Assembly (NCBI RefSeq): GCF_000376425.1
Contig: NZ_AQWL01000007.1
Span: 1-64,000, forward strand
DNA: 64,000 nucleotides
Reading direction: 5' to 3'
DNA from: Thiobacillus denitrificans DSM 12475
Lineage (GTDB): Bacteria > Pseudomonadota > Gammaproteobacteria > Burkholderiales > Thiobacillaceae
The notes below the pieces were generated by a model, which made no database searches, was not told where the DNA came from, and worked only from the letters and a program-made list of their open reading frames with translations. Both the position numbers and the translations under genes were made by a program. Shown in pieces: positions 1 through 64,000 of this stretch (positions within the stretch are counted from its first letter, which is position 1; every line of letters starts with the position of its first letter).

Positions 1-522
1 CGCGGCTTTGCCGTCGTCGCCTCTGAGGTGAGGAACCTTGCCCAGCGCAGCGCCGGTGCTGCCAAGGAGATCAAGGCCCTGATTGAAGACTCCGTTGGCA
101 AAGTCGAGGCCGGCAGCAAGCTGGTCGACGAAGCTGGCAAGACCATGGACGAGATTGTCGGCTCGGTCAAACGTGTCACCGACATCATGGGCGAGATTGC
201 TGCGGCGAGCCAGGAGCAGAGCGCCGGCATCGAGCAGGTCAACCAGGCGGTTGGGCAGATGGACGAGATGACGCAGCAGAACGCAGCTCTGGTTGAACAG
301 GCGGCGGCTGCGGCCGAGAGCCTGCAGGATCAGGCGGCCAAGCTTGCCGAGGCGGTGAGCGTGTTTAGGCTGGATGGTTCGAGTGGCCAGCGGGCGGCGC
401 TGCCGGTGCTGCGTGAGGTCGTGACGCCCCTGCCGCAGTCGCGGCCGAGGGTGGCTCCGGCCGCGCGGCCGAAGAAGCTCGCGGCCGCCGGCGGCGGCAA
501 CGAGGAGTGGGAAGAGTTCTGA
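1..522 (+). CDS. Methyl-accepting chemotaxis protein, C-terminal part (5' end outside window)
   Basis: The frame is open from base 1 to a TGA at 520-522, giving 173 residues with no start in view. It begins inside the conserved signalling tip ([18 protein letters not shown]) and runs through the descending methylation helix ([18 protein letters not shown], then [15 protein letters not shown]) into a proline/arginine-rich flexible linker. This is the part of a chemoreceptor that contacts CheA/CheW. The last five residues are EWEEF, a match to the xWxxF tether that recruits CheR and CheB in enteric receptors. cheR, cheD and cheB lie just downstream. The DNA is almost identical to the equivalent part of the next gene (from about 1856). 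The receptor's sensory domain is not visible, so its ligand cannot be inferred. Confidence 0.95.
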   Translation, partial: RGFAVVASEVRNLAQRSAGAAKEIKALIEDSVGKVEAGSKLVDEAGKTMDEIVGSVKRVTDIMGEIAAASQEQSAGIEQVNQAVGQMDEMTQQNAALVEQAAAAAESLQDQAAKLAEAVSVFRLDGSSGQRAALPVLREVVTPLPQSRPRVAPAARPKKLAAAGGGNEEWEEF

Positions 523-663
523 GATTCAACTGAAAGTCGCCTTTAAGAATCCAGCACTCATCGCCGATAGTGGGTGCAAGCAAGCCCGCTGCCACACATG
601 CTGAAAGTGGGTCGCCGGCATAGGACGATAAGCGTCAACTTATCCAATGGAAGGGAACAAGCA

Positions 664-2343
664 ATGCGCTCCAACATGCCGGTAAGCAATGTCGAATATG
701 TCCTGAAGGACACCGAAACAGTGGTGTCGAAGACGGACCTGCACGGCAATATCACCTGCGTCAATCAGGACTTCGTCAACATCAGCGGATACAGTGAAGA
801 AGAGCTGGTCGGGTCACCACAGAATTTCGTGCACCACCCGGACATGCCGGAGGAGGCTTTCGCGGATCTCTGGCGCACCGTCAAAAGCGGCAAGGCGTGG
901 ACCGGCCTGGTGAAGAACCGCTGCAAGAACGGCGATTACTACTGGGTCGAGGCCAATACCGCGCCCATCATCGAAAACCATGAAATCGTCGGCTACGCTT
1001 CCGTGCGGACCAAGCCCAGCCGTGAACAAATCCAGGCCGCCGACAGTGCCTACCGCGCCATCAAGGCCGGCGACAAGAGGCTCGAAATTCGAGAGGGCAA
1101 TGCCGTCAGACCTTCTCTTCTGCAGCGTCTCGGCGTAGTCAAGACGTATTCGCTGAAGGCCATGCTGGCGCTGGCCTCCATTTCAATGGCCATCATGTTC
1201 GTGGGGATGGGTGCTTTGGCCTGGCTTGCAACAACCGAAGCCAATCAGCACTTCACCGGCTGGCTGATGGCAATCGCCGCATTGGGAGTGCCGCTGGCGG
1301 CGTTGTTCGCCGTGCTGTCCTACCGTACGGTCGTCCTGCCGCTGGAGCGTGCCCGGCAGGACATCAAGCGCATGAGCTCGGGCGACCTCACCGGGCGGAT
1401 CGCGACCCGGGGTGCCGACGAGCTATCCAACCTGATGCAATCGCTGCGCGTGCTGCAGATCAACATCAAATTGCTGGTCGGGCAGATCAAGCAAAGCACC
1501 GAGCTCGTGAACCTGGGCGCCAGGGAGATTGCCACGGGCAATGCCGACTTGTCTGCCCGCACCGAATCGCAGGCCAGCTCACTGGAAGAGACGGCGAGTT
1601 CGATGGAAGAACTGACCAGCACCGTCAAGCAGAACGCCGAGCATGCCCATCATGCCAGCAAGCTGGTTGCCTCGACCGCCGAGATTGCCGGCAAGGGCGG
1701 TGAGGTGGTGGGACAGGTGATCGACACCATGGCCTCGATCAAGGACAGCTCGCGCAAGATTGCCGACATCATCGGCGTCATCGACGGCATTGCCTTCCAG
1801 ACCAACATCCTTGCCTTGAACGCTGCGGTCGAGGCTGCACGGGCGGGCGAGCAGGGGCGCGGTTTCGCCGTCGTCGCCTCTGAGGTGAGGAACCTTGCCC
1901 AGCGCAGCGCCAGCGCGGCCAAGGAGATCAAGACCCTGATCCAGGACTCGGTGGAGCAGGTCGAGACAGGCAGGAAGCTGGTGGACGAAGCAGGCGAGGC
2001 GATGGACGACATCGTGACCTCGGTTGAACTGGTGGCCGACATCATCAGCGGCACGGCGACCGCCAGCCAGGAGCAGAGCGCTGGCATCGAGCAGATCAAC
2101 CAGGCGGTCGGTCAGATGGACGAGATGACGCAGCAGAACGCCGCCCTGGTGGAGCAGGCGGCGGCGGCGGCCGAGAGCCTGCAGGATCAGGCGGCCAGGC
2201 TTACGGAACTGGTGGGAACCTTCAAGCTGGTGCAGGGGGCGCCAGCGGCGCACAGTCCGGATCGCCAGGCGGTGACCCCCTTTCCGGCGCAGGCACAGAC
2301 CAGGCTGCTGGACAGTGGCCGGAAGGCGCAGGGCTTCAGGTGA
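664..2343 (+). CDS. Aer-like PAS-domain methyl-accepting chemotaxis protein
   Basis: This 559-residue receptor probably senses redox state or oxygen through a cytoplasmic PAS domain. Residues about 10-125 form an Aer-type PAS domain with the characteristic [17 protein letters not shown] stretch. Two hydrophobic segments follow at about 165-220 with almost no periplasmic loop, then a HAMP region ([20 protein letters not shown]) and a full MCP signalling domain with the conserved tip near residues 368-415. The ATG at 664 was chosen because GGAAGGGA lies 8 bases upstream. The frame stays open to a GTG at 574, but no good ribosome site precedes it. The protein ends in GRKAQGFR, so it lacks the xWxxF CheR/CheB tether of the preceding receptor. 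FAD binding is inferred from family resemblance only. Confidence 0.93.
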
Positions 2344-2488
2344 TGGCGGGGCATGGAGCGGTTGATCCGCTCGCGGGAGCGGCAGGCGCATGGACGTGAT
2401 GGGGTTTGTACAGTATGGCCATTCCAGACTCGAATCAAACACGCGCGCGTGTCGGGAACACAGCATTGAGTAGACAAGTGATTTCGAC

Positions 2489-3358
2489 ATGAGGCCCGTA
2501 CTGAAGAATTCATCGGACAGCATCAAGGTATTCGAATTCACGTCGCGTGATTTCGCCCGGGTGCGTGCACTGATTTACCGGCAGGCCGGGATCTCGCTGA
2601 CCGAAAGCAAGCAGGAGATGGTCTACAGCCGCCTGGCGCGCCGCCTGCGGGCGAAGGGAATCAGCACTTTCGAGGAATATCTCGATAGGCTGGAAAGCGG
2701 GTGCGACAGCGAAGAGTGGGAGGCCTTCACCAACGCGCTGACCACCAATCTGACCTCTTTTTTTCGCGAGGCCCACCATTTTCCGATACTCGCCGAGCAC
2801 CTGCTCGGCATGCAAGCGCCGCTGTCGATCTGGTGTTCGGCCAGTTCGACCGGAGAGGAACCCTATTCGATCGCCATGACGGCATGCGAGGCGTTCGGTA
2901 CCCTGACGCCGCCCGTCAGCATCGTTGCCACGGATATCGATACCAACGTGCTCGAAACCGCGGCGAACGGTGTCTACCCGATCGAACGGATCGACAAGAT
3001 GGCACCGGATCGCGCCAAACGCTTCTTTCAGCGTGGCAAGGGCGAGCGTGCCGGGCTGGTACGGGTGCGCCCCGAACTGCGCCAACTGGTGACATTCAAG
3101 CCCCTCAATCTGCTGGCTGGAAGCTGGCCGGTCAGCGGACCGTTCGATGTCATTTTCTGCCGCAACGTGATGATCTATTTCGACAAGCCTACGCAGAGCC
3201 GGATTCTTGCGCGGTTCGTGCCGCTGATGAAGCCGCAAGGACTGCTGTTTGCCGGGCATTCCGAAAATTTCATCTATGCGTCGGATGCATTCAGGCTGCG
3301 TGGCAAGACCGTGTACGAACTGGAGCCGCGTCATGCCGGCGCAGGGGCGTTCGCATGA
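2489..3358 (+). CDS. cheR: Chemotaxis protein methyltransferase CheR
   Basis: CheR transfers methyl groups from S-adenosylmethionine to glutamates on chemoreceptors. The 289-residue protein has the helical N-terminal CheR domain (about 1-80) and a Rossmann methyltransferase domain with the CheR signature [16 protein letters not shown] (SAM binding), [10 protein letters not shown], and [18 protein letters not shown]. The length is normal for the family. It opens a tight run: its TGA overlaps the ATG of cheD in an ATGA, implying translational coupling. No strong Shine-Dalgarno precedes the ATG. The product would act on the chemoreceptors encoded upstream, particularly the one with the EWEEF tail. 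Confidence 0.96.
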
Positions 3359-3963
3359 ATCCTGCGATCGAGGAGCAGCTTGCGACCAATCTGTATTACG
3401 ACCGCACGTTCGATTGCGATGCCGCCAAGATATTGCCTGGCGAGTACTACTACACCGGCAAGCCGATGCTCATCGTTACGGTACTGGGTTCCTGCGTGGC
3501 GGCGTGCATACGCGACCGCGTGTCGGGGATCGGCGGGATGAACCATTTCATGCTGCCGGATGGCGGCGGTGACGCCGGCAGCCCGATGTCGGCATCGATG
3601 CGCTATGGCGCCTACGCCATGGAAGTGCTGATCAACCAGATTCTCAAGGCGGGGGCGCGGCGCGAGAACCTGGAAGCCAAGGTGTTCGGCGGCGGCAACG
3701 TGCTGCGCGGTTTTACCGCAATCAACGTGGGCGAACGCAATGCCCAGTTCGTGCGCGATTTCCTGCGGACCGAGAACATCCGCACCGTGGCCGAAGATCT
3801 GAACGATGTACATCCGCGCAAGGTGTATTTCTTTCCGCACACCGGCAAGGTGCTGGTCAAGAAACTCAAGCAACTCAACAATTACACGCTGGTGAAGCGG
3901 GAGCAGGACTACGCGAGCCGGCTCAAGACCCATGCGGTAAGTGGCGATATCGACCTGTTTTGA
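3355..3963 (+). CDS. cheD: Chemoreceptor glutamine deamidase CheD
   Basis: CheD deamidates specific glutamines in chemoreceptors and can interact with other chemotaxis proteins. The 202-residue protein contains the family core [25 protein letters not shown], in which the Cys and His form the deamidase catalytic pair, and the later [10 protein letters not shown] segment. The start is fixed by the ATGA overlap with cheR; longer open frames upstream are the cheR coding sequence read in another frame. The family is usually about 160-200 residues, so this is full length. It lies between cheR and cheB, the common betaproteobacterial order. Confidence 0.95.
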
Positions 3964-3979
3964 TCGCGGGAAAGTCAGC

Positions 3980-5056
3980 ATGATGAAAACCAAGGTTCTG
4001 ATCGTCGATGATTCGGCGCTGATTCGCGGCGTGATGAAGGAAATCATCAATAGCCAGCCCGACATGGAAGTGGTGGGTGTCGCTCCCGATCCCCTGGTGG
4101 CGCGCGATCTGATCAAGCAAACCAATCCGGACGTCCTCACGCTGGACGTGGAAATGCCGAAAATGGACGGCCTGGAGTTTCTCGAGAAGCTGATGCGGTT
4201 GCGCCCGATGCCGGTCGTCATGGTGTCGTCGCTGACCGAGCGGGGCTCGGAAATCACCATGCGCGCGCTGGAGGTGGGCGCGGTTGATTTCGTGACCAAG
4301 CCCAAGGTCTCGATCCAGAGCGGCATGCTTGAGTACACTGACCTGATCGCGGAGAAAATCCGCATCGCCGCGCGCGCAAGAATCAAGCCGCGCGCACTGC
4401 CCGGCACGCAGGGCCAGCCGGCCAACCCCGCCCTGGCGCCGGTACGCAATCCGCTCACCAGCAGCGAGAAGCTGATCATCATCGGCGCGTCCACCGGCGG
4501 CACCGAGGCGATCAAGGACTTTCTGATACAGCTGCCACCGGACTGCCCCGGCATCCTGATCACGCAGCACATGCCGGAAGGCTTCACGCGCTCGTTCGCC
4601 AACCGCCTCGACAAGCTGTGCAGGATCTCGGTCAAGGAAGCCGAAGGCGGCGAGCGCGTGTTGCCGGGCCATGCCTACCTCGCGCCGGGGCATTCGCACC
4701 TGCTGCTGGTCCGCAGCGGAGCCAACTACATGACCCGGCTCGATCAGGGGCCGCCGGTCAACCGCCATCGTCCCTCCGTCGACGTCCTGTTCAGTTCGGC
4801 CGCGGCCGGCGCGGGCAAGAATGCGGTCGGCGTCATCCTCACCGGCATGGGCAAGGATGGCGCGGCGGGGATGCTGGAAATGAAAAAGGCGGGAGCTTAT
4901 AACCTGGCGCAGGACGAATCCTCGTGCGTGGTATTCGGCATGCCCAAGGAAGCCATCGCCATCGGCGCCACCCACGAGGTCGCCCCCCTGCACGAATTGC
5001 CGGGACGGGTGCTAGCGTTTTTTGCGGCGCACGGCAATCGTGCGATGCGGGTTTGA
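3980..5056 (+). CDS. cheB: Chemotaxis response regulator protein-glutamate methylesterase CheB
   Basis: CheB is the phosphorylation-activated methylesterase/deamidase that opposes CheR. The 358-residue protein has an N-terminal receiver domain (phosphoacceptor D56 in LTLDVEMP, acidic pair D10/D11), a linker, and a C-terminal CheB esterase domain. Its catalytic triad is visible as Ser in GASTGG, His in TQHMPEGF and Asp in [11 protein letters not shown]. The ATG at 3980 is followed directly by a second ATG, and GGGAAAG lies a few bases upstream. It follows cheD after 16 bases, so the two are probably co-transcribed. Confidence 0.97.
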
Positions 5057-5147
5057 TCCTCCGCGCGAAGCGGCTTTGCGGCTCAAGTTCGACGCCGCCC
5101 TGCCGATTAACCAGGTAGCAAATCAAACCGCATCAGTGGAGTTATGT

Positions 5148-5546
5148 ATGGCCGACCCAAACACGAAATTTCTGGTTGTTGACGACTTTTCCACGATGCG
5201 CCGCATCGTGCGCAATCTGCTCAAGGAACTGGGTTATTCCAACGTCGAGGAAGCGGAAGATGGCGTCGATGGCCTGGCCAAGCTGAGGGCCGGAAATTTC
5301 GATTTCGTGGTGTCCGACTGGAACATGCCCAACATGGATGGCCTCACCATGCTGCAGGCCATTCGTGCCGATGCCGCGCTGTCCAAGCTGCCCGTTCTGA
5401 TGGTGACGGCCGAAGCCAAGAAGGAAAACATCATCGCCGCGGCGCAGGCGGGAGCCAGCGGTTACGTGGTCAAGCCTTTCACCGCCGCCACCCTCGACGA
5501 GAAGCTCGCGAAAATATTCGAAAAACTTGAAAAAGCGGGAGCCTGA
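5148..5546 (+). CDS. cheY: Chemotaxis response regulator CheY
   Basis: A single-domain receiver of 132 residues that, when phosphorylated by CheA, binds FliM at the flagellar switch. Key residues are visible: the acidic pair in LVVDDFSTM, phosphoacceptor D57 ([12 protein letters not shown]), the switch threonine in MVTAEAKKE and the lysine in [10 protein letters not shown]. The ATG at 5148 has GGAG upstream (GTGGAGTTATGT). An extended open frame upstream is not needed and would add non-homologous sequence. cheZ follows with an overlap-sized gap, so phosphatase and target are made together. No cheA or cheW is in this window. Confidence 0.97.
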
Positions 5547-5547
5547 C

Positions 5548-6267
5548 GTGGATACGCTACTCGCCAGCTCCGCTGCGGCCGCTTCCGCGCCCCATGCCGT
5601 GGGCCTTTCCGCCGATCCGCTGCGTGCCGAAATCCGTCTGGAATCACATGGCGCGGGGTGCGATCAGGACGAGATGCTGGCGCGGGTCGGCCAGATCACC
5701 CGTACCCTGCACGACAGCCTGCGCGAATTGGGACTCGACAAGGTGGTGGAAAAGGCGACGCACGAAATTCCCGACGTCCGCGAGCGCCTCAACTATGTGG
5801 CACGCATGACCGAACAGGCCGCGCAACGCGTGCTGAATGCCACCGACACGGCGATCCCCCTGCAGGAGCGGATCGATGCGGGAGCCGACGAGATACTGAA
5901 TGGCTGGCAAGCCGCGCTGAAAGCCCCTTTTTCGGAAGCCAACTATCGTGACATGGCGACGCTGACCATGCAGTGCCTGGCCGACATGCGCAACGATACC
6001 GGCGCCACCAAGCAGCAGCTGCTTGACATCATGATGGCGCAGGATTTTCAGGATCTCACCGGCCAGGTCATCCGCAGAGTGACCGAACTCGCGCATGGTC
6101 TGGAGCAGCAGCTGGTGCAGCTGCTGATCGACTATGCGCCAGCCGAGGCAAGGCGGGAATCCGGCAGCGGCCTGCTCAACGGCCCGCAGATCAACCCGGC
6201 GAACAAGAGCGATGTGGTCGCCGACCAAGGCCAGGTCGACGACCTGCTCGACAGCCTAGGCTTCTGA
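5548..6267 (+). CDS. cheZ: Protein phosphatase CheZ
   Basis: CheZ dephosphorylates CheY-P. The 239-residue, mostly helical protein carries the active-site segment AQDFQDLTGQV (the family's catalytic Asp and Gln) and a C-terminal CheY-binding peptide VDDLLDSLGF, nearly the same as the enteric CheZ tail. The GTG at 5548 is preferred because GGGAG sits 6 bases upstream and the gene then starts directly after the cheY stop. A TTG further upstream inside cheY is unlikely. It is the last gene of the che run; a strong stem-loop follows. Confidence 0.95.
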   Translation: MDTLLASSAAAASAPHAVGLSADPLRAEIRLESHGAGCDQDEMLARVGQITRTLHDSLRELGLDKVVEKATHEIPDVRERLNYVARMTEQAAQRVLNATDTAIPLQERIDAGADEILNGWQAALKAPFSEANYRDMATLTMQCLADMRNDTGATKQQLLDIMMAQDFQDLTGQVIRRVTELAHGLEQQLVQLLIDYAPAEARRESGSGLLNGPQINPANKSDVVADQGQVDDLLDSLGF

Positions 6268-6270
6268 CAA

Positions 6271-6318
6271 ATTCAAGTTACAAGTTACAAGATTTTCCTT
6301 GCAACTTGTAACTTGAAT
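6271..6318. repeat. Heptamer-based inverted repeat (stem-loop) between cheZ and fliR
   Basis: Two 21-base arms (6271-6291 and 6298-6318) are reverse complements with one mismatch, around a 6-base loop. Each arm is made of 7-base units of the type CAAGTTA / CTTGTAA. The convergent genes cheZ and fliR end on either side, so it may act as a bidirectional terminator. The same heptamer style recurs near 17.8 kb and 27.65 kb. Confidence 0.8.
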
Positions 6319-6326
6319 CTTGCATC

Positions 6327-7115
6327 TTATTGTGGACGCAGCGTCTGGATCACCATGGCACTTGCCTTGATCCCGTTCTGGATCAGCTGTTCGAACTGGG
6401 GCGCAAAGTAGGGCAGGGTGATATCCAGCACGATCAGACCCACGCCCAGGGTGATGGGGAAGCCGATCGCGAAGATATTGAGCTGGGGTGCCGAGCGGGT
6501 GAGGATGCCGAGTGCCAGGTTGGTCATCAGCAGGATGGCAATCAGCGGCAACGCCAGCTGCAGGCCGACGGCAAACACGGTGGTGCCGAACGCGGCGACG
6601 TTGTGGAAACCCGCGGTCGAGAGCGGCTGCGGGCTGATCGGCAGGCTCTGGAAGCTGTCGACCAACACGCCAAGCAGCAGCAGGTGGGCGTTCACCGCCA
6701 GAAACACCAATACCGCCAGCATATTGAAAAATCGCGAGAGCACCAGCGTCTGGCCGGCACTTTGCGGATCGAAGAAGGAGGCGAACCCCAGGCCCATCTG
6801 CAGGCCGACGATTTCGCCCGCGGCCTCGACCGCGGCAAACACGACGCGCATGATGAAGCCGATGGCGAGGCCGATGAGAAATTGCTGCACCAGGATGAAC
6901 AGGCCATGCCATGAGCCCAGTCCCACGCCGGGCATCGGCGGCAGGGTCGGGGAGACGATCAGCGTGATGAAGATGCCCAGTCCGATCTTGACGCGTGCGG
7001 GCACGGCGCGATGGCCGAACACCGGCGTCACCATGAGCAGGCCGAGGATGCGGGTGAGCGGCCAGATGAAGCCGATCAGCCAGGCATTGAGCTGGGCATC
7101 GCTGAAGCTGATCAT
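6327..7115 (-). CDS. fliR: Flagellar type III export protein FliR
   Basis: FliR is an integral membrane subunit of the flagellar export gate (FliPQR). The 262-residue protein has about six hydrophobic segments (for example RILGLLMVTPVFG, VVFAAVEAAGEIVGLQMGLGFASFFDPQ, IAILLMTNLALGIL). The motif GLQMGLGFASFFDP is typical of the family. The start chosen is the ATG at 7115 (MISFSDAQLNAW); longer forms would run into an inserted repeat element. It is the last gene of the fliF-fliR operon. Its distance from fliQ (about 180 bases) is unusual and is explained by the inserted element at 7135-7295. Confidence 0.95.
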   Translation of the reverse strand: MISFSDAQLNAWLIGFIWPLTRILGLLMVTPVFGHRAVPARVKIGLGIFITLIVSPTLPPMPGVGLGSWHGLFILVQQFLIGLAIGFIMRVVFAAVEAAGEIVGLQMGLGFASFFDPQSAGQTLVLSRFFNMLAVLVFLAVNAHLLLLGVLVDSFQSLPISPQPLSTAGFHNVAAFGTTVFAVGLQLALPLIAILLMTNLALGILTRSAPQLNIFAIGFPITLGVGLIVLDITLPYFAPQFEQLIQNGIKASAMVIQTLRPQ

Positions 7116-7134
7116 GCAAGCTTGACGGGCACTA

Positions 7135-7295
7135 GTGTCGTGACTCAGAAATATCGCAACATGAAACGGCGTCTTTTTCCGCATGGCGGCGTTGCTCGTC
7201 GTTGCCATAGCGCCAGCTATGTCGCCTCCTCGCGCCTTGCCCTACGAAAAAATCCATCCGTTTCATTGCGTTTCCCTATTTCCGGGTTACGACAC
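7135..7295. mobile_element. 161-bp MITE-like element inserted between fliQ and fliR
   Basis: Terminal inverted repeats of 18 bases (GTGTCGTGACTCAGAAAT at the left, GTGTCGTAACCCGGAAAT on the opposite strand at the right; 15 of 18 identical) bound 161 bp. The element is flanked by TA on both sides, the target duplication expected for IS630/Tc1-mariner-type transposition. Inside are further complementary segments (ATGAAACGG with CCGTTTCAT; CATAGC with GCTATG around the centre), so the whole element can fold into a long hairpin. It has no coding capacity. The fliQ stop codon TAG spans its right edge. Confidence 0.75.
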
Positions 7296-7564
7296 TAGCC
7301 GATGATGCCGGGCAGGCCAGTCAGCACGCGCCGCATGTAGTCGGTCATCACCGTCAGCATCCACGGCCCGGCGATGGCGAAGGTGACGAGCACCGCGATG
7401 ACCTTGGGGATGAAGGAAAGGCTGGGGTCGTTGATCTGGGTGGCCGCCTGGAACACGCTGACGATCAGACCGACCACCAGGGTAACCAGCAACACGGGGG
7501 CCGCCACCAGGATGGTCATTTCCAGCGCGGTGCGGCCAATGGTCATTACGCTTTCGGGCGTCAT
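7295..7564 (-). CDS. fliQ: Flagellar type III export protein FliQ
   Basis: An 89-residue two-helix membrane protein of the flagellar export gate. The family motifs are clear: MTPESVMTIGRTALEMTILVAAP, then LIVSVFQAATQINDPSLSFIPK, then a second hydrophobic stretch. The ATG at 7564 has AGGAG upstream (CCTAGGAGACCCGCC). Its TAG stop is formed partly by the first base of the inserted element; rejoining the TA-flanked ends restores the same TAG, so the protein was not altered by the insertion. Confidence 0.96.
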   Translation of the reverse strand: MTPESVMTIGRTALEMTILVAAPVLLVTLVVGLIVSVFQAATQINDPSLSFIPKVIAVLVTFAIAGPWMLTVMTDYMRRVLTGLPGIIG

Positions 7565-7648
7565 GGCGGGTCTCCTAGGGCGTGTTGAGGTCGATTTCGC
7601 GGCAAGCCGCGGGGATGGGCCGATGCGGGCGTGAAATTAGCGTCGACA

Positions 7649-8410
7649 CTAGTAAAAGCTTTGCGCCAGCGAGCCCAGCAGCAGATTCCAGCCATCGACC
7701 AGCACGAACAGGATGATCTTGAACGGCAGGGCGACAATGGCGGGCGACACCATCATCATCCCCATCGCCATCAGGATGCTGGCGACGACCATGTCGATGA
7801 TGAGGAAAGGGATGAATACCGCAAATCCGATCTGGAAGGCGGTCTTCAGTTCGCTGGTGATGTAGGCCGGTATCAGCACGCGCATCGGAATGTCGGCGGC
7901 GGTTTTCGGCGCTGCCGAGCCCGACATCTTCACGAACAGGGCGAGATCGGTCTCGCGCGTCTGCTTCAGCATGAAGGCGCGCAGCGGCACCGCGCCCTTG
8001 TCCATGGCCTCGCCCAGCTGGATACGGTTCTCGGCAAGCGGCTGGTAGGCCTCGACGTAGATCTTGTCCAGGGTCGGGCCCATCACGAACAGCGTGAGGA
8101 ACAACGCAAGCCCGATCAGTACCTGGTTGGGTGGCGACGACTGGGTGCCGAGCGCATGCCGCAGCAGCGACAACACGATGATGATACGGGTGAAGCTGGT
8201 CATCATCAGCAGCGCGGCCGGCAGGAACGACAGCGAGGTCAGTAGCAGCAGGGTTTGCAGGCTGAGGGTGTAATTCTGGCCACCGCCGGCCGCCGGGGTG
8301 CTGGTGAAGGCCGGCAGGCCGGCGCTCTGGGAGAATGCAAGTGAAGGCAGCAGCAGGGCGGCCAGCATGATGCCGGCATGCGCCAGGCGGCGAAGCGACC
8401 TATTCTTCAC
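7649..8410 (-). CDS. fliP: Flagellar type III export protein FliP
   Basis: FliP (253 residues) forms the core of the export gate. It has an N-terminal signal-like segment ([14 protein letters not shown]), then family motifs [47 protein letters not shown], and a C-terminal block with MGMMMVSP and [17 protein letters not shown]. The start is a GTG at 8410 that overlaps the last bases of fliO (stop 8400-8402), consistent with translational coupling. An internal ATG inside the signal sequence is possible but would cut its basic N-region. Confidence 0.94.
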
Positions 8411-8849
8411 GGCGTTTATTCCCGTATGGGGGCTTGTTTTTGTAGGGGGATTTTTCGATCAGCTGCTGCAGACGCGCGGCAAACGGCGCGCCGGGAATGG
8501 AGGGGGACGGCGGTGGCTGTAGCGTGCCTTTCGGCAGTGTCATCAGGGCGTTGACGCTGCCGGGGGCGACGCCCACCACCAGCCAGGATTCGCCCACCTC
8601 GACCACCACGACGCGCTCGCGTGCGCCGACCGATGTGCTGCTGACCACCTGAAGCAGGCTGGACGAACCGCCGCGGGTGATGCCGAAGCGCTTGGCGACC
8701 CAGGCCGTAGCGGCGATCAGCAGCAGCACGGCCACCAGTCCGATGAATACCTGCAGCAGGCTGCCGGCGGCGGAGACGGCCGGGGTGTCGGCTGCCTGTG
8801 CCAGGGCCGGCAGTCCGAGCAGCAGGCAGGGCGTGATCAGGCGACGCAT
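8400..8849 (-). CDS. fliO: Flagellar biosynthetic protein FliO
   Basis: FliO is a small membrane protein that assists FliP assembly. The 149 residues comprise a signal-like N-terminus ([21 protein letters not shown]), a single strong transmembrane helix ([25 protein letters not shown]), and a cytoplasmic part with the FliO motif [23 protein letters not shown]. The ATG at 8849 overlaps the fliN TGA; a GTG three bases upstream is equally possible. Both ends overlap neighbouring genes, as expected in a compact operon. Confidence 0.9.
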
Positions 8850-9244
8850 CACTTGTTGAGTTTCCGGATCCGCTCGGCGGGGGTGATGATATCGGTCAGG
8901 CGCACGCCGAACTTGTCGTTCACCACCACCACTTCGCCTTGTGCGATCAGGCAGCCGTTGACCAGCACGTCCATCGGTTCGCCCGCCAGGCCGTCGAGCT
9001 CGACCACCGATCCCTGCGCCAGCTGCAGCAGGTTCTTGATCGCGATCTTGGTGCGCCCCAGTTCCACCGTCAGCAGCACCGGAATATCGAGAATGAAATC
9101 GATATCCTTGGCCAGCCCGCCGGATGCGGCGGTTCCGGACAGTTCCTTGAAAATTTCCGGACCTGGCGCCGCAGGCGCCGTCTGTTCGGCCATCGCGGCC
9201 GCCCAGTCGTTTTCGTCTATGGTTTGGGTGGTGTCTTCAGGCAT
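8849..9244 (-). CDS. fliN: Flagellar motor switch protein FliN
   Basis: FliN is part of the C-ring switch and docks FliH. The 131-residue protein has a variable acidic N-terminus and a C-terminal SpoA domain (FILDIPVLLTVELGRTKIAIKNLLQLAQGSVVELDGLAGEPMDVLVNG). It ends with FGVRLTDIITPAERIRKL, as is usual. Its start overlaps the end of fliM (9237-9241) and its stop overlaps fliO. Confidence 0.96.
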   Translation of the reverse strand: MPEDTTQTIDENDWAAAMAEQTAPAAPGPEIFKELSGTAASGGLAKDIDFILDIPVLLTVELGRTKIAIKNLLQLAQGSVVELDGLAGEPMDVLVNGCLIAQGEVVVVNDKFGVRLTDIITPAERIRKLNK

Positions 9245-10241
9245 GCTGATCTCCTGTTTGCGTATCGTTCTGGCTGTTCGACAAAAGTTTCTCGACGCGC
9301 AAGGTGTATTGACCGTTGAATTTCCCGTATGCGCATTCCATCACCGGGACGCCGTCCACCTTGGCTTCGACGGTTTGCGGAATGTCAAGCGGAATGATGT
9401 CGCCCACTTTCATGTCGACGATGTCGCGCAGGCTGATCTGTGCCGTACCCAGGTCGGCGACGATCTCGACCTCCGCCAACTGGATCTGCTGCCGCATCAG
9501 ACGGATCCAGCGCTTGTCTACTTCCAGGTTTTCCGCCTGCAGGCTGCTGGTGAGAAGATCCTTGATCGGCTCGATCGTCGAATACGGAATGCAGAAATGC
9601 ATTTCGCCGCTGACCTGGCCAAGCTCGATGGCGAAGGTGACGGCCACCACCACTTCGTTGGGAGTGGCGATATTGGCGAACTGGGTGTTCATTTCCGAGC
9701 GGATGTACTCGAACTCGATCGGATAGACCGGCTCCCACGATTTCGAATAGGCCTCGAATACGATATTGAGGATGCGCTGGATGATGCGGTGTTCGGTCTG
9801 CGTAAAGTCCCGGCCTTCGACGCGGGTGTGGAAGCGCCCGTCGCCGCCGAACAGGTTGTCGACCATGAGAAAGACCAGGTCGGGGTTGAAGATCATCAAC
9901 GTCGTACCGCGCAGCGGCTTGAACTGCACCAGATTGAGGTTGGTGGGCACCACCAGGTTACGGATGAATTCGCTGTATTTCGAGACCCTGACCGGACCGA
10001 CCGAGACTTCGACCCCGCGCCGCAGAAAATTGTAGAGGCCGATCCGCAACTGGCGCGCGAAACGCTCGTTGATGATTTCGAGCGTGGGCATGCGGCCGCG
10101 CACGATGCGTTCCTGCGTCGCCAGGTTGTAGGGGCGCGCGCCCGAAGCGTCCTCCGATTCGGCCGGCGTATCGTCAGTTTCGCCGGTCACGCCTTTCAGC
10201 AGCGCGTCGACCTCATCCTGCGAAAGAAAGTTGTCGGCCAT
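9237..10241 (-). CDS. fliM: Flagellar motor switch protein FliM
   Basis: FliM binds CheY-P and links the chemotaxis signal to rotor direction. The 334-residue protein opens with the CheY-binding peptide (LSQDEVDALLKGV), has the middle CheC-like domain (RGTTLMIFNPDLVFLMVDNLFGGDGRF) and a C-terminal SpoA domain (QISLRDIVDMKVGDIIPLD). The ATG at 10241 is supported by homologous N-terminal residues. It follows fliL after 7 bases and overlaps fliN. Confidence 0.97.
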   Translation of the reverse strand: MADNFLSQDEVDALLKGVTGETDDTPAESEDASGARPYNLATQERIVRGRMPTLEIINERFARQLRIGLYNFLRRGVEVSVGPVRVSKYSEFIRNLVVPTNLNLVQFKPLRGTTLMIFNPDLVFLMVDNLFGGDGRFHTRVEGRDFTQTEHRIIQRILNIVFEAYSKSWEPVYPIEFEYIRSEMNTQFANIATPNEVVVAVTFAIELGQVSGEMHFCIPYSTIEPIKDLLTSSLQAENLEVDKRWIRLMRQQIQLAEVEIVADLGTAQISLRDIVDMKVGDIIPLDIPQTVEAKVDGVPVMECAYGKFNGQYTLRVEKLLSNSQNDTQTGDQHA

Positions 10242-10248
10242 GAGCGGT

Positions 10249-10737
10249 TTACTGAATCACGAATGAAGTGAACAGGACATCGTCCACTTGCTGGGGCTTG
10301 CCCTTCGGGTCGAACGGCAGCTTCACCTGCGCCAGGATTTCCTGCGCGAGCTTTTTCTTGTCTTCCGTGCTGGCCAGCTCCTCGGCCTGCTTGCTGGAGA
10401 GCAGCGACAGCAAGCGGCTGCGGACGCGCGGCATGTAGGATTTGATGGTGTCGACCTGGGTCTGGTCGGCGACCTGCAGCGTGATGTCGATCTGCAGATA
10501 ATGCCCATCGCCCTGCAGGTTGATGGTGAAGGTTTCGAGCGGCAGGAAAACCGGCGCTTTTGCCGCCGGGGCCTCCTGGGATGCGCTGCCCTGGCTGAGG
10601 AACCAGGCGCCCGCGCCGCCACCGCCCAGCAGAACCACGACGGCGCCGAGGAGGACGAGCCATTTTTTTCTGGGCTTCCTGGCAGGAGCGGCGTCCGTCG
10701 GCTCGGCGGATAGGGCGGGTGCGGCAGATACGGCCAT
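10249..10737 (-). CDS. fliL: Flagellar basal body-associated protein FliL
   Basis: FliL is a single-pass inner-membrane protein associated with the stator/basal body. The 162 residues include an N-terminal cytoplasmic basic stretch (RKPRKKW), one transmembrane helix (VLLGAVVVLLGGGGAGAWFL) and a periplasmic domain with FLPLETFTINLQGDGHYLQIDITLQV, typical of the family. The ATG at 10737 is followed by an alanine-rich segment. There is a 130-base gap to fliK upstream, the longest in this operon apart from the inserted element. Confidence 0.95.
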   Translation of the reverse strand: MAVSAAPALSAEPTDAAPARKPRKKWLVLLGAVVVLLGGGGAGAWFLSQGSASQEAPAAKAPVFLPLETFTINLQGDGHYLQIDITLQVADQTQVDTIKSYMPRVRSRLLSLLSSKQAEELASTEDKKKLAQEILAQVKLPFDPKGKPQQVDDVLFTSFVIQ

Positions 10738-10867
10738 CGGTACAATTCCTCTATAAGGGCAATGTCGTGCAGATGGTGTTCATTATCAAAAGAAACCGCT
10801 GCCTTCGATGCCGGGAAAAGAGGGAGAAAAGGGACGCATATCGTTCAATGCCGGCGGCTGGCCCGGG

Positions 10868-11989
10868 TCAGGCGAAGGTGTCGATCAGGCCGCGTCCGGA
10901 TTGCGCAACGGGCGGCTGAACCGCCTGCAGGCCGGCAGCGGCGGCCTCGTCCGGCGCGGCAAACCGGGATGCGATCCGTTGCCCAGGCTGGCCGGGGGTG
11001 TCGTTCTGCCGCGGCGTGTCTGCGCTGACCGTCGCCTGCCCCAGCTGAATGCCGGCCTCGTCCATCATTTCCCGCAGTCTGGGCATGGCGGCTTCCAGCG
11101 CCTGGCGCACTTCGGGCTGCGCCGAGAAGAAGCTGGCCGTGGCCTGGTCGTTCGAAACGTTGAGGACGATCTGCAGCGGACCCAGGTTGGGCGGGTTGAG
11201 GGTGAGCGAGGCCGTTTGCTGGGCGCCCGCCGTCATCCACACGAGTTTTTCACCGAGCGCCTGGCCCCAGGCCGTGGTACCTACCGTCGGAGCCAGTTTG
11301 GGAGAGGCAAGCGCATTGAGCGCAGGCATGCTTTCGAGCGCTGCCGGCGGGGCGGCGCGCAGGGCCGGATGGCTCAGGAGGTCGGGCAGGAATTCACCGC
11401 CCTTCATGGCGTCGGACTGCCGGGCGGCGGCCGCCTGGCCCGAAAAAACGCTGGCGGTGGCAGCCGCCGCGGCAGTGGCGGTGGCGGCATGAAAATTGGC
11501 TTTGCCGGACTGGGCAGGGTCGGTCTTGCGGGCGCCGCGCGCATCGTCGGCAAACTGTCCGGACTGCGCTTTCAGCGGCGTCCGGCCCTTGCGGACATCC
11601 AGGAGCATCGGTTCCGTGGCAGCGTCGCCCGTTCCGGCCGCAGCCGGCTTGAACAGTTCCGGGTTGATCGCCAGTGCCAGCAAGGTCTCGGGCGCAACCG
11701 CGCTGTCCTCCGCCAGCGCCGCGCGTGCGGGTTTCTCGCCTGGCGCCGCCTCGGCTGTGGAATCCGCACCGGCTTCCGTCTGCGCCGCGGCCTCGGGCGC
11801 AGCGTCCGCTGCGTCCGCCGTGGCATCGGCGCCTTCCCCGGCGCTGTCGTTTTTCCGGTGCTGCGCGATTTCGCTCGACAGAACCTGGCTGAACGCCGAG
11901 TCCGGCGCGGCGGAATCCGGTTGCCTGGCAGCGCTGGATTGCGCTTGGGCAGCATGGGCCGGATTGATATTCATGGGGGTCGCATTCAT
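10868..11989 (-). CDS. fliK: Flagellar hook-length control protein FliK
   Basis: FliK is the secreted ruler that switches export from hook to filament subunits. The 373-residue protein has a long low-complexity Ala/Glu/Asp-rich N-terminus and a conserved C-terminal domain (AWGQALGEKLVWMTAGAQQTASLTLNPPNLGPLQIVLNVSNDQATASF), ending with a variable tail. The ATG at 11989 is chosen because it lies just after fliJ; the frame remains open inside fliJ in antisense-like composition but without homology. A second in-frame ATG lies 5 codons later. A second, unrelated-length FliK-like gene is present at 19930-20940. Confidence 0.93.
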   Translation of the reverse strand: MNATPMNINPAHAAQAQSSAARQPDSAAPDSAFSQVLSSEIAQHRKNDSAGEGADATADAADAAPEAAAQTEAGADSTAEAAPGEKPARAALAEDSAVAPETLLALAINPELFKPAAAGTGDAATEPMLLDVRKGRTPLKAQSGQFADDARGARKTDPAQSGKANFHAATATAAAAATASVFSGQAAAARQSDAMKGGEFLPDLLSHPALRAAPPAALESMPALNALASPKLAPTVGTTAWGQALGEKLVWMTAGAQQTASLTLNPPNLGPLQIVLNVSNDQATASFFSAQPEVRQALEAAMPRLREMMDEAGIQLGQATVSADTPRQNDTPGQPGQRIASRFAAPDEAAAAGLQAVQPPVAQSGRGLIDTFA

Positions 11990-12005
11990 AAGGCGTGGTC
12001 CTGTT

Positions 12006-12455
12006 TCAGGAAGGGGTTCGCTTGTGCAGCGTGCGCCTGGCGGCATGCTCGTCGTTCTGTTTCTGGTCGCGCCACAACTCGCGGCGCAGGTCTTCCTTGC
12101 TTGCGCGGTCCGCCAGCGTGACGAAGGACATTTTTTTCTGCTCGCAGGACTGCCAGACAGTACGTGCCTGGTCAACCCGCTGTCTGGCTTCGCCGACGAC
12201 CTTCTGCTGGCCGGCAATGGCGTGGTCGAGCTTCTGCATGAAGATCTGGAAATTGTTGAAATGCGTCGTGCTGATTCCCGCGCTCAGGTCGGACTGGCAG
12301 CGCGCGGCATAATCGTCGCGGTATTGCGTCAGCAGATCGAGCTTCTGCTCCGCTTCTTCACCGGCACGCAGCGCGGCGCCGAGCTGCTTGGCGGCCGCGT
12401 CGGTTTCCTTGTGGGCGAGATCGATCAGCGTATTGAGTGCGGAAGGGGTGGCCAT
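12006..12455 (-). CDS. fliJ: Flagellar export chaperone FliJ
   Basis: FliJ is a coiled-coil protein that activates the FliI ATPase/export gate. The 149 residues are almost entirely helical with heptad-like pattern (LNTLIDLAHKETDAAAKQL ... AEQKLDLLTQYRDDYAARC) and a charged C-terminus with WRDQKQNDE, as in other betaproteobacterial FliJ proteins. It lies between fliI and fliK, the canonical position. Sequence conservation in this family is low, so the call rests on position plus coiled-coil pattern. Confidence 0.93.
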   Translation of the reverse strand: MATPSALNTLIDLAHKETDAAAKQLGAALRAGEEAEQKLDLLTQYRDDYAARCQSDLSAGISTTHFNNFQIFMQKLDHAIAGQQKVVGEARQRVDQARTVWQSCEQKKMSFVTLADRASKEDLRRELWRDQKQNDEHAARRTLHKRTPS

Positions 12456-12482
12456 TCGGTGTGCGCTATCGTCCGGTAAGGT

Positions 12483-13883
12483 TTATTGGAACAAGGCTTC
12501 GAGCCTGGCGAGGCTTTCCTGAACGTCCGAGCGCTCAAGAATGCCTTGCTGCAGGAAAGCTTCGATGCCTGTCTGCAGCTTGATGGCTTCGTCCAGCAGC
12601 GGATCGGAGCCGGCCGCATAGGCGCCGACGTTGATCAAATCGCGGCTGCGTTCGTAGCGCGAATACAGTTTCTTCAGGCGCCGCGCCAGCTGCTGGTGCT
12701 CCGGCGTGGCGATGCCGTGCATGGCACGGCTGATCGACTGCTCGATGTTGATGGCGGGGTAGTGGCCGCTCTCGGCCAGCGAGCGGTCGAGCACGATGTG
12801 GCCGTCGAGGATGGCGCGCGCCGAATCGGCGATCGGGTCCTGCTGGTCGTCGCCCTCGGTCAGCACGGTATAGAAGGCGGTGATGGAGCCGCCGCCCGGC
12901 TTGCCGTTGCCGGCCCGCTCGACCAGCGCCGGCAGCTTGGCGAAAACCGAAGGCGGATAGCCCTTGGTGGCGGGCGGTTCGCCGATCGCCAGCGCGATCT
13001 CGCGCTGCGCCATGGCATAGCGGGTGAGCGAATCCATGATCAGCAGCACGTTCCTGCCCTGGTCGCGGAAATGCTCGGCGATCGAAGTGGCGTACGCCGC
13101 GCCCTGCAAGCGCATCAGCGGCGGGGTGTCGGCGGGCGCGGCCACCACCGCGGCGCGCGCCAGGCCTTCCTCGCCGAGAATCTGCTCGATGAATTCCTTG
13201 ACCTCGCGGCCGCGTTCGCCGATCAGGCCGACCACGATGACGTCCGCGCTGGTGTAGCGCGCCATCATGCCGAGCAGCACGCTCTTGCCGACGCCGGAGC
13301 CGGCGAACAGGCCCATGCGCTGGCCGCGCCCCACCGTCAGCATGCTGTTGATCGCGCGCACGCCGACGTCGAGGATGTCGGTGATCGGCGCGCGCCCCAG
13401 CGGGTTGGCGGCGCGGTTGTTGAGCGGGGCGGTGGCGGAAGTGTGCAGCGGACCGAGGCCGTCGAGCGGACGTCCGCCGCTGTCGAGCACCCGCCCGAGC
13501 AGGGCGTCGCCGACCGGCAGGTGGCGGGTGCGGTCGCTCGGGCGACGGCGCGGATGGTTCACCTGGCCCAGGCCGGGCAGGGTGGGGATGACTTCGGCCG
13601 GGAACACGCGGGCGCCGGGCACGATCCCTTCGACGTCGCTTTGCGGCATCAGGAAAAGCCGGTTGCCGTCGAATCCCACCACCTCGGCTTCCAGGTGCGA
13701 ACCGTTGGGCAGGGGCACGGTGCAGGCGCTGCCTACCGGCAGCTTCAGGCCGACCGCTTCCATCACCAGTCCGGCCACGCGCGTGATGCGGCCGGACACC
13801 TGCATCGGCTCGGCGATCGCCAGCAGTTCGCCGCAATCCTGCAGATAGGCTTTCCAGCGGCTGCTGTGGAGTTGCGCGTCCAT
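12483..13883 (-). CDS. fliI: Flagellum-specific ATP synthase FliI
   Basis: FliI is the ATPase that unloads export substrates. The 466-residue protein resembles F1-beta: Walker A AGSGVGKS (residues 194-201), the family segment [16 protein letters not shown], Walker B-type [36 protein letters not shown], and [23 protein letters not shown]. The ATG at 13883 overlaps the fliH stop (TGATG), which fixes the start. The 5' open frame continues into fliH but is not used. Confidence 0.97.
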
Positions 13884-14524
13884 CAGGGCACCAGCCAATC
13901 CGATTGATTGCCCAGCGCGGCGGCGAGGCGCTGCCAACGGGTGGGCAGGGTGGCATCGATCTGATTGCTCGCGGTTTCCACCCGGCAGCTACCGCGTTCA
14001 AGTTCGGCATCGTCGGCCAGCTGCCAGCCGGTTTTTGCGAGTTCGTCGCCGATCCTGTCCTTGACCAGCTCGGCATCCGCCGGATTCAGGAAGAGCAGGG
14101 CCGGCTGATGCAGCACCGGCAGATAGCGGACCGCTTCCTTGACGATCGGGATGACTCGTTCGGGCTGCACGGCCAGGGCGGTTTTCAGCATGGCGTGCGC
14201 AAGGTCGACCGCCAGGTCGAGCACCTGGCGGGAGATCGTTTCGTCGGCCTTGCCGACCTCGGCGCTGAAGGTGTCGGCCAGTCCGCGCAGCCTGGCCGCT
14301 TCGAGCGCGGCTTCGCGCTGGCCCTGGGCATAGCCTTCGGCCCGGCCGGTGTCATAGCCTTCCTGCCTTGCCTGCTCCTGGATCGCGGTGATCTGCTCGA
14401 TCGTCGGCAGGGTGATCCCTGCGCAATCCGCCTGCTTCACGGGATGCGGATCGGCGTCGAAGCTGGCCATCTCCCAGGGCTGGCAAGCCGGTTGATCGGC
14501 GCTGGGAATGACGCAACTAGACAT
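13883..14524 (-). CDS. fliH: Flagellar assembly protein FliH
   Basis: FliH inhibits and tethers FliI. The 213 residues show a variable N-terminus, a Glu/Ala/Gln-rich coiled region ([31 protein letters not shown], including GxxxG-type spacing) and a C-terminal domain resembling the F-type delta/b subunits ([32 protein letters not shown]). The ATG at 14524 (MSSCVIP) overlaps the fliG end by 8 bases. It lies between fliG and fliI as in other operons of this type. Confidence 0.94.
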
Positions 14525-15515
14525 AGGTCTCTTCCCCTTTCGCGCCCAGCGAGAGCTGGCCTTCATCGGCCAGGCGGCGGACGATCATCAGGATCTCCTT
14601 CTGCTGTGCCTCGACCTCGGACAGGCGCACCGGCCCTTTCGATTCCAGGTCTTCCCGCATCATTTCGGCGGCACGCTGCGACATGTTCTTGAAGATCTTC
14701 TCGCGCATGTCCTCCGACGCGCCCTTGAGCGCGATGATGAGCGAATCGGACTGGACTTCGCGCAGCAGCAGCTGAATACCGCGATCCTCGATTTCCATGA
14801 TGTTCTCGAACACGAACATCTCGTCCATGATCTTCTGCGCCATGTCGGGGTCGTAGCTTTTCAGGTATTCCATGGCGGAGGCCTCGTTTTCCCCGCTCAT
14901 GAAGTTCAGGATGTCGGCCGCTGCGCGGGTGCCGCCCATCGGCTGTTTCTTCAGCACGTCGCTGCCGGACAGCAGCTTGGTCAGCACGTCGTTGAGTTCG
15001 CGCAGTGCAGCCGGCTGCACGCCGGAGAGCGTGGCGATGCGCAGCAATACGTCGTTGCGCAGGCGGTCCGTGAAGCAGGCCAGCACCTCGCAGGCCTGGT
15101 CGCGCTCCAGGTGCACCAGGATGGTCGCGATGGTCTGCGGATGCTCGTTGTGGATGAGGTCGGCCACCGATTCGGCGTCCATCCACTTCAGGCTTTCGAT
15201 GCCGCTGGCATCGCCGCCGCCGCCCAGGATCCGGTTCAGCAGCGACGAGGCCTTGTCGTCGCCCAGCGCGCGTCTGAGAACGGTGCGGATATAGTCGTTC
15301 GAATCCAGGCCCAGCGAGGAATTCTGGTCGGCCACGTTGTTGAAGTCGTCGAGCACGTTCTCGACCTCTTCCTGGGGGATGGATTTCATGGTGGTCATGG
15401 CTTCCCCCAGCTTCTGCACTTCACGCGGGCCGAGGTATTTCATCACTTCCGATGCGCCTTCCTCGCCCAGCGCAAGCATCAGGATCGCCCCCTTGGTGAT
15501 GCCGCTTTCACTCAT
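14517..15515 (-). CDS. fliG: Flagellar motor switch protein FliG
   Basis: FliG couples the stator to the rotor and binds the FliF ring. The 332 residues contain the N-terminal domain (GAILMLALGEEGASEVMKYLGPREVQKL), the middle domain (LIHNEHPQTIATILVHLERDQACEVL) and the C-terminal torque domain (MFVFENIMEIEDRGIQLLLREVQSDSLIIALKGASEDMREKIFKNMSQRAAEMM), with the EHPQ motif and charged torque residues present. The start overlaps the end of fliF by 8 bases. Confidence 0.97.
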   Translation of the reverse strand: MSESGITKGAILMLALGEEGASEVMKYLGPREVQKLGEAMTTMKSIPQEEVENVLDDFNNVADQNSSLGLDSNDYIRTVLRRALGDDKASSLLNRILGGGGDASGIESLKWMDAESVADLIHNEHPQTIATILVHLERDQACEVLACFTDRLRNDVLLRIATLSGVQPAALRELNDVLTKLLSGSDVLKKQPMGGTRAAADILNFMSGENEASAMEYLKSYDPDMAQKIMDEMFVFENIMEIEDRGIQLLLREVQSDSLIIALKGASEDMREKIFKNMSQRAAEMMREDLESKGPVRLSEVEAQQKEILMIVRRLADEGQLSLGAKGEETYV

Positions 15516-17157
15516 GGCTGTCCACCCAGGTTTTCACGATGTTGGCGACCACGCGCGGGTCTTCGCTGGCCATCTTCTGCGCCCGCGACAGGTTTTCCTG
15601 ATAGTTGCGCTGACCGGGAGGCAGCGCCCTCATCGCGCCGCCGGCCGCATGCTGCAGCGCATCGTGGTCGGGCGCGGGCAGCGCGGGAGGCTCGGAAAGC
15701 TTCCTAAGCAAAGGCTTGGCTGCTTTCAGGTACAGAACGAGCAGCGCCACCGCAATCAGCAGATACTTGCCTGCCGTCTTGGCGATCCCGATGTATTCGA
15801 CATATTCGGGCTGCTTCCAGAAGGGCAGCTTGGGAAGCGCTTCCTGCTCCGCGCTGGCGAAGGGGCTGTTCACCACGTTGAGGGTGTCGCCCCTTTCCTG
15901 GTTGTAGCCCATGGCTTCCTTGACCAGATCGGTGATCTGGGTTTTCTCGGGTTCGCTCAACGGCTGCATGACGCTCTTGCCGGACTTGTCGGTGGTTTTC
16001 TTGTAATTGACGACCACCGCAACCGACAGCCGCTTCAGGCCGCCGCCGCCCTGCTGGACGTACTGGATGGTCTTGTCGACTTCATAGTTGACGGTGGCAT
16101 CCTTACGCGTGTTGGTGGCCGGCGCGGCTGCGGCGGCCATGGCAGGCGCGGCCGGCTTCTGCCCGGGCGCGTTGATCGGCGCGGTCGCCGGCGCCGGCGG
16201 CTGGTTGGTGAGCGCGCCCGGCACGCCGGCGGGATTGGCCGTGCCGTTCAGCGATTCGCTGGTCTGCTGGCTGCGGATGGCCATGGCGTCGGGCGTCTGG
16301 TTCGGCTTGTAGGATTCCACCGCCTGCTCGCTGCGGGAGAAATCGACATCGGCAGTCGCTTCGGCGCGCACATTGCCGGGGCCGACGATCGGGGTGATGA
16401 TCGACTCGATCCGCCTGGCGACGTTTTGCTGCAGCTCCTGGACGTACTTGGTCTGGCTGGGGTCCATGCCGTTGAGGCTGGCCGCCTTGCTGGTATCGGA
16501 AAGCAGGCTGCCGTTCTGGTCGACCACGGTCACGTTCTTGGTCGGCAGCCCCGGCACGCTACTGGCGACCAGGTGGACGATGGCGCTGACCTGCTGCGGA
16601 TCGAGCGCGCGGCCGGGATGGAGATTGAGCAGCACCGAAGCGGTGGGTTGCTTCTGTTCGGAAACGAAGATCGAGTCCTTGGGCATGGCCAGGTGCACGC
16701 GCGCGGCCTGCACCGCGGAGACGGATTCGATCGAGCGCGCCAGTTCGCCTTCCATGGCGCGCTGGAAATTGATCTGTTCGATGAACTGCGAAGACCCGAG
16801 CCGCTGGTTTTCCATCAGTTCGAAGCCGACGTTGCCGCCCTTGGGCAGGCCTTGCGAAGCCAGTTTCAGGCGCGCATCGTGCACCCGCTCGGCGGGCACC
16901 AGAACGGCGCCGCCGCCCTCGGCATACTTGTAGGGGATGTTCATTTTTTCCAGTTCGGCGACGATGGCGCCGCCGTCGCGGTCGCTGAAGTTCGAAAACA
17001 GCACACGATAGTCGGGCTGCTGCCCCCACATCCAGATTGCGCCCATGACCGCAACGACCGCGGCCACGCCCAGCATCAGCATGATTTTCCGTCCGCCGGC
17101 GGTCCGGGTGAATTCCAGGACATTGGGCGGAACCACGATTTCACCTGCTACTGCCAT
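15508..17157 (-). CDS. fliF: Flagellar MS-ring protein FliF
   Basis: FliF forms the inner-membrane MS ring. The 549 residues contain an N-terminal transmembrane helix (KIMLMLGVAAVVAVMGAIWMW), two ring-building domains (PDYRVLFSNFSDRDGGAIVAELEKMNIPYK ... RVHLAMPKDSIF), a variable periplasmic region and a second helix (KYLLIAVALLVLYL), followed by the FliG-binding C-terminus ending VVANIVKTWVDSHE. The ATG at 17157 lies about 240 bases from divergent fliE. It heads the long reverse-strand operon that ends with fliR. Confidence 0.97.
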   Translation of the reverse strand: MAVAGEIVVPPNVLEFTRTAGGRKIMLMLGVAAVVAVMGAIWMWGQQPDYRVLFSNFSDRDGGAIVAELEKMNIPYKYAEGGGAVLVPAERVHDARLKLASQGLPKGGNVGFELMENQRLGSSQFIEQINFQRAMEGELARSIESVSAVQAARVHLAMPKDSIFVSEQKQPTASVLLNLHPGRALDPQQVSAIVHLVASSVPGLPTKNVTVVDQNGSLLSDTSKAASLNGMDPSQTKYVQELQQNVARRIESIITPIVGPGNVRAEATADVDFSRSEQAVESYKPNQTPDAMAIRSQQTSESLNGTANPAGVPGALTNQPPAPATAPINAPGQKPAAPAMAAAAAPATNTRKDATVNYEVDKTIQYVQQGGGGLKRLSVAVVVNYKKTTDKSGKSVMQPLSEPEKTQITDLVKEAMGYNQERGDTLNVVNSPFASAEQEALPKLPFWKQPEYVEYIGIAKTAGKYLLIAVALLVLYLKAAKPLLRKLSEPPALPAPDHDALQHAAGGAMRALPPGQRNYQENLSRAQKMASEDPRVVANIVKTWVDSHE

Positions 17158-17400
17158 ATTGTTCCTGCCTCCGTCGTGCCGGCGTCATGGGCCGCCCGGT
17201 TTCCGCTTGCCGTGTTCATTCGTGTCGCTCCATGGGAGTGTCGCTATGTGACCGAATTATCGGCACTGCCGCCACTTTCAATCGGGGGAATAGAAGCCGG
17301 TTTCAGGCGCTTATCGGGCTTATGGCTTGCCGCCGGCCTGATAAGGTGGGCACGTGAAAAACCGCCTGTGCAGGCGGCTGGATGAATCAGGGAGGGCACG
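17158..17400. promoter_or_regulatory. Divergent fliF/fliE control region
   Basis: This 243-base gap must hold the promoters of both fliF (reverse) and fliE (forward). On the reverse strand an exact GCCGATAA, the -10 box of sigma-28 flagellar promoters, occurs at 17257-17264, but a TAAA-type -35 at the usual distance is not evident. A GC-rich hairpin (CCGCCTGTGCAGGCGG, about 17359-17374) lies just ahead of the fliE ribosome site GGGAGG. No convincing sigma-54 promoter was found, so assignments are tentative. Confidence 0.35.
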
Positions 17401-17745
17401 ATGAGCGTAGGCATGATCGATAGCGGCCGGATCGAAGCGATGGTGGCGCAGCTGAAGGCCGCGGCGGCACGCGCATCGCCCGCGGGCGAAAATCCGCTGC
17501 AAACCGACAAGACCGCGAATCAGGTCAATTTCCAGTCGGTCCTGAAATCATCGCTGGACCAGGTCAATACGGCCCAGCTGCAGTCGCAGCAGCTGGCCGA
17601 ACGGTTCGCCATGGGTGACAGCAACGTCAGTCTTTCCGACGCCATGATCTCCATGCAGAAATCCAGCATCGCCTTCCAGCAGACCGTGCAGGTGCGCAAC
17701 AAGCTGGTGTCCGCCTACCAGGAAATCATGAACATGGGCGTTTAA
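17401..17745 (+). CDS. fliE: Flagellar hook-basal body complex protein FliE
   Basis: FliE joins the MS ring to the rod. The 114 residues end with the family's conserved C-terminal block (VSLSDAMISMQKSSIAFQQTVQVRNKLVSAYQEIMNMGV), preceded by QVNFQSVLKSSLDQVNTAQLQSQQLAERF. GGGAGG precedes the ATG by 5 bases. In many species fliE is the first gene of the fliEFGHIJ operon; here it stands alone on the opposite strand, divergent from fliF and convergent with cheV. Confidence 0.96.
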   Translation: MSVGMIDSGRIEAMVAQLKAAAARASPAGENPLQTDKTANQVNFQSVLKSSLDQVNTAQLQSQQLAERFAMGDSNVSLSDAMISMQKSSIAFQQTVQVRNKLVSAYQEIMNMGV

Positions 17746-17772
17746 GGCAGAGCGCCCCCGCGGGGCAGGGGC

Positions 17773-17870
17773 TTCAAGATTCAAGATTCAAGTTACAAGA
17801 TTTGGGCGAGGCATGCAGCCGCATGCTTCGCCCACATTACTTGCAACTTGCAACTTGCAACTTGCAACTT
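17773..17870. repeat. Heptamer-based inverted repeat between fliE and cheV
   Basis: Left arm: four 7-base units of the TTCAAGA/TACAAGA type. Right arm: four or more ACTTGCA units in the opposite sense. Between them is an inner stem of 13-14 pairs with one mismatch (GGGCGAGGCATGC against GCATGCTTCGCCC) around AGCC. The two genes on either side converge, so a bidirectional terminator role is plausible. The right edge touches the cheV stop codon. It is related to the repeats at 6271-6318 and about 27623-27696. Confidence 0.75.
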
Positions 17871-18829
17871 CAATGCACTTTAGCCAGCGCGTGCCGCAGC
17901 GCGTCGGCCAGGTCTTCGGCGACGAACTTGGCCACGTAGGCGTCGGCGCCGACTTTCTTGACGTGCGCTTCGTTGGTCGAACCGGTCAGCGACGAGTGGA
18001 TCACCACGGGAATGGAGCTGAAGCGCGGATCCTGCTTGATGTTGCGGGTCAGGGTAAAGCCGTCCATCTCGGGCATTTCCAGGTCGGTCAGCACCAGGGC
18101 GATCCGGTCATGCACGGTCTTGCCCTCGTCCTGTGCCTTGGCGGAGATGGCCTGCAGCTGGTCCCAGGCTTCCTTGCCGGTCTTGCACATGAGGTAGGGC
18201 AGGCCCATCGCTTCCAGCCCCTGTTCGATCATGGTGCGCGCGATCACCGAATCGTCCGCCGCCAGGATGACGGTACCGGGCTTGATGTCCACCGCAGGGC
18301 CGATATTGGCGGGGTCGACCGCCGGCTCGCTCGACGGCATGGCCTGGCGCAGGATGGTCTCCACGTCCAGCACCTGCGCCAGGCGGTCGCTGTTGTCGCC
18401 GTCGAGGCGGGCGAGACTGGTGACCATCCCGCCGGCGGCATTGCCCTCGGCGGACAGCACCTGCCGCCAGTCGAGACGCACGATGTCTTCCACCGATTCG
18501 ACGGCAAAGGCCTGGGTGCTGCGGGCATATTCGGTAATCAGCAGGATATTCAACCCGGTCCGCGGGGTGCATCCGGCAATCGCCGGCAAATTGATGACCG
18601 GGATGATCTGGCCGCGCAGATCGACCACGCCCATCATGTGGGCAGGCGATCCCGCAACGGCCGTGATGGCCGGCATCGGGATGATTTCCCTTATCTTGAA
18701 TACATTGATGCCGAACAGCTCGCTGCGATCGAGGTTCGCATCGTCGCCCAGGCGAAACAGCAGCAGCTCCAGCTTGTTGGAGCTGGTCAGATTGGTTCTT
18801 TCGTCAATTTCCTGCTGGATCGTTTGCAT
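17870..18829 (-). CDS. cheV: Chemotaxis coupling/response regulator protein CheV
   Basis: CheV couples receptors to CheA and carries a phosphorylatable receiver. The 319 residues comprise a CheW-like domain (LELLLFRLGDDANLDRSELFGINVFKIREIIPMP ... GVVDLRGQIIPVINLPAIAG) and a receiver domain (VILAADDSVIARTMIEQGL ... IALVLTDLEMPEMDGFTL). The ATG at 18829 has GGAG 8 bases upstream; a further ATG at 18850 lies ahead of that ribosome site and is less likely. It stands apart from the che run at 2.5-6.3 kb and beside the ycgR-type gene. Confidence 0.95.
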   Translation of the reverse strand: MQTIQQEIDERTNLTSSNKLELLLFRLGDDANLDRSELFGINVFKIREIIPMPAITAVAGSPAHMMGVVDLRGQIIPVINLPAIAGCTPRTGLNILLITEYARSTQAFAVESVEDIVRLDWRQVLSAEGNAAGGMVTSLARLDGDNSDRLAQVLDVETILRQAMPSSEPAVDPANIGPAVDIKPGTVILAADDSVIARTMIEQGLEAMGLPYLMCKTGKEAWDQLQAISAKAQDEGKTVHDRIALVLTDLEMPEMDGFTLTRNIKQDPRFSSIPVVIHSSLTGSTNEAHVKKVGADAYVAKFVAEDLADALRHALAKVH

Positions 18830-18867
18830 GGCGGAGTCTCCTTGAATCATTCATGTGGGGTGGCGCG

Positions 18868-19644
18868 CTACAGGCTGTTTCGCCGTGCACGCTCGATATC
18901 CATGACAAAGCGCTGCAGCCTGGCGGCCATGTCGTTGGGCAAATCCAGAAATCGGCAACCCAGGCGGGTCTGGGTGACGCCGTTTTGCAGGCGGATCTGT
19001 GCCGCATTGCGGACTTCCAGCGAGGTGACGACGGTGACGGCTTCGGGCAGCAGCAGGCGGCAGTCGGGCAGCGTTCTGCCGGTGTCGCAGCCGAGGCGCC
19101 CGCTGTTTTCGGCGATCGCCACGCCGCCGCAGCTGATGTCCACGATGCAGGTTGTGATCGGCTCCGCGGTCGCGTCCGGCTGGGACGGAACGATGCATCT
19201 GACCGGGTTGGCAATGGGCATGGCCACCCGGAAATGCTCCCGGCGCTGCAGACGAACCAGCGATGGAGGGATGGCAATGCACAGGGCCGGCAGGTTTTCG
19301 TATGCGCACGCAGCAACCGGGCCGCTGGAGAACGAGATGGAGACGCCATCGAGCTGGGTGATGAACTCCGCGCCCGTGCCGGACATCAGTTCCTGGTTGA
19401 GCGCGTCGCCGCGGGCGCTGTCCAGAATCAGCAGGTTGCGCGCCGCGTCGACCGCGAGCACCGAGGTGACGACGATCTGCCGGCTGCGCGGCAGATCGAG
19501 GTTGACCAGCAGCTTGCGTTTATGGATCGCGCGCAGCAGGAAAAGAATCTCCGCGCGCGAGTGGACGGCGTAAGGCGCCAGTGCATTGGCGCGATCGGGA
19601 TGGGTCAGGTCGTGTTGCGAGGGTTGCGAGACTGGAAAAGACAT
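18868..19644 (-). CDS. Flagellar brake protein, YcgR family (YcgR-N plus PilZ)
   Basis: The protein binds cyclic di-GMP and slows or reorients the flagellar motor in characterised relatives. The 258 residues contain an N-terminal YcgR domain (IHKRKLLVNLDLPRSRQIVVTSVLAVDAARNLLILD) and a C-terminal PilZ domain with the c-di-GMP-binding RxxxR region (RLQRREHFRV) and DxSxxG motif (DISCGG). It lies between cheV and late flagellar genes, and a GGDEF cyclase lies nearby at 25.9 kb, which fits a local c-di-GMP control point. No transmembrane segment is seen. Confidence 0.9.
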   Translation of the reverse strand: MSFPVSQPSQHDLTHPDRANALAPYAVHSRAEILFLLRAIHKRKLLVNLDLPRSRQIVVTSVLAVDAARNLLILDSARGDALNQELMSGTGAEFITQLDGVSISFSSGPVAACAYENLPALCIAIPPSLVRLQRREHFRVAMPIANPVRCIVPSQPDATAEPITTCIVDISCGGVAIAENSGRLGCDTGRTLPDCRLLLPEAVTVVTSLEVRNAAQIRLQNGVTQTRLGCRFLDLPNDMAARLQRFVMDIERARRNSL

Positions 19645-19649
19645 TCTGT

Positions 19650-19943
19650 TCAGACGAGCTCGTTCGGCAAGGCCTGCCTGTCGGCTGCTTCCAGATGGTA
19701 AAGCCAGGCCAGCAGTTCGGCCACTGCGATATATAACTGCGGCGGGATATGGCTGTCGAGATCGATCTGCATCAACAAGGCCAGCAATTCGCGCGATTCG
19801 TGGACGTACACACCCGAGGCGCGGGCTTTCTCGATGATGCTGTCGGCCACCACGCCGCGTCCCTTGGCAACCACGCGGGGCGCAGCATCGCCGCTGCGGT
19901 AGGCGAGCGCGGCAGCGGCGCGCCGCATGTCAGGCGCCGGCAT
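19650..19943 (-). CDS. FlhB cytoplasmic-domain homologue (FhlB-like)
   Basis: This 97-residue protein matches the cytoplasmic C-terminal domain of FlhB without its membrane part: ALAYRSGDAAPRVVAKGRGVVADSIIEKARASGVYVHESRELLALLMQIDLDSHIPPQLYIAVAELLAWLY. The NPTH autocleavage motif is absent. Such stand-alone domains occur beside flagellar genes in many bacteria and can partly substitute for the FlhB C-domain in some. Its start overlaps the end of the FliK-like gene by 14 bases, so the pair may be coupled. Its role here is inferred. Confidence 0.85.
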   Translation of the reverse strand: MPAPDMRRAAAALAYRSGDAAPRVVAKGRGVVADSIIEKARASGVYVHESRELLALLMQIDLDSHIPPQLYIAVAELLAWLYHLEAADRQALPNELV

Positions 19944-20940
19944 CGTGCTGCACCGTGAGGGTGTGGAGGGTGCAGCCGGCCGCGCTCAAGCGCTCGATCA
20001 GCGTGTCCTGGTGCTGTTGCAGCAGGGGTTCGATTTCAGGCTGTTCCGGCATCATCCTGATGCTGAACGCCTGCTGCGCATCGAGCCTGATATGCACGAT
20101 CACGGTGCCGAGTTGCGGCAGGGTCAGTCTGAGCCTGGATTCCCAGCCCGCATCGGCCTCGTCGGCAGCGGCCGACTGGTCCTGCGCGGGGTCCGTTTCC
20201 CGGCGTAGCTGCCATTCCAATGTCTGTCCCGGCCACACCTCGCCGCGCCAGACGAATTGGGGCGATTCCAGCACCTGCAACTGCTGCGACAGCAGGGCGT
20301 GCATCGGGTTAAGCGGCTTCTGCGCGGCCGTTTCGCCGCCGTCGGGCAGGGTCGGCGGGTTGGCTGCGGCACGCGCGGCGTCCGCCGCCGCCAGCCGGTT
20401 CTGTGGCTCCTGCATCAGGCCGTCAAGGCTGTCCTGGCCCGCCGCCCAGTTGGCCAGGTGCGACTCGTAGAACAAGCCGCTGCGGACCAGCGCGGTACGC
20501 AGGGCCAGCGCCAGTTCGGCCGGCAGCGCGGGCGGCTGGTCGAGCAGGGGGCCGGGCGGGACGAGGGTGGGCAGGGCAGGGTGCTGCGGCAGGCGCTGCA
20601 TCAGCTCGCTCAGCATGCGCGCGGTCTGGCTCAGTTGCGGCGCATCGCTGGCCGCGGTTTCGGGGGCTTCGAGCAGAAATACCGGTTGCGGCATGTGGCC
20701 GGCGAAGCGCAGACGCAAGGTGTCGCCGGTGACAACCTGTTGGGGCAGGCGCATGGCGACGGTTTGACCGTCGATTTCGACCAGCGAAATGCCCTTTGCC
20801 TGGCTCCTCACCAAGCCGGCGAGCGTCTGGCCGATTTTCAGGTGCTCGAACGCCGCGCGCGGCGCGGCCTGGTCGCGTTCGACCGCGTCCAGCACGGGCT
20901 GGACGGACAGAATGCGGGACAGGGCCTGGGCCGGATACAT
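19930..20940 (-). CDS. FliK-like flagellar hook-length control family protein
   Basis: A 336-residue protein (from ATG 20940, MYPAQALSRIL) with an N-terminal part resembling FliK-type proteins that read GQTLAGLVRSQAKGISLVEIDGQTVAMRLPQQVVTGDTLRLRF and a C-terminal hook-length-control domain (ESRLRLTLPQLGTVIVHIRLDAQQAFSIRMMPEQPEIEPLLQQHQDTLIERLSAAG). It precedes the FlhB C-domain homologue, a pairing that makes sense because FliK acts on that domain of FlhB. It is distinct from fliK at 10868-11989. The open frame extends further upstream through fliT, but without homology. Confidence 0.8.
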   Translation of the reverse strand: MYPAQALSRILSVQPVLDAVERDQAAPRAAFEHLKIGQTLAGLVRSQAKGISLVEIDGQTVAMRLPQQVVTGDTLRLRFAGHMPQPVFLLEAPETAASDAPQLSQTARMLSELMQRLPQHPALPTLVPPGPLLDQPPALPAELALALRTALVRSGLFYESHLANWAAGQDSLDGLMQEPQNRLAAADAARAAANPPTLPDGGETAAQKPLNPMHALLSQQLQVLESPQFVWRGEVWPGQTLEWQLRRETDPAQDQSAAADEADAGWESRLRLTLPQLGTVIVHIRLDAQQAFSIRMMPEQPEIEPLLQQHQDTLIERLSAAGCTLHTLTVQHDAGA

Positions 20941-20951
20941 GCGGGCGGGCC

Positions 20952-21284
20952 TTACGCCCGCTGCGCTCCGTAGGCGTCCATGCCGCGCTGGCCGGTGCGT
21001 GCCCTGCTCAGGCGCTGCTGCAGCTCGTGCAGGCGCGGCTCGGTGAGCGCGCGGATCTTGGCGTCGTTCTGCAGGATGGTGCGGATGATCGCCACCTTGG
21101 CGCGCTGTTCGGTTTCGTTCAGCGGCACCGGCGCGGCCTGCATCAGGCTGCCGACGTAGCCCTGGCAGCGCTGCTCCAGCGCGGCCAGATGGTCCCATTC
21201 GCCCTGGCTGGCGGCGTCCAGCATGGTGCCGGTGAGTGCGGAGAGCGATTCGTAGGCGGTGAGCATTTCGTTGCTGGTCATCAT
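20952..21284 (-). CDS. fliT: Flagellar protein FliT
   Basis: FliT is the export chaperone for the cap protein FliD. The 110 residues are helical (LTAYESLSALTGTMLDAASQGEWDHLAALEQRCQGYV), with the WDxLxxLExxC pattern of the family. The order fliD-fliS-fliT on one strand is typical. It begins with two successive ATG codons; GGAG lies upstream. FliT sequences vary widely, so the call relies on this pattern and position. Confidence 0.88.
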   Translation of the reverse strand: MMTSNEMLTAYESLSALTGTMLDAASQGEWDHLAALEQRCQGYVGSLMQAAPVPLNETEQRAKVAIIRTILQNDAKIRALTEPRLHELQQRLSRARTGQRGMDAYGAQRA

Positions 21285-21299
21285 GGGCTCCGGTTCGGT

Positions 21300-21734
21300 T
21301 CAGGCTGCAACGTGTTGTTGTTTGGTGGAAGAGGTGGGACGCCCGCTGGCGCCGATCTGCTGCCAGGCGCCGTGCAGTTCCTGCAGCAGGCCCAGCACTT
21401 CTTCGAGCGGGGCGGTCTGGCTGTTGACGTGGGCGAGCATCAGGCGCTGGTTCATGTAGTCGTACAGCGCATCCAGTTGCAGCGCGATGTCGCTACCCTG
21501 CTGCGGGTCGAGCGCGGCGCGCAGGCCGTCGAGGATGATGTTGCTGGCCTTGCTGATGGCGATGGATTTTTTCGCCATGTCGCCATCAGCCATGTGCTTG
21601 ATCGCCATCCGCACCGCCAGTTCGGCGCCTTCGTACAGCATGACGATGAGCTGGTGCGGGCTGGCCGCGATCACGCCGGTTTCCAGGCCGACGCTGGCGT
21701 AGGCGTTGGCAGCGCTTCTCGGATTCGTGTACAC
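21300..21734 (-). CDS. fliS: Flagellin export chaperone FliS
   Basis: FliS keeps flagellin unfolded before export. The 144-residue helical protein shows the family signature YASVGLETGVIAASPHQLIVMLYEGAELAVRMA and later LYDYMNQRLMLAHVNSQ. The start is a GTG at 21734 in GTGTACACGAATCC, where homologues read MYTNPR-like residues; no ATG is in frame nearby. It sits between fliD and fliT, with 18 bases to fliD. Confidence 0.94.
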   Translation of the reverse strand: MYTNPRSAANAYASVGLETGVIAASPHQLIVMLYEGAELAVRMAIKHMADGDMAKKSIAISKASNIILDGLRAALDPQQGSDIALQLDALYDYMNQRLMLAHVNSQTAPLEEVLGLLQELHGAWQQIGASGRPTSSTKQQHVAA

Positions 21735-21752
21735 GTCTGTCTCCCGATGGGT

Positions 21753-23750
21753 TTAGTTCTGGTTGCTGCCTGGCAGGCTGGCCAGCTGCTGGGTCAGAAA
21801 AGTGCTGGTGTTGTTCATGTTGCTGAGCATGGAGTCGAGCGCGGAAAACTGCGCACGGTAGCGTTTCTCGATCTGCACCAGGCGCGCTTCCATCTGCTCC
21901 TGGCGCCGGTCCAGATTCTTGATGCTGCTGTCGATGCCGTCGGTGCGGGTCTTCAGGCTGCCGTCGTCGCCGAGCACGGAGTCGAGATACTGGCTGATGC
22001 GGGACGCATAGCCGTGGCTGAACGTCGCGTTGCCGCGCGCGCCGAGCGCGCCGCCGGCGATGCGCAGCGCCAGGCCTTCGCTGGCATTGCCGGTGGCGCC
22101 GGTCAGCGTCTGCCCGCTGCCGCTTGCCGCGACGCCATTGATCGAGCCGGCGACATCGACGCCGGCGGTGACGACGGGGGCGGCGCCGAACAGGCTGGCC
22201 ATGGCGCTGCCGCCGGTGACTTTCGCCTGCGAAGCGCTGCCGTACAGCGCCGAGGCGACGCTGAGCACGCCGCCGTTTTGCGTCACCAGCACGCTGCCGG
22301 AGGTGCCGGTGGCGCCATTCACCTTGCTCTGGATTTCGGCCGCGAGCGCATCGGCGTTGGCGTAGGTGGCGGCGGCAAGGGTCACGCTGACCGCCTTGCC
22401 ATCGACCGTCAGGGCAAGCTGGTCGTTCACGCCGGCCGTCACGGTCAGCACAGCGGCCTGGTTGCCTTGCGTGCTACCCTGCGTCGCCAGTTGGCTGACG
22501 TTGACGGCATAGCTGCCGGGCTGGGTCTTCGCGCTGCTGGCGCTGTAGTTGACCAGGCTGTCGCTGGTTTTACCCATCTTGGCGAATAGTGCCGCGATGT
22601 CGTCGAAATTCTTGTCGATGGCGGTGTTGAGCTTGGCGTTGTCGAGCGCCAGCATGCCGTCGCGGGTAAAGCTGACGCCGATCTGCGACAGGGTGGTGAG
22701 CGCACCGCCGTTGTCGACCGAGGCATTCAGCAGGTTGCGCATCTCCACCTGGATCGCGCGCGCGGTGGAATCGCCCAGCAGGACGCCGTTCTGCGCGCCG
22801 GGGCCGTTGAAGGCGGTGAGGCTCTTGAGCGTTCCGCTGGTATTGTTGTAGGCCTTGACAAAGGCTTCGACTGCACTGGTGACGGCCTTGGTGTCGCGGC
22901 TGACGGCCAGCGTCAGTTTTTCGCCGGCATTGGCCTGGACCAGGTTCAGGGTGACGCCGTCGATGGCGTTCCTGACGGTGTTGGTGGGCTGCGTCACCGC
23001 GATGCCGTCGATTTCCAGCAGGGCGTCGCGTGCCGCGGCATTCTGGCTGAGGCTTTTGCCGCTGCCGGCGGCCGCCGTCGGATCGTAGGCCAGCGCCGAC
23101 AGGCCGCTGCCGTCGAGCCCGTTGCCATCGTCGTCGATCACACCGATTTTCAGACTGCTGGCCGCGCCGCTGTCGCTGGCGGTGAGCACCAGGCGGTTGC
23201 CGGCGGCGCCGCCGTCGTTGACGATGGTGGCGGTGATGCCCGCATTGGCGGCATTGATCGCATCGCGCACGCCGGCAAGCGTGTTGTTGGCCGGTTCGAT
23301 GCTGATGCTTTTCGCGGCCTTGCCGGCATTGGCGGTAAAGCTGTTCGAGCTGCTGTCGTAGGTGCCGAACTGGATCGTCAGCGTGCCCGAGCCGACGATA
23401 TCGTCGGCCGAGGCGTAGCCGGCGGACGCCAGTTTATGCTGCTGCGCCAGTTGCTTGACTTCGATCTGGTAGCTGGCCGGGATGGCTTTGCCGGCGGCGC
23501 TGGCGCTGAGCACCTTGGTGTCGGACGAGGTGGCGCTCAGCGCCTGGAATTTGCTGCCGCTGCCGAGATCCTTCAGCGCGGTCTGGAAGCTGGCGAGCGC
23601 GCCGCGCAGCTGGCCGAAAGCGGACAGCTTCTGGGTGTGCGCCAGCTCCTGCCTGCTCAAGGCGGCAAGCGGCCTGCGTTCCGACACCATCAACTGTTCG
23701 ACGATGCCGTTGACGTCGAGTCCCGATCCGATCCCTGCGGCTGAAACCAT
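21753..23750 (-). CDS. fliD: Flagellar filament capping protein FliD
   Basis: FliD caps the filament and promotes flagellin polymerisation. The 665-residue protein starts with the family N-terminus (MVSAAGIGSGLDVNGIVEQLM) and ends with a coiled C-terminal domain (DSSIKNLDRRQEQMEARLVQIEKRYRAQFSALDSMLSNMN). The middle is Ala/Gly/Ser/Thr-rich, as expected for a surface-exposed domain. It is longer than the enteric form (about 470), mainly because of the middle region. It follows flaG after 10 bases. Confidence 0.95.
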   Translation of the reverse strand: MVSAAGIGSGLDVNGIVEQLMVSERRPLAALSRQELAHTQKLSAFGQLRGALASFQTALKDLGSGSKFQALSATSSDTKVLSASAAGKAIPASYQIEVKQLAQQHKLASAGYASADDIVGSGTLTIQFGTYDSSSNSFTANAGKAAKSISIEPANNTLAGVRDAINAANAGITATIVNDGGAAGNRLVLTASDSGAASSLKIGVIDDDGNGLDGSGLSALAYDPTAAAGSGKSLSQNAAARDALLEIDGIAVTQPTNTVRNAIDGVTLNLVQANAGEKLTLAVSRDTKAVTSAVEAFVKAYNNTSGTLKSLTAFNGPGAQNGVLLGDSTARAIQVEMRNLLNASVDNGGALTTLSQIGVSFTRDGMLALDNAKLNTAIDKNFDDIAALFAKMGKTSDSLVNYSASSAKTQPGSYAVNVSQLATQGSTQGNQAAVLTVTAGVNDQLALTVDGKAVSVTLAAATYANADALAAEIQSKVNGATGTSGSVLVTQNGGVLSVASALYGSASQAKVTGGSAMASLFGAAPVVTAGVDVAGSINGVAASGSGQTLTGATGNASEGLALRIAGGALGARGNATFSHGYASRISQYLDSVLGDDGSLKTRTDGIDSSIKNLDRRQEQMEARLVQIEKRYRAQFSALDSMLSNMNNTSTFLTQQLASLPGSNQN

Positions 23751-23760
23751 GGCCGTCTCC

Positions 23761-24111
23761 TCAGGCTTCTCGGTTGATCAACAGACCCTGCATGCGGTCT
23801 ATGGATTTGGAAATAGCCAGCATTTCCTCGCTGGGAAACTGGCGCAGCACTTCCTCGGTTTCGGTGTCGACCATCTTGACGATGGTGTGGCCGGTTTCCT
23901 GGTCGAGTGAAAACTTGAGGTTGGTCGACACGGATTCCACGTAGGCATTGGCGGCCTGCACGGCGGCGGCGACCGCCTCCTGGGTGACAGGCGGCGCGGG
24001 CGCGAACACCGGATTGTCGAGGGTGGCGCGCTGCGCGGGGGTAATGGGTGCGGGCGCGGGGGCTTGCCTCAACGCGGCAAGGTCAACTGAATCGACTTTT
24101 CCAATGGACAT
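23761..24111 (-). CDS. flaG: FlaG family flagellar protein
   Basis: FlaG proteins influence filament length. The 116 residues have a proline/alanine-rich N-terminus and the conserved C-terminal block AYVESVSTNLKFSLDQETGHTIVKMVDTETEEVLRQFPSEEMLAISKSIDRMQGLL, in which VKMVD and RQFPSEE are typical. It lies between flagellin and fliD, its usual position, and is probably co-transcribed with fliD-fliS-fliT. Confidence 0.92.
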   Translation of the reverse strand: MSIGKVDSVDLAALRQAPAPAPITPAQRATLDNPVFAPAPPVTQEAVAAAVQAANAYVESVSTNLKFSLDQETGHTIVKMVDTETEEVLRQFPSEEMLAISKSIDRMQGLLINREA

Positions 24112-24140
24112 GATGATTCCCCTTATCTAGGTGCGACGAA

Positions 24141-24169
24141 GGCGGAGCAAGGAAAAACCTTGGTCCGCC
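24141..24169 (-). terminator. Stem-loop downstream of flagellin gene
   Basis: A 12-base stem with one mismatch (GGCGGAGCAAGG against CCTTGGTCCGCC) around a loop of five A lies 35-65 bases after the flagellin stop. A second, smaller inverted repeat (CAGGCG/CGCCTG, about 24178-24195) lies closer to the stop. There is no long U-run, so it may attenuate or stabilise message ends rather than fully terminate. Confidence 0.5.
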
Positions 24170-24204
24170 GTGTCGCCAGGCGCCCGGAGACGCCTGTTTG
24201 TTAC

Positions 24205-25773
24205 TTAACGCAACAGCGAGAGCACGTTGTTCGGTAGCGAGTTGGCCTGCGCCAGCATCGCGGTACCGGCCTGCTGCAGGATCTGGCCGCGCGTCAGCGA
24301 GGCGGTCTCGGCGGCGAAGTCGGCATCGATGATGCGGCTGCGGGCGCCCTGCAGGTTCTCGGCGGTCACCTGGATGTTGCCGATGGCGTTCTCGAAGCGG
24401 CTCTGCACCGCACCCAGAGTGCCGCGGGCGCTGTTCACCGAGTTGATTGCCGCGTCCATCGCCTTCATGGCGTTGTTGGCGCCGGCGACGGTGGAGATGT
24501 CGAGCGTGGCGAAGCCGGTCTGGGCGCTGCCCGGGGTGGCGGCGTTGGTGCCCGCGGTCAGGCCGGTCTGCTCGGTCACGGCGCCGGAGCCGGCGATGTC
24601 GATGTTGCCGGAGCCGCCGATCGAGGTCAGGGTCAGCGCGCCGCCGGCAACCGATGCCTGGACGCCGGTGGCGCCGGTCTTGGCATTGATGGCGGTGGTC
24701 AGGTCGGCCAGGCGGGTGGCGGCATCGGTGGCGGCGCCGACTTCGATGTTCTCGCCGTTGATGGTGAAGGCCGTGCCGGTCAGCGCCGAGAAGGTGCCGG
24801 GAGTGCCGCCGCTTGCCGGGGTGCCGCCGGTGTGGTTGCCGACGAAGCCAGCGCCGCCGAAGGTGCCGGCCGAAGTGGTGCCTGCCGCAGCAGTTGTAGA
24901 GCCGACGGCGTTGGAGAACGACGTGGCGATGGCCATGTCGGTGCCGTCGGCCTTGGTGATGACCAGGTCGCCGCCGGCAACCGTGCCCGCCAGGGTATAG
25001 GCGCCGCCGCTGGCTGCAACAAAAGCGGCGATGTCGGTTTGAAGGTTGGCGGCGGAGGCATCGCCGACCAGGCGGTCGGAGGCGATCGCACCGTCGATCT
25101 TGAACTGGAAGGCGTCGGCGGCATTGTCGGATGCGGCCTGGACGTAGGCGCCGGAGGCTACAGAATCGGTCGCCGTCGCCGTGGTGCCGGCGACGTAGCC
25201 CGTGCCCGTCGGTGCCGCGCCGGCGACCGGCGCGGCCGGGGTGTCGACGCTGGTCCAGCTGCCGAGCGCCGAGATCTGGGCGTTGGCGATGCCGGCGACG
25301 TCGATGGTCTCGCCGGCGTTGGCGCCGACCTGGAAGGCTTGCAGGGTGAAGCTGCCGTCGAGCAGTTTCAGGCCGTTGAATTCGGTCTGCTTGGCGACGC
25401 GGTCGATTTCTGACAGCAGCTGGCCGGCCTCGGCGTTGAGCGCCTTGCGGTCGTCGGCGCTGTTACTGGCGTTGGCGGATTGCACCGCCAGTTCGCGCAC
25501 CCGCTGCAGCATGTCGCCGACCTTACCGAGCGCGCCTTCGGCGGTCTGCGCCAGCGAAATGCCGTCGTTGGCATTGCGGGCGGCGACGTTGAGGCCGCGG
25601 ATCTGCGAAGTCATGCGCTCGGAAATCGCCAGGCCAGCGGCATCGTCCTTGGCGCTGTTCACGCGCAGGCCGGAAGACAGGCGCTGGATCGAGGTGTTGA
25701 GCGCGGACTGCGAGGTGCCCAGGTTGCGCTGGGTGTTGAGCGAAGCGATGTTGGTGTTGATCACTGCTGCCAT
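24205..25773 (-). CDS. fliC: Flagellin
   Basis: The filament subunit, 522 residues. The N-terminal D0/D1 region is classic ([53 protein letters not shown]), and so is the C-terminal region ([64 protein letters not shown]). The central roughly 290 residues are Ala/Gly/Thr-rich and surface exposed. AAAGGAG precedes the ATG closely. It is the only flagellin in the window. Confidence 0.97.
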
Positions 25774-25936
25774 GTTGTTTCTCCTTTAGTGGTCGATGGT
25801 TCCGGCTTTTACGCCCGCTGGGCTCTGGTGCCGTCAACGTTGGTTTGCCCGCTGGGCTACATGAACCGCCGTTGTGAGAGGAATCGTCGGGGGTCGGAGA
25901 AAGTTAAGGCTGCGGTTGCAAAAATCTGCATGATCT

Positions 25937-27511
25937 TCATTCCGGAGCCTGCATGGGCGCTTGCGGCGCCCGGCAAACCCGGTTCTTGCCGGCGTGCTTG
26001 GCTTCGTACATGGCGCTGTCGGCGCGGGCGATGGCGGCTTCCTGCGATTCGCCGTGAGCACGCGCGGCGACGCCGGCGCTGAAGGTGATCAGCACGCGTT
26101 CGTTGTTGTCGAGGAAGTATTTTCTGGTGAGGCTGCGCTGCAGGCGGGTGACGATTCCCATGGCCTCGTCGAGCGGCGTGTTGGGCAGCAGGATGAGAAA
26201 TTCCTCGCCGCCCATGCGCGCGATGTGGTCGGTGAGGCGCAGTTCCTCCTTGGCGACCTTGACCAGATGGATCAGCGCCGCGTCGCCTGTCTGGTGGCCG
26301 TGCCTGTCGTTGAGCGCCTTGAAGTTGTCGACATCCAGCACGGCGATGCAGAACGGTGAGGCATAGCGGTCGGCGCGCGAGGCTTCGCGCGCGAATTCGT
26401 CGTCCAGGCCGCGCCGGTTGAGGCTGCGGGTGAGCGGGTCTTCGCGCACCAGGGCGCTCATTTCAGTGAGCTGGGTTTCCAGCTGCCGGATGCGGCCTTC
26501 GGCCTGCAGGGCGGCGTCGCGCTCCTGGATCAGCTGGTCGTGGGCGCGGCGGGTGTCGGACTGCGCGGTGCGGGTTTCTTCTAGCAGGCTTTCCAGAATG
26601 CGGTTCAGCTCCCGCACGTCTTCGGTGCTGCCGATGCGTTCGATGTGGGAGGCGATTTTCCCCTGGTACTCGTCGTTGGCCGCCACGGCGTCGTGCATAC
26701 GGCTTACGAAGGTGGTCATGGTGGCTTTCAGCGTGGCGGTGGCTTCGCGCAGGCCGTGCTTGACCAGGCTTTGCTTGTAGATCACTTCCTTGAGCCGTTT
26801 TTCCGCTTCCTGCAGCGACTCGATCCTGAGCGGGCCGGCGACGATTTCCTGCACCATGTCGAGCTGGCCGCGCAGCCAGGTGTCGTCGTCGAGCAGTTCG
26901 CCGATGTTTTCCACCAGCAGCAGCAGAATGCGCCGGAATGTTTCCTGCTGGTCGTGGCGGTGCGAGGCATGCTGGTCGACGTCGATCCACAGGGATTTCA
27001 GGCTGGATGCGGTATTGCGCAGGGCGCTGGCGCTGCTGGCATCGCGCACGACCGAGGCCAGCTGTTGTACTCTGTCCGTCAGCGCGGGGCTGTGCGACAG
27101 TTGGGGAATGAGGCCGAATTCCAGGGTTTTGGCCAGCAGGTCGCGCAGCAGGGCCAGGTCTTCCTCGCCGCCGTCGTCCGTCCGCTGCTTGAGCAGCCGC
27201 GTGATCTGGCTCAACTGCTTGCGGCATTGCGCCCAGTCGCTCTTGCGGATGGCCCGGTCGAGGATTTCCACCGGGCCCGCCAGCTCGGGATGGTGCAGGC
27301 TGAGGTCCATGACCAGGCCGGACAGCGCACTGGCAGCGGTAGCGGTGATGGCCGTCGTCATCGGCACGCCGGGCGCGCCGGTGATTTCCTCGTACAGGGT
27401 CTGGTAGTTGTCCGGGGTCGGCGCGATCCGGCGCAGCGCAAGGCGGCGCAAGGTTTCGCGCGCGACTTCGGTCGGATTGGCAAGATTGATTTTGACGGTC
27501 GGCTCGGCCAT
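25937..27511 (-). CDS. GGDEF-domain diguanylate cyclase
   Basis: The 524-residue protein has a long helical N-terminal region (LANPTEVARETLRRLALRRIAPTPDNYQTLYEEITG), a coiled linker (HDQLIQERDAALQAEGRIRQLETQLTEMSALV) and a C-terminal GGDEF domain with an intact GGEEF active site (434-438) and an inhibitory-site RxxD (RLTD) five residues before it. It should make cyclic di-GMP and be product-inhibited. The N-terminal type is common in beta/gammaproteobacteria next to flagellar genes. The ATG at 27511 is preferred over one 15 codons upstream; neither has a clear ribosome site. The YcgR-type protein at 18.9 kb is a possible effector. Confidence 0.92.
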   Translation of the reverse strand: MAEPTVKINLANPTEVARETLRRLALRRIAPTPDNYQTLYEEITGAPGVPMTTAITATAASALSGLVMDLSLHHPELAGPVEILDRAIRKSDWAQCRKQLSQITRLLKQRTDDGGEEDLALLRDLLAKTLEFGLIPQLSHSPALTDRVQQLASVVRDASSASALRNTASSLKSLWIDVDQHASHRHDQQETFRRILLLLVENIGELLDDDTWLRGQLDMVQEIVAGPLRIESLQEAEKRLKEVIYKQSLVKHGLREATATLKATMTTFVSRMHDAVAANDEYQGKIASHIERIGSTEDVRELNRILESLLEETRTAQSDTRRAHDQLIQERDAALQAEGRIRQLETQLTEMSALVREDPLTRSLNRRGLDDEFAREASRADRYASPFCIAVLDVDNFKALNDRHGHQTGDAALIHLVKVAKEELRLTDHIARMGGEEFLILLPNTPLDEAMGIVTRLQRSLTRKYFLDNNERVLITFSAGVAARAHGESQEAAIARADSAMYEAKHAGKNRVCRAPQAPMQAPE

Positions 27512-27622
27512 GTCGGCACTCAGGCCCGGAAGCGGGCAATTCACTATGCCTCGCATGTTAAGGCGGGCGGAAGGGGGCTGAAGGGTGGATTAGGGCGGGA
27601 AAACCCCGGTATTTCCGAAGGC

Positions 27623-27696
27623 AGGTGCAAGACTCAAGATACAAGATGCAAGGAAAACCTTGTCGCTTGAACCTTGCATCTTGCATCTCGAGTCTC
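27623..27696. repeat. Heptamer-based inverted repeat between diguanylate cyclase and response regulator genes
   Basis: Units GTGCAAG, ACTCAAG, ATACAAG, ATGCAAG are followed, after GAAAA, by units in the opposite sense (CCTTGTC, GCTTGAA, CCTTGCA, TCTTGCA). The arms can pair imperfectly over more than 20 bases. Unlike the other two copies, both neighbours here are on the reverse strand; it follows the response-regulator stop codon, which fits a terminator role. Confidence 0.7.
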
Positions 27697-28342
27697 AGTC
27701 CAGCAGTCCCTGCTTGATCGCGTAATGCGTCAGCTCGGCGTTGTTCTTGAGCTGCATTTTCTTCAGCAGGCGGGCGCGGTACATGCTGATGGTCTTGACC
27801 GACAGCGCCAGCCGGTCGGCGATGAGGGTGACGGTCAGGCCGGAGGCGATCATGCACAGGGTCTGGTATTCGCGGTTGGAGAGGCCTTCGTGCGGCAGGC
27901 TGGCGCGTTCGCCGCTGATTTCGCTGGCGAGTTCCTGGGCGACTTCGGCGCTGATGTACTTCTTGCCCGAGGCGACCAGGCGGATGGCGTCGACGAGCTG
28001 ATCCGGCGCGCTCTGCTTGTTGAGATAGCCGGCGGCGCCGGTCTTCAGCGCGCGCACCGCATACTGGGTCTCGCGATGCATCGACAGCATCAGCACCTTG
28101 ATGCCGGGATGTTCGTTCTTCAGCAGTTCCAGGGTTTCCAAGCCGCTGCGGTCGGGCATGGAAATGTCCATCAGCACCAGGTCCCAGGGCTCCCGCCGGG
28201 CCATCTGCAGGGCATTTCTTGCGCAGTCGGCCTCGCCAGCGACTTCGATGTCGTCGACTTCGGCGAGGATTTGCTTGAGCCCCTCGCGGACGATGGCATG
28301 GTCGTCGACGATGAGGATGCGGTAGGGTTTAGCGACAGCCAC
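27695..28342 (-). CDS. NarL/FixJ-family response regulator
   Basis: A 215-residue regulator with an N-terminal receiver (acidic pair in IVDDHAIVREG, phosphoacceptor D59 in LVLMDISMPDRSG, lysine in GYLNKQ) and a C-terminal LuxR-type HTH (LSNREYQTLCMIASGLTVTLIADRLALSVKTISMYRARLLKKMQLKNNAELTHYAI). The start is a GTG at 28342. The gene overlaps the upstream histidine kinase by 14 bases, so the pair form an operon and a cognate system. The receiver resembles GacA/UvrY-type proteins, but the kinase is a soluble HPK7 type. Confidence 0.93.
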   Translation of the reverse strand: MAVAKPYRILIVDDHAIVREGLKQILAEVDDIEVAGEADCARNALQMARREPWDLVLMDISMPDRSGLETLELLKNEHPGIKVLMLSMHRETQYAVRALKTGAAGYLNKQSAPDQLVDAIRLVASGKKYISAEVAQELASEISGERASLPHEGLSNREYQTLCMIASGLTVTLIADRLALSVKTISMYRARLLKKMQLKNNAELTHYAIKQGLLD

Positions 28343-29858
28343 GGGAATCGTTCTCTGCTGATTGTTTTAACATGTTTATGTTGTCATTTTGTTGACAGCT
28401 GGGCGAGGGGGCGGGTAATGGAACGCGCAGACTTATCCGGGTGCCGCGGCGCCGGGCGGGCAGCACGGTGAGTTCGCCGCCCAGTGCCGCGGCGCGCTCG
28501 TGCATACCGAGGATGCCGAAGGCAGGCTTGCCTTCATCTCTGCGCACAGGCTGGATACCCGTGCCATTGTCGGAGAGGGTGACAAGCAGGCTGTCCTGAT
28601 TGCGCACCAGCTTGAGCCTGACCTGAGTGGCGCGGGCGTGCTTGGCGACATTGGTCAGCGCTTCCTGCACGATGCGGAACACGGCAATCGCGACATCGGG
28701 ATCGAGCGGGATCGGCTCGTCGGTCGCGCTGAACCGGTAGGCGATGTTGGTGTTGCGGCCAAACCGCTGCAGCTGCCACTTGATGGCCGGAACGATGCCG
28801 AGATCCAGCGCTGCCGGCCGCAGATTAGAGGCGATGCGATGTGCCGCGTCGAAGGTATGGTCGACCACCTTGTCAAGATAGTCGGTGCGCTGAATCAGGC
28901 GGTGCGCGTCGGGCGGCAGGTTGTCCTTCAGCCAGGCCAGCACGATCTTGATGGCGGTGAGATTGCCGCCGAGGTCGTCGTGCACCTCCCGTGCCAGGTG
29001 GATGCGCTCCTGTTCCTTGACCTTGTCGACGTGCGCGGCCAACGCGCTCAACTGCGCGCGCGAATGGCGGATTTCGGCTTCGGCCTGCTTGCTTTGCGTC
29101 ACGTTCAGCATGATGCCGTCCCAGACCAGATTGCCGGCCACCTTGCGCTGGCCGACGCGAATCGACACCCATTTCACATCCTCCCAGGCATCCATCCGGA
29201 TGCGGCCTTCCCAGTTGAAGCTCATGTGGCCGCCGCCGGTTTCGGTGAACTTCGCCAGGTAGTCGGCCCTGTCGTCTTCCACGATCAGCTTGAAGAAGCG
29301 TTCCGGCTCAGCGCACAGGGCGGTCGCATCGATACCGAGCAACTGTACGGATTGCTCGCTGGCGTAGCGCAGGACGGGCTGGGAATCGTGCTTGCGCATG
29401 ATCTGATAGGCCATGCCGGGGATATGCGCCACGATCGCGCGCAAATCGGAGGCCGAGTGTGCCAGCGCCTGCCGCGAGGCCTCGCGCTGGCTGATGTCGT
29501 CGGCAATGCAGATGAAAACCGGCTGGCCGCGATGGGTTGCGCAGGAAAGCCGGGCCTCGACCGGATAGCGGCTGCCGTCGCGGCGGCAGCAGTGCGCATG
29601 CAGCGTGATGCGGCGCTTCTTCCCGCTTTGCAGCAGGGCAAGCAGGGTGTTGAACGACGGTTTGTCCTCGGGCGCCAGCACGTCCAGCGGTGTCAGCTTC
29701 TGCAAGGCCGCGAGCGGATATTGCAGGTTGTTCGCAGCGGACGGGTTGGCCTGGACGATCTGCAGGGTGTCCGCGTCGAACACCATTACTTCGGTGGCCG
29801 CTTCCTGCAGGATCGCCTTCAACAGCGCGCCTTCGCCGACGGTTTTGGATGAAACCAT
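28329..29858 (-). CDS. PAS-domain sensor histidine kinase (HPK7/NarX-type)
   Basis: A 509-residue cytoplasmic-looking kinase with two PAS domains (about 10-130 and 140-260; the first ends ICIADDISQREASRQAL, the second DGIMLNVTQSKQAEAEI), a HisKA_3 dimerisation domain with His293 in LAREVHDDLGGNLTAIKI, and an HATPase domain (FRIVQEALTNVAKHA; DNGTGI; GILGMHERAAALGG). No transmembrane helix is visible, so the signal is intracellular or diffusible. The ATG at 29858 is preceded by AGGAGGAG; an upstream ATG at 29870 lies before that site. It is divergent from the Memo-AMMECR1 gene. Confidence 0.93.
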   Translation of the reverse strand: MVSSKTVGEGALLKAILQEAATEVMVFDADTLQIVQANPSAANNLQYPLAALQKLTPLDVLAPEDKPSFNTLLALLQSGKKRRITLHAHCCRRDGSRYPVEARLSCATHRGQPVFICIADDISQREASRQALAHSASDLRAIVAHIPGMAYQIMRKHDSQPVLRYASEQSVQLLGIDATALCAEPERFFKLIVEDDRADYLAKFTETGGGHMSFNWEGRIRMDAWEDVKWVSIRVGQRKVAGNLVWDGIMLNVTQSKQAEAEIRHSRAQLSALAAHVDKVKEQERIHLAREVHDDLGGNLTAIKIVLAWLKDNLPPDAHRLIQRTDYLDKVVDHTFDAAHRIASNLRPAALDLGIVPAIKWQLQRFGRNTNIAYRFSATDEPIPLDPDVAIAVFRIVQEALTNVAKHARATQVRLKLVRNQDSLLVTLSDNGTGIQPVRRDEGKPAFGILGMHERAAALGGELTVLPARRRGTRISLRVPLPAPSPSCQQNDNINMLKQSAENDSRGCR

Positions 29859-29998
29859 ACTCCTCCTCATTGCTGAAGTTTTTATGACGACAGATTCCTG
29901 TCTTTTTTTAATCCGTCATTATCGGCGGAAACACCGCCCGACTTGAAATCGGGTCGAATCTCCCACACTTAGTAAACTGGTTGCCGAGGGGATTGTCC

Positions 29999-31357
29999 AT
30001 GCCTACCACCCGCCCCGCTGTCGTCGCAGGCCTTTTCTACCCGGACCAGCCGGCTTTGCTCAGGCAAACGCTCGCCGACATGCTGGCCGAGGCCGGCCCC
30101 GTTGCACTGCCCTGCCGGCCCAAAGCCTTGATCGTGCCGCATGCCGGCTATGTGTATTCCGGCGCGGTCGCCGCCAGCGCCTATGCGCGTCTGGGCGATT
30201 TGCGCGGCCATATTTGCCGGGTGGTGCTGCTCGGTCCCGCCCACCGGGTCCATGTGCGCGGGCTGGCCTTGCCCGAGGCGGAGCGCTTTGCCACCCCGCT
30301 CGGCGAAATCCGGCTGGATCGCGAGGGCATGCGGCACCTCGCCGATCTGCCGCAGGTAAGCGCAAGCGCCGCGGCGCACCGGATGGAGCATTCGCTGGAA
30401 GTGCAGCTGCCTTTCCTGCAGCAGGTGCTGGGCGATTTCCTGTTGCTGCCGCTGGCGGTGGGCGAGGCGACCGCTGCCGAGGTCGCCGAGGTGCTGGAGA
30501 GGATGTGGGGCGGCGACGAGACGCTGATCGTGATTAGCTCCGACCTGTCGCATTTCCTGCCCGATGCGCTCGCCCGCAAGGTGGACGGCGAGACCGTCGG
30601 CGCGATTCTGGCGCTGGATCCGCACCTCAGCCACGAGCAGGCCTGCGGCGCCACGCCGATCAACGGCCTGCTGCTGGCGGCGCGCACGCATGGCCTGCAT
30701 GCCGTGGCGCTGGACGTGCGCAATTCCAGCGACACCGCCGGCGACCCCGAGCGGGTGGTCGGCTACGCCGCGTTCGCTTTCGAGGCCGGGACCGATGCGG
30801 ACCGGCCGGACGCGGAAAAGGGCGCCACCCTGCTCAAGCTGGCGCGCGCCGAGATCGCTTCCAGGCTGGGCCACGAGGCGGCATCCCCCACCCAGGCCGG
30901 CTGGCTGCTGGAGCCGGGCGCCTGCTTCGTCACCCTGACCCGGCACGGCGAGCTGCGTGGCTGCATCGGCACCCTGGAAGCACACCGTTCGCTGGAGATC
31001 GACGTGCGCGAAAACGCGGTGGCGGCGGCGTTCCGTGATCCCCGCTTCATGCCGCTGGGCCGCGGCGAGTTCGAGGAAATCCGGGTCGAGGTGTCGCTGC
31101 TGACGCCGGCCGAGCCGCTGGCGGTGACAAGCGAGGCGGACGCGCTGGCGGCGTTGCAGCCGCATGTCGATGGGGTGGTGTTCGAGTATGGCCATTACCG
31201 CAGCACCTTCCTGCCGCAGGTATGGGCGCAGCTGCCCGAGCCGGCCGCGTTTCTCGCCCAGCTCAAGCGCAAGGCGGGTCTGCCCGCGGATTTCTGGGCT
31301 GAAGGCGTGCGCCTGTCGCACTACAGCGTCAGCAAGTGGAAAGAGACGGCCGCATGA
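29999..31357 (+). CDS. AmmeMemoRadiSam system protein B/A fusion (Memo-AMMECR1)
   Basis: A 452-residue two-domain protein. Residues about 1-265 are a Memo-like (AmrB) domain (PAVVAGLFYPDQPALL, LIVPHAGYVYSGAVAASAY, SSDLSHFLP). Residues about 275-452 are an AMMECR1 (AmrA) domain (FVTLTRHGELRGCIGTLEAHRSLEIDVRENAVAAAFRDPRF). In many genomes these are separate genes beside the radical SAM gene that follows here with an ATGA overlap. The biochemical role of the bacterial system is not established. The ATG at 29999 has GAGGGGAT upstream. Confidence 0.93.
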   Translation: MPTTRPAVVAGLFYPDQPALLRQTLADMLAEAGPVALPCRPKALIVPHAGYVYSGAVAASAYARLGDLRGHICRVVLLGPAHRVHVRGLALPEAERFATPLGEIRLDREGMRHLADLPQVSASAAAHRMEHSLEVQLPFLQQVLGDFLLLPLAVGEATAAEVAEVLERMWGGDETLIVISSDLSHFLPDALARKVDGETVGAILALDPHLSHEQACGATPINGLLLAARTHGLHAVALDVRNSSDTAGDPERVVGYAAFAFEAGTDADRPDAEKGATLLKLARAEIASRLGHEAASPTQAGWLLEPGACFVTLTRHGELRGCIGTLEAHRSLEIDVRENAVAAAFRDPRFMPLGRGEFEEIRVEVSLLTPAEPLAVTSEADALAALQPHVDGVVFEYGHYRSTFLPQVWAQLPEPAAFLAQLKRKAGLPADFWAEGVRLSHYSVSKWKETAA

Positions 31358-32442
31358 GCATCCCCGAATCGCATCACCCGGCACGCTGGTGGCGCGTGCT
31401 GCCGGACGGCCGCATCGAGTGCGACCTGTGCCCGCGCTTCTGCAGGCTGCACGAGGGCCAGCGCGGGCTGTGTTTCGTGCGCAAGAATGAGGGCGGCAGG
31501 ATGGTGCTCACCACCTACGGTCGCTCGTCCGGTTTCTGCGTCGACCCGATCGAGAAGAAGCCGCTCAACCATTTCTACCCCGGCAGTTCGGTGTTTTCCT
31601 TCGGCACCGCCGGCTGCAACCTCGCCTGCAAGTTCTGCCAGAACTGGGACATCTCCAAGTCGCGTGAGACCGACACGCTGATGGACCGGGCTGCGCCGGA
31701 CGAGATCGCCGAAGCGGCGGAGCGGAGCGACTGCAAGAGTGTGGCCTTCACCTACAACGATCCGGTGATCTTCGCCGAATACGCGATGGACGTCGCCGAC
31801 GCCTGCCACGCGCGCGGCCTCAAGACCGTGGCGGTCACTGCCGGCTACATCACCGAGGAACCGCGGCGCGAATTCTTCGCCAGGATGGACGCCGTCAACG
31901 TCGACCTCAAGGCCTTCAGCGACGATTTCTACGTCGAGCTGACCGGCGCCCATCTGCAGCCGGTGCTCGATACGCTGATCTACCTGAAGCGCGAGACCGA
32001 CGTCTGGTTCGAGATCACCACGCTCCTGATCCCCGGCCGCAACGATTCCGACGCCGAGCTTGCGGCGATGAGCCGGTGGATCATGCACGAACTCGGCCCC
32101 GACGTGCCGCTGCACTTCTCCGCCTTCCATCCCGACTGGAAGATGCGCGACGTGCCGCCGGCGTCGACGCTGACGCACGCGCGCGACATCGCGCTGCAGG
32201 CCGGTCTCCACTACGTCTACACCGGCAACGTGCACGACACCACCGGCGGCACCACCTTCTGTCCGGGCTGCCACGAGGCACTGATCGTGCGCGACTGGTA
32301 CCGCATCGACGATTACAAGCTCACGCCGGACGGCCACTGCCCGCACTGCGGTGGCGCCATCGCCGGCCGCTTCGGTGCGTTCAGCCATCCCTTCGGCAAC
32401 CGCCGCATCCCGGTTGCCATGCACCGCGAGGATCGGCCATGA
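31354..32442 (+). CDS. amrS: AmmeMemoRadiSam system radical SAM enzyme
   Basis: A 362-residue radical SAM protein. The CxxxCxxC cluster motif is C88-NLA-C92-KF-C95 in GTAGCNLACKFCQNWD. An extra N-terminal cysteine group (C23, C26, C30, C40 in ECDLCPRFC ... GLC) and a C-terminal set (FCPGCHEAL, CPHCGG) suggest additional metal sites. It resembles activating-enzyme-like proteins of the AmrS family (PflA-type annotation is common). The start is fixed by the ATGA overlap with the upstream fusion gene, and its stop overlaps the start of the hydrolase gene the same way. Confidence 0.94.
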   Translation: MSIPESHHPARWWRVLPDGRIECDLCPRFCRLHEGQRGLCFVRKNEGGRMVLTTYGRSSGFCVDPIEKKPLNHFYPGSSVFSFGTAGCNLACKFCQNWDISKSRETDTLMDRAAPDEIAEAAERSDCKSVAFTYNDPVIFAEYAMDVADACHARGLKTVAVTAGYITEEPRREFFARMDAVNVDLKAFSDDFYVELTGAHLQPVLDTLIYLKRETDVWFEITTLLIPGRNDSDAELAAMSRWIMHELGPDVPLHFSAFHPDWKMRDVPPASTLTHARDIALQAGLHYVYTGNVHDTTGGTTFCPGCHEALIVRDWYRIDDYKLTPDGHCPHCGGAIAGRFGAFSHPFGNRRIPVAMHREDRP

Positions 32443-33083
32443 GCAGCGCCACCCTGGCCCACATCCCGGCCGGCAATGCTACCGTCGAAGGCATGCTGGA
32501 CATCCCCGACGGCGCCGTCGGGCTGGTACTGTTCGCCCACGGCAGCGGCTCGTCGCGCCACTCGCCGCGCAACAACTATGTCGCCGGGGTGTTGCGCGAC
32601 GCCGGCGTGGGCACTCTACTGATGGACCTGCTGACGCCGGAGGAGGACCGCGATTATTCGCGCCGCTTCGATATCGGTCTGCTGACGCAGCGGCTGCTCG
32701 ACGCGGCGCGCTGGGTCGGCGCGCAGGACACGACCCGCGCCCTGCCGCTCGGTTTCTTCGGTGCCAGCACCGGCGCCGCCGCCGCGCTCGAAGCCGCCGC
32801 CGCACTGGGCGAGGCGGCACGCGCCGTGGTCTCCCGCGGTGGTCGTCCCGACCTGGCCAGCGAACTGGCCCTGCAGGAAGTGGGCGCGCCGACCTTGCTG
32901 CTGGTGGGCGGCTACGACGATGGCGTGATCGACCTCAACCAGCTGGCGTACGACCAGCTGCGCTGCGAGAAGGAAATGGTGATCGTTCCCGGCGCGACCC
33001 ACCTGTTCGAGGAACCCGGCGCGCTGGAGGCGGTGGCGATGCGGGCGGCGGGGTGGTTCGCGGAGCACCTTCCCCGACGCTGA
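32439..33083 (+). CDS. Alpha/beta hydrolase (dienelactone-hydrolase-like)
   Basis: A 214-residue single-domain hydrolase. The oxyanion-hole segment [17 protein letters not shown], nucleophile elbow [13 protein letters not shown] (GxSxG), the acid region [12 protein letters not shown] and the histidine in [12 protein letters not shown] make a normal Ser-Asp-His triad. No signal peptide is seen. The ATG overlaps the stop of the radical SAM gene, so it is part of that operon. In other genomes this family often sits with phosphoribosyltransferase domains. The substrate is unknown. Confidence 0.88.
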
Positions 33084-33128
33084 CTGAGCACGCTGGCCGC
33101 CCGTCGGGCCGCGTGGCATGATCGAAGC

Positions 33129-33848
<720 letters not shown>

Positions 33849-33852
33849 CGCC

Positions 33853-36417
<2,565 letters not shown>

Positions 36418-36421
36418 CGAC

Positions 36422-38791
36422 GTGAAGGCCCTCGACCGCAAACTCTTCCGTGATCTGTGGCACATGCGCGGCCAGGTGCTGGCGATCACCGCGGTGATCA
36501 TGGGCGGCATCGCCACCATGGCGATGTCGCTGTCGACCTACGATTCGCTCACCACGACGCGCGACCGCTTCTACGCCGAATACCGCTTTGCCGAGGTCTT
36601 CGCCAGCCTCAAGCGCGCGCCCGAGCCGGTGGCCGAGCGGCTCGCGGCGATTCCTGGCGTCGAGGTGCTGGAAACGCGGGTGAGGGCAGGGGTGAAGCTC
36701 GAAGTCGCGGGCTTCACCGACCCCATCACCGGGCTGATCCTGTCCGTGCCGGACGTCGGCGAGGCACAACTCAACCACGTGCATCTCAAGCGCGGGCGCA
36801 GCGTGCAGCCATGGAGCGCGGACGAGGTGGTGCTCTCCGACACCTTCGCCGACGCTCACGGCTTCCAGCCGGGCGATACGCTCGCCGCGATCATCAATGG
36901 CAAGCGCAAGCGGCTGACGGTGGTCGGCGTCGCGGTGTCGCCGGAATACGTCTACCAGATCGCGCCCGGCGCGATGTTTCCCGACTTCAAGCGCTACGGC
37001 GTGCTGTGGATGGGGCGCAGCGCGCTCGCCGCCGCCTACGACATGGAGGGCGCGTTCAACCAGGTCAGCCTCACGCTCGCCCGCGATGCCCGCGAGCAGG
37101 ATGTGATCGACCGCGTCGACGCCGTGCTCGCAAGCTACGGCGGCACCGGCGCCTACGGCCGAGACGACCAGTTCTCCAACCGCTTTTTGTCCGAGGAGCT
37201 GAAGCAGCTGCGGACCATGGCGACAGTGTTCCCGGCGATCTTCCTCGGCGTCGCCGCCTTCCTGCTGAACGTGGTCCTGAGCCGGCTGATCGCCTTGCAG
37301 CGCGACCAGATCGCCATCCTCAAGGCCTTCGGCTACAGCTATCTCGCGATCGGCGCGCACTACGTCAAGCTGGTGCTGCTGATGGCGGTACTCGGGGCGG
37401 CGGCGGGCCTGGCGCTCGGCGCCTGGTTCGGCCAGGGGCTGGCGCACGTCTACACCGAAACGAGCTTTCGCTTTCCCTACCTCGATTACCAGCTGCGCCC
37501 GGGGGTCATCCTGATCGCGCTCGCGATCTCCGCCTTCGCTGCGGTGAGCGGCACGCTGCTGTCGGTGGTGCGCGCGGTGCGGTTGCCGCCGGCGGAAGGG
37601 ATGCGCCCGGAAACCCCGCTCGCCTACCATGCCAGCGTGTTCGAGCGCCTCGGCCTTGCGCGCTGGCTCGCCGCGCCGAGCCGCATGGTGCTGCGCCACA
37701 TCGGGCGGCACCCGATGAAGTCGCTGCTCTCCATACTCGGGATCGCCTGCGCCTGCGGGCTGATGATGGTGGGCAACTACCAGAAAGGCGCGATCGACTT
37801 CATGGTCGACGTGCAGTTCCGCCAGGCCGCGCGCGAGGATCTGGCGCTCACCTTCATCGAGCCGACTTCGGGACGCGCGCTGCACGAGCTTGCCGCGCTG
37901 CCCGGCGTCGACCACGTCGAGGGCTACCGCGACGTGCCGGCGATCCTGCGTTTCGGGCAGTATCGCCATCGTGCGGCCGTCTTCGGCATCCAGCCGGAAG
38001 GCCGGCTGCACCGCTCGCTCGACAGCCGGCTGCAGCCGGTGGCGGTGCCGCCAGGCGGCGTGGTGCTCACCGACCACCTGGCGAACGAGATACTGAACGT
38101 GAAGCCGGGCGACCTGCTGACGATCGAGGTGCTGGAGGGCAGCCGCCCGGTACGGCAGGTGCCGGTGCTCGGCATCACCAAACAGTATCTCGGGGTGTCG
38201 GCCTACATGCAGCAGGACTCGCTCAACGCCCTGATGCGCGAGGGCAACACGGTCTCGGGCGCCTACCTCGCGGTGCAGCCGGGCACCCAGGCACGGCTCT
38301 ACGCCGACCTTCACGAGCGCCCGCGCGTGCTCGGCATGGTCGCCAACAAGGCGGCGGTGCAGAGCTTCTACGCCACCATCGGCGAGTTCATCCTGTTCTA
38401 CAACCTGGTGGCGACGCTGCTCGCCGGCGCGATCGGCTTCGGCGTGGTCTACAACAGCGCGCGCATCAGCCTTTCCGAGCGCGGCCGCGAGCTCGCCAGC
38501 CTGCGCGTGCTGGGCTTCACCCGCGGCGAGATCGCCTATATCCTGCTGGGGGACCTGGCGCTGCTGTCGCTGGCTGCGATCCCGGTCGGCTTCGCCGTCG
38601 GCGTCGGCCTGGTCGGCATCCTGGTGGTGGCGTTCCAGAGCGAACTGTACCGGCTGCCGCTGATCCTGACGCCGGAAAACTATGCCATGGGCGCCTCCGT
38701 TATCATCGCTTCCGCGCTGCTGTCCGGCCTGCTGCTGTGGCATCGCCTCGGCCGGCTCGATCTGGTGGCGGTATTGAAAACTCGCGAATAG
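36422..38791 (+). CDS. FtsX-like ABC transporter permease
   Basis: A 789-residue permease with an N-terminal transmembrane helix (MRGQVLAITAVIMGGIATMAMSLS), a large periplasmic domain, and two groups of membrane helices (TVFPAIFLGVAAFLLNVVLSRLIALQRDQIAILKAFGYS; then YNLVATLLAGAIGFGVVYNSARISLSERGRELASLRVLGFTRGEIAYILLGDLALL), each a FtsX domain. The start is a GTG at 36422, 4 bases after mgtA. It should pair with the ATPase at 33129 and the adaptor at 38805 in an efflux or lipid/peptide extrusion complex; the substrate is unknown. Confidence 0.92.
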   Translation: MKALDRKLFRDLWHMRGQVLAITAVIMGGIATMAMSLSTYDSLTTTRDRFYAEYRFAEVFASLKRAPEPVAERLAAIPGVEVLETRVRAGVKLEVAGFTDPITGLILSVPDVGEAQLNHVHLKRGRSVQPWSADEVVLSDTFADAHGFQPGDTLAAIINGKRKRLTVVGVAVSPEYVYQIAPGAMFPDFKRYGVLWMGRSALAAAYDMEGAFNQVSLTLARDAREQDVIDRVDAVLASYGGTGAYGRDDQFSNRFLSEELKQLRTMATVFPAIFLGVAAFLLNVVLSRLIALQRDQIAILKAFGYSYLAIGAHYVKLVLLMAVLGAAAGLALGAWFGQGLAHVYTETSFRFPYLDYQLRPGVILIALAISAFAAVSGTLLSVVRAVRLPPAEGMRPETPLAYHASVFERLGLARWLAAPSRMVLRHIGRHPMKSLLSILGIACACGLMMVGNYQKGAIDFMVDVQFRQAAREDLALTFIEPTSGRALHELAALPGVDHVEGYRDVPAILRFGQYRHRAAVFGIQPEGRLHRSLDSRLQPVAVPPGGVVLTDHLANEILNVKPGDLLTIEVLEGSRPVRQVPVLGITKQYLGVSAYMQQDSLNALMREGNTVSGAYLAVQPGTQARLYADLHERPRVLGMVANKAAVQSFYATIGEFILFYNLVATLLAGAIGFGVVYNSARISLSERGRELASLRVLGFTRGEIAYILLGDLALLSLAAIPVGFAVGVGLVGILVVAFQSELYRLPLILTPENYAMGASVIIASALLSGLLLWHRLGRLDLVAVLKTRE

Positions 38792-38804
38792 GCAACAGGG
38801 AAAC

Positions 38805-39995
38805 ATGCGGCTACGCGCAAAAACCGGAATGCTGGCAACCGCCGCCGTGGTGGCGGCGGGCCTCGCGATCGGCTTCATGCCGCGCGCGGTGCCGGTCGAT
38901 GTCGCCGAAGTGGCGCGCGCGCCGCTCGCGGTGACGGTGGAGGAGGAGGGCAAGACCCGAGTGCGTGAGCGCTACCTGGTGTCCGCGCCGGTGGCGGGCT
39001 ACGTTCGTCGCATCGGCCTCGACGCGGGCGATGCCGTCAAGGCGGGGCAGATGCTGGCGGTGATCGAGCCTGCGCGCGCGGTGGCGCTCGATCCGCGCAC
39101 GCGCGCGCAGGCGCAGGCGCAGGTGAGCGCCGCCCGCGCAGCGCTCGCTGCCGCCGAGGAGAATGCGCGCGCCGCCGCGGCCGCCGCGCAGCTGGCACGG
39201 CAGGAGCGCGTCCGCGCCGAGTCGCTGCGGCAGTCGAATTTCGTCTCGGCGCAGGCACTCGATATCGCGATCACCGCCGAGACCCGTGCCCGTGCCGCCG
39301 ACCAGGGCGCGCGGCATGCAGTGAAGGTCGCGCGCTTCGATCTGGAGACGGCGCAGGCGGCGGTCGCCAGTACCGACCGCCTGAAGAGCGGGGTGGCCGA
39401 CGTGGTGCAGGTACGCGCGCCGGCCGACGCTCACGTCTTGCGCCTGCTGCAGGAAAGCGAGGGCGCGGTGGCGGCCGGGCAGCCGCTGCTCGAGATCGGC
39501 GACCCCGCAAGCCTTGAGGTCGAGGTCGAGGTGCTGTCGACCCATGCGGTGAAGATCGCGCCCGGCTCGAAAGTCATCCTCGACCGCTGGGGCGGCGCGC
39601 AGGCGGTCGAGGGCCGTGTGCGCGTGGTCGAGCCGAGCGGCTTCACCAAGATCTCGGCGCTCGGGGTGGAGGAGCAGCGGGTACGCGTCATCGTCGACTT
39701 CAGTTCGCCGCGCGAGGCGTGGGCGCGGCTCGGCGACGGCTACCGGGTGGAGGCGCGCTTCGTGCTGTGGGAAGGCCAGGACGTGCTGCAGCTGCCGACC
39801 AGCGCGTTGTTCCGGCAGGGCGACGGCTGGGCGGCGTTCGTGATCGACGGCCGCCGCGCACGCCTGGCGCCGGTCGGTCTCGGTCAGCGCGCCGGGCTCG
39901 CCACCGAGGTGCTGTCAGGACTTGCGGCTGGCGACAAGGTGGTCGCGCACCCCGACGAGACGATCAAGGACGGCGTGCGGGTGAAGCCGCGCTAG
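38805..39995 (+). CDS. HlyD-family periplasmic adaptor of ABC efflux system
   Basis: A 396-residue membrane-fusion protein: N-terminal membrane anchor (MLATAAVVAAGLAIGFMP), biotinyl-lipoyl-like half motifs (YVRRIGLDAGDAVKAGQMLAVIEP and later VRAPADAHVLRLLQESEGAVAAGQPLLEI) separated by a long Ala/Arg-rich coiled hairpin, and a C-terminal beta-barrel with GLATEVLSGLAAGDKVVAHPDETIKDGVRV. It follows the permease after 13 bases. The combination with an FtsX-type permease and ATPase is like MacAB/DevBCA systems; an outer-membrane partner is not present here. Confidence 0.9.
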   Translation: MRLRAKTGMLATAAVVAAGLAIGFMPRAVPVDVAEVARAPLAVTVEEEGKTRVRERYLVSAPVAGYVRRIGLDAGDAVKAGQMLAVIEPARAVALDPRTRAQAQAQVSAARAALAAAEENARAAAAAAQLARQERVRAESLRQSNFVSAQALDIAITAETRARAADQGARHAVKVARFDLETAQAAVASTDRLKSGVADVVQVRAPADAHVLRLLQESEGAVAAGQPLLEIGDPASLEVEVEVLSTHAVKIAPGSKVILDRWGGAQAVEGRVRVVEPSGFTKISALGVEEQRVRVIVDFSSPREAWARLGDGYRVEARFVLWEGQDVLQLPTSALFRQGDGWAAFVIDGRRARLAPVGLGQRAGLATEVLSGLAAGDKVVAHPDETIKDGVRVKPR

Positions 39996-40082
39996 CGAGG
40001 CCGGGGCGCTCGCGGTCTGTTCGCGGTGCCGTGGCCCGCGGGGGGGGTGCGTACGGAAGGCCATCCTCTCTGCCTGGAAGGG

Positions 40083-41057
40083 TCATTCGGCACTGAAGCG
40101 ACGGCGGTATTCGCCGGGGGTCAGGCCGACAATCCGGGCAAAGATTTTGCGGAAGGCGCCAGGATCGCCGTAGCCGACTTCCCAGGCGATTCGGTCTACG
40201 GGCAAGCGGCTGAACTGCAGCATCTCGCGCGCCTTGCCCACGCGCAGCCGCTGGCAATACTCCCTGGTCGTCATGCCGATCGCCTTCTGGAAGCGGCGCA
40301 GGAAGGTCCGCTCCTCCAGTCCTGCCCGCTCGGCCAGCGTTGCAAGCGCGATGTCCCTGGCATCCGTTGCTTGGAGCCAGTGCTGCACCTTGAGCACGGC
40401 CGTGTCGCCGTGGGTCAGCCGCGGGGAGAAAGGGCTGTAGTAGCGCTGTTCGCGCCCCGGGGGATCGACCAGCAGTATCCGTGCAGTCTCGGCCATGACC
40501 GTCGGCCCGAGAAAACGATCGACCAGCCGCAATCCCAGGTCGGTCCACGCCATCGCGCCGCCGGCGGTGATGATGTCGCCATCGTCGATGATGAGCTGGT
40601 CGGCGTCCATGCGCGCTTGCGGGAAGCGGGCCTGGAAGAGTTCGACATGGAGCCAGTGCGTAGTCACGGTGCGGCCCGCGAGCAGGCCGGTCTCGCCCAG
40701 CAGGAAGGCCCCGGCGCAGACCGATCCCAGCGTGACGCCCATGCCATGTTGATTGCGCAGCCAGTCCGCGAACGGAGCGGCGGCTTCTGCTGACAGCGGC
40801 TCGCCCAGGCCGGGCGGCAGAATGAGGACGGCCAGCGTGCTCACGTCATCCGGGGCCGTGTCGAAGATACGGACAGGCGCTTTGCCCGCTGCGTCCGTTT
40901 GCCAATGACTGATGCGCAGCGCATTGGAATCCCGCTTGCCGTAGCGGGCGGCAATCCCGTCCGCCAGGCCGAACAGGTCGGTCAAGCCCAACACCGCCGC
41001 CAGTTGCGCTCCCGGATATAGCACCAGACCGATTTCGATCGATTCGTCGCAGGCCAT
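40083..41057 (-). CDS. GlxA/AraC-family transcriptional regulator (DJ-1/PfpI plus HTH)
   Basis: A 324-residue regulator. Residues about 10-190 form a class I glutamine-amidotransferase-like domain ([49 protein letters not shown]), followed by an AraC HTH ([89 protein letters not shown]). The ATG at 41057 was chosen; an open extension to 41099 reaches into the intergenic region. The gene is divergent from the isochorismatase-family gene, which it may regulate. Confidence 0.92.
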
Positions 41058-41161
41058 GTCGTTTTTGCCACTCACTATGTCGATAGCGCCACTTCGCATT
41101 GTGCGATCCAGGCCCGACCATGTCGACTCTGATTGTTGCGTCCATGCATAAGGAGAGCCTC

Positions 41162-41710
41162 ATGAGCAAACGGGCAGTGGTTGTCGTCGATCTGCAAAAC
41201 GAATATTTTCCTTCCGGCAAACTGCCCCTGGTCGGCATCGAGGATGCGGTGGCCAACGCGGCCCGCGTCATCGCTGCCGCCCGCTCGAACGGCGATCCGG
41301 TCATCCACGTCAGGCATGAATTCACCGCCCCCGACACCCCCTTCTTCGTTCCGGGGACGGAAGGCACGCAGATTCATCCCGCCGTTGCGCCCGTCGAAGG
41401 CGAGCCGGTCGTCCTGAAGAACCATCCGAATTCCTTTCTCCAGACCGATCTGAAGCAGATGCTCGATGCAAAGGGCATCGAGGAAGTCGTGGTGATCGGG
41501 GCGATGAGCCATATGTGCATCGATGCGACCAGCCGGGCCGCTTCGGACTTTGGCTACAAGACCGTCGTGGTTCACGATGCGTGCGCGACGATGGACCTTG
41601 AATTCGGCGGGCAGGTGGTGCCCGCGGCACAGGTCCATGCCGCCCAGATGGCCGCGCTGGGGTTCGCCTACGCCGCGATCATGACGACGGACGAATATCT
41701 GGCGCGATAG
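41162..41710 (+). CDS. Isochorismatase-family cysteine hydrolase
   Basis: A 182-residue hydrolase with the family's Asp-Lys-Cys triad visible as D10 (VVVVDLQNEY), K86 (VVLKNHPNSF) and C119 (GAMSHMCIDATSRAA). AAGGAG precedes the ATG at 41162. The protein resembles nicotinamidase-like/isochorismatase-like hydrolases, not a true isochorismatase. It is divergent from a GlxA-type regulator, an arrangement seen with small inducible detoxifying hydrolases; the substrate cannot be read from sequence. Confidence 0.92.
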   Translation: MSKRAVVVVDLQNEYFPSGKLPLVGIEDAVANAARVIAAARSNGDPVIHVRHEFTAPDTPFFVPGTEGTQIHPAVAPVEGEPVVLKNHPNSFLQTDLKQMLDAKGIEEVVVIGAMSHMCIDATSRAASDFGYKTVVVHDACATMDLEFGGQVVPAAQVHAAQMAALGFAYAAIMTTDEYLAR

Positions 41711-41769
41711 GGTAGGACGCTGTCATGGGGAATGAACCCCGCCCGTTTGCTCAGGATAGGATAAAGCAG

Positions 41770-42765
41770 ATGCATAAGGCAAATCTTGTAAAACTGGCGC
41801 TGTTGCTCCTGTTCAACAGCTTTTTTCATTCGTCGGCGAGCGCCCAGTTTCTTGGCGGCCTGACCGATTTGCCGCCGACGATCGAGAATTACCCCTTGCA
41901 GAGGCTCAGCGAGCGCGTGTACGTGGTCATCGGCCCGCACGACTGGCCGAACAAGAAGACAAAAGGGTTCATGAACAACCCGGCCGCCATCCTCACCGAC
42001 GCAGGCTTCGTCATCGTGGACCCGGGAAGCAGTGCCGATGTCGGCCGCGGGTTCCTGGAAAAACTCAAATGCATCTCCACCAAGCCCGTTGTCGCCGTGT
42101 TCAATACGCACCTGCACGGCGATCATTTTCTGGGCAACCAGGGAATACGCGATGCCTACCCCAACGCGCCGATCTACGCGCATCAGCGCACCATCGACAG
42201 GCTCAGGTCGGGCGAAGCGCAGGAATGGCACGACCGATTCAACGGCATGACGCAGGGTGCGTTGGCCAACACCCGCATCGCGATACCCGACAAGGCCTTG
42301 AAGGGTGGCGAGACCATGAAGATAGGGGGGGTCACGCTCAAGATCCATCACCCCGGACATGCCCATTCCGACACCGACCTCATGATCGAAGTCGTTGAAG
42401 ACAAGCTCATGTTCATGGGCGACATCTCGATGAACAAGTTCATGCCCTACTCGGCGATGCCGCAGGACGCGAGCTTCAAGGGAACGGCCAGCGCGCTGCG
42501 GGCGGCTATCGACAACACCAGTGTCGAGACCTACGTGCCCGGCCATGGCTATCCCGAAGACAAGAAGTCCATGGCGATCCAGATCAATTTCACCGAGGAC
42601 CTGCTGGCGTCGGTCAAGAAATACTACCTGCAGGGGATGCAGGCCCACGAAATGACGGCACGGGTCGAAAAGGACATGGAGGCGTACCGCACCTGGGACC
42701 ACTTCGACGAATTGGGCAAGGTCATTGCGCACGCCTATGTTGAGGTTGAAGATGAGCATTTTTAG
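41770..42765 (+). CDS. Secreted metallo-beta-lactamase-fold hydrolase
   Basis: A 331-residue MBL-fold protein with an N-terminal signal peptide (MHKANLVKLALLLLFNSFFHSSASA). The zinc motif HxHxDH is present in FNTHLHGDHFLGNQG, followed by HPGHAHSDTDLMI (His), FMGDISMNKFMP (bridging Asp) and VPGHGYPE (His). The ATG at 41770 is chosen because it starts directly at the signal peptide; the frame is open 15 codons further upstream. It resembles quinoprotein-relay-associated or general MBL hydrolases. It follows the isochorismatase gene after 59 bases and may be co-transcribed. Confidence 0.88.
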   Translation: MHKANLVKLALLLLFNSFFHSSASAQFLGGLTDLPPTIENYPLQRLSERVYVVIGPHDWPNKKTKGFMNNPAAILTDAGFVIVDPGSSADVGRGFLEKLKCISTKPVVAVFNTHLHGDHFLGNQGIRDAYPNAPIYAHQRTIDRLRSGEAQEWHDRFNGMTQGALANTRIAIPDKALKGGETMKIGGVTLKIHHPGHAHSDTDLMIEVVEDKLMFMGDISMNKFMPYSAMPQDASFKGTASALRAAIDNTSVETYVPGHGYPEDKKSMAIQINFTEDLLASVKKYYLQGMQAHEMTARVEKDMEAYRTWDHFDELGKVIAHAYVEVEDEHF

Positions 42766-42897
42766 TCTGTCGTCTGCGCATCCTGGCGCTGGAGGCCAGT
42801 GCGAAATCGCCAGCGATGCTGTTCTTTATCGATTCGGCCTGATGCAGTCTGAAACGGCGCGAAAAACACGGCTGGGTTCAAACATTCGCCGGCCGTC

Positions 42898-43533
42898 TCA
42901 ATGGCCGGAAGCCTGCTTCAGGATCGCTTCGACCTCCGCATCCTCGATCTGCGGGAAATCCGCATAGAACTGCCCCACTGCCTGGAACTGCATCGGCGTC
43001 GACAGGCACACCACCTCGTCGGCGTAGGAGCGGATCTTTTCCAGCGTATCCGGCGGCGCCACCGGCACTGCGCAGACCAGGCGCGCCGGTTTCCGCGCGC
43101 GCAGCGCATGCAGCGCGGACAGCATCGTCGCCCCGGTGGCCAGCCCGTCGTCGATCACGATGACGGTGCGTCCGGCCGGGTCGATCGGCGGCCTGAGCGG
43201 GGTGTACTGCGCCCGGCGTTTTCTGATGGTGTCGAGCTGGGTCTGCTTTTCCTGGGCCAGGTAGGCCGGCGTGCCGCCGACGGATTCGGCGTAGTCGGCA
43301 ATATAGCTCCAGCCCGATTCGTCGATCGAGCCGATGGCGAATTCCGGATTGAACGGTGCGCGCAGCTTGCGCACCAGCACCACGTCGAGCTCGCCGTCCA
43401 GCGCCCTGGCCAGCCGCAGTCCCATCGGCACCGCGCCGCGCGGGATGGCGAGGATCAGTGGATGCTGGCCCTTGTAGGCCGCCAGCGCGGCAGCCAACCG
43501 GTCGGCGGCCTGATGACGATTGGCGAAGACCAT
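42898..43533 (-). CDS. Phosphoribosyltransferase-family protein
   Basis: A 211-residue PRT type I protein. The PRPP-binding motif VIVIDDGLATGATMLSAL is intact, and the N-terminal segment LILAIPRGAVPMGLRLARALDGELDVVLVRKLRAPFNPEFAIGSIDESG is typical of a family of uncharacterised bacterial phosphoribosyltransferases often found near, or fused to, alpha/beta hydrolases. It converges with the MBL gene. The hood domain is not diagnostic, so the base is unknown. Confidence 0.9.
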   Translation of the reverse strand: MVFANRHQAADRLAAALAAYKGQHPLILAIPRGAVPMGLRLARALDGELDVVLVRKLRAPFNPEFAIGSIDESGWSYIADYAESVGGTPAYLAQEKQTQLDTIRKRRAQYTPLRPPIDPAGRTVIVIDDGLATGATMLSALHALRARKPARLVCAVPVAPPDTLEKIRSYADEVVCLSTPMQFQAVGQFYADFPQIEDAEVEAILKQASGH

Positions 43534-43732
43534 CGCACTCCCCTGTTCGTTTCCACTTTTTTATTTTAGGCGGGGTGGCGGCCTTGAGGGGCTGTGGCGA
43601 GTGGTTGCCCGAGCGGCTGAACCGGCCGCCGCATCGGTTACACTCGGTTCAAACCAGGCCTGCCCGCACTTCCTGCCGGGCGGCGGCCTATTGACCCCCA
43701 TTTTCCGACAGCAAGACGAGTACACCCAAGGC

Positions 43733-44125
43733 ATGTCTCCATCCCATTCCAAACCCTGTCCCTTTTGCAAGCTTGACCCCCACCGCATCCTCGCCGAGGA
43801 TGAGCTTGCCGTCGCTTACCGGGACGGCTTCCCGGTTTCGCTCGGCCACACCGTCATCATTCCGCGCCGCCATTTTGCTACCCTGTTCGAGGCCAGCGAA
43901 GCCGAGCAGGCCGCCTTGCTGAAGATGATGGCGCAGGCAAAAGGCCTGCTGGACAAGCACCACCAGCCGGACGGCTACAACATCGGCATCAACCATGGCC
44001 AGGCCGGCGGACAGACCGTGCCGCATCTGCATATTCACCTGATCCCGCGTTACCGCGGCGACAAGGAAGACCCGCGCGGCGGGGTGCGCTGGGTGCTGCC
44101 GGACAAGGCGAAGTACTGGGCCTGA
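43733..44125 (+). CDS. HIT-family protein
   Basis: A 130-residue histidine-triad nucleotide-binding protein. The triad HLHIHLIPR is intact, and an N-terminal CPFCKLD pair of cysteines with downstream H is like the zinc-binding form of the family. GYNIGINHGQAGGQTVPHLHIHLIPRYRGD is characteristic. The ATG at 43733 is the only reasonable start; an open stretch upstream to 43520 has no homology. It is divergent from the phosphoribosyltransferase. Confidence 0.92.
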   Translation: MSPSHSKPCPFCKLDPHRILAEDELAVAYRDGFPVSLGHTVIIPRRHFATLFEASEAEQAALLKMMAQAKGLLDKHHQPDGYNIGINHGQAGGQTVPHLHIHLIPRYRGDKEDPRGGVRWVLPDKAKYWA

Positions 44126-44264
44126 ACAAGACCGATTGGGCGGGCGCCTGCGCGATGCATGAGCCGCACAATGACTGGCCGGAGGGGTGGAGCAGCGTTG
44201 CCCTGGCAGAAACCAAAACCCATCCCGGCCAGCTCCTTGGCCGGATCACGAGCGTTGTCCCTTT

Positions 44265-44510
44265 TTAAGCGCTGGGCTTTCTTCCAGGCGTTCTGGGCGG
44301 AATGGAGCCGGCGATGCGGCAAAGAATCCCCTCAACGGGCTTGCCATCGGTGAACCGTGTCACGCTGCACTGGGAGATTTCACCGCGTGACGAAAGGTCT
44401 GACAGGGAAGTGCGCACCCTCGGCAGCGGGATGGCTGTCGCTAAAGCAATTTCTGAGTTCAGGTGCTGACCATGCTTCTTCAGGAATTGGAGAATGGCGG
44501 CTGTGTGCAT
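44265..44510 (-). CDS. Small winged-helix-like DNA-binding protein, copy A
   Basis: An 81-residue protein (ATG 44510, GAGG upstream) reading ILQFLKKHGQHLNSEIALATAIPLPRVRTSLSDLSSRGEISQCSVTRFTDGKPVEGILCRIAGSIPPRTPGRK. It is a clear paralogue of the protein at 46951-47217. The first half looks like a helix-turn-helix used in MarR/winged-helix regulators; the second half ends in a conserved CRI-G-PP-PGRK tail. It lies downstream of a duplicated copy of the tRNA-Asn terminator. The target is unknown. Confidence 0.7.
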   Translation of the reverse strand: MHTAAILQFLKKHGQHLNSEIALATAIPLPRVRTSLSDLSSRGEISQCSVTRFTDGKPVEGILCRIAGSIPPRTPGRKPSA

Positions 44511-44604
44511 TTCGAATACCTCGGAGAAGTTGAGGGAATAAAGCACGGGAAAACATATGAAGCGATCCTGCAGAACCCAGGAGCGGCCCATGCAGAATTC
44601 CCGG

Positions 44605-44656
44605 AAAGCAAAAGGCCACCCCGAAGGATGGCCTAAGTGCTTGCTGTGTCTGGCTC
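44605..44656 (-). repeat. Duplicated tRNA-Asn 3' flank with terminator hairpin, copy A
   Basis: Nearly identical to 47284-47338, one small indel apart: a hairpin GGCCA/TGGCC (44614-44633), then CTAAGTGCTTGCT and the bases TGTCTGGCTC that, in the other copy, run into the 3' end of tRNA-Asn. Here no tRNA follows. Read on the reverse strand the hairpin is followed by a T-rich stretch, as in a rho-independent terminator. Confidence 0.75.
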
Positions 44657-44730
44657 ACCAGGCAAGACGAATCTGGGAACTGGGTTGAGATAGTGGTGCT
44701 GCCAAGCTAAGGGCCTGAAAAGGGCAGGCC

Positions 44731-45750
44731 CTATATCAGCCTCGAAGCAATCGCACCGACGATTGCTTTAATCCTTTTCTTGCTAACTTCATCCATCATC
44801 GCCCACTTCAGATCTCCCGAATCAACAGCCAGGTTGAATTGGAAAGCGAGCACTGGCTTGGATCGGTTTGCATTTTTTAAATATTCACTGTTTGTCCCTG
44901 CAATGACGGCGTGCTCGTCCTTCAGAACGTGTTTCTTAAAGTCGTCCGTGCTGAACGCATCAGCGACGCCGGGGCAGTCCGGAAGTTTCAAAAGCTTTTT
45001 CGATGAGACAACCTCATCGTCACCAAACAGTTCCTTTTTCATTGATTTTTAGGCGTTACGCCCTTGATTGTCATCATCGACCGCCACAATAAAGTCTAGC
45101 CCCCATCCACGGAACATATTGGTCAGCATTTCGATCTTGTTGACACCCGTCGCAGCGATAAAGTGTGCCTTCGTTTTAGTATCAGTTAGCTTCCAGAAGG
45201 CAGTCAGGTAGTAATACCCGCTCATTTCCTCCAGAAGCACGTTGTTTTCTTTCTTTATAACTTCGTGACTTGAGAGGTCGGATCCCATTGCAGTTAATAC
45301 TGGAGACAAAGTATCCGTCGATGCGGTACCGAGTCTATGAGCATCAATCACAACCGTTGGACTGTCGTCTTGCTCGCCATCGCGCTGAACGGCGTGCACT
45401 CGGAACAGCTTGGGGTATTCAAGCATTTGTGGGCTATGAGTCGAATAAATGACCGTCGACGCATTCTGCTTGGCAAGCTTGTTGATCACTTTTAGTACGT
45501 CGGCCTGGGCTTTGGAATGGAGATTCGCTCCAGGTTCATCCAATAGAAAAAGTCGCTTGGCGTTGCTCTTCTCCGAGGCCTTGAGCTGCAAATAAAACGA
45601 CAGGAACCATCGGACGCCTTGGCTGCGCTGCTTAGGGTACAACTGGGTGTTTCCGTCCGTGATCCAAAATACCAAATGTGGCTTGCCAGCTTTTCCAGCT
45701 ACAGTTTCGTCATAATTGGCGATCTCGCATTTCAGCGATGGCTCGTCGTG
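44731..45750 (-). pseudogene. Truncated OLD-family ATPase/TOPRIM nuclease remnant
   Basis: Two pieces in one reading frame (45675-45052 and 45042-44734) are separated only by an in-frame TAA at 45049-45051. The first piece has the C-terminal half of an ABC-type ATPase (LFLLDEPGANLHSKAQADV, VIYSTHSPQML) and the start of a TOPRIM domain (NVLLEEMSGYYYL; VAVDDDNQGR). The second continues TOPRIM-like sequence (KKELFGDDEVVSSKKLLKLPDCPGVADAFSTDDFKK). The N-terminal half with Walker A is missing; in-frame sequence continues upstream to about 45750, where it runs into the 3' end of the DUF4124 gene. Lower GC than neighbours supports transfer. Intact relatives are defence nucleases (OLD/Gabija-like). 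Left boundary is exact, right boundary approximate. Confidence 0.75.
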
Positions 45751-46133
45751 TAGGTCTCGGTGCGGCGATCGTGGTACCTGTCTGGCCGATCGTAGTATCT
45801 GTCCGGCCGTCCAGAGGTGTTGTTGGGCTGATAAGACGGCGCGGTGGGGGCGGCGGGGACGGTTGAAACCGCCTGACGGCGTGAAGCCGTCTGTTCTTCA
45901 ATTTGGCGTTGCTGGCGAAGGCGAGCCAGGGCCGCTTGGTCGTTCGCGGCTCTGTCAAAAGCCTTCTTCTGCTCGGCAGGAGATGGCGGCAGGCCGTTTG
46001 GATTTTCAACCAGCTTGGCGTTCGCGCACGGCACATCCTGGTAGACGGTCTTGTGGCCAGAAGTGCATCGGTAGACGTCGGCAACCGCCGGCGAGGCGGC
46101 GAGAGCGAGCAGGGGGATAAGTAAGGTCTTCAT
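45732..46133 (-). CDS. DUF4124-domain periplasmic protein
   Basis: A 133-residue protein with a signal peptide (MKTLLIPLLALAASPAVA) and an N-terminal DUF4124 domain (DVYRCTSGHKTVYQDVPCANAKLVENPN). A Gln/Arg/Ala-rich helical stretch and a Tyr/Arg/Asp-rich tail (RPDRYYDRPDRYHDRR) follow. DUF4124 proteins are common exported proteins of betaproteobacteria with unknown role. Its 3' end overlaps the OLD-family remnant, so its C-terminus may have been altered by that rearrangement. Confidence 0.85.
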   Translation of the reverse strand: MKTLLIPLLALAASPAVADVYRCTSGHKTVYQDVPCANAKLVENPNGLPPSPAEQKKAFDRAANDQAALARLRQQRQIEEQTASRRQAVSTVPAAPTAPSYQPNNTSGRPDRYYDRPDRYHDRRTETYTTSHR

Positions 46134-46287
46134 GTCGTTCTTCTTCTGCTGTTCTTATAGCTTTCCTCCGGTGGCGCCCCCTCCTGGAAACGCTTCGGCT
46201 TGAAGTCTTATTCGCCCGGCCATTGTAGCCGAATGCCTTGGATTGTCTTGGCAGCAGAAATCCATAGGAGTCATTCCTAATTCTGGT

Positions 46288-46827
46288 TCACTGGGCCAGC
46301 GCGCGCATCCTGTCCAGCTTCTCGACTACCGCCTGATAGAGATCCTGATCGGCAGCGGGGTTGCGGTCCGGGTGGTGGGCGCTACGGATCTTTTTCAGCG
46401 CAGTCATATCGTCGGGCAGGTCATGCACCTTGGTCACCCGGTCGCCGTTCTTGGCCATCGCGCACTGAAGCTCGGCCTCTGCGCCTTCGCGTGTGTCGTG
46501 CAGCTTTCTGCTGCCAAGACGCCAACCATCCTGGGTCTTGCGCGGGAATTGATTTTTCTCGCCGTCAAACCAGATCCATGTGCCGGTGTCGGGATTCAAT
46601 TCAAAGTGAACGGTAATGATGCCGTAGGTGTAAACGGGCGGCTTGTGGTCCCTGGCGAACATCTTGAACGTGCCGACCGTATTCACGTCAGCAAGGTAAT
46701 ACGCGCCAGCCTCATGGGGGCAGAATGCGCTGCTGGGCTTGGGCATTGGTTTGCTGTTGTTGCTTGACGAATCCATTTCGGCCTTGCGGCTGGCGAGCAA
46801 TGCTGCCCGGCGTTGTGCGTTGGTCAC
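46288..46827 (-). CDS. Hypothetical protein with C-terminal J-domain-like HPD segment
   Basis: A 179-residue protein (GTG at 46827 with GGAG 9 bases upstream; an open extension reaches 46869). The middle reads YGIITVHFELNPDTGTWIWFDGEKNQFPRKTQDGWRLGSRKLHDTREGAEAELQCAMAKNG, unknown to me. The end reads DDMTALKKIRSAHHPDRNPAADQDLYQAVVEKLDRMR, which contains an HPD tripeptide (152-154) followed by RNP and a helix, as in J-domain helices II-III, though helix II is short. No transmembrane segment is present. Function unknown. Confidence 0.7.
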   Translation of the reverse strand: MTNAQRRAALLASRKAEMDSSSNNSKPMPKPSSAFCPHEAGAYYLADVNTVGTFKMFARDHKPPVYTYGIITVHFELNPDTGTWIWFDGEKNQFPRKTQDGWRLGSRKLHDTREGAEAELQCAMAKNGDRVTKVHDLPDDMTALKKIRSAHHPDRNPAADQDLYQAVVEKLDRMRALAQ

Positions 46828-46950
46828 TGGTATTGCTCCATGATATTGGTTGAAACCCACTGGGATCACCCCTCGCTGAAGGGATCACCCGCTGGACTCC
46901 TGGACCGCCAGGACATCACTCCGAGCTATTCTTCAATGACTGTCCCGTTT

Positions 46951-47217
46951 CTAGTCTGACGCGACGCTTTTGGTAGGCCCGGCTTTTCGGCCTGGCGCGG
47001 CGGGCGGAACATAGCCCGAAATCCTGCACTGAAAACCATCAACACGCTTGTCGCCATTGAAGTGGGTGACGCTGCACTGGGAAATTTCGCGACGTGCCGT
47101 CAAGTCAGCCAGTGACTTGCGTACTTGAACCAGTGCAATCCCGGTTGCCGACGCGATCTCCAGATCGAGCAGCTGCCCATGCTTTTTCAGGTGGCTTAGG
47201 ATTTGGTCTGTCTGCAT
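46951..47217 (-). CDS. Small winged-helix-like DNA-binding protein, copy B
   Basis: An 88-residue protein (ATG 47217, AAGGAATCGAG upstream): ILSHLKKHGQLLDLEIASATGIALVQVRKSLADLTARREISQCSVTHFNGDKRVDGFQCRISGYVPPAAPGRKAG. It is paralogous to the product at 44265-44510. The N-terminal half has helix-turn-helix character. It lies just downstream of the tRNA-Asn terminator on the same strand. The duplicated context suggests a shared history with tRNA-associated recombination; the target is unknown. Confidence 0.75.
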   Translation of the reverse strand: MQTDQILSHLKKHGQLLDLEIASATGIALVQVRKSLADLTARREISQCSVTHFNGDKRVDGFQCRISGYVPPAAPGRKAGPTKSVASD

Positions 47218-47283
47218 CTCGATTCCTTTGACGTGTTGATCAGCGCGCGACCCGTGGCGAGCCTCGTGCCGATACAGAAACAG

Positions 47284-47315
47284 GAAAAAGCAAAAGGCCA
47301 CCCCGAAGGATGGCC
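47284..47315 (-). terminator. Rho-independent terminator of tRNA-Asn
   Basis: On the reverse strand, GGCCA and TGGCC arms (47296-47300, 47311-47315) enclose TCCTTCGGGG, followed by a T-rich run (TTTTGCTTTTT). It lies about 20 bases after the tRNA 3' end. A near-identical copy without a tRNA is at 44605-44633. Confidence 0.8.
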
Positions 47316-47333
47316 TAAGTGCTTGCTTATGTC

Positions 47334-47409
47334 TGGCTCCCCGACCTGGGCTCGAACCAGGGACCTGCGGATTAACAGTCCGTCGCTCTACCGACTGAGC
47401 TATCGGGGA
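47334..47409 (-). tRNA. tRNA-Asn (anticodon GTT)
   Basis: A complete cloverleaf on the reverse strand: acceptor stem TCCCCGA/TCGGGGA, D-arm GCTCAGTCGGTAGAGC, anticodon loop CTGTTAA (GTT, Asn), T-arm with GGTTCGAGCC, discriminator G and encoded CCA. 76 bases including CCA. Followed by a terminator and flanked by rearranged DNA on its 3' side. Confidence 0.97.
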
Positions 47410-47454
47410 ATGGGAAGCGCGCATTCTAGTGATGACGGGCGATTCGGTCAACCC

Positions 47455-48690
47455 TCAGCCGTCATTTTCCACCTGCAATTCGGGCACGTGGCTGAAGGCG
47501 ATGCGCATCGGCGCGGCGCCGCGGCCATGGTGGGCACCGCCGAAGTAGAGGGTGTTGGGGCCGTAGCGCTGGTTGATCCGGTCGAGCACGCTGTTGAGGG
47601 TTTCGTGCCGGTCGTCGGGGTCGAACAGGTCGCGCGTGACCTGGCTGTGCTCGACCAGGTCGGTGAGGGTGACGCCGACCTTGAGGATGGGGCCGGGATC
47701 GGACGGGCGGCGTTGCCACAGTTCGGCCAGCACAGGATTGAGCTGGAGAGTGTCGGCGTGCGGCGCGAAGCGCGCCTGATCGACCCAGCGGGGGTGGCCG
47801 GCGGCGGTTTTCAGGTAGTGCAGATGCAGGCCGAGCCCGCCGGCGCAGTAGCCGTAATGGCGCAGCCGCATGGCGGCCTTGTGCAGCAGGCGGTACAGCA
47901 CCGCGAGCGCGGAATCGGGGTCGCGCAGCTCGGGCGCCAGCACGTGCGAATGGCCGACACTGGAGCGCTGGGTGGGGGCTGGGGCGACGTTCTCGCCGCG
48001 CAGTTTGGCGTAATAGTGCTCGCCTCCGATGCCGCCCCAGGCGCGGCGCAGGGTGTCGCGCCTGGCGGTGCAGAGCTGCTCGACGGTGTGGATGCCGAGT
48101 TGGTTGAGGCGCTGTTCCATGGCGCGGCCGATGCCGTTCAATGCGCCGAGCTTGAGGCCGTACAGCCGCTGCGGCAATTCGTGTTGACGGATCACCACCA
48201 GCCCGTCCGGTTTCTGCATGTTGGACGCGGTCTTGGCGAGAAAGCGGTTGGGCGCGATGCCGACCGAGCTGTGCAGCACCTCGCCGACCTGATCGTAGAT
48301 CGCCTGCTTGATCTGTTTGCCCAGCGCGACGGCCCTGGCTTCCTCGCGCTCGCTGCCCATTAGGTCGCAGGCCATTTCGTCGATCGACAGCACGGCGCCG
48401 ACCGGGGTGCACGACTCCACGGCGGCGATGATGCGGTGGTGGATTTCCACGTAGATCGACGGTCGCGCCTGCACGAAAACGATGTCGCGGCACAGCTTGC
48501 GGGCTTGCCACACCGGGGTGCCGGTGCGGATGCCGAAGCGCTTGGCGTCGATGCTGGCGGCGATGCAGCAGGTGGTGTCGGCCATCACCGGCAGCACGCC
48601 GAGCGGGCGACCGCGCAGCTCGGGGCGAAGCTGCTGCTCGACCGAGGCGAAGAAGGAATTGAGATCGACGTAAAGCGAATGCAGGGCCAT
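47455..48690 (-). CDS. Y-family DNA polymerase (UmuC/DinB-like)
   Basis: A 411-residue translesion polymerase. The N-terminal catalytic motif is SLYVDLNSFFASVEQQL, with the second acidic pair in LSIDEMACDL; the sequence SSVGIAPNRFLAKTASNMQKPDGL and a helix-hairpin-helix (NGIGRAMEQRLNQLGIHTVEQLC) follow, then a little-finger domain. It lacks the typical beta-clamp DinB tail and is nearer in length to UmuC, but no umuD is adjacent. The ATG at 48690 is preferred over one four codons upstream. A perfect 11-base inverted repeat lies about 43 bases upstream and may be the operator. Confidence 0.9.
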   Translation of the reverse strand: MALHSLYVDLNSFFASVEQQLRPELRGRPLGVLPVMADTTCCIAASIDAKRFGIRTGTPVWQARKLCRDIVFVQARPSIYVEIHHRIIAAVESCTPVGAVLSIDEMACDLMGSEREEARAVALGKQIKQAIYDQVGEVLHSSVGIAPNRFLAKTASNMQKPDGLVVIRQHELPQRLYGLKLGALNGIGRAMEQRLNQLGIHTVEQLCTARRDTLRRAWGGIGGEHYYAKLRGENVAPAPTQRSSVGHSHVLAPELRDPDSALAVLYRLLHKAAMRLRHYGYCAGGLGLHLHYLKTAAGHPRWVDQARFAPHADTLQLNPVLAELWQRRPSDPGPILKVGVTLTDLVEHSQVTRDLFDPDDRHETLNSVLDRINQRYGPNTLYFGGAHHGRGAAPMRIAFSHVPELQVENDG

Positions 48691-48732
48691 GGCGGGTTCC
48701 ATCCCTCACGCCGGGGTGAAGGCTGAGGTTGA

Positions 48733-48758
48733 ATATAGTGTATATCCATACACTATAT
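48733..48758. promoter_or_regulatory. Perfect inverted repeat, candidate operator (LexA-like) of the Y-family polymerase gene
   Basis: Two 11-base arms (ATATAGTGTAT and its exact complement ATACACTATAT) surround ATCC. The site lies 43 bases upstream of the polymerase start and just after the stop of the YihY-type gene. The AT-rich core GTGTAT-N4-ATACAC resembles, but does not match, the enteric SOS box CTGT-N8-ACAG. A dimeric repressor operator is likely; LexA is an inference from the polymerase it precedes. Confidence 0.55.
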
Positions 48759-48767
48759 CCGATCAAT

Positions 48768-50051
48768 TCAGCCCGGGTTCGCCAGGTTCATCCGTTCCAG
48801 CCGCTGGCACAGGATGTCGATGATGCGGCGCGACAGCGGGGCGGAATGGCGCATCAGCTCTTCCAGCGTCTGCGGCGGCAGCGCCAGCACGGTGATCTCG
48901 CTGTCGGCGACGACCGAGGCGGTGCGTTTTTCATTCAACAGATAAGCCATTTCGCCGAACAGCTGGCCTTCGCCGAGTTCGCCCAGGCGGCGGCGCCCGC
49001 CGTCGGTGTTCTTGTACACCGCTGCGCGGCCGGCGTACAGAAAATAGGCGGTTTTCGCGTCGTCGCCTTCCTCGATCAGCGCATGGCCGGCGGGGTGCAC
49101 CTGGCCGTATTTTTCCAGCAGGTGGTGACTGTCGCTGAAAACGTAGCTTTCGAGCTTGCCGGCACCCTCGCCGCTGCCGCCGAGGAACAGCTTTTCCAGT
49201 GCGGTGATATCGGCCTTGCCATAGGCATACAGCGCCTGTGCCCACAGATACAGCAGAAGGAAGGCGAAATAGCCGCCGATCAGCACAAACACCACGCCGC
49301 CCAATGCGCCGTACAGGCTGTGGTAGTTCTCCAGTTTGAAGAAGGCGCCGAACAGCGCGAGCAGCAGGCCCAGGCTCACGGTCGCGGCGAGCGCGAATAC
49401 GGCGGCGTCGCGCGCGCGCGGATGCCGCCGTGGCAGCCGCCAGTAGGCGGTGAACAGCAGTGCCCACACCATGGCAAAGCCGAACAGCGAGTTGAGCGCC
49501 TGCAGTACCTGCGCGTTGCCGGTGCCGATGAAGTCATTCTGCGCCAGGAAGGATAGCGTGACCTGGGCCAGTGCGGCCACCCCCATCAGCAGGAACAGCA
49601 CCGGCAGGATGATCAGCGGCAGTATCCACGACACCACCAGATTGCGCTTGGTCCGGTCGGGGAAAATGATGCGGAAAGCCCCCTGCATCGTGTTGACCAG
49701 CCCGCGCGACGACAGCACCAGGGTGACAAGGCCGACGCCACCGGCTGTGAGCTGGGTTTGGCGCGGAATGAAGCCGAGCGCGGTGAGATTGTCCAGTTGC
49801 ATCTGGTCGTAGAGTGCGGCCATCAGGATGGTGGCCGGCACCGAATTCTCGGCAATATGGCCCAGCAGCTGCAGGGCGTAACTCAGCAGCAGCAGCAGCG
49901 GGGTGGCCGACAGCAGGAAGTAGAACGCCGTCGCTGCGGCGTGGTTCTGCAGCCCGTTCTGGCCAAACAGGCGCCAGGTGGTGTAGGCAAGCTGAAGCAG
50001 CCAGCTCAGGGTGCCGCGGATGGGGAGCAGGGCGGCGAGTTTCTGGAACAT
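48768..50051 (-). CDS. YihY/BrkB-family membrane protein fused to a cyclic nucleotide-binding domain
   Basis: A 427-residue protein. Residues 1-280 are a YihY/BrkB (virulence factor BrkB-like) integral membrane domain with six hydrophobic segments (AATAFYFLLSATPLLLLLSYALQLLG; GGVGLVTLVLSSRGLVNTMQGAFRIIF; LVVSWILPLIILPVLFLLMGVAAL). Residues about 300-420 are a CRP-like cNMP-binding domain (HPAGHALIEEGDDAKTAYFLYAGRAAVYKN; LGELGEGQLFGEMAYLLNEKRTASVVADSE; the GEMAYL-x6-ASV region is the phosphate cassette). Whether it binds cAMP, c-di-GMP or nothing cannot be told. The Arg usual in the cassette appears as R in KRTASV. Confidence 0.9.
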   Translation of the reverse strand: MFQKLAALLPIRGTLSWLLQLAYTTWRLFGQNGLQNHAAATAFYFLLSATPLLLLLSYALQLLGHIAENSVPATILMAALYDQMQLDNLTALGFIPRQTQLTAGGVGLVTLVLSSRGLVNTMQGAFRIIFPDRTKRNLVVSWILPLIILPVLFLLMGVAALAQVTLSFLAQNDFIGTGNAQVLQALNSLFGFAMVWALLFTAYWRLPRRHPRARDAAVFALAATVSLGLLLALFGAFFKLENYHSLYGALGGVVFVLIGGYFAFLLLYLWAQALYAYGKADITALEKLFLGGSGEGAGKLESYVFSDSHHLLEKYGQVHPAGHALIEEGDDAKTAYFLYAGRAAVYKNTDGGRRRLGELGEGQLFGEMAYLLNEKRTASVVADSEITVLALPPQTLEELMRHSAPLSRRIIDILCQRLERMNLANPG

Positions 50052-50084
50052 GGCACTTGCCTGCCCTCGCCCGGATGCCGACGC

Positions 50085-51278
50085 TCAGGCCATCGCCTGG
50101 GCGATGCGCTTGAGCGCCTTTTCCAGGTTGGCCTGCGAGGTGGCGAACGAGAGGCGGATGTAGCCCTCGGCGCCGAAGGCCGAGCCGGGGACGACGGCGA
50201 CGTCGGCCGATTCCAGCAGGTATTCGGAGAAGGCGATGTCGGTTGGCTGCTCGATGACGTCGCGCGCCAGCAGGTTCATGATCGCCGGGCGCACGTCGGG
50301 GAAGGCGTAGAAGGCGCCGCCGCTGTCGACGCAGTTGAAGCCGGGAATGGCGTTGAGTGCGTCGACCACGTAGCGGTGGCGTGCCTTGAAGGCGTCGAGC
50401 ATCGGGGTGATGCAGCCCTGGTCGCCGTTGAGCGCGGCCTCGGCAGCCACTTGCGAGATCGAGGTGGGGTTGGAGGTGGACTGCGACTGCACATTGGTCA
50501 TCGCGCGCAGGATCGCTTCCGGTCCGGCGGCGTAGCCAATGCGCCAGCCAGTCATCGAATAGGCCTTGGAGACGCCATTCAGCACCAGGGTGCGGTCGTA
50601 CAGATCGGGGCAGACATTGAGGATGTTGACGAAGGGCGCACCATCGAGGCGGATATGCTCGTACATGTCGTCGCTGGCGATCAGCACCTGCGGATGCTTC
50701 TTCAGCACTTCGCCCAGCGCGGCAAGCTCGTCGCGGCTGTACACCGCGCCGGTGGGGTTGGACGGGCTGTTGATGACGAAGAGCCGCGTCTTTGGCGTGA
50801 TCGCGGCTTCGAGTTGCGCCGGGGTGATCTTGAAGCCCTGCTCGATGCCGGCCTCGACGATCACCGGCTTGCCGTCGGCGAGGATGACGATATCGGGGTA
50901 CGAGACCCAGTAGGGGGCGGGGACGATGACCTCGTCGCCGGGGTTGATCACCGCCTGAACCAGGTTGAAGAAGCTCTGCTTGCCGCCGCACGATACCAGG
51001 ATCTGCTTCGGCGTGTAGTCGAGGCCATTGTCGCGCTTGAGCTTGGCGATGATCGCCGCTTTCAGGCCCGGGGTGCCGTCGACCGCGGTGTATTTGGTGA
51101 ACCCCTTGTTGATCGCGTCGATCGCCGCCTCCTTAATGTGCTGCGGCGTGTCGAAATCGGGCTCGCCGGCGCCGAGGCCGACGATGTCGCGGCCGGTCGC
51201 CTTGAGCGCGGCGGCGCGGGCGGTGACGGCCAGGGTGGGTGAGGGTTTGATGGCCTGTACGCGGCGGGAGAGTTCCAC
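50085..51278 (-). CDS. aspC: Aspartate aminotransferase (class I/II pyridoxal-phosphate)
   Basis: A 397-residue aminotransferase of the AspC-1-gamma type. PLP lysine K238 lies in [46 protein letters not shown] and FYAFPDV are also typical. The GTG at 51278 is chosen because it gives the usual N-terminus ([18 protein letters not shown]) with AAGGA 6 bases upstream; an ATG six codons earlier would also be in frame. It is divergent from uvrB, a common betaproteobacterial pairing. It transaminates aspartate and oxaloacetate; some relatives also accept prephenate. Confidence 0.93.
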
Positions 51279-51344
51279 AGTGGTTCCTTCATGCATCCGC
51301 TCGGGATGCTACTATCGACAAGTTTTAGCCGCGCGATTTTACCT

Positions 51345-53371
<2,027 letters not shown>

Positions 53372-53375
<4 letters not shown>

Positions 53376-53422
53376 CTAAAGTACTTTTCGTATGCATGGG
53401 TAACAAAGCCGAAAGCCAATAG
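53372..53422 (+). pseudogene. 5' stump of low-molecular-weight tyrosine phosphatase gene (left of element)
   Basis: ATG ACT AAA GTA CTT TTC GTA TGC ATG GGT AAC encodes [11 protein letters not shown], the N-terminus and P-loop start of the phosphatase whose intact copy lies at 63207-63704 (MATKVLFVCMGN). After AAC the frame continues for five foreign codons and stops at TAG. The ATG overlaps the uvrB stop (ATGA). This is the original start of the gene, cut off by the integrated element. Confidence 0.85.
53393..53403. other. Left attachment site (attL core)
   Basis: TGCATGGGTAA, identical to 63231-63241. It covers the codons for Cys-Met-Gly-Asn of the phosphatase P-loop. Confidence 0.75.
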
Positions 53423-53442
53423 GCACGCCATCTACAGGAGAT

Positions 53443-53499
53443 CCGTTATCGTTACCGTTATCGGTAAATTTTCCGGATTTAATATCTGTCACGTTATCG
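53443..53499. repeat. Left-end GTTATCG repeats (candidate integrase arm sites)
   Basis: CCGTTATCG occurs at 53443-53451 and 53455-53463, and ACGTTATCG at 53491-53499. The same nonamer, and variants, occur at the other end of the element (63111-63143). Such repeated short sites next to att cores are the usual arm-binding sites of tyrosine integrases. Confidence 0.55.
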
Positions 53500-53517
53500 A
53501 TTTATTTTCCCGCCAAC

Positions 53518-53549
53518 AAACAGCCCGGCGCGAAGGCCGGGCTGTTTTT
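53518..53549. terminator. Rho-independent terminator at left end of the element
   Basis: A 12-base perfect stem (AAACAGCCCGGC / GCCGGGCTGTTT) around GCGAAG, followed by five T on the + strand. On the reverse strand it follows the stop of the 53565-53843 gene, so it may end transcription from both sides. Confidence 0.75.
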
Positions 53550-53564
53550 GGTGGGCGCGTGTTT

Positions 53565-53843
53565 TCAGGACTGCTGCGGACTATTCCGGCGGAGCAATTC
53601 CGCCGTCAGGTCGGCGATCTCTTCAGCAGTTGCCTTGCAGGCCCAAAAGTAATTTGCCAGGGAGCCAGAGACACAGTCCAGCCTGGACTCACCCGCGACG
53701 GATAGCATCGCATTTAGCTGCGACTGCTTCGCGCTTAACTGGTCCTCCAGATCGAGCACGGTAGCGGACGGCGCGAACTGATAGACGCCAAGCGTCGCCG
53801 TGAATCGAAGTGCCGGGGATTGAGGGATAATTGATGCACCCAT
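53565..53843 (-). CDS. Small hypothetical protein of the element
   Basis: A 92-residue protein with a good ribosome site (AAAGGAA ahead of ATG 53843). It has a helical pattern in the middle (LDLEDQLSAKQSQLNAMLSVAGESRL) and C-terminus (CKATAEEIADLTAELLRR), two cysteines and no recognised motif. It is the last gene on the left side of the element, followed by a terminator. It stands apart from the next gene by 400 bases, so it probably has its own promoter. Function unknown. Confidence 0.65.
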   Translation of the reverse strand: MGASIIPQSPALRFTATLGVYQFAPSATVLDLEDQLSAKQSQLNAMLSVAGESRLDCVSGSLANYFWACKATAEEIADLTAELLRRNSPQQS

Positions 53844-54068
53844 GATCGTTTCCTTTGTAAACGGTTGTGGTAGGGGTGGCCTCGCGCTTCAACGCTTGGT
53901 CGCCCCGCTTTTTATCCAACAGAGTGTTGGACATCTCCAGCATACGCCTATTTTTTCGCCAATTGCAACGTTCGCGCCCCCCGCTGGCGCACGTTGACAG
54001 TCAAGACCCGCCAGAATCAACGCTACAGCCCTTTCTCGGGCCGGCCTATATCCTCGCCTATCCGCGCA

Positions 54069-54093
54069 TAAAAAAACCCGCCGTAGAGGCGGG
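54069..54093 (-). terminator. Rho-independent terminator of the main leftward transcript
   Basis: On the reverse strand a CCCGCC/GGCGGG stem (54077-54093) around a five-base loop is followed by a run of seven T. It lies about 155 bases beyond the stop of the HEAAH-protein gene and would end the long leftward operon of the element. Confidence 0.75.
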
Positions 54094-54144
54094 CGGGCGG
54101 TGCGTGAGGCCTCAACGGCAGCGCGCGGCAAGGGGAGAGAACAG

Positions 54145-54170
54145 ACATGGTGGAAAATTTTCCACCATGT
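54145..54170. repeat. 26-bp perfect palindrome
   Basis: A perfectly self-complementary sequence (half-site ACATGGTGGAAAA followed by its complement) with no spacer, between the last gene of the main operon and its terminator. It could be an operator, a hairpin in the transcript, or a recombination/replication site; nothing in the sequence decides. Confidence 0.8.
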
Positions 54171-54247
54171 TCCGACGACGGCAAAGCCCGCGACAAAGCC
54201 GGCGAGCGCCCGCAGCGCCGGCGTTCACGGCCACGCTCGCTAAAAGA

Positions 54248-54877
54248 TCATTTTCCATTTTCAAAATCTCCGGTGGTTGAGGGGGTTCTTGATTCGCGCA
54301 CCCATGCGCCCGAATTCGTCCAGGTGCCAGTCGCGCGCAGCTCGGCGGCGATGCTTTCAACATCTGCCCAGGCAGCGGTAAGCAAATGGCGGGCCATGCG
54401 CTGCACGAACGTCATAGCAAGCCGCTGGTCGGTGGCGGCCAAGATGGCGCGGGCTTGCTGGTGATCGGGGTCATGGATGCGCAGCTCGCCGCCAAGCCGG
54501 ATGCCGGCGGCGATCAGCTCGGCTTGCCTGCCAGCCACCAGCATGACGGCGTAATTCAGCGCAGCATCGGCTGACGGCAGACCCGGCCAGACAAGCGGCG
54601 CGGCCTGCCGGTAACTGTCAGCAACGTCTTCCGGCGGCCGCAGCGTGGCGGGGGTGGTGACGGTCTCGCCCACGGCGGACAGCACGCCGGCCTGTCCGGA
54701 TGCGCCGTCGGCGGCGATGCGCGCGCCGTACACGGGCATCCCCAGGGCCAGGCCAACAACAACATGCGCAGCCTCGTGCACGGCTATATCGCCGGCGCCC
54801 ATCAGGGGCCATGCCTGAGTGCCGAAAATGACGCGCTGCAGGTAGCGGGGCGGTGGCGGTTCGATGGTAGGGGTCAT
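54248..54877 (-). CDS. Element-encoded protein with HEAAH metalloprotease-like motif
   Basis: A 209-residue protein (ATG 54877; GGAA upstream; an ATG four codons earlier and a long open extension are less likely). It contains HEAAHVVVGLALGMPVYGA, an HExxH zinc-protease motif, then DAALNYAVMLVAGRQAELIAAG, a layout like the FtsH-type (M41) peptidase domain, where a later acidic residue supplies the third zinc ligand. There is no AAA domain and no transmembrane helix. Small M41-like proteins occur in some prophages. Activity is inferred. Confidence 0.7.
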   Translation of the reverse strand: MTPTIEPPPPRYLQRVIFGTQAWPLMGAGDIAVHEAAHVVVGLALGMPVYGARIAADGASGQAGVLSAVGETVTTPATLRPPEDVADSYRQAAPLVWPGLPSADAALNYAVMLVAGRQAELIAAGIRLGGELRIHDPDHQQARAILAATDQRLAMTFVQRMARHLLTAAWADVESIAAELRATGTWTNSGAWVRESRTPSTTGDFENGK

Positions 54878-55061
54878 CTTGTATTCCATGTTTTGGGGTG
54901 CGCCGTATACCCGGTTTTCATGCGGGGAGGATGCGGGTCCAGGCGATTTCAGCCGTCGCCTGCCTGCCGTGCCCATAATCTGGGAGGTCTTGCCGCTTGG
55001 GCTATGGGTCGGCTCTCTCGCCCAAGCGGCATCATGCACGGCGCAAGCGCCGTAGATTCGG

Positions 55062-55562
55062 TCAGGTTTTCCGGGTTGGCATCTTCCAACCCGACTGCGG
55101 GGACGTGATCTCATCGCTGGCGCGGTCCAGGCCTGGACTCGGCAACGGGTCGATGCGCACGTCGCCTTCCGGCTCGATGTGGCTTGGCGGGGTTATCAGG
55201 TAGTGCCGCAACAGGTGCTCGGGCGGGATTGCGGGCAATCCTGCAAAGCGCTGGAATGCAGCCAACTGAACCAGCATCGGCACGCACTCGGCTACGACTC
55301 GTGCTTCGTGCTCGGCAGCCCGCTGGCGCCAGAAAGCGCGGCGGGCAACCTCCGCCTCATCCCAGGCGATACCGGCGGCGCGGTCTGCCTCGATTGCCGC
55401 CTGGCGAGTGCGGGTGATATCGCTGGGGCAATCACCCTCACGGGCTGCGGCGAGCGCGTCCAGTGCCCGATTCAGCACGGTCTCGGCGTTCTTGTACGCT
55501 TTCGCTGCGCCGGCATACGCGCGCGCCAGCCCGCCAAGTTCATTGGGGTCTCGGCCGAACAT
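55062..55562 (-). CDS. Hypothetical helical protein of the element
   Basis: A 166-residue protein starting MFGRDPNELGGLARAYAGAAKAYKNAETVLNRALDALAAAREG: strongly helical, alanine-rich N-terminal half (likely coiled coil), then WDEAEVARRAFWRQRAAEHEARVVAECVPMLVQLAAFQRFAGLPAIPPEHLLRHYL. It begins 2 bases after the capsid-like gene, so the two are co-translated. No recognised domain. A structural or accessory role beside the capsid-like gene is a guess. Confidence 0.7.
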   Translation of the reverse strand: MFGRDPNELGGLARAYAGAAKAYKNAETVLNRALDALAAAREGDCPSDITRTRQAAIEADRAAGIAWDEAEVARRAFWRQRAAEHEARVVAECVPMLVQLAAFQRFAGLPAIPPEHLLRHYLITPPSHIEPEGDVRIDPLPSPGLDRASDEITSPQSGWKMPTRKT

Positions 55563-55564
55563 GG

Positions 55565-56593
55565 TTACGCGCCTCCCTTGATCGCGGTACGGCTCAGGGG
55601 CACAACAGCGGCGTTTGCGCGCACGGCGATCAGCGTGCCGTCGCGTCCAAGATCGTCGCGGCCGGCGTCGATCGACACGGGGGACTTCGATCCGGCCAGG
55701 CGCAACAGGCCAACGACGGGGGCGAATTCGGGATTCGGCAGCAGGTACCAGCGCCCGTTGGGCAGCCGGGACGATGCCACGACCTCCAGGTCAAGCCCGG
55801 CTTCGTGCACCAGGCGGCGGGCGTGCAACTCAAGCGCACCTTCGACGACCAGCACGGCGGGGTCATGGTCAAGCACCTCGCCGAAGGGGTCGGGCATAGC
55901 GCGCAGCATCCGCATCGCCTCGCCAAGCGCCACATCGCCGAAAACGGATGCCAGGACGTTTCCATGGCCAGCATCGAACATGGCTTCGCCGTCCGACAGA
56001 ACCAAATTTGATTCGATCAGCGTGTACGCCAACTTGGCTTCAACCCGCGCGGCGGCGGTGCCGAAGTTTTCAAACGTGGCCATGATCAAACCGATATCGT
56101 CATTGAGTAGCACGCGGCGCGATATCAAAACGTTGCGGCCATACCGGCCCAGCCCAGCGAGCGCGCCCGCCTCATCGCTCACCATCGCTTCCGGGGCTTC
56201 GGAACTCTCGCCCAGAAACTCAAGATCGCCGCCGACAGCAAGCATCGGAAACCGCTGCGGCTTATAGTCGGCAACCGGCATCAGTTTGCAAAAAGCCTCA
56301 TGCCGCATGTGGGCGGCCATGCGGGCCTGCGTCACGGTGCGCACGGCATCAGCCAATGCGTTTCCAAAATCTGGCGTGGCGAATCCGGAACCTTTCACCC
56401 GGACGGCCGCGCCCGCGCCTCGGCGCGAGTCTGCCAAGTCAGAACAGAATTTTGCCAGCGCCGGCAGCAACGGCTCGGCGCTCACGGCGACGGCTGCGGC
56501 TTGCGGGTGGCAGATAGGCGCGTTCGGATTCAGGGCGCCTGCGCGGATCAGAACGGCGTCGCGGTGGGCCTGAATGAAATCGGTCGGGGTCAT
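55565..56593 (-). CDS. Phage major capsid-like protein (Mu-type prohead protease/major capsid family, capsid part)
   Basis: A 342-residue protein whose C-terminal two thirds follow the capsid portion of the prohead-protease/major-capsid fusion family: FGNALADAVRTVTQARMAAHMRHEAFCKLMPVADYKPQRFPML, then LGRYGRNVLISRRVLLNDDIGLI, AAARVEAKLAYTLIESNLVLSDGEAMFDAGHGN (compare the family's DG-ALFHA-HGN), and a conserved end with PAVLVVEGALELHARRL. No protease domain is visible, so the capsid part stands alone. It is the only structural phage gene seen in the element. Recognition is from family pattern, not a search. Confidence 0.72.
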   Translation of the reverse strand: MTPTDFIQAHRDAVLIRAGALNPNAPICHPQAAAVAVSAEPLLPALAKFCSDLADSRRGAGAAVRVKGSGFATPDFGNALADAVRTVTQARMAAHMRHEAFCKLMPVADYKPQRFPMLAVGGDLEFLGESSEAPEAMVSDEAGALAGLGRYGRNVLISRRVLLNDDIGLIMATFENFGTAAARVEAKLAYTLIESNLVLSDGEAMFDAGHGNVLASVFGDVALGEAMRMLRAMPDPFGEVLDHDPAVLVVEGALELHARRLVHEAGLDLEVVASSRLPNGRWYLLPNPEFAPVVGLLRLAGSKSPVSIDAGRDDLGRDGTLIAVRANAAVVPLSRTAIKGGA

Positions 56594-56626
56594 TTCGTTT
56601 TCCTTTCGTGGTTGGTAGCGCCATCG

Positions 56627-57076
56627 TCAACTGTCCGCCTGGACAAACAAAGCAGCTTCTTGTCCAGGGTCGCGCTCGATGATGCGGTACAGATTCTTTT
56701 TGGAGCTGGTGGTGGGGGCGCCCGTCAGCGCGGCGGCCAGCAACCGATGCTCGACGTCATCGAACCCGCTCACGTCGCCGGTGCGCCAGTACCGTGTCAG
56801 CTTGCCGACGGTGAACCGCTGCAAACGCGCGGCCAGTTCGCCAGCCAGATCGTTGTCTGACATCACCCGCCCGGCACGCAGGGCTTCGGCAGCGGCCCGC
56901 AACTCGACATTGCGCTGGCGCATCCGCCCGGCGTGGTCCAGGTCAAACGCAGCTTCCAGGTCTCGACCGTGCCGACGATGTCCACGGAAAGCCTGGCATA
57001 CCCACGCCCAGAGTTCCGCATCGGGTTGGCAGCCGTCAGCGAGCGCATCGGCCTTCTCGAAAGCATTGCGGGTCAT
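56627..57076 (-). CDS. Hypothetical protein of the element
   Basis: A 149-residue, mostly helical, charged protein (RNVELRAAAEALRAGRVMSDNDLAGELAARLQRFTVGKLTRYWRTGDVSGFDDVEHRLLAAALTGAP). Its ATG overlaps the end of the Nu1-like gene upstream (ATGA at 57073-57076). The pattern ending in SSKKNLYRIIERD looks like a nucleic-acid-binding or packaging accessory protein, but I do not recognise a family. It lies between the Nu1-like gene and the capsid-like gene. Confidence 0.7.
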   Translation of the reverse strand: MTRNAFEKADALADGCQPDAELWAWVCQAFRGHRRHGRDLEAAFDLDHAGRMRQRNVELRAAAEALRAGRVMSDNDLAGELAARLQRFTVGKLTRYWRTGDVSGFDDVEHRLLAAALTGAPTTSSKKNLYRIIERDPGQEAALFVQADS

Positions 57077-57804
57077 TCGCCCCGCTCCCCGGCCGTGTCC
57101 GATAATTCGCGCCAGGCCGATGCCGCCTCTGCATCCAGCGCGGCATCCAGTTCGGCATCCAGCGCGGCCATTTCAGCGGCGACTGCGGGATCCAGTTTCA
57201 GATCGGCCAACCAGCCATCAGGGGCGACTTCGGGATAGAGCTGCGCGTCGGCGGCATCGTCCGCGTCCAGCTCAAGGCGGGTCAGGATTGCCGGCCAGTC
57301 GGCGGTCGGGGCGGCGCGCAGTTCGTCGGCGGCGTCGACAAGCAGGGTCTTCCAGATTGCTGCGGCACGCTCGGCGGAAGCGATCCATTCGTCCCGGCCC
57401 GCGACGCTAGCCAGCGCATCACGCAACGCGGCCTCGGCTGCGGTGGCGCGGTCTTCAGCGATAGCCAGGTTGTCGCGCAAGTCCTGAACTTCACCGACGG
57501 CTTGCCGTAGCCAGCGGGCGCGCAGGCGGCCAGGGTCGCAGCGGCGCAGCAACTGGCCGATGGCGACGGTGGGGTCGAGCCGGCCATCGGCGCCCAGGCA
57601 TACCCAGCCGTCCTTCAGCCACCTCGACACAGATTGTTTCGACACCCCGAGAGCGCGTGCGAACTGCGCCGGGAGAATCCGAACCTTCAGCAATTCAGGC
57701 GCATCCGGCAGGCCGGAGAGTGACTGCTGGCCGGCACCAGGCGGCGGCGCGTCCGGATTCGGGGCCGGTGTAACGTGGTCAGGTGCATTGTTCCCTATGC
57801 GCAC
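57073..57804 (-). CDS. HTH protein resembling phage terminase small subunit (Nu1-like)
   Basis: A 243-residue protein from GTG 57804 (GTG 57813 also possible; AGGG lies upstream). Residues about 40-75 contain an MerR/Nu1-like winged helix (LPAQFARALGVSKQSVSRWLKDGWVCLGADGRLDPTVAIGQLLRRCD), followed by a helical region (LRDNLAIAEDRATAAEAALRDALASVAGRDEWIASAERAAAIWKTLLVD) and an acidic C-terminus. The order HTH then coiled region then acidic tail is like Nu1-type small terminases; a DNA-binding regulator is the alternative. No large terminase is present. Confidence 0.65.
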   Translation of the reverse strand: MRIGNNAPDHVTPAPNPDAPPPGAGQQSLSGLPDAPELLKVRILPAQFARALGVSKQSVSRWLKDGWVCLGADGRLDPTVAIGQLLRRCDPGRLRARWLRQAVGEVQDLRDNLAIAEDRATAAEAALRDALASVAGRDEWIASAERAAAIWKTLLVDAADELRAAPTADWPAILTRLELDADDAADAQLYPEVAPDGWLADLKLDPAVAAEMAALDAELDAALDAEAASAWRELSDTAGERGE

Positions 57805-58385
57805 GGTGCACACCCTAGCGCAACCGCGAGCCCGAACAGACCCGCCTGAGTTGAGGATAGGGAGAACCTTTTTGGTGTCGGATCGATACTACACGTGAGG
57901 TAGACCATGCCGGCCGCTGCCTCAGCGGCGGCGCGGGTCAGGCCGCCGTCGTACTCCATGATGGCGGCGCGTTCGACCATGGCTTCCAGCTTGTCGGCGG
58001 GAAACACGGGAAACAGCGGGAAACAGGGGTGTTTCCCGAGAAAATCGCCCGCAAACCCGCATGGATACTCACTCTCTCTCTCTTGGGAAACAAAGGAAAC
58101 AGCATTAACCCTCTTTCCGGGTTCGGCGCGGTTTATACCGGAAGCCGGGGGCGCGGGGGTCGGGGTGTCATCGGTGGAAAAATTCAGGTGTAAATCACAC
58201 GCGCACCCGCCCCCCCCTCCAAAACCTGTTTCCCGTGTTTCCCGGTGGGTAAAATCGCCAGGAATCCCGCATGGATAAAGGGTTTCAGCGGGAAACATGG
58301 GTGTTTCCCGAAGGGGTTTTGAGGGTTTCCCATGTTTCCCGGCGATGGTGTCGGCAGCGGTCAGGATGGCGTCGAGGTCAAGCAT
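57795..58385 (-). CDS. Hypothetical protein overlapping the iteron cluster
   Basis: A 196-residue frame (ATG 58385) whose C-terminal part, EAMVERAAIMEYDGGLTRAAAEAAAG, is a motif common at the end of phage replication proteins. The N-terminal part has two copies of a YPCG-x2-GDF segment and FPLFPVFPA-type repeats that result from the DNA iterons beneath. Its start overlaps the end of the DUF927 gene. The coding status of the repeat-rich first half is uncertain. It may be a replication accessory protein whose gene carries the origin. Confidence 0.6.
   Translation of the reverse strand: MLDLDAILTAADTIAGKHGKPSKPLRETPMFPAETLYPCGIPGDFTHRETRETGFGGGGGCACDLHLNFSTDDTPTPAPPASGINRAEPGKRVNAVSFVSQERESEYPCGFAGDFLGKHPCFPLFPVFPADKLEAMVERAAIMEYDGGLTRAAAEAAAGMVYLTCSIDPTPKRFSLSSTQAGLFGLAVALGCAPCA
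57999..58340. repeat. GGGAAAC iteron cluster (candidate replication origin)
   Basis: Eleven exact copies of GGGAAAC or its complement: starts at 57999, 58008, 58018, 58085 and 58290 in one sense, and 58031, 58228, 58237, 58303, 58325 and 58334 in the other, plus a one-mismatch copy at 58094. Neighbouring copies are mostly spaced 9-10 bases. A 27-base direct repeat (58041-58067 and 58251-58277) frames the cluster. It adjoins the DUF927 helicase-like gene, as iterons adjoin the replication protein gene in phage P4-type satellites. Confidence 0.75.
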
Positions 58386-60285
58386 CGGTGGCCGCCTCTC
58401 CGGCGCATTGCGCCACGTCGAGCAGGTCGAACACGCCTATCTCAGTCACATAGCACTGACGGCGCCCCATGCCGCCTGGCAGCTTTTCACGGCGGTACGG
58501 GCGCACTTCCGTCTTGCCGGCGCGCACCCAATTACCCGGCTGAAGCATCTTCTTGTCGAGCAGCACTTGCCCGGCGCGCGCTGGATCCATGCCCCTGAAT
58601 ATTTCCTTCCAGCCCTCCGGGGTGATGTAGAACCGCTGGTCGTCGCGGAAGCCAACTGTTTGATCCTTGCCCGGCGCATGGGTGTCGTCGGCGCGGCTCG
58701 TGTGTATGAATCGGCCTGACCAGCCCTTCCCGATGAAGTCGCGGAAGCGTTCATAAATTCGCCGCTCTTCGAGGTTTTCAGAACCGCCCCGATGGTTGAT
58801 CCACGCTTGCACGCATTTCAGGATACCGGCGGTAGACTCGCCGGGTTCCCATCCGGTCAGGCCCCACTTGGTCGCATATTCGCCGGCCACAGCCAGCAGG
58901 GCGAAGCGGCGCACGGCGCGCTTGACCTGACTCTCTGAATCGTCCGGCATCAGTTTGAGCGCCACGCTGGCCACCTCGCCGGGCAGATCGCGGCGGATTT
59001 CGTCCAGGTGTTGCGAGACGTGTTCCAGCCAGGCGATGCCGACGGCGCCGTGGTACTGGTCGCAGGCGGTGCGCAGGTTTTCCGCAAAGGCGCGGGCATC
59101 CTTGTGGTCGTGCAGCTTTTCAAACAGCCCGCGCCCGGCGCCGGCATCGGCCGGGATGTCCAGTTGACGGACTTCCATTCCAGGATCCGGCTTGAGACCG
59201 GCCGCCTCCATGTAATGCGTCAGCCCATGCTCGCCGGTAGACAGCCAAAGCAGCAGCCAGGCCAGGCGCTCACGCAGAACGGCGGTGTCTTTCATCCGGC
59301 CCTTGCCGCTGCCGCCTGACAGCATCATGACGATCAGGCCGATTTCCTTTTCAATGGCCTCGCGTATTTCGTCGAGGCACAGCAGCCGATGGTTGTGTTT
59401 GGCCGCCGTGCCTTCGAGTGCATTGCCCGTGTTGCGCCAGGTCTGCATGTACGACGCGGGCAAACCGTTGAGCGAACTGGCGACGCGAAGCGCCGTGGTT
59501 TTGCCCAGGCTCGATGCCCCGAACAGGTGGAACCCGCCCGATTCACCGATGCCGGAAAAGGGCAGGATTGAAGCCGCCAGTGCCGCACACACGCTCAGGG
59601 TCAGCCTGGAATTGCCAGCACACAAACGCCCGACGTACTCACGCCATTCATCCGCCGTTCCAGATTCGCCGCTCGCCGCGGTTCGATCCTGCCCTTGATA
59701 AATGACAGGCTCGGGCGCCGTGCCGATGGTGCTGTGCGGCATCACAAAGACGTTACCGAACCATCCGGTCGTTTCAACGCCACGGGCGCGTGCGGCATCG
59801 TCGCTGTTCATCAGCAGAAATTGCGCCAACTCGCCGCGCCGCTTGGGGTGAATGCGCAGGCCTGCATCGGCCATGGCTTTGTGCCAAGCGCCGTCCTGCG
59901 CGCCGATTGCAGAATCCAGCAGCGTGACTTCCCGAACATTGCCGTCCCGGTCGCTAATCTCGACGATGAACCGCCAGCCCAGCCCGTCGAATCCACGTAT
60001 CCGCCACTTCACCAGAATTGGCGCGCAGACCCACACAGCCGGCAGATAGACCGTGCCCTCCTTGGTTGAACGGCTGGCGATGTACCAAAGGCCTTGCTTA
60101 TCGTGAATGAATCCGGCTTCCTTCGTTGGGTCAGCCTTGGCCGTCGCTGGTGCGGCCTCTGGCGTGTTTTTTTCTGCGGGTGCGGGGGTAGGCTTGGGCT
60201 TGGCTTTTTTACCGCGCTGGCGGCCTTTCTCGAAAGCCTTGTGTTCTGGCATGGCGGCCGGGGTCGATTCGATTTCATCGGTCAT
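58378..60285 (-). CDS. DUF927-domain helicase/primase-like replication protein
   Basis: A 635-residue protein (ATG 60285 with GGAGG upstream). After a Lys/Pro/Ala-rich linker (about 25-55) comes a DUF927 domain with WRFIVEISDRDGNVREVTLLDSAI and a P-loop GASSLGKTT (256-264), then LLCLDEIREAIEKEIGLIVMMLSGGSGKGRM, probably Walker B and sensor. The C-terminal part has a winged-helix look (FRDFIGKGWSGRFIHTS). DUF927 proteins are found in prophages and satellites as replication helicases. The end overlaps the iteron-region gene. It would load at the nearby iterons. Confidence 0.82.
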   Translation of the reverse strand: MTDEIESTPAAMPEHKAFEKGRQRGKKAKPKPTPAPAEKNTPEAAPATAKADPTKEAGFIHDKQGLWYIASRSTKEGTVYLPAVWVCAPILVKWRIRGFDGLGWRFIVEISDRDGNVREVTLLDSAIGAQDGAWHKAMADAGLRIHPKRRGELAQFLLMNSDDAARARGVETTGWFGNVFVMPHSTIGTAPEPVIYQGQDRTAASGESGTADEWREYVGRLCAGNSRLTLSVCAALAASILPFSGIGESGGFHLFGASSLGKTTALRVASSLNGLPASYMQTWRNTGNALEGTAAKHNHRLLCLDEIREAIEKEIGLIVMMLSGGSGKGRMKDTAVLRERLAWLLLWLSTGEHGLTHYMEAAGLKPDPGMEVRQLDIPADAGAGRGLFEKLHDHKDARAFAENLRTACDQYHGAVGIAWLEHVSQHLDEIRRDLPGEVASVALKLMPDDSESQVKRAVRRFALLAVAGEYATKWGLTGWEPGESTAGILKCVQAWINHRGGSENLEERRIYERFRDFIGKGWSGRFIHTSRADDTHAPGKDQTVGFRDDQRFYITPEGWKEIFRGMDPARAGQVLLDKKMLQPGNWVRAGKTEVRPYRREKLPGGMGRRQCYVTEIGVFDLLDVAQCAGEAATDA

Positions 60286-60646
60286 TGCTGGCCCTCCGCA
60301 CGTACATGGCGACAAGGCCATGGTCGAGACCGGCGGCCGCCTGGTCGAGGTCAATCACGGCGATGCTGGTCGGGTCGGAGTCCATCACGGCGAGAATGAT
60401 TTCGTACAGCCAGGTATCGACCGGACTCAGTTCAGCCAGGCGGCAGAATATGGCGACAGACAGGCCCGCGACAAAACAAAAGTCCAGGTCTGCCGGCTCG
60501 ATTGAAGGCGGCGCAATGACGTAGGCGCCCGCCACGGTCAACCCCCAGTCGGGGAGAACCGATACATGCCCGAACGGCCCCGGCACGGGAATGCGGCCGC
60601 GTCGCCTCAGGTCGAACAGCGCGCGGGCGTTAGGCGGCAGGCGCAT
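60275..60646 (-). CDS. Hypothetical protein of the element
   Basis: A 123-residue protein (ATG 60646): LPPNARALFDLRRRGRIPVPGPFGHVSVLPDWGLTVAGAYVIAPPSIEPADLDFCFVAGLSVAIFCRLAELSPVDTWLYEIILAVMDSDPTSIAVIDLDQAAAGLDHG. The first half resembles small phage proteins that precede the replication gene; I do not recognise a domain. It overlaps both neighbours (DUF927 gene start and zinc-ribbon gene end), so it is translated as part of the operon. Confidence 0.7.
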   Translation of the reverse strand: MRLPPNARALFDLRRRGRIPVPGPFGHVSVLPDWGLTVAGAYVIAPPSIEPADLDFCFVAGLSVAIFCRLAELSPVDTWLYEIILAVMDSDPTSIAVIDLDQAAAGLDHGLVAMYVRRASNDR

Positions 60647-60881
60647 GGTCGCTGGCCTCAAGGTAGGCTGCAAACGCTTGCTCGGCGGCGTCCCGCGCGG
60701 CGGGGTCGGTGCCGGTCAGCGCGGCCTCGCACTGGTCGCAGACATACCACTTTGTCCAGGTCAGGTGCGGTGTAACGGCGATCATGTCAAACCCATACCG
60801 CTGGTGGGTGACTTCGCCTCCGCAACACGGGCAGACCATCGCCACGCGGGTTTTCTGAGGTGCTTCGTTTGGGCGGCTCAC
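60630..60881 (-). CDS. Small zinc-ribbon-like protein of the element
   Basis: An 83-residue protein (GTG 60881) with two cysteine pairs, CPCCGGEVTHQRYGFDM and CDQCEAALTG, spaced about 30 residues apart as in a zinc ribbon. The rest is charged and helical. The start GTG overlaps the stop of the 55-residue gene upstream. Likely a DNA- or protein-binding accessory; no specific family recognised. Confidence 0.7.
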   Translation of the reverse strand: MSRPNEAPQKTRVAMVCPCCGGEVTHQRYGFDMIAVTPHLTWTKWYVCDQCEAALTGTDPAARDAAEQAFAAYLEASDHAPAA

Positions 60882-61045
60882 GATGCGCCCCCAGCCAGCC
60901 GCAAGGCCAACAGAAAGACCATAGCAACGCCGGCGCCAGACGTGATGCTGGCCGCTACCAGATATCCGGCAAGACGTGTAATATGTGAATCGAAGTGTTT
61001 TACCAAGCCCGCCTGCCAGCGGGCTTTTTCTCGTTTCGGGGTCAT
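60878..61045 (-). CDS. 55-residue small membrane protein of the element
   Basis: ATG at 61045 overlaps the stop of the AlpA-like gene (ATGA), and its TGA (60878-60880) overlaps the GTG of the zinc-ribbon gene, so it is tightly coupled both ways. The product has a basic N-terminus (MTPKREKARWQAGLVKH) and one strong hydrophobic helix (LAGYLVAASITSGAGVAMVFLLALRLAG). A holin-like or membrane-anchoring role is possible, but nothing in the sequence proves it. Confidence 0.65.
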   Translation of the reverse strand: MTPKREKARWQAGLVKHFDSHITRLAGYLVAASITSGAGVAMVFLLALRLAGGAS

Positions 61046-61314
61046 AGCGGCCCCTTAGCGGTCGAGCGCTTGTTGCGTCGAGGAAAGTATGGCGCTGCGC
61101 TTGCGGCTTGATTCAGCCATTCCACGGCATCCGCTGTGCGGATGTAGCGGCGGCGCCCCAGCATAAAGAACTTCGGCGCCGGGGCATCTCGGGCAACCTG
61201 TTCGGCGGTGGACTTTGGCAGGCCAAGAATGCCATCCCAGAACTCGTCCCAACTTAGGACGGGTTTCGCCATGAGCTGCGCAGGCAAGTTTGCTTCGGTG
61301 GTTTCGGTGTTCAT
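61042..61314 (-). CDS. AlpA/excisionase-like DNA-binding protein
   Basis: A 90-residue protein (ATG 61314, AAAGGAG upstream) reading WDGILGLPKSTAEQVARDAPAPKFFMLGRRRYIRTADAVEWLNQ. This is the MerR-like winged HTH layout of AlpA regulators/excisionases (LPKST helix turn, GRRRYIRTADAVEWL wing and second helix). It is the first gene of the main leftward operon and lies beside the regulatory gap at 61315-61409. In related satellites AlpA/Xis-type proteins control integrase and excision. Confidence 0.75.
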   Translation of the reverse strand: MNTETTEANLPAQLMAKPVLSWDEFWDGILGLPKSTAEQVARDAPAPKFFMLGRRRYIRTADAVEWLNQAASAAPYFPRRNKRSTAKGPL

Positions 61315-61409
61315 CGGTCAGGCTCCTTTCAAAAGCTGACCAAACAATATCACCTGTAAGTTATTGGTATTTAAGGATAAAGTACCTTAACGTTACGTGC
61401 CGGTACGTT
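61315..61409. promoter_or_regulatory. Probable promoter region of the main leftward operon
   Basis: An AT-rich gap ahead of the AlpA-like gene. It holds several near-palindromes (an ACGTGCCGGTACGT-like one at about 61394-61408; an AACGTTACGT at its side) that could be operators. No promoter boxes stand out clearly. Confidence 0.45.
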
Positions 61410-62066
61410 TCATTTTTCGCGGCTGTTCCATATGTTTCTGACCGTGGTCTCGGGCATATCGAACTCGGAAGCCACGATTTTCCTTATCCCCCGCACTTTT
61501 CCTGCCGCCAGTTCCGCGTAGCGCTCGATAACCCTTTCGTGGTCGACTCGCGCCGCATAGGCCAAGGCGTCACGCGTGTCTCTCATGGCCCAGGTTTGGT
61601 TCTTCTTTTTGTCGATGTCGGCCAGTTGATCGTCATACATGAGTGGGGAGCAAGCGCGTGCTATGAATTCAAACCATCGGTGATGCACGCCCCCCGCAAT
61701 CAGGGCGGCCTCGGCCATATCCATTGGGGTGGACTCGGCAAGCCGTTGTACGGCGCATTCCACCGCATCCTTGAAACGATCAAGCGCCCTAATCTCCGTG
61801 TCTTGCCCCCTGGTTCTTCTGGCGCGCTCACTTCTAGACATTTTTTCAAACTGGTTTTGAGAAAGCCGTGTCTCTTCCTTTGCGATCAACTCCAACACGT
61901 CGCGCAAAGCATCGGACACGGGTTTGGTCCTCGCTTCGTGTTCACATCTCGGGTAAGGGCCGCCAACGCCTTCCAGGAAGTTGCAGATATCGTCGGCCAT
62001 TGCCGTGTCGTATAGCCGTAAAAGCTTGAGGCCGCCAAGCTTGTAAATTTGTGCTGGCTTTTTCAT
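61410..62066 (-). CDS. Hypothetical protein with C-terminal helix-turn-helix, next to integrase
   Basis: A 218-residue protein. The ATG overlaps the integrase stop (ATGA at 62063-62066), so the two are coupled. The middle is helical (IRALDRFKDAVECAVQRLAEST; MAEAALIAGGVHHRWFEFIARAC), and the C-terminus GKVRGIRKIVASEFDMPETTVRNIWNSREK has helix-turn-helix character. It could be a directionality or repressor protein; no family recognised. Confidence 0.7.
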   Translation of the reverse strand: MKKPAQIYKLGGLKLLRLYDTAMADDICNFLEGVGGPYPRCEHEARTKPVSDALRDVLELIAKEETRLSQNQFEKMSRSERARRTRGQDTEIRALDRFKDAVECAVQRLAESTPMDMAEAALIAGGVHHRWFEFIARACSPLMYDDQLADIDKKKNQTWAMRDTRDALAYAARVDHERVIERYAELAAGKVRGIRKIVASEFDMPETTVRNIWNSREK

Positions 62067-63109
62067 CGCGCCTCCAGGATATGCAGCACTTCACTCGCCC
62101 AGCGGATAGCGGCCTCCTGGCGCTCGGCTTCGTAGGCGTGTCGGTTGTATATCGCCAGCACTCCACCGAGCGAATGATTCAGGCACTTCTCGATAACGTG
62201 GGTAGCGATGCCCAGGCCGGCCAGACGGGTGGCAAAGGTGCGGCGTAGGTCGTGCGGTGTCCACGTCAATTTTGCGGTGTGCTTCAGCCTGTGTTGTACG
62301 GATGTGTTGCTGCGCTGTGCGAACAGGTAGCCGTCGTGGTCGCCAGTGAGTGCACGCGCCAGGGGTGGCAGGTAAACCCAATGTGGCCGGCTGCTTTTGT
62401 TCTCAGGAATATGCAGAATGTCGCCGTTAATGTTTTCGTGAGTTGCAGACTGCGCTTCGGATATTCTCAGGCCGGTCAGTAGCAGGAATTTCAGCAGGGG
62501 CGCATGGCCGTGCGGGTCATTCCAAAGCGCCTTGATTTCGTCGTCGGTCAGTACGCGGTCGCGTGTTTTTTCATCGCCACCAGCAACGGCGGACGTTGAG
62601 TTTTCCAGTGGGCTGCGCTCGATGTAACCGCGCTCGACTGCATACCTTAGTGCCAGCTTCCAGTTGGACAGGCAGCGATTCGCAGCAACGGGCGCGGCGG
62701 CGGCATACTCGACCAGAATGTCGGTCAGTCGTTTGGTGGTGAGTTGGGAGAGCGGGGTGCTGCCAGCCTCGGCCTTTCCCCTGGTGACGTAGACTTCGAT
62801 GTTTTTTGTCACCTTGTAACGCGGCTCGATTCGGCGCTGGAACCATTCGTCCAGCAGCGCGCCAAAGGTGACGGATTCAGGCAGGACGGTTTTTGACAGT
62901 GCAGCGGACTTGTTGCGTGCCTCGGCAAGGCTGACGGCAGGCCATTCCCCCAGGTTGCGGGTTTTCCATGATCCACCCTTGCGGCTTCGGTATAGCCAGC
63001 TTCGGCGCCCGCTGGGGTAGCATCGCAGGTACAAGCCGCGTTCGTCGCCAATGAGTTTTTCCTTGGCCGGATCTTTGAGTTTGCGGATGGTGGTTTCAGT
63101 GAGTGCCAT
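62063..63109 (-). CDS. int: Tyrosine-type site-specific integrase
   Basis: A 348-residue phage integrase (ATG 63109, MALTETTIRKLKDPAK, the DUF4102-type arm-binding start). The core-binding domain is at about 80-180; catalytic residues are R215 (LLTGLRISEAQ), H286 and R289 (TPHDLRRTFAT), H312 (KCLNHSLG) and Y321 (AIYNRHAY). It lies 120 bases from the right attachment repeat. Its start region carries the GTTATCG repeats, so it may be autoregulated by arm-site binding. The gene continues into the HTH protein with an ATGA overlap. Confidence 0.93.
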   Translation of the reverse strand: MALTETTIRKLKDPAKEKLIGDERGLYLRCYPSGRRSWLYRSRKGGSWKTRNLGEWPAVSLAEARNKSAALSKTVLPESVTFGALLDEWFQRRIEPRYKVTKNIEVYVTRGKAEAGSTPLSQLTTKRLTDILVEYAAAAPVAANRCLSNWKLALRYAVERGYIERSPLENSTSAVAGGDEKTRDRVLTDDEIKALWNDPHGHAPLLKFLLLTGLRISEAQSATHENINGDILHIPENKSSRPHWVYLPPLARALTGDHDGYLFAQRSNTSVQHRLKHTAKLTWTPHDLRRTFATRLAGLGIATHVIEKCLNHSLGGVLAIYNRHAYEAERQEAAIRWASEVLHILEAR

Positions 63110-63110
63110 G

Positions 63111-63143
63111 GCGTTATCCGTTATCACTCCGTTATCGATAACG
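63111..63143. repeat. Right-end GTTATCG repeats (candidate integrase arm sites)
   Basis: GCGTTATCC (63111-63119), CCGTTATCA (63118-63126) and CCGTTATCG (63129-63137), the last part of a CGTTATCGATAACG palindrome. They match the repeats at 53443-53499 at the other end of the element and lie just upstream of the integrase start. Confidence 0.6.
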
Positions 63144-63206
63144 ACAGTTTAACTGATATTTGCCTAAACTCAACTGGTGTTAATTCAATGAATAATAAGG
63201 GTTTGT

Positions 63207-63704
63207 ATGGCTACCAAGGTTTTATTTGTCTGCATGGGTAATATCTGCCGGTCACCGATGGCGGAAGGCATGTTCCGCAAGGCCATCCAGGACGCCGGAC
63301 TGAACCGGGATGTAGAGGCGGATTCCGCCGGCACCCACGCCTACCATATCGGTTCGGCGCCCGATCCGCGCGCGCGGCAGGCGGTGCGGCAACGCGGGGT
63401 GGACATCAGTGGACTGCGTGGGCGCAAGGTGGCGGACGATGATTTCGAACGCTTCGACTACATCCTGGTCATGGACGGCGACAATTACAGCAGGATGATC
63501 CAGCGTGCACCGGCGCAATATCACGGCAAGATCCGGTTGCTGCTGTCGTTCAGCCGCAAGTATCCCAATCTCGACGTGGTCGATCCGTATTACGGCGGCG
63601 TACAGGGCTTTGAGGAAAACCTCGACATGATCGAAGACGCGGTACAAGGTCTGATCCGGGAAATCACCGGCGACAGCCAGGTTAAGATGCGTTCAGGCCG
63701 CTGA
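63207..63704 (+). CDS. Low-molecular-weight protein tyrosine phosphatase (5' end supplied by the element)
   Basis: A 165-residue phosphatase: P-loop C9-MGNIC-R15 with S16, general acid D126 in DPYYGG. It is full length for the family. The first 9-10 codons come from the element's right end and use different synonymous codons than the stump at 53372 (GCTACCAAGGTTTTATTTGTC versus ACTAAAGTACTTTTCGTA), while the protein is nearly unchanged (MATKVLFVCMGN versus [11 protein letters not shown]). It is thus probably functional, but now driven from sequence in the element instead of uvrB. Such enzymes control exopolysaccharide kinases or other phosphotyrosine targets. Confidence 0.95.
   Translation: MATKVLFVCMGNICRSPMAEGMFRKAIQDAGLNRDVEADSAGTHAYHIGSAPDPRARQAVRQRGVDISGLRGRKVADDDFERFDYILVMDGDNYSRMIQRAPAQYHGKIRLLLSFSRKYPNLDVVDPYYGGVQGFEENLDMIEDAVQGLIREITGDSQVKMRSGR
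63231..63241. other. Right attachment site (attR core)
   Basis: TGCATGGGTAA, identical to 53393-53403, inside the phosphatase P-loop codons for Cys-Met-Gly-Asn. Confidence 0.75.
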
Positions 63705-63726
63705 TCGCTTCCTGCCGTCTGCAGCC

Positions 63727-63761
63727 AAAAACAGGGGCCGCTTGAAGCGGCCCCTGTTTTT
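63727..63761. terminator. Bidirectional terminator between phosphatase and rne
   Basis: A long perfect stem (AAAAACAGGGGCCGCTT paired with AGCGGCCCCTGTTTTT around a two- to three-base loop) with A/T runs on both ends, placed between convergent genes. Confidence 0.9.
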
Positions 63762-63776
63762 GTGGTGCAGATTATT

Positions 63777-64000
63777 TTATTCCGCCTGGGTTTCCACCTG
63801 AACCAGCGGCTCCTGTGCTGCGCTCGCCTGCGGGCGTGCGCGCCGGCGCGTGGGGTGGGGGACCGCGACCGGCGTGGGTGCCTCGGCAACGTCGACGGCA
63901 GACGTGCTGGTCTCGACCTGCATCAGGCTGACGGCGCCGCCATCCGCCGGTTGGGCGGCGGGACGGCGGCGGCGACGCGGACGTCCCGGCTCGCCGGCTT
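63777..64000 (-). CDS. rne: Probable ribonuclease E, C-terminal end (5' part outside window)
   Basis: A reverse-strand frame open from the window edge to TAA at 63777-63779. The residues are Arg/Pro/Ala-rich (GRPRRRRRPAAQPADGG, then TRRRARPQASAA) and end PLVQVETQAE. This kind of basic, proline-rich tail and a final LVQVET-type segment is usual for betaproteobacterial RNase E, and rne is a plausible neighbour of the phosphatase locus. No catalytic domain is in view, so the identification is inference from composition and tail. Confidence 0.6.
   Translation of the reverse strand, partial: AGEPGRPRRRRRPAAQPADGGAVSLMQVETSTSAVDVAEAPTPVAVPHPTRRRARPQASAAQEPLVQVETQAE

Follow-up and report, generated by a model that had tools for sequence, protein, structure and literature searches.

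The locus described here raises the question of what a lone major capsid gene is doing in an array of phage-type genes apparently too small to encode a complete phage. It lies in Thiobacillus denitrificans DSM 12475, within a stretch of 64,000 nucleotides that was analysed as a whole (hereafter the window), and is part of an integrated element extending from about 53393 to 63241, with a repeat-to-repeat length of 9,838 bp (9.84 kb). An earlier note on this DNA had placed the element at 53565..62066; its estimate of less than 10 kb stands, but the integrase gene lies just beyond those limits. All 14 genes of the element are on the minus strand, in an array of overlapping or abutting frames (14/14), as the same note had observed. 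The features are as follows:

53393..53403, no strand: attL core TGCATGGGTAA, an 11-bp repeat shared with 63231, where similarity to the empty sites of relatives stops
53565..53843, minus: hypothetical protein of 92 aa (ORF), with family matches no better than E 0.085
54248..54886, minus: HEAAH/HEAGH-motif (HExxH) protein of about 212 aa, with a zinc-peptidase-like motif
55062..55562, minus: cc166, module protein directly after the capsid gene, present in 6 elements
55565..56593, minus: stand-alone HK97/Mu-gpT-type major capsid protein (MCP), Phage_capsid_4 E 2e-22
56627..57076, minus: o149, module protein with distant relatives in other satellite-like elements (hhalign)
57073..57813, minus: Nu1-like HTH protein, putative terminase small subunit (TerS-like), PHROG 57 E 1.3e-5
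57999..58340, no strand: iteron cluster GGGAAACA, 10 copies 3' of the primase gene, likely replication origin
58378..60354, minus: DUF927 primase/helicase-type replication protein, Pfam DUF927 E 2e-61, PHROG DNA primase E 1.4e-64
60275..60673, minus: hypothetical protein with counterparts in L013 (84% identity) and L042 (93%)
60630..60881, minus: small protein resembling a zinc ribbon, with weak similarity to Lar (TIGR03655 E 0.005, not reaching the cut-off)
60878..61045, minus: small protein with relatives in L012 and L042
61042..61314, minus: small HTH protein occupying the AlpA position, HTH_17 E 0.045, under cut-off
61410..62066, minus: hypothetical protein of 218 aa, with no family match of note
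62063..63127, minus: tyrosine integrase, Phage_integrase E 1.1e-15, Arm-DNA-bind_3 E 2.3e-14
63231..63241, no strand: attR core TGCATGGGTAA, the 11-bp repeat shared with attL

The integrase, DUF927 protein, iterons, Nu1-like HTH protein and stand-alone capsid gene proposed earlier were confirmed using Pfam (12/14 genes, all but 60630-60881 and 60878-61045), PHROGs (14/14 genes) and a repeat count. The claim that terminase large subunit, portal, tail and lysis genes are missing also held, with no PHROG match to these functions below E 0.01, nor any protease-domain match, across the 14 genes. The element is integrated in a phosphatase gene, at its 5' end; judging from the flanking sequences, this gene would encode a low-molecular-weight phosphotyrosine phosphatase and follow uvrB. 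A host remnant is left at attL, the element provides a new start at 63207 in frame with the interrupted gene, and the corresponding sites in congeneric genomes are uninterrupted in 10/10 aligned, i.e., empty sites.

A search for the same synteny, as the earlier note had suggested, identified five further elements carrying the module TerS-like/o149/MCP/cc166/HExxH protein, for a total of six elements at six sites. Their repeat-to-repeat sizes range from 9,838 to 10,724 bp (mean 10,236, SD 325). Those with a tape measure gene measure 10,239-10,724 bp, as against 9,838-10,093 bp for those without, and the gene itself is about 1.7 kb long; this near-constant size despite the additional gene may reflect a packaging limit (n=6). 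The att sites of Gram-negative PICIs are not known to be used by prophages; the tRNA-Val att of sister L012 matched the prophage record G506 over 47 bp at 81%. Two related elements, L116 and the L043 fragment, lack the MCP gene. Taken together, the clean insertion, the five relatives with the module, sizes of about 10 kb and the lack, in the genomes searched, of any phage with the same MCP clade (see below) argue for a satellite rather than a complete phage, as first proposed.

The capsid assignment was upheld by profile search. Besides Phage_capsid_4, the MCP matched Mu-like_gpT (E 3e-4) and PHROG protease-MCP families (E 4.5e-34 and 1.2e-26), in which only the MCP halves were aligned; the protease domain found in its phage relatives is lacking. 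A PDB sequence search returned three weak matches (best E 0.018), 3/3 to capsid proteins. The structure prediction that the earlier note had also called for was unusable (AlphaFold model from 6 sequences, pLDDT 44.8, no PDB fold match at E<0.001). In an MCP tree that retained 23/25 rows (L068 and L069 were dropped as not matching the profile), the six satellite MCPs formed one clade (support 100/100) on a branch of length 1.5, far from 17 other MCP domains. Matches from 118 family-level and 399 order-level genomes that were entered in this tree included no phage with this MCP clade; L033, being a weak match, and L032, whose gene is that of L007, were not entered. Scans of IMG/VR with the MCP or its alignment, which depend on a small number of short peptide patterns, found no relatives. 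A candidate match in L014 (G055) was spurious: none of the genes called at that locus is capsid-like. dN/dS values of 0.17-0.27 in four pairs indicate purifying selection on the MCP.

Based on gene content, we consider the element to be probably a Gram-negative PICI-type phage satellite, whose lone capsid protein would make or redirect small heads. Gram-negative PICIs such as EcCICFT073, PmCI172 and the HE-PICIs similarly combine an integrase, a regulator in the AlpA position (AlpA itself in the reference description), a primase, an origin 3' of the primase gene, a single gene direction and, commonly, a capsid gene (PMC6092414, PMC10111431), and DUF927 counts as one of the Pfam families grouped together as primase in that work (PMC6092414/PMC10111431). 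The earlier note had seen no match to a known kind of gene content, which does not hold: a capsid gene is reported in 21/29 reference PICIs (PMC10111431). Lone capsid genes being already known there, the window element would represent a new variant of that kind. It differs in its conserved o149, cc166 and HExxH genes, in the tape measure gene of some family members, in size (9.8-10.7 kb for this family vs 10-20 kb), in host (Thiobacillus, whereas the PICIs of the 2018 account were all in Gammaproteobacteria; PMC6092414), and in a capsid family distinct from the PF03864 and PF05065 types (PMC13230959).

The function proposed for the lone MCP has precedents. The capsid homologue Ccm of SaPIbov5 gives satellite-sized capsids (PMC6092414), in a Gram-positive host and compared here by capsid homologue rather than gene set. 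PmCI172 carries an MCP homologue and yields small heads, in which its authors state that the homologue could be involved (PMC6092414). Kinship to capsid-encoding phage-inducible islands, suggested earlier, applies to the Gram-negative PICI type and not to capsid-forming PICIs: the latter also have their own capsid, together with genes for portal, protease, connectors and the two terminase subunits (PMC10690885), of which only a TerS-like protein was found in the window element.

A related explanation, somewhat doubtful in our view, is that the MCP forms a small shell on its own, with only portal, protease and tail drawn from the helper. The MCP clade is deeply divergent, sharing 26-30% identity with the fusion MCP encoded by the IMG/VR phage L089, which would make mixing with helper subunits less easy, and o149 and cc166 travel with the MCP. 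Yet a helper portal would then have to fit a foreign shell, with a portal or phage-type protease encoded by 0/14 genes of the window element and none noticed among the partly scanned genes of the sisters. Less probable still, and in our judgement unlikely, is that the MCP poisons phage capsid assembly as an interference factor and is dispensable for transfer. One PICI studied in this respect, EcCICFT073, was transferred equally well after deletion of its capsid gene, but this deletion did not restore phage growth either (PMC6092414). L116 and the L043 fragment are related elements that lack an MCP gene; however, sizes of about 10 kb are better explained by a head-size limit than by interference.

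Two further explanations are highly improbable. The genes do belong to phage families, but a deletion remnant of a full prophage, named earlier as the finding that would overturn the satellite reading, is not borne out by the 10/10 empty sites, a module recurring at six sites with open frames, end repeats and purifying selection, or the MCP tree, which placed no phage in this clade. HK97-fold proteins serve elsewhere as nanocompartments or other non-viral shells, but such a domesticated shell on a mobile island fits poorly with the linked TerS-like protein, primase and integrase and with the tail tape measure protein of sister elements.

Among the remaining module genes, the TerS assignment rests on one PHROG match (terminase small subunit), with no Pfam match over cut-off and no match of the TerS profile in 8 virus records. 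By hhalign, o149 could be aligned with three proteins encoded by other elements (probability 94.9, E 4.5e-8), while profile comparisons of L043 proteins against both o149 and cc166 were negative. cc166 (dN/dS 0.16-0.35 in four pairs) is possibly a scaffold or connector. The HExxH protein, which we presume to resemble M41, is 65-79% identical to the window copy in six other elements, and its mean column identity over five elements is 78%, vs 61-67% for the remaining four proteins of the module. It had no noteworthy match in Pfam, PHROG or PADLOC, was absent from the plasmid collection searched, gave nothing sensible in a PDB sequence search, and had no IMG/VR relative by alignment (a scan resting on a few short peptide patterns); its AlphaFold model (7 sequences, pLDDT 52.8) was too weak, with no PDB fold match at E<0.001.

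For replication, the iteron cluster 3' of the primase gene is the likely origin. GGGAAACA occurs 12 times across the whole window vs 1.15 expected, with at least 12 copies in 0/100 shuffles. Similar repeats follow the primase gene in L042 and different ones in L013; none were detected in the tested stretches of L001, L011 and L012. An ORF at 57795-58385 overlies the cluster and may not be a real gene. As for the "AlpA-like" protein of the earlier note, a small HTH protein does occupy the AlpA position, but its HTH_17 match is under cut-off, along with one unnamed PHROG (E 0.011) and no match to the PHROG 66 excisionase/regulator family, which was matched by L013 (E 6.7e-7) and L011 (E 1.2e-4). 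In Pfam, sister regulators matched HTH_17 in L013 (1.4e-11) and L012 (3.5e-6) and MerR in L011 (0.012), with none in L001. The window protein is 22-25% identical to the regulators of L011, L042, L116 and L089, and its upstream sequence was found at no other locus (L018 is the window element itself in the locus set) nor in IMG/VR.

Two features connect this family to phage L089, which encodes a ClpP-protease/MCP fusion of the same MCP domain family and a lambda-type portal. The satellite MCP lacks the protease half of this fusion. L089 also encodes portal and tail functions, its 19.3 kb fragment yielded no identifiable terminase gene, and its regulator is 84% identical to one found in sister satellites. 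The first feature is a tape measure protein, encoded by 3/6 elements (L001, L011 and L013; PHROG E 4.8e-29 to 3.7e-36) and absent from the window element, so that the earlier "no tail genes" applies to this element and not to the family. One satellite copy is 67% identical to that of L089, the highest value observed; the tape measure proteins include one satellite/phage sister pair (support 91/94), and satellite lengths (556-562 aa) are close to those of the nearest phage relatives (559-570 aa). Some capsid-forming PICIs likewise encode putative tape measure genes (PMC12987554). Vibrio PLEs remodel a hijacked helper capsid (PMC10945586), and the tape measure protein of PLE11 enters the virion, giving chimeric tails, but differs in length by 95 residues from that of its helper (PMC12987554).

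The second feature is a 31-bp motif, AAATAGTCGCA-N4-CCCCTAA-N3-TGCAAC, which L089 carries in three copies before structural genes. L011 and L013 each have one exact copy before the regulator gene, and L042 has a degenerate copy there (0/500 approximate dinucleotide shuffles score as high). The inner 30 bases (up to 2 mismatches) were detected in 2/118 family genomes, only at L011 and L013, and in IMG/VR, as an exact match, only on the L089 contig. We rejected the motif as the binding site of the AlpA-position regulator: in L116 this regulator (84% identical) occurs but the motif is missing, and in L013 the motif precedes a regulator that is unrelated by BLAST. Since both the motif and the tape measure gene are missing from the window element, the links to the phage come from its sisters.

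No resident helper was found: the helper search that the earlier note had proposed, which covered GpA terminase and the Mu and HK97 types of portal, gave no match in the host genome G000. Among five satellite-bearing genomes searched, GpA was detected in one (G106), a Mu portal in one (G432) and an HK97 portal in none. For a Gram-negative PICI-type satellite, an incoming or induced helper phage would turn the element on, and the element would then excise and replicate. The TerS-like protein would direct the helper terminase to satellite DNA, and the lone MCP, with o149 and cc166, may co-assemble with or replace the helper capsid protein to form a small head for about 10 kb, with portal, protease, tail and lysis supplied by the helper. 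In the three tape-measure sisters, the tail would additionally incorporate the satellite-encoded tape measure protein. It is conceivable, and tentatively proposed, that this lineage forms virions that are chimeric twice over, combining an old head protein of its own with, in some members, a tail ruler exchanged with helper phages, and that it senses the helper because a copy of the phage's structural-gene promoter element drives the satellite regulator gene.

Among the open-access papers listed, none dealt by title with Thiobacillus prophage satellites. With this element, the range of PICI-like satellites that carry a lone capsid gene would come to include Thiobacillus, and its six-member family suggests that tail ruler and replication parts are exchanged around one capsid module. 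The 2018 description left open which phage signal induces its Gram-negative PICI (PMC6092414); a motif shared between phage structural genes and the satellite regulator may offer a testable answer.

The window element, in a Thiobacillus assembly, occupies 9.84 kb between two host genes, which we take to be uvrB and the gene for a low-molecular-weight phosphotyrosine phosphatase, and carries the 11-bp word TGCATGGGTAA at both ends (53393 and 63231). A left-flank search of 57 genomes of the genus returned 46 places in 44 genomes; among the 12 taken as loci, one (L049) was the window itself, one (L059) was left unaligned, and all 10 aligned loci were empty sites in which the left flank continues unbroken into the phosphatase gene. 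Similarity to these empty sites stops at the core on the left edge (two bases further in locus L056) and starts 6 or 18 bases ahead of the core on the right edge, because the first codons supplied by the element resemble those of the host. The start of the phosphatase gene is replaced in frame by the element, with a new start at 63207.

All 14 genes of the element lie on the minus strand, including three of its capsid module:

54248-54886, minus strand: HExxH protein
55565-56593, minus strand: stand-alone HK97-type major capsid protein (MCP)
56627-57076, minus strand: o149

The MCP is 342 aa long and matches Phage_capsid_4 over residues 61-335 (Pfam, E 2e-22), and protease-MCP fusion families match it through their MCP halves; structure prediction returned poor-quality models. 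The integrase, DUF927 protein, iterons and Nu1-like HTH protein named in the earlier note were all borne out by family matches or repeat count, and the regulator it had called AlpA-like is a small HTH protein, with only weak likeness to AlpA in family scans. As that note had also stated, none of the 14 genes matched a large terminase, portal, tail or lysis family (PHROGs, E 0.01).

The module order (TerS-like HTH, o149, MCP, cc166, HExxH protein) is common to the window element and five sister elements, L001, L011, L012, L013 and L042. A seventh, fragmentary element, the 4.4 kb contig L043, encodes the HExxH protein and a tape measure protein; its 176 aa gene and its HExxH gene have no MCP between them. 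Outside the module, the window integrase had no tblastn match at E 0.01 in L001, L011, L012 or L013, and the L011 and L042 integrases share 87% identity. Replication genes vary, as judged from family-library scans covering part of the sister elements' genes: DUF927 in the window element and L042 (92% identical), Toprim and DUF3987 in L012, an AAA_25 protein in L013, and another primase-type protein in L011 (PHROG 19930, E 1.2e-26), which a gene of L001 resembles by eye.

End repeats and repeat-to-repeat sizes of the six elements
L001: 46 bp in tRNA-Asn; 10,239 bp
L012: 58 bp at tRNA-Val; 10,093 bp
L013: at least 60 bp at tRNA-Arg; 10,724 bp
L011: 14 bp at a tRNA-Ser gene; 10,496 bp
L042: 14 bp at a different tRNA-Ser gene; 10,024 bp
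Window element: 11 bp; 9,838 bp

Size is nearly constant at about 10 kb (n=6) whether or not an element has the tape measure gene of 1.7 kb, which is suggestive of a packaging limit. In the window, the tRNA-Asn gene at 47334-47409, satellite-occupied in L001, appears vacant, and its far-side neighbour is the same gene as in L001.

Several of the genomes covered by these searches are incomplete. Across 118 family genomes, the MCP query matched nine places in seven genomes: five are satellite-borne stand-alone MCPs (two in G000, window included, two in G104 and one in G081), three are fusions, with open frames 737-809 aa long, and one, in G055, is spurious. Among 399 order genomes it matched 18 places in 16, four belonging to the satellite family (G000 twice, G081 and G432); 10 of the other 14 lie within open frames of 656-817 aa. 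Since the completeness of G432 is 87% and its contamination 6%, the origin of its 11 kb contig outside the family of Thiobacillus is uncertain. The HExxH protein, least variable across distant members and without a named family, is present in 5 of the 118 and 4 of the 399 genomes, each set including one weak partial match.

Pairwise dN/dS (four pairs per module protein, one for the tape measure protein) was 0.17-0.27 for MCP, 0.16-0.35 for cc166, 0.25-0.38 for the HExxH protein, 0.27-0.49 for the TerS-like protein, 0.27-0.57 for o149 and 0.27 for the tape measure protein. In a tree that left out 2 of 25 rows having no match to the profile, the six satellite MCPs form a single clade (100/100), separated from the other 17 MCP domains by a branch of 1.5 changes per column; the capsid gene was therefore probably not captured recently.

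Other small elements were also observed. L116 (~7157-16000, G063:C11) is satellite-like, with an integrase and regulator 80% and 84% identical to those of L011, an o149-like protein, an 828 aa tape measure protein and no recognised capsid gene. L044 (~9749-19366, G380) and L046 (~8641-16599, G172), in genomes of the same order, carry a stand-alone Phage_capsid_4-like capsid gene preceded by two smaller genes, one o149-like; their capsids form a separate clade (95/93). Window o149 matches the L116, L044 and L046 proteins (profile comparison probability 94.9, E 4.5e-8), and on this similarity looks like a protein family, without a name, common to otherwise different satellite-like elements. L045 (6975-19935, G336) is Mu-like and has genes for a transposition protein (PHROG 296), a stand-alone capsid and a tape measure protein (three genes scanned). 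L115 11724-19906, identical to L119 1724-9906 (G081:C46), is a small Mu-type element encoding MuA-like transposase, MuB-like AAA protein, late-activator-like protein, tape measure protein and a Mu gpT capsid (Pfam E 4.1e-86); six of its eight called genes were scanned and included no terminase or portal, clean ends were not found, and candidate readings are a transposable satellite and a deletion derivative.

The window element is not a capsid-forming PICI, a type with its own portal, protease and both terminase subunits. It would work as Gram-negative PICIs that carry a capsid gene do, and membership in that group is likely, although its regulator is weakly AlpA-like and one sister element has an att region in common with a prophage record. 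The lone MCP would direct small heads, through co-assembly or by itself, a mechanism proposed from precedents, SaPIbov5 Ccm and PmCI172; as a counter-case, the Gram-negative PICI EcCICFT073 has a dispensable capsid gene (both from PMC6092414). A helper search with three terminase and portal families in five genomes (G104, G081, G432, G106 and G000, whose 38-contig assembly is given as 100% complete) found GpA terminase in one (G106, two places), Mu-type portal in one (G432) and HK97-type portal in none.

Tape measure proteins of 556-562 aa occur in L001, L011 and L013 (PHROG E 4.8e-29 to 3.7e-36), and that of L043 is similar (559 aa). An IMG/VR scan gave 22 relatives, and in a tree carrying a long-branch warning (loci L068 and L069 included) the four satellite copies grouped together in 0% of 200 bootstrap trees, the L011 copy pairing instead with that of phage L067 (91/94; 67% identity, full length). 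L067 is part of L089, a 19.3 kb phage fragment with a lambda-type portal (E 4e-88), a ClpP-Phage_capsid_4 fusion and a regulator 84% identical to that of L011 over 75 residues. The 35.8 kb virus record G506 encodes Nu1-like TerS (E 8.6e-14), GpA terminase, a lambda-type portal and a capsid of a different Pfam family (PF05065); an adjoining gene, presumably gltX-like, is 91% identical to its G104 counterpart, which marks the record as a prophage from Thiobacillus or a close relative. The tape measure search matched 36 places in 23 of the 118 family genomes, 12 within open frames of 987-1165 aa alike in their first 260-367 residues alone, so that rulers may be longer in many of the local prophages.

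BLAST of the elements against phage records led to a 31-bp motif, AAATAGTCGCA-N4-CCCCTAA-N3-TGCAAC. Three copies in L089 end 45, 49 and 48 nt ahead of the start codons of three genes. In order, these are a small, presumably gpW-like gene that precedes the one for the portal (an alternative upstream start would shorten the distance to 15 nt), the gene for the protease-MCP and that for the tape measure protein. L011 and L013 each have one copy, 45 and 63 nt ahead of two different regulators, and L042 has a degenerate copy whose score was reached by 0 of 500 approximate dinucleotide shuffles; none was found in the window, L012, L001 or L116. Allowing two mismatches, the inner 30 bases matched 2 of the 118 family genomes, only at the two satellites, and a reversed control matched none; exact matches in IMG/VR were the three in the L089 contig alone. 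The motif may serve phage structural genes as a promoter or activator site, which the satellites would have acquired as a sensor of their helper.
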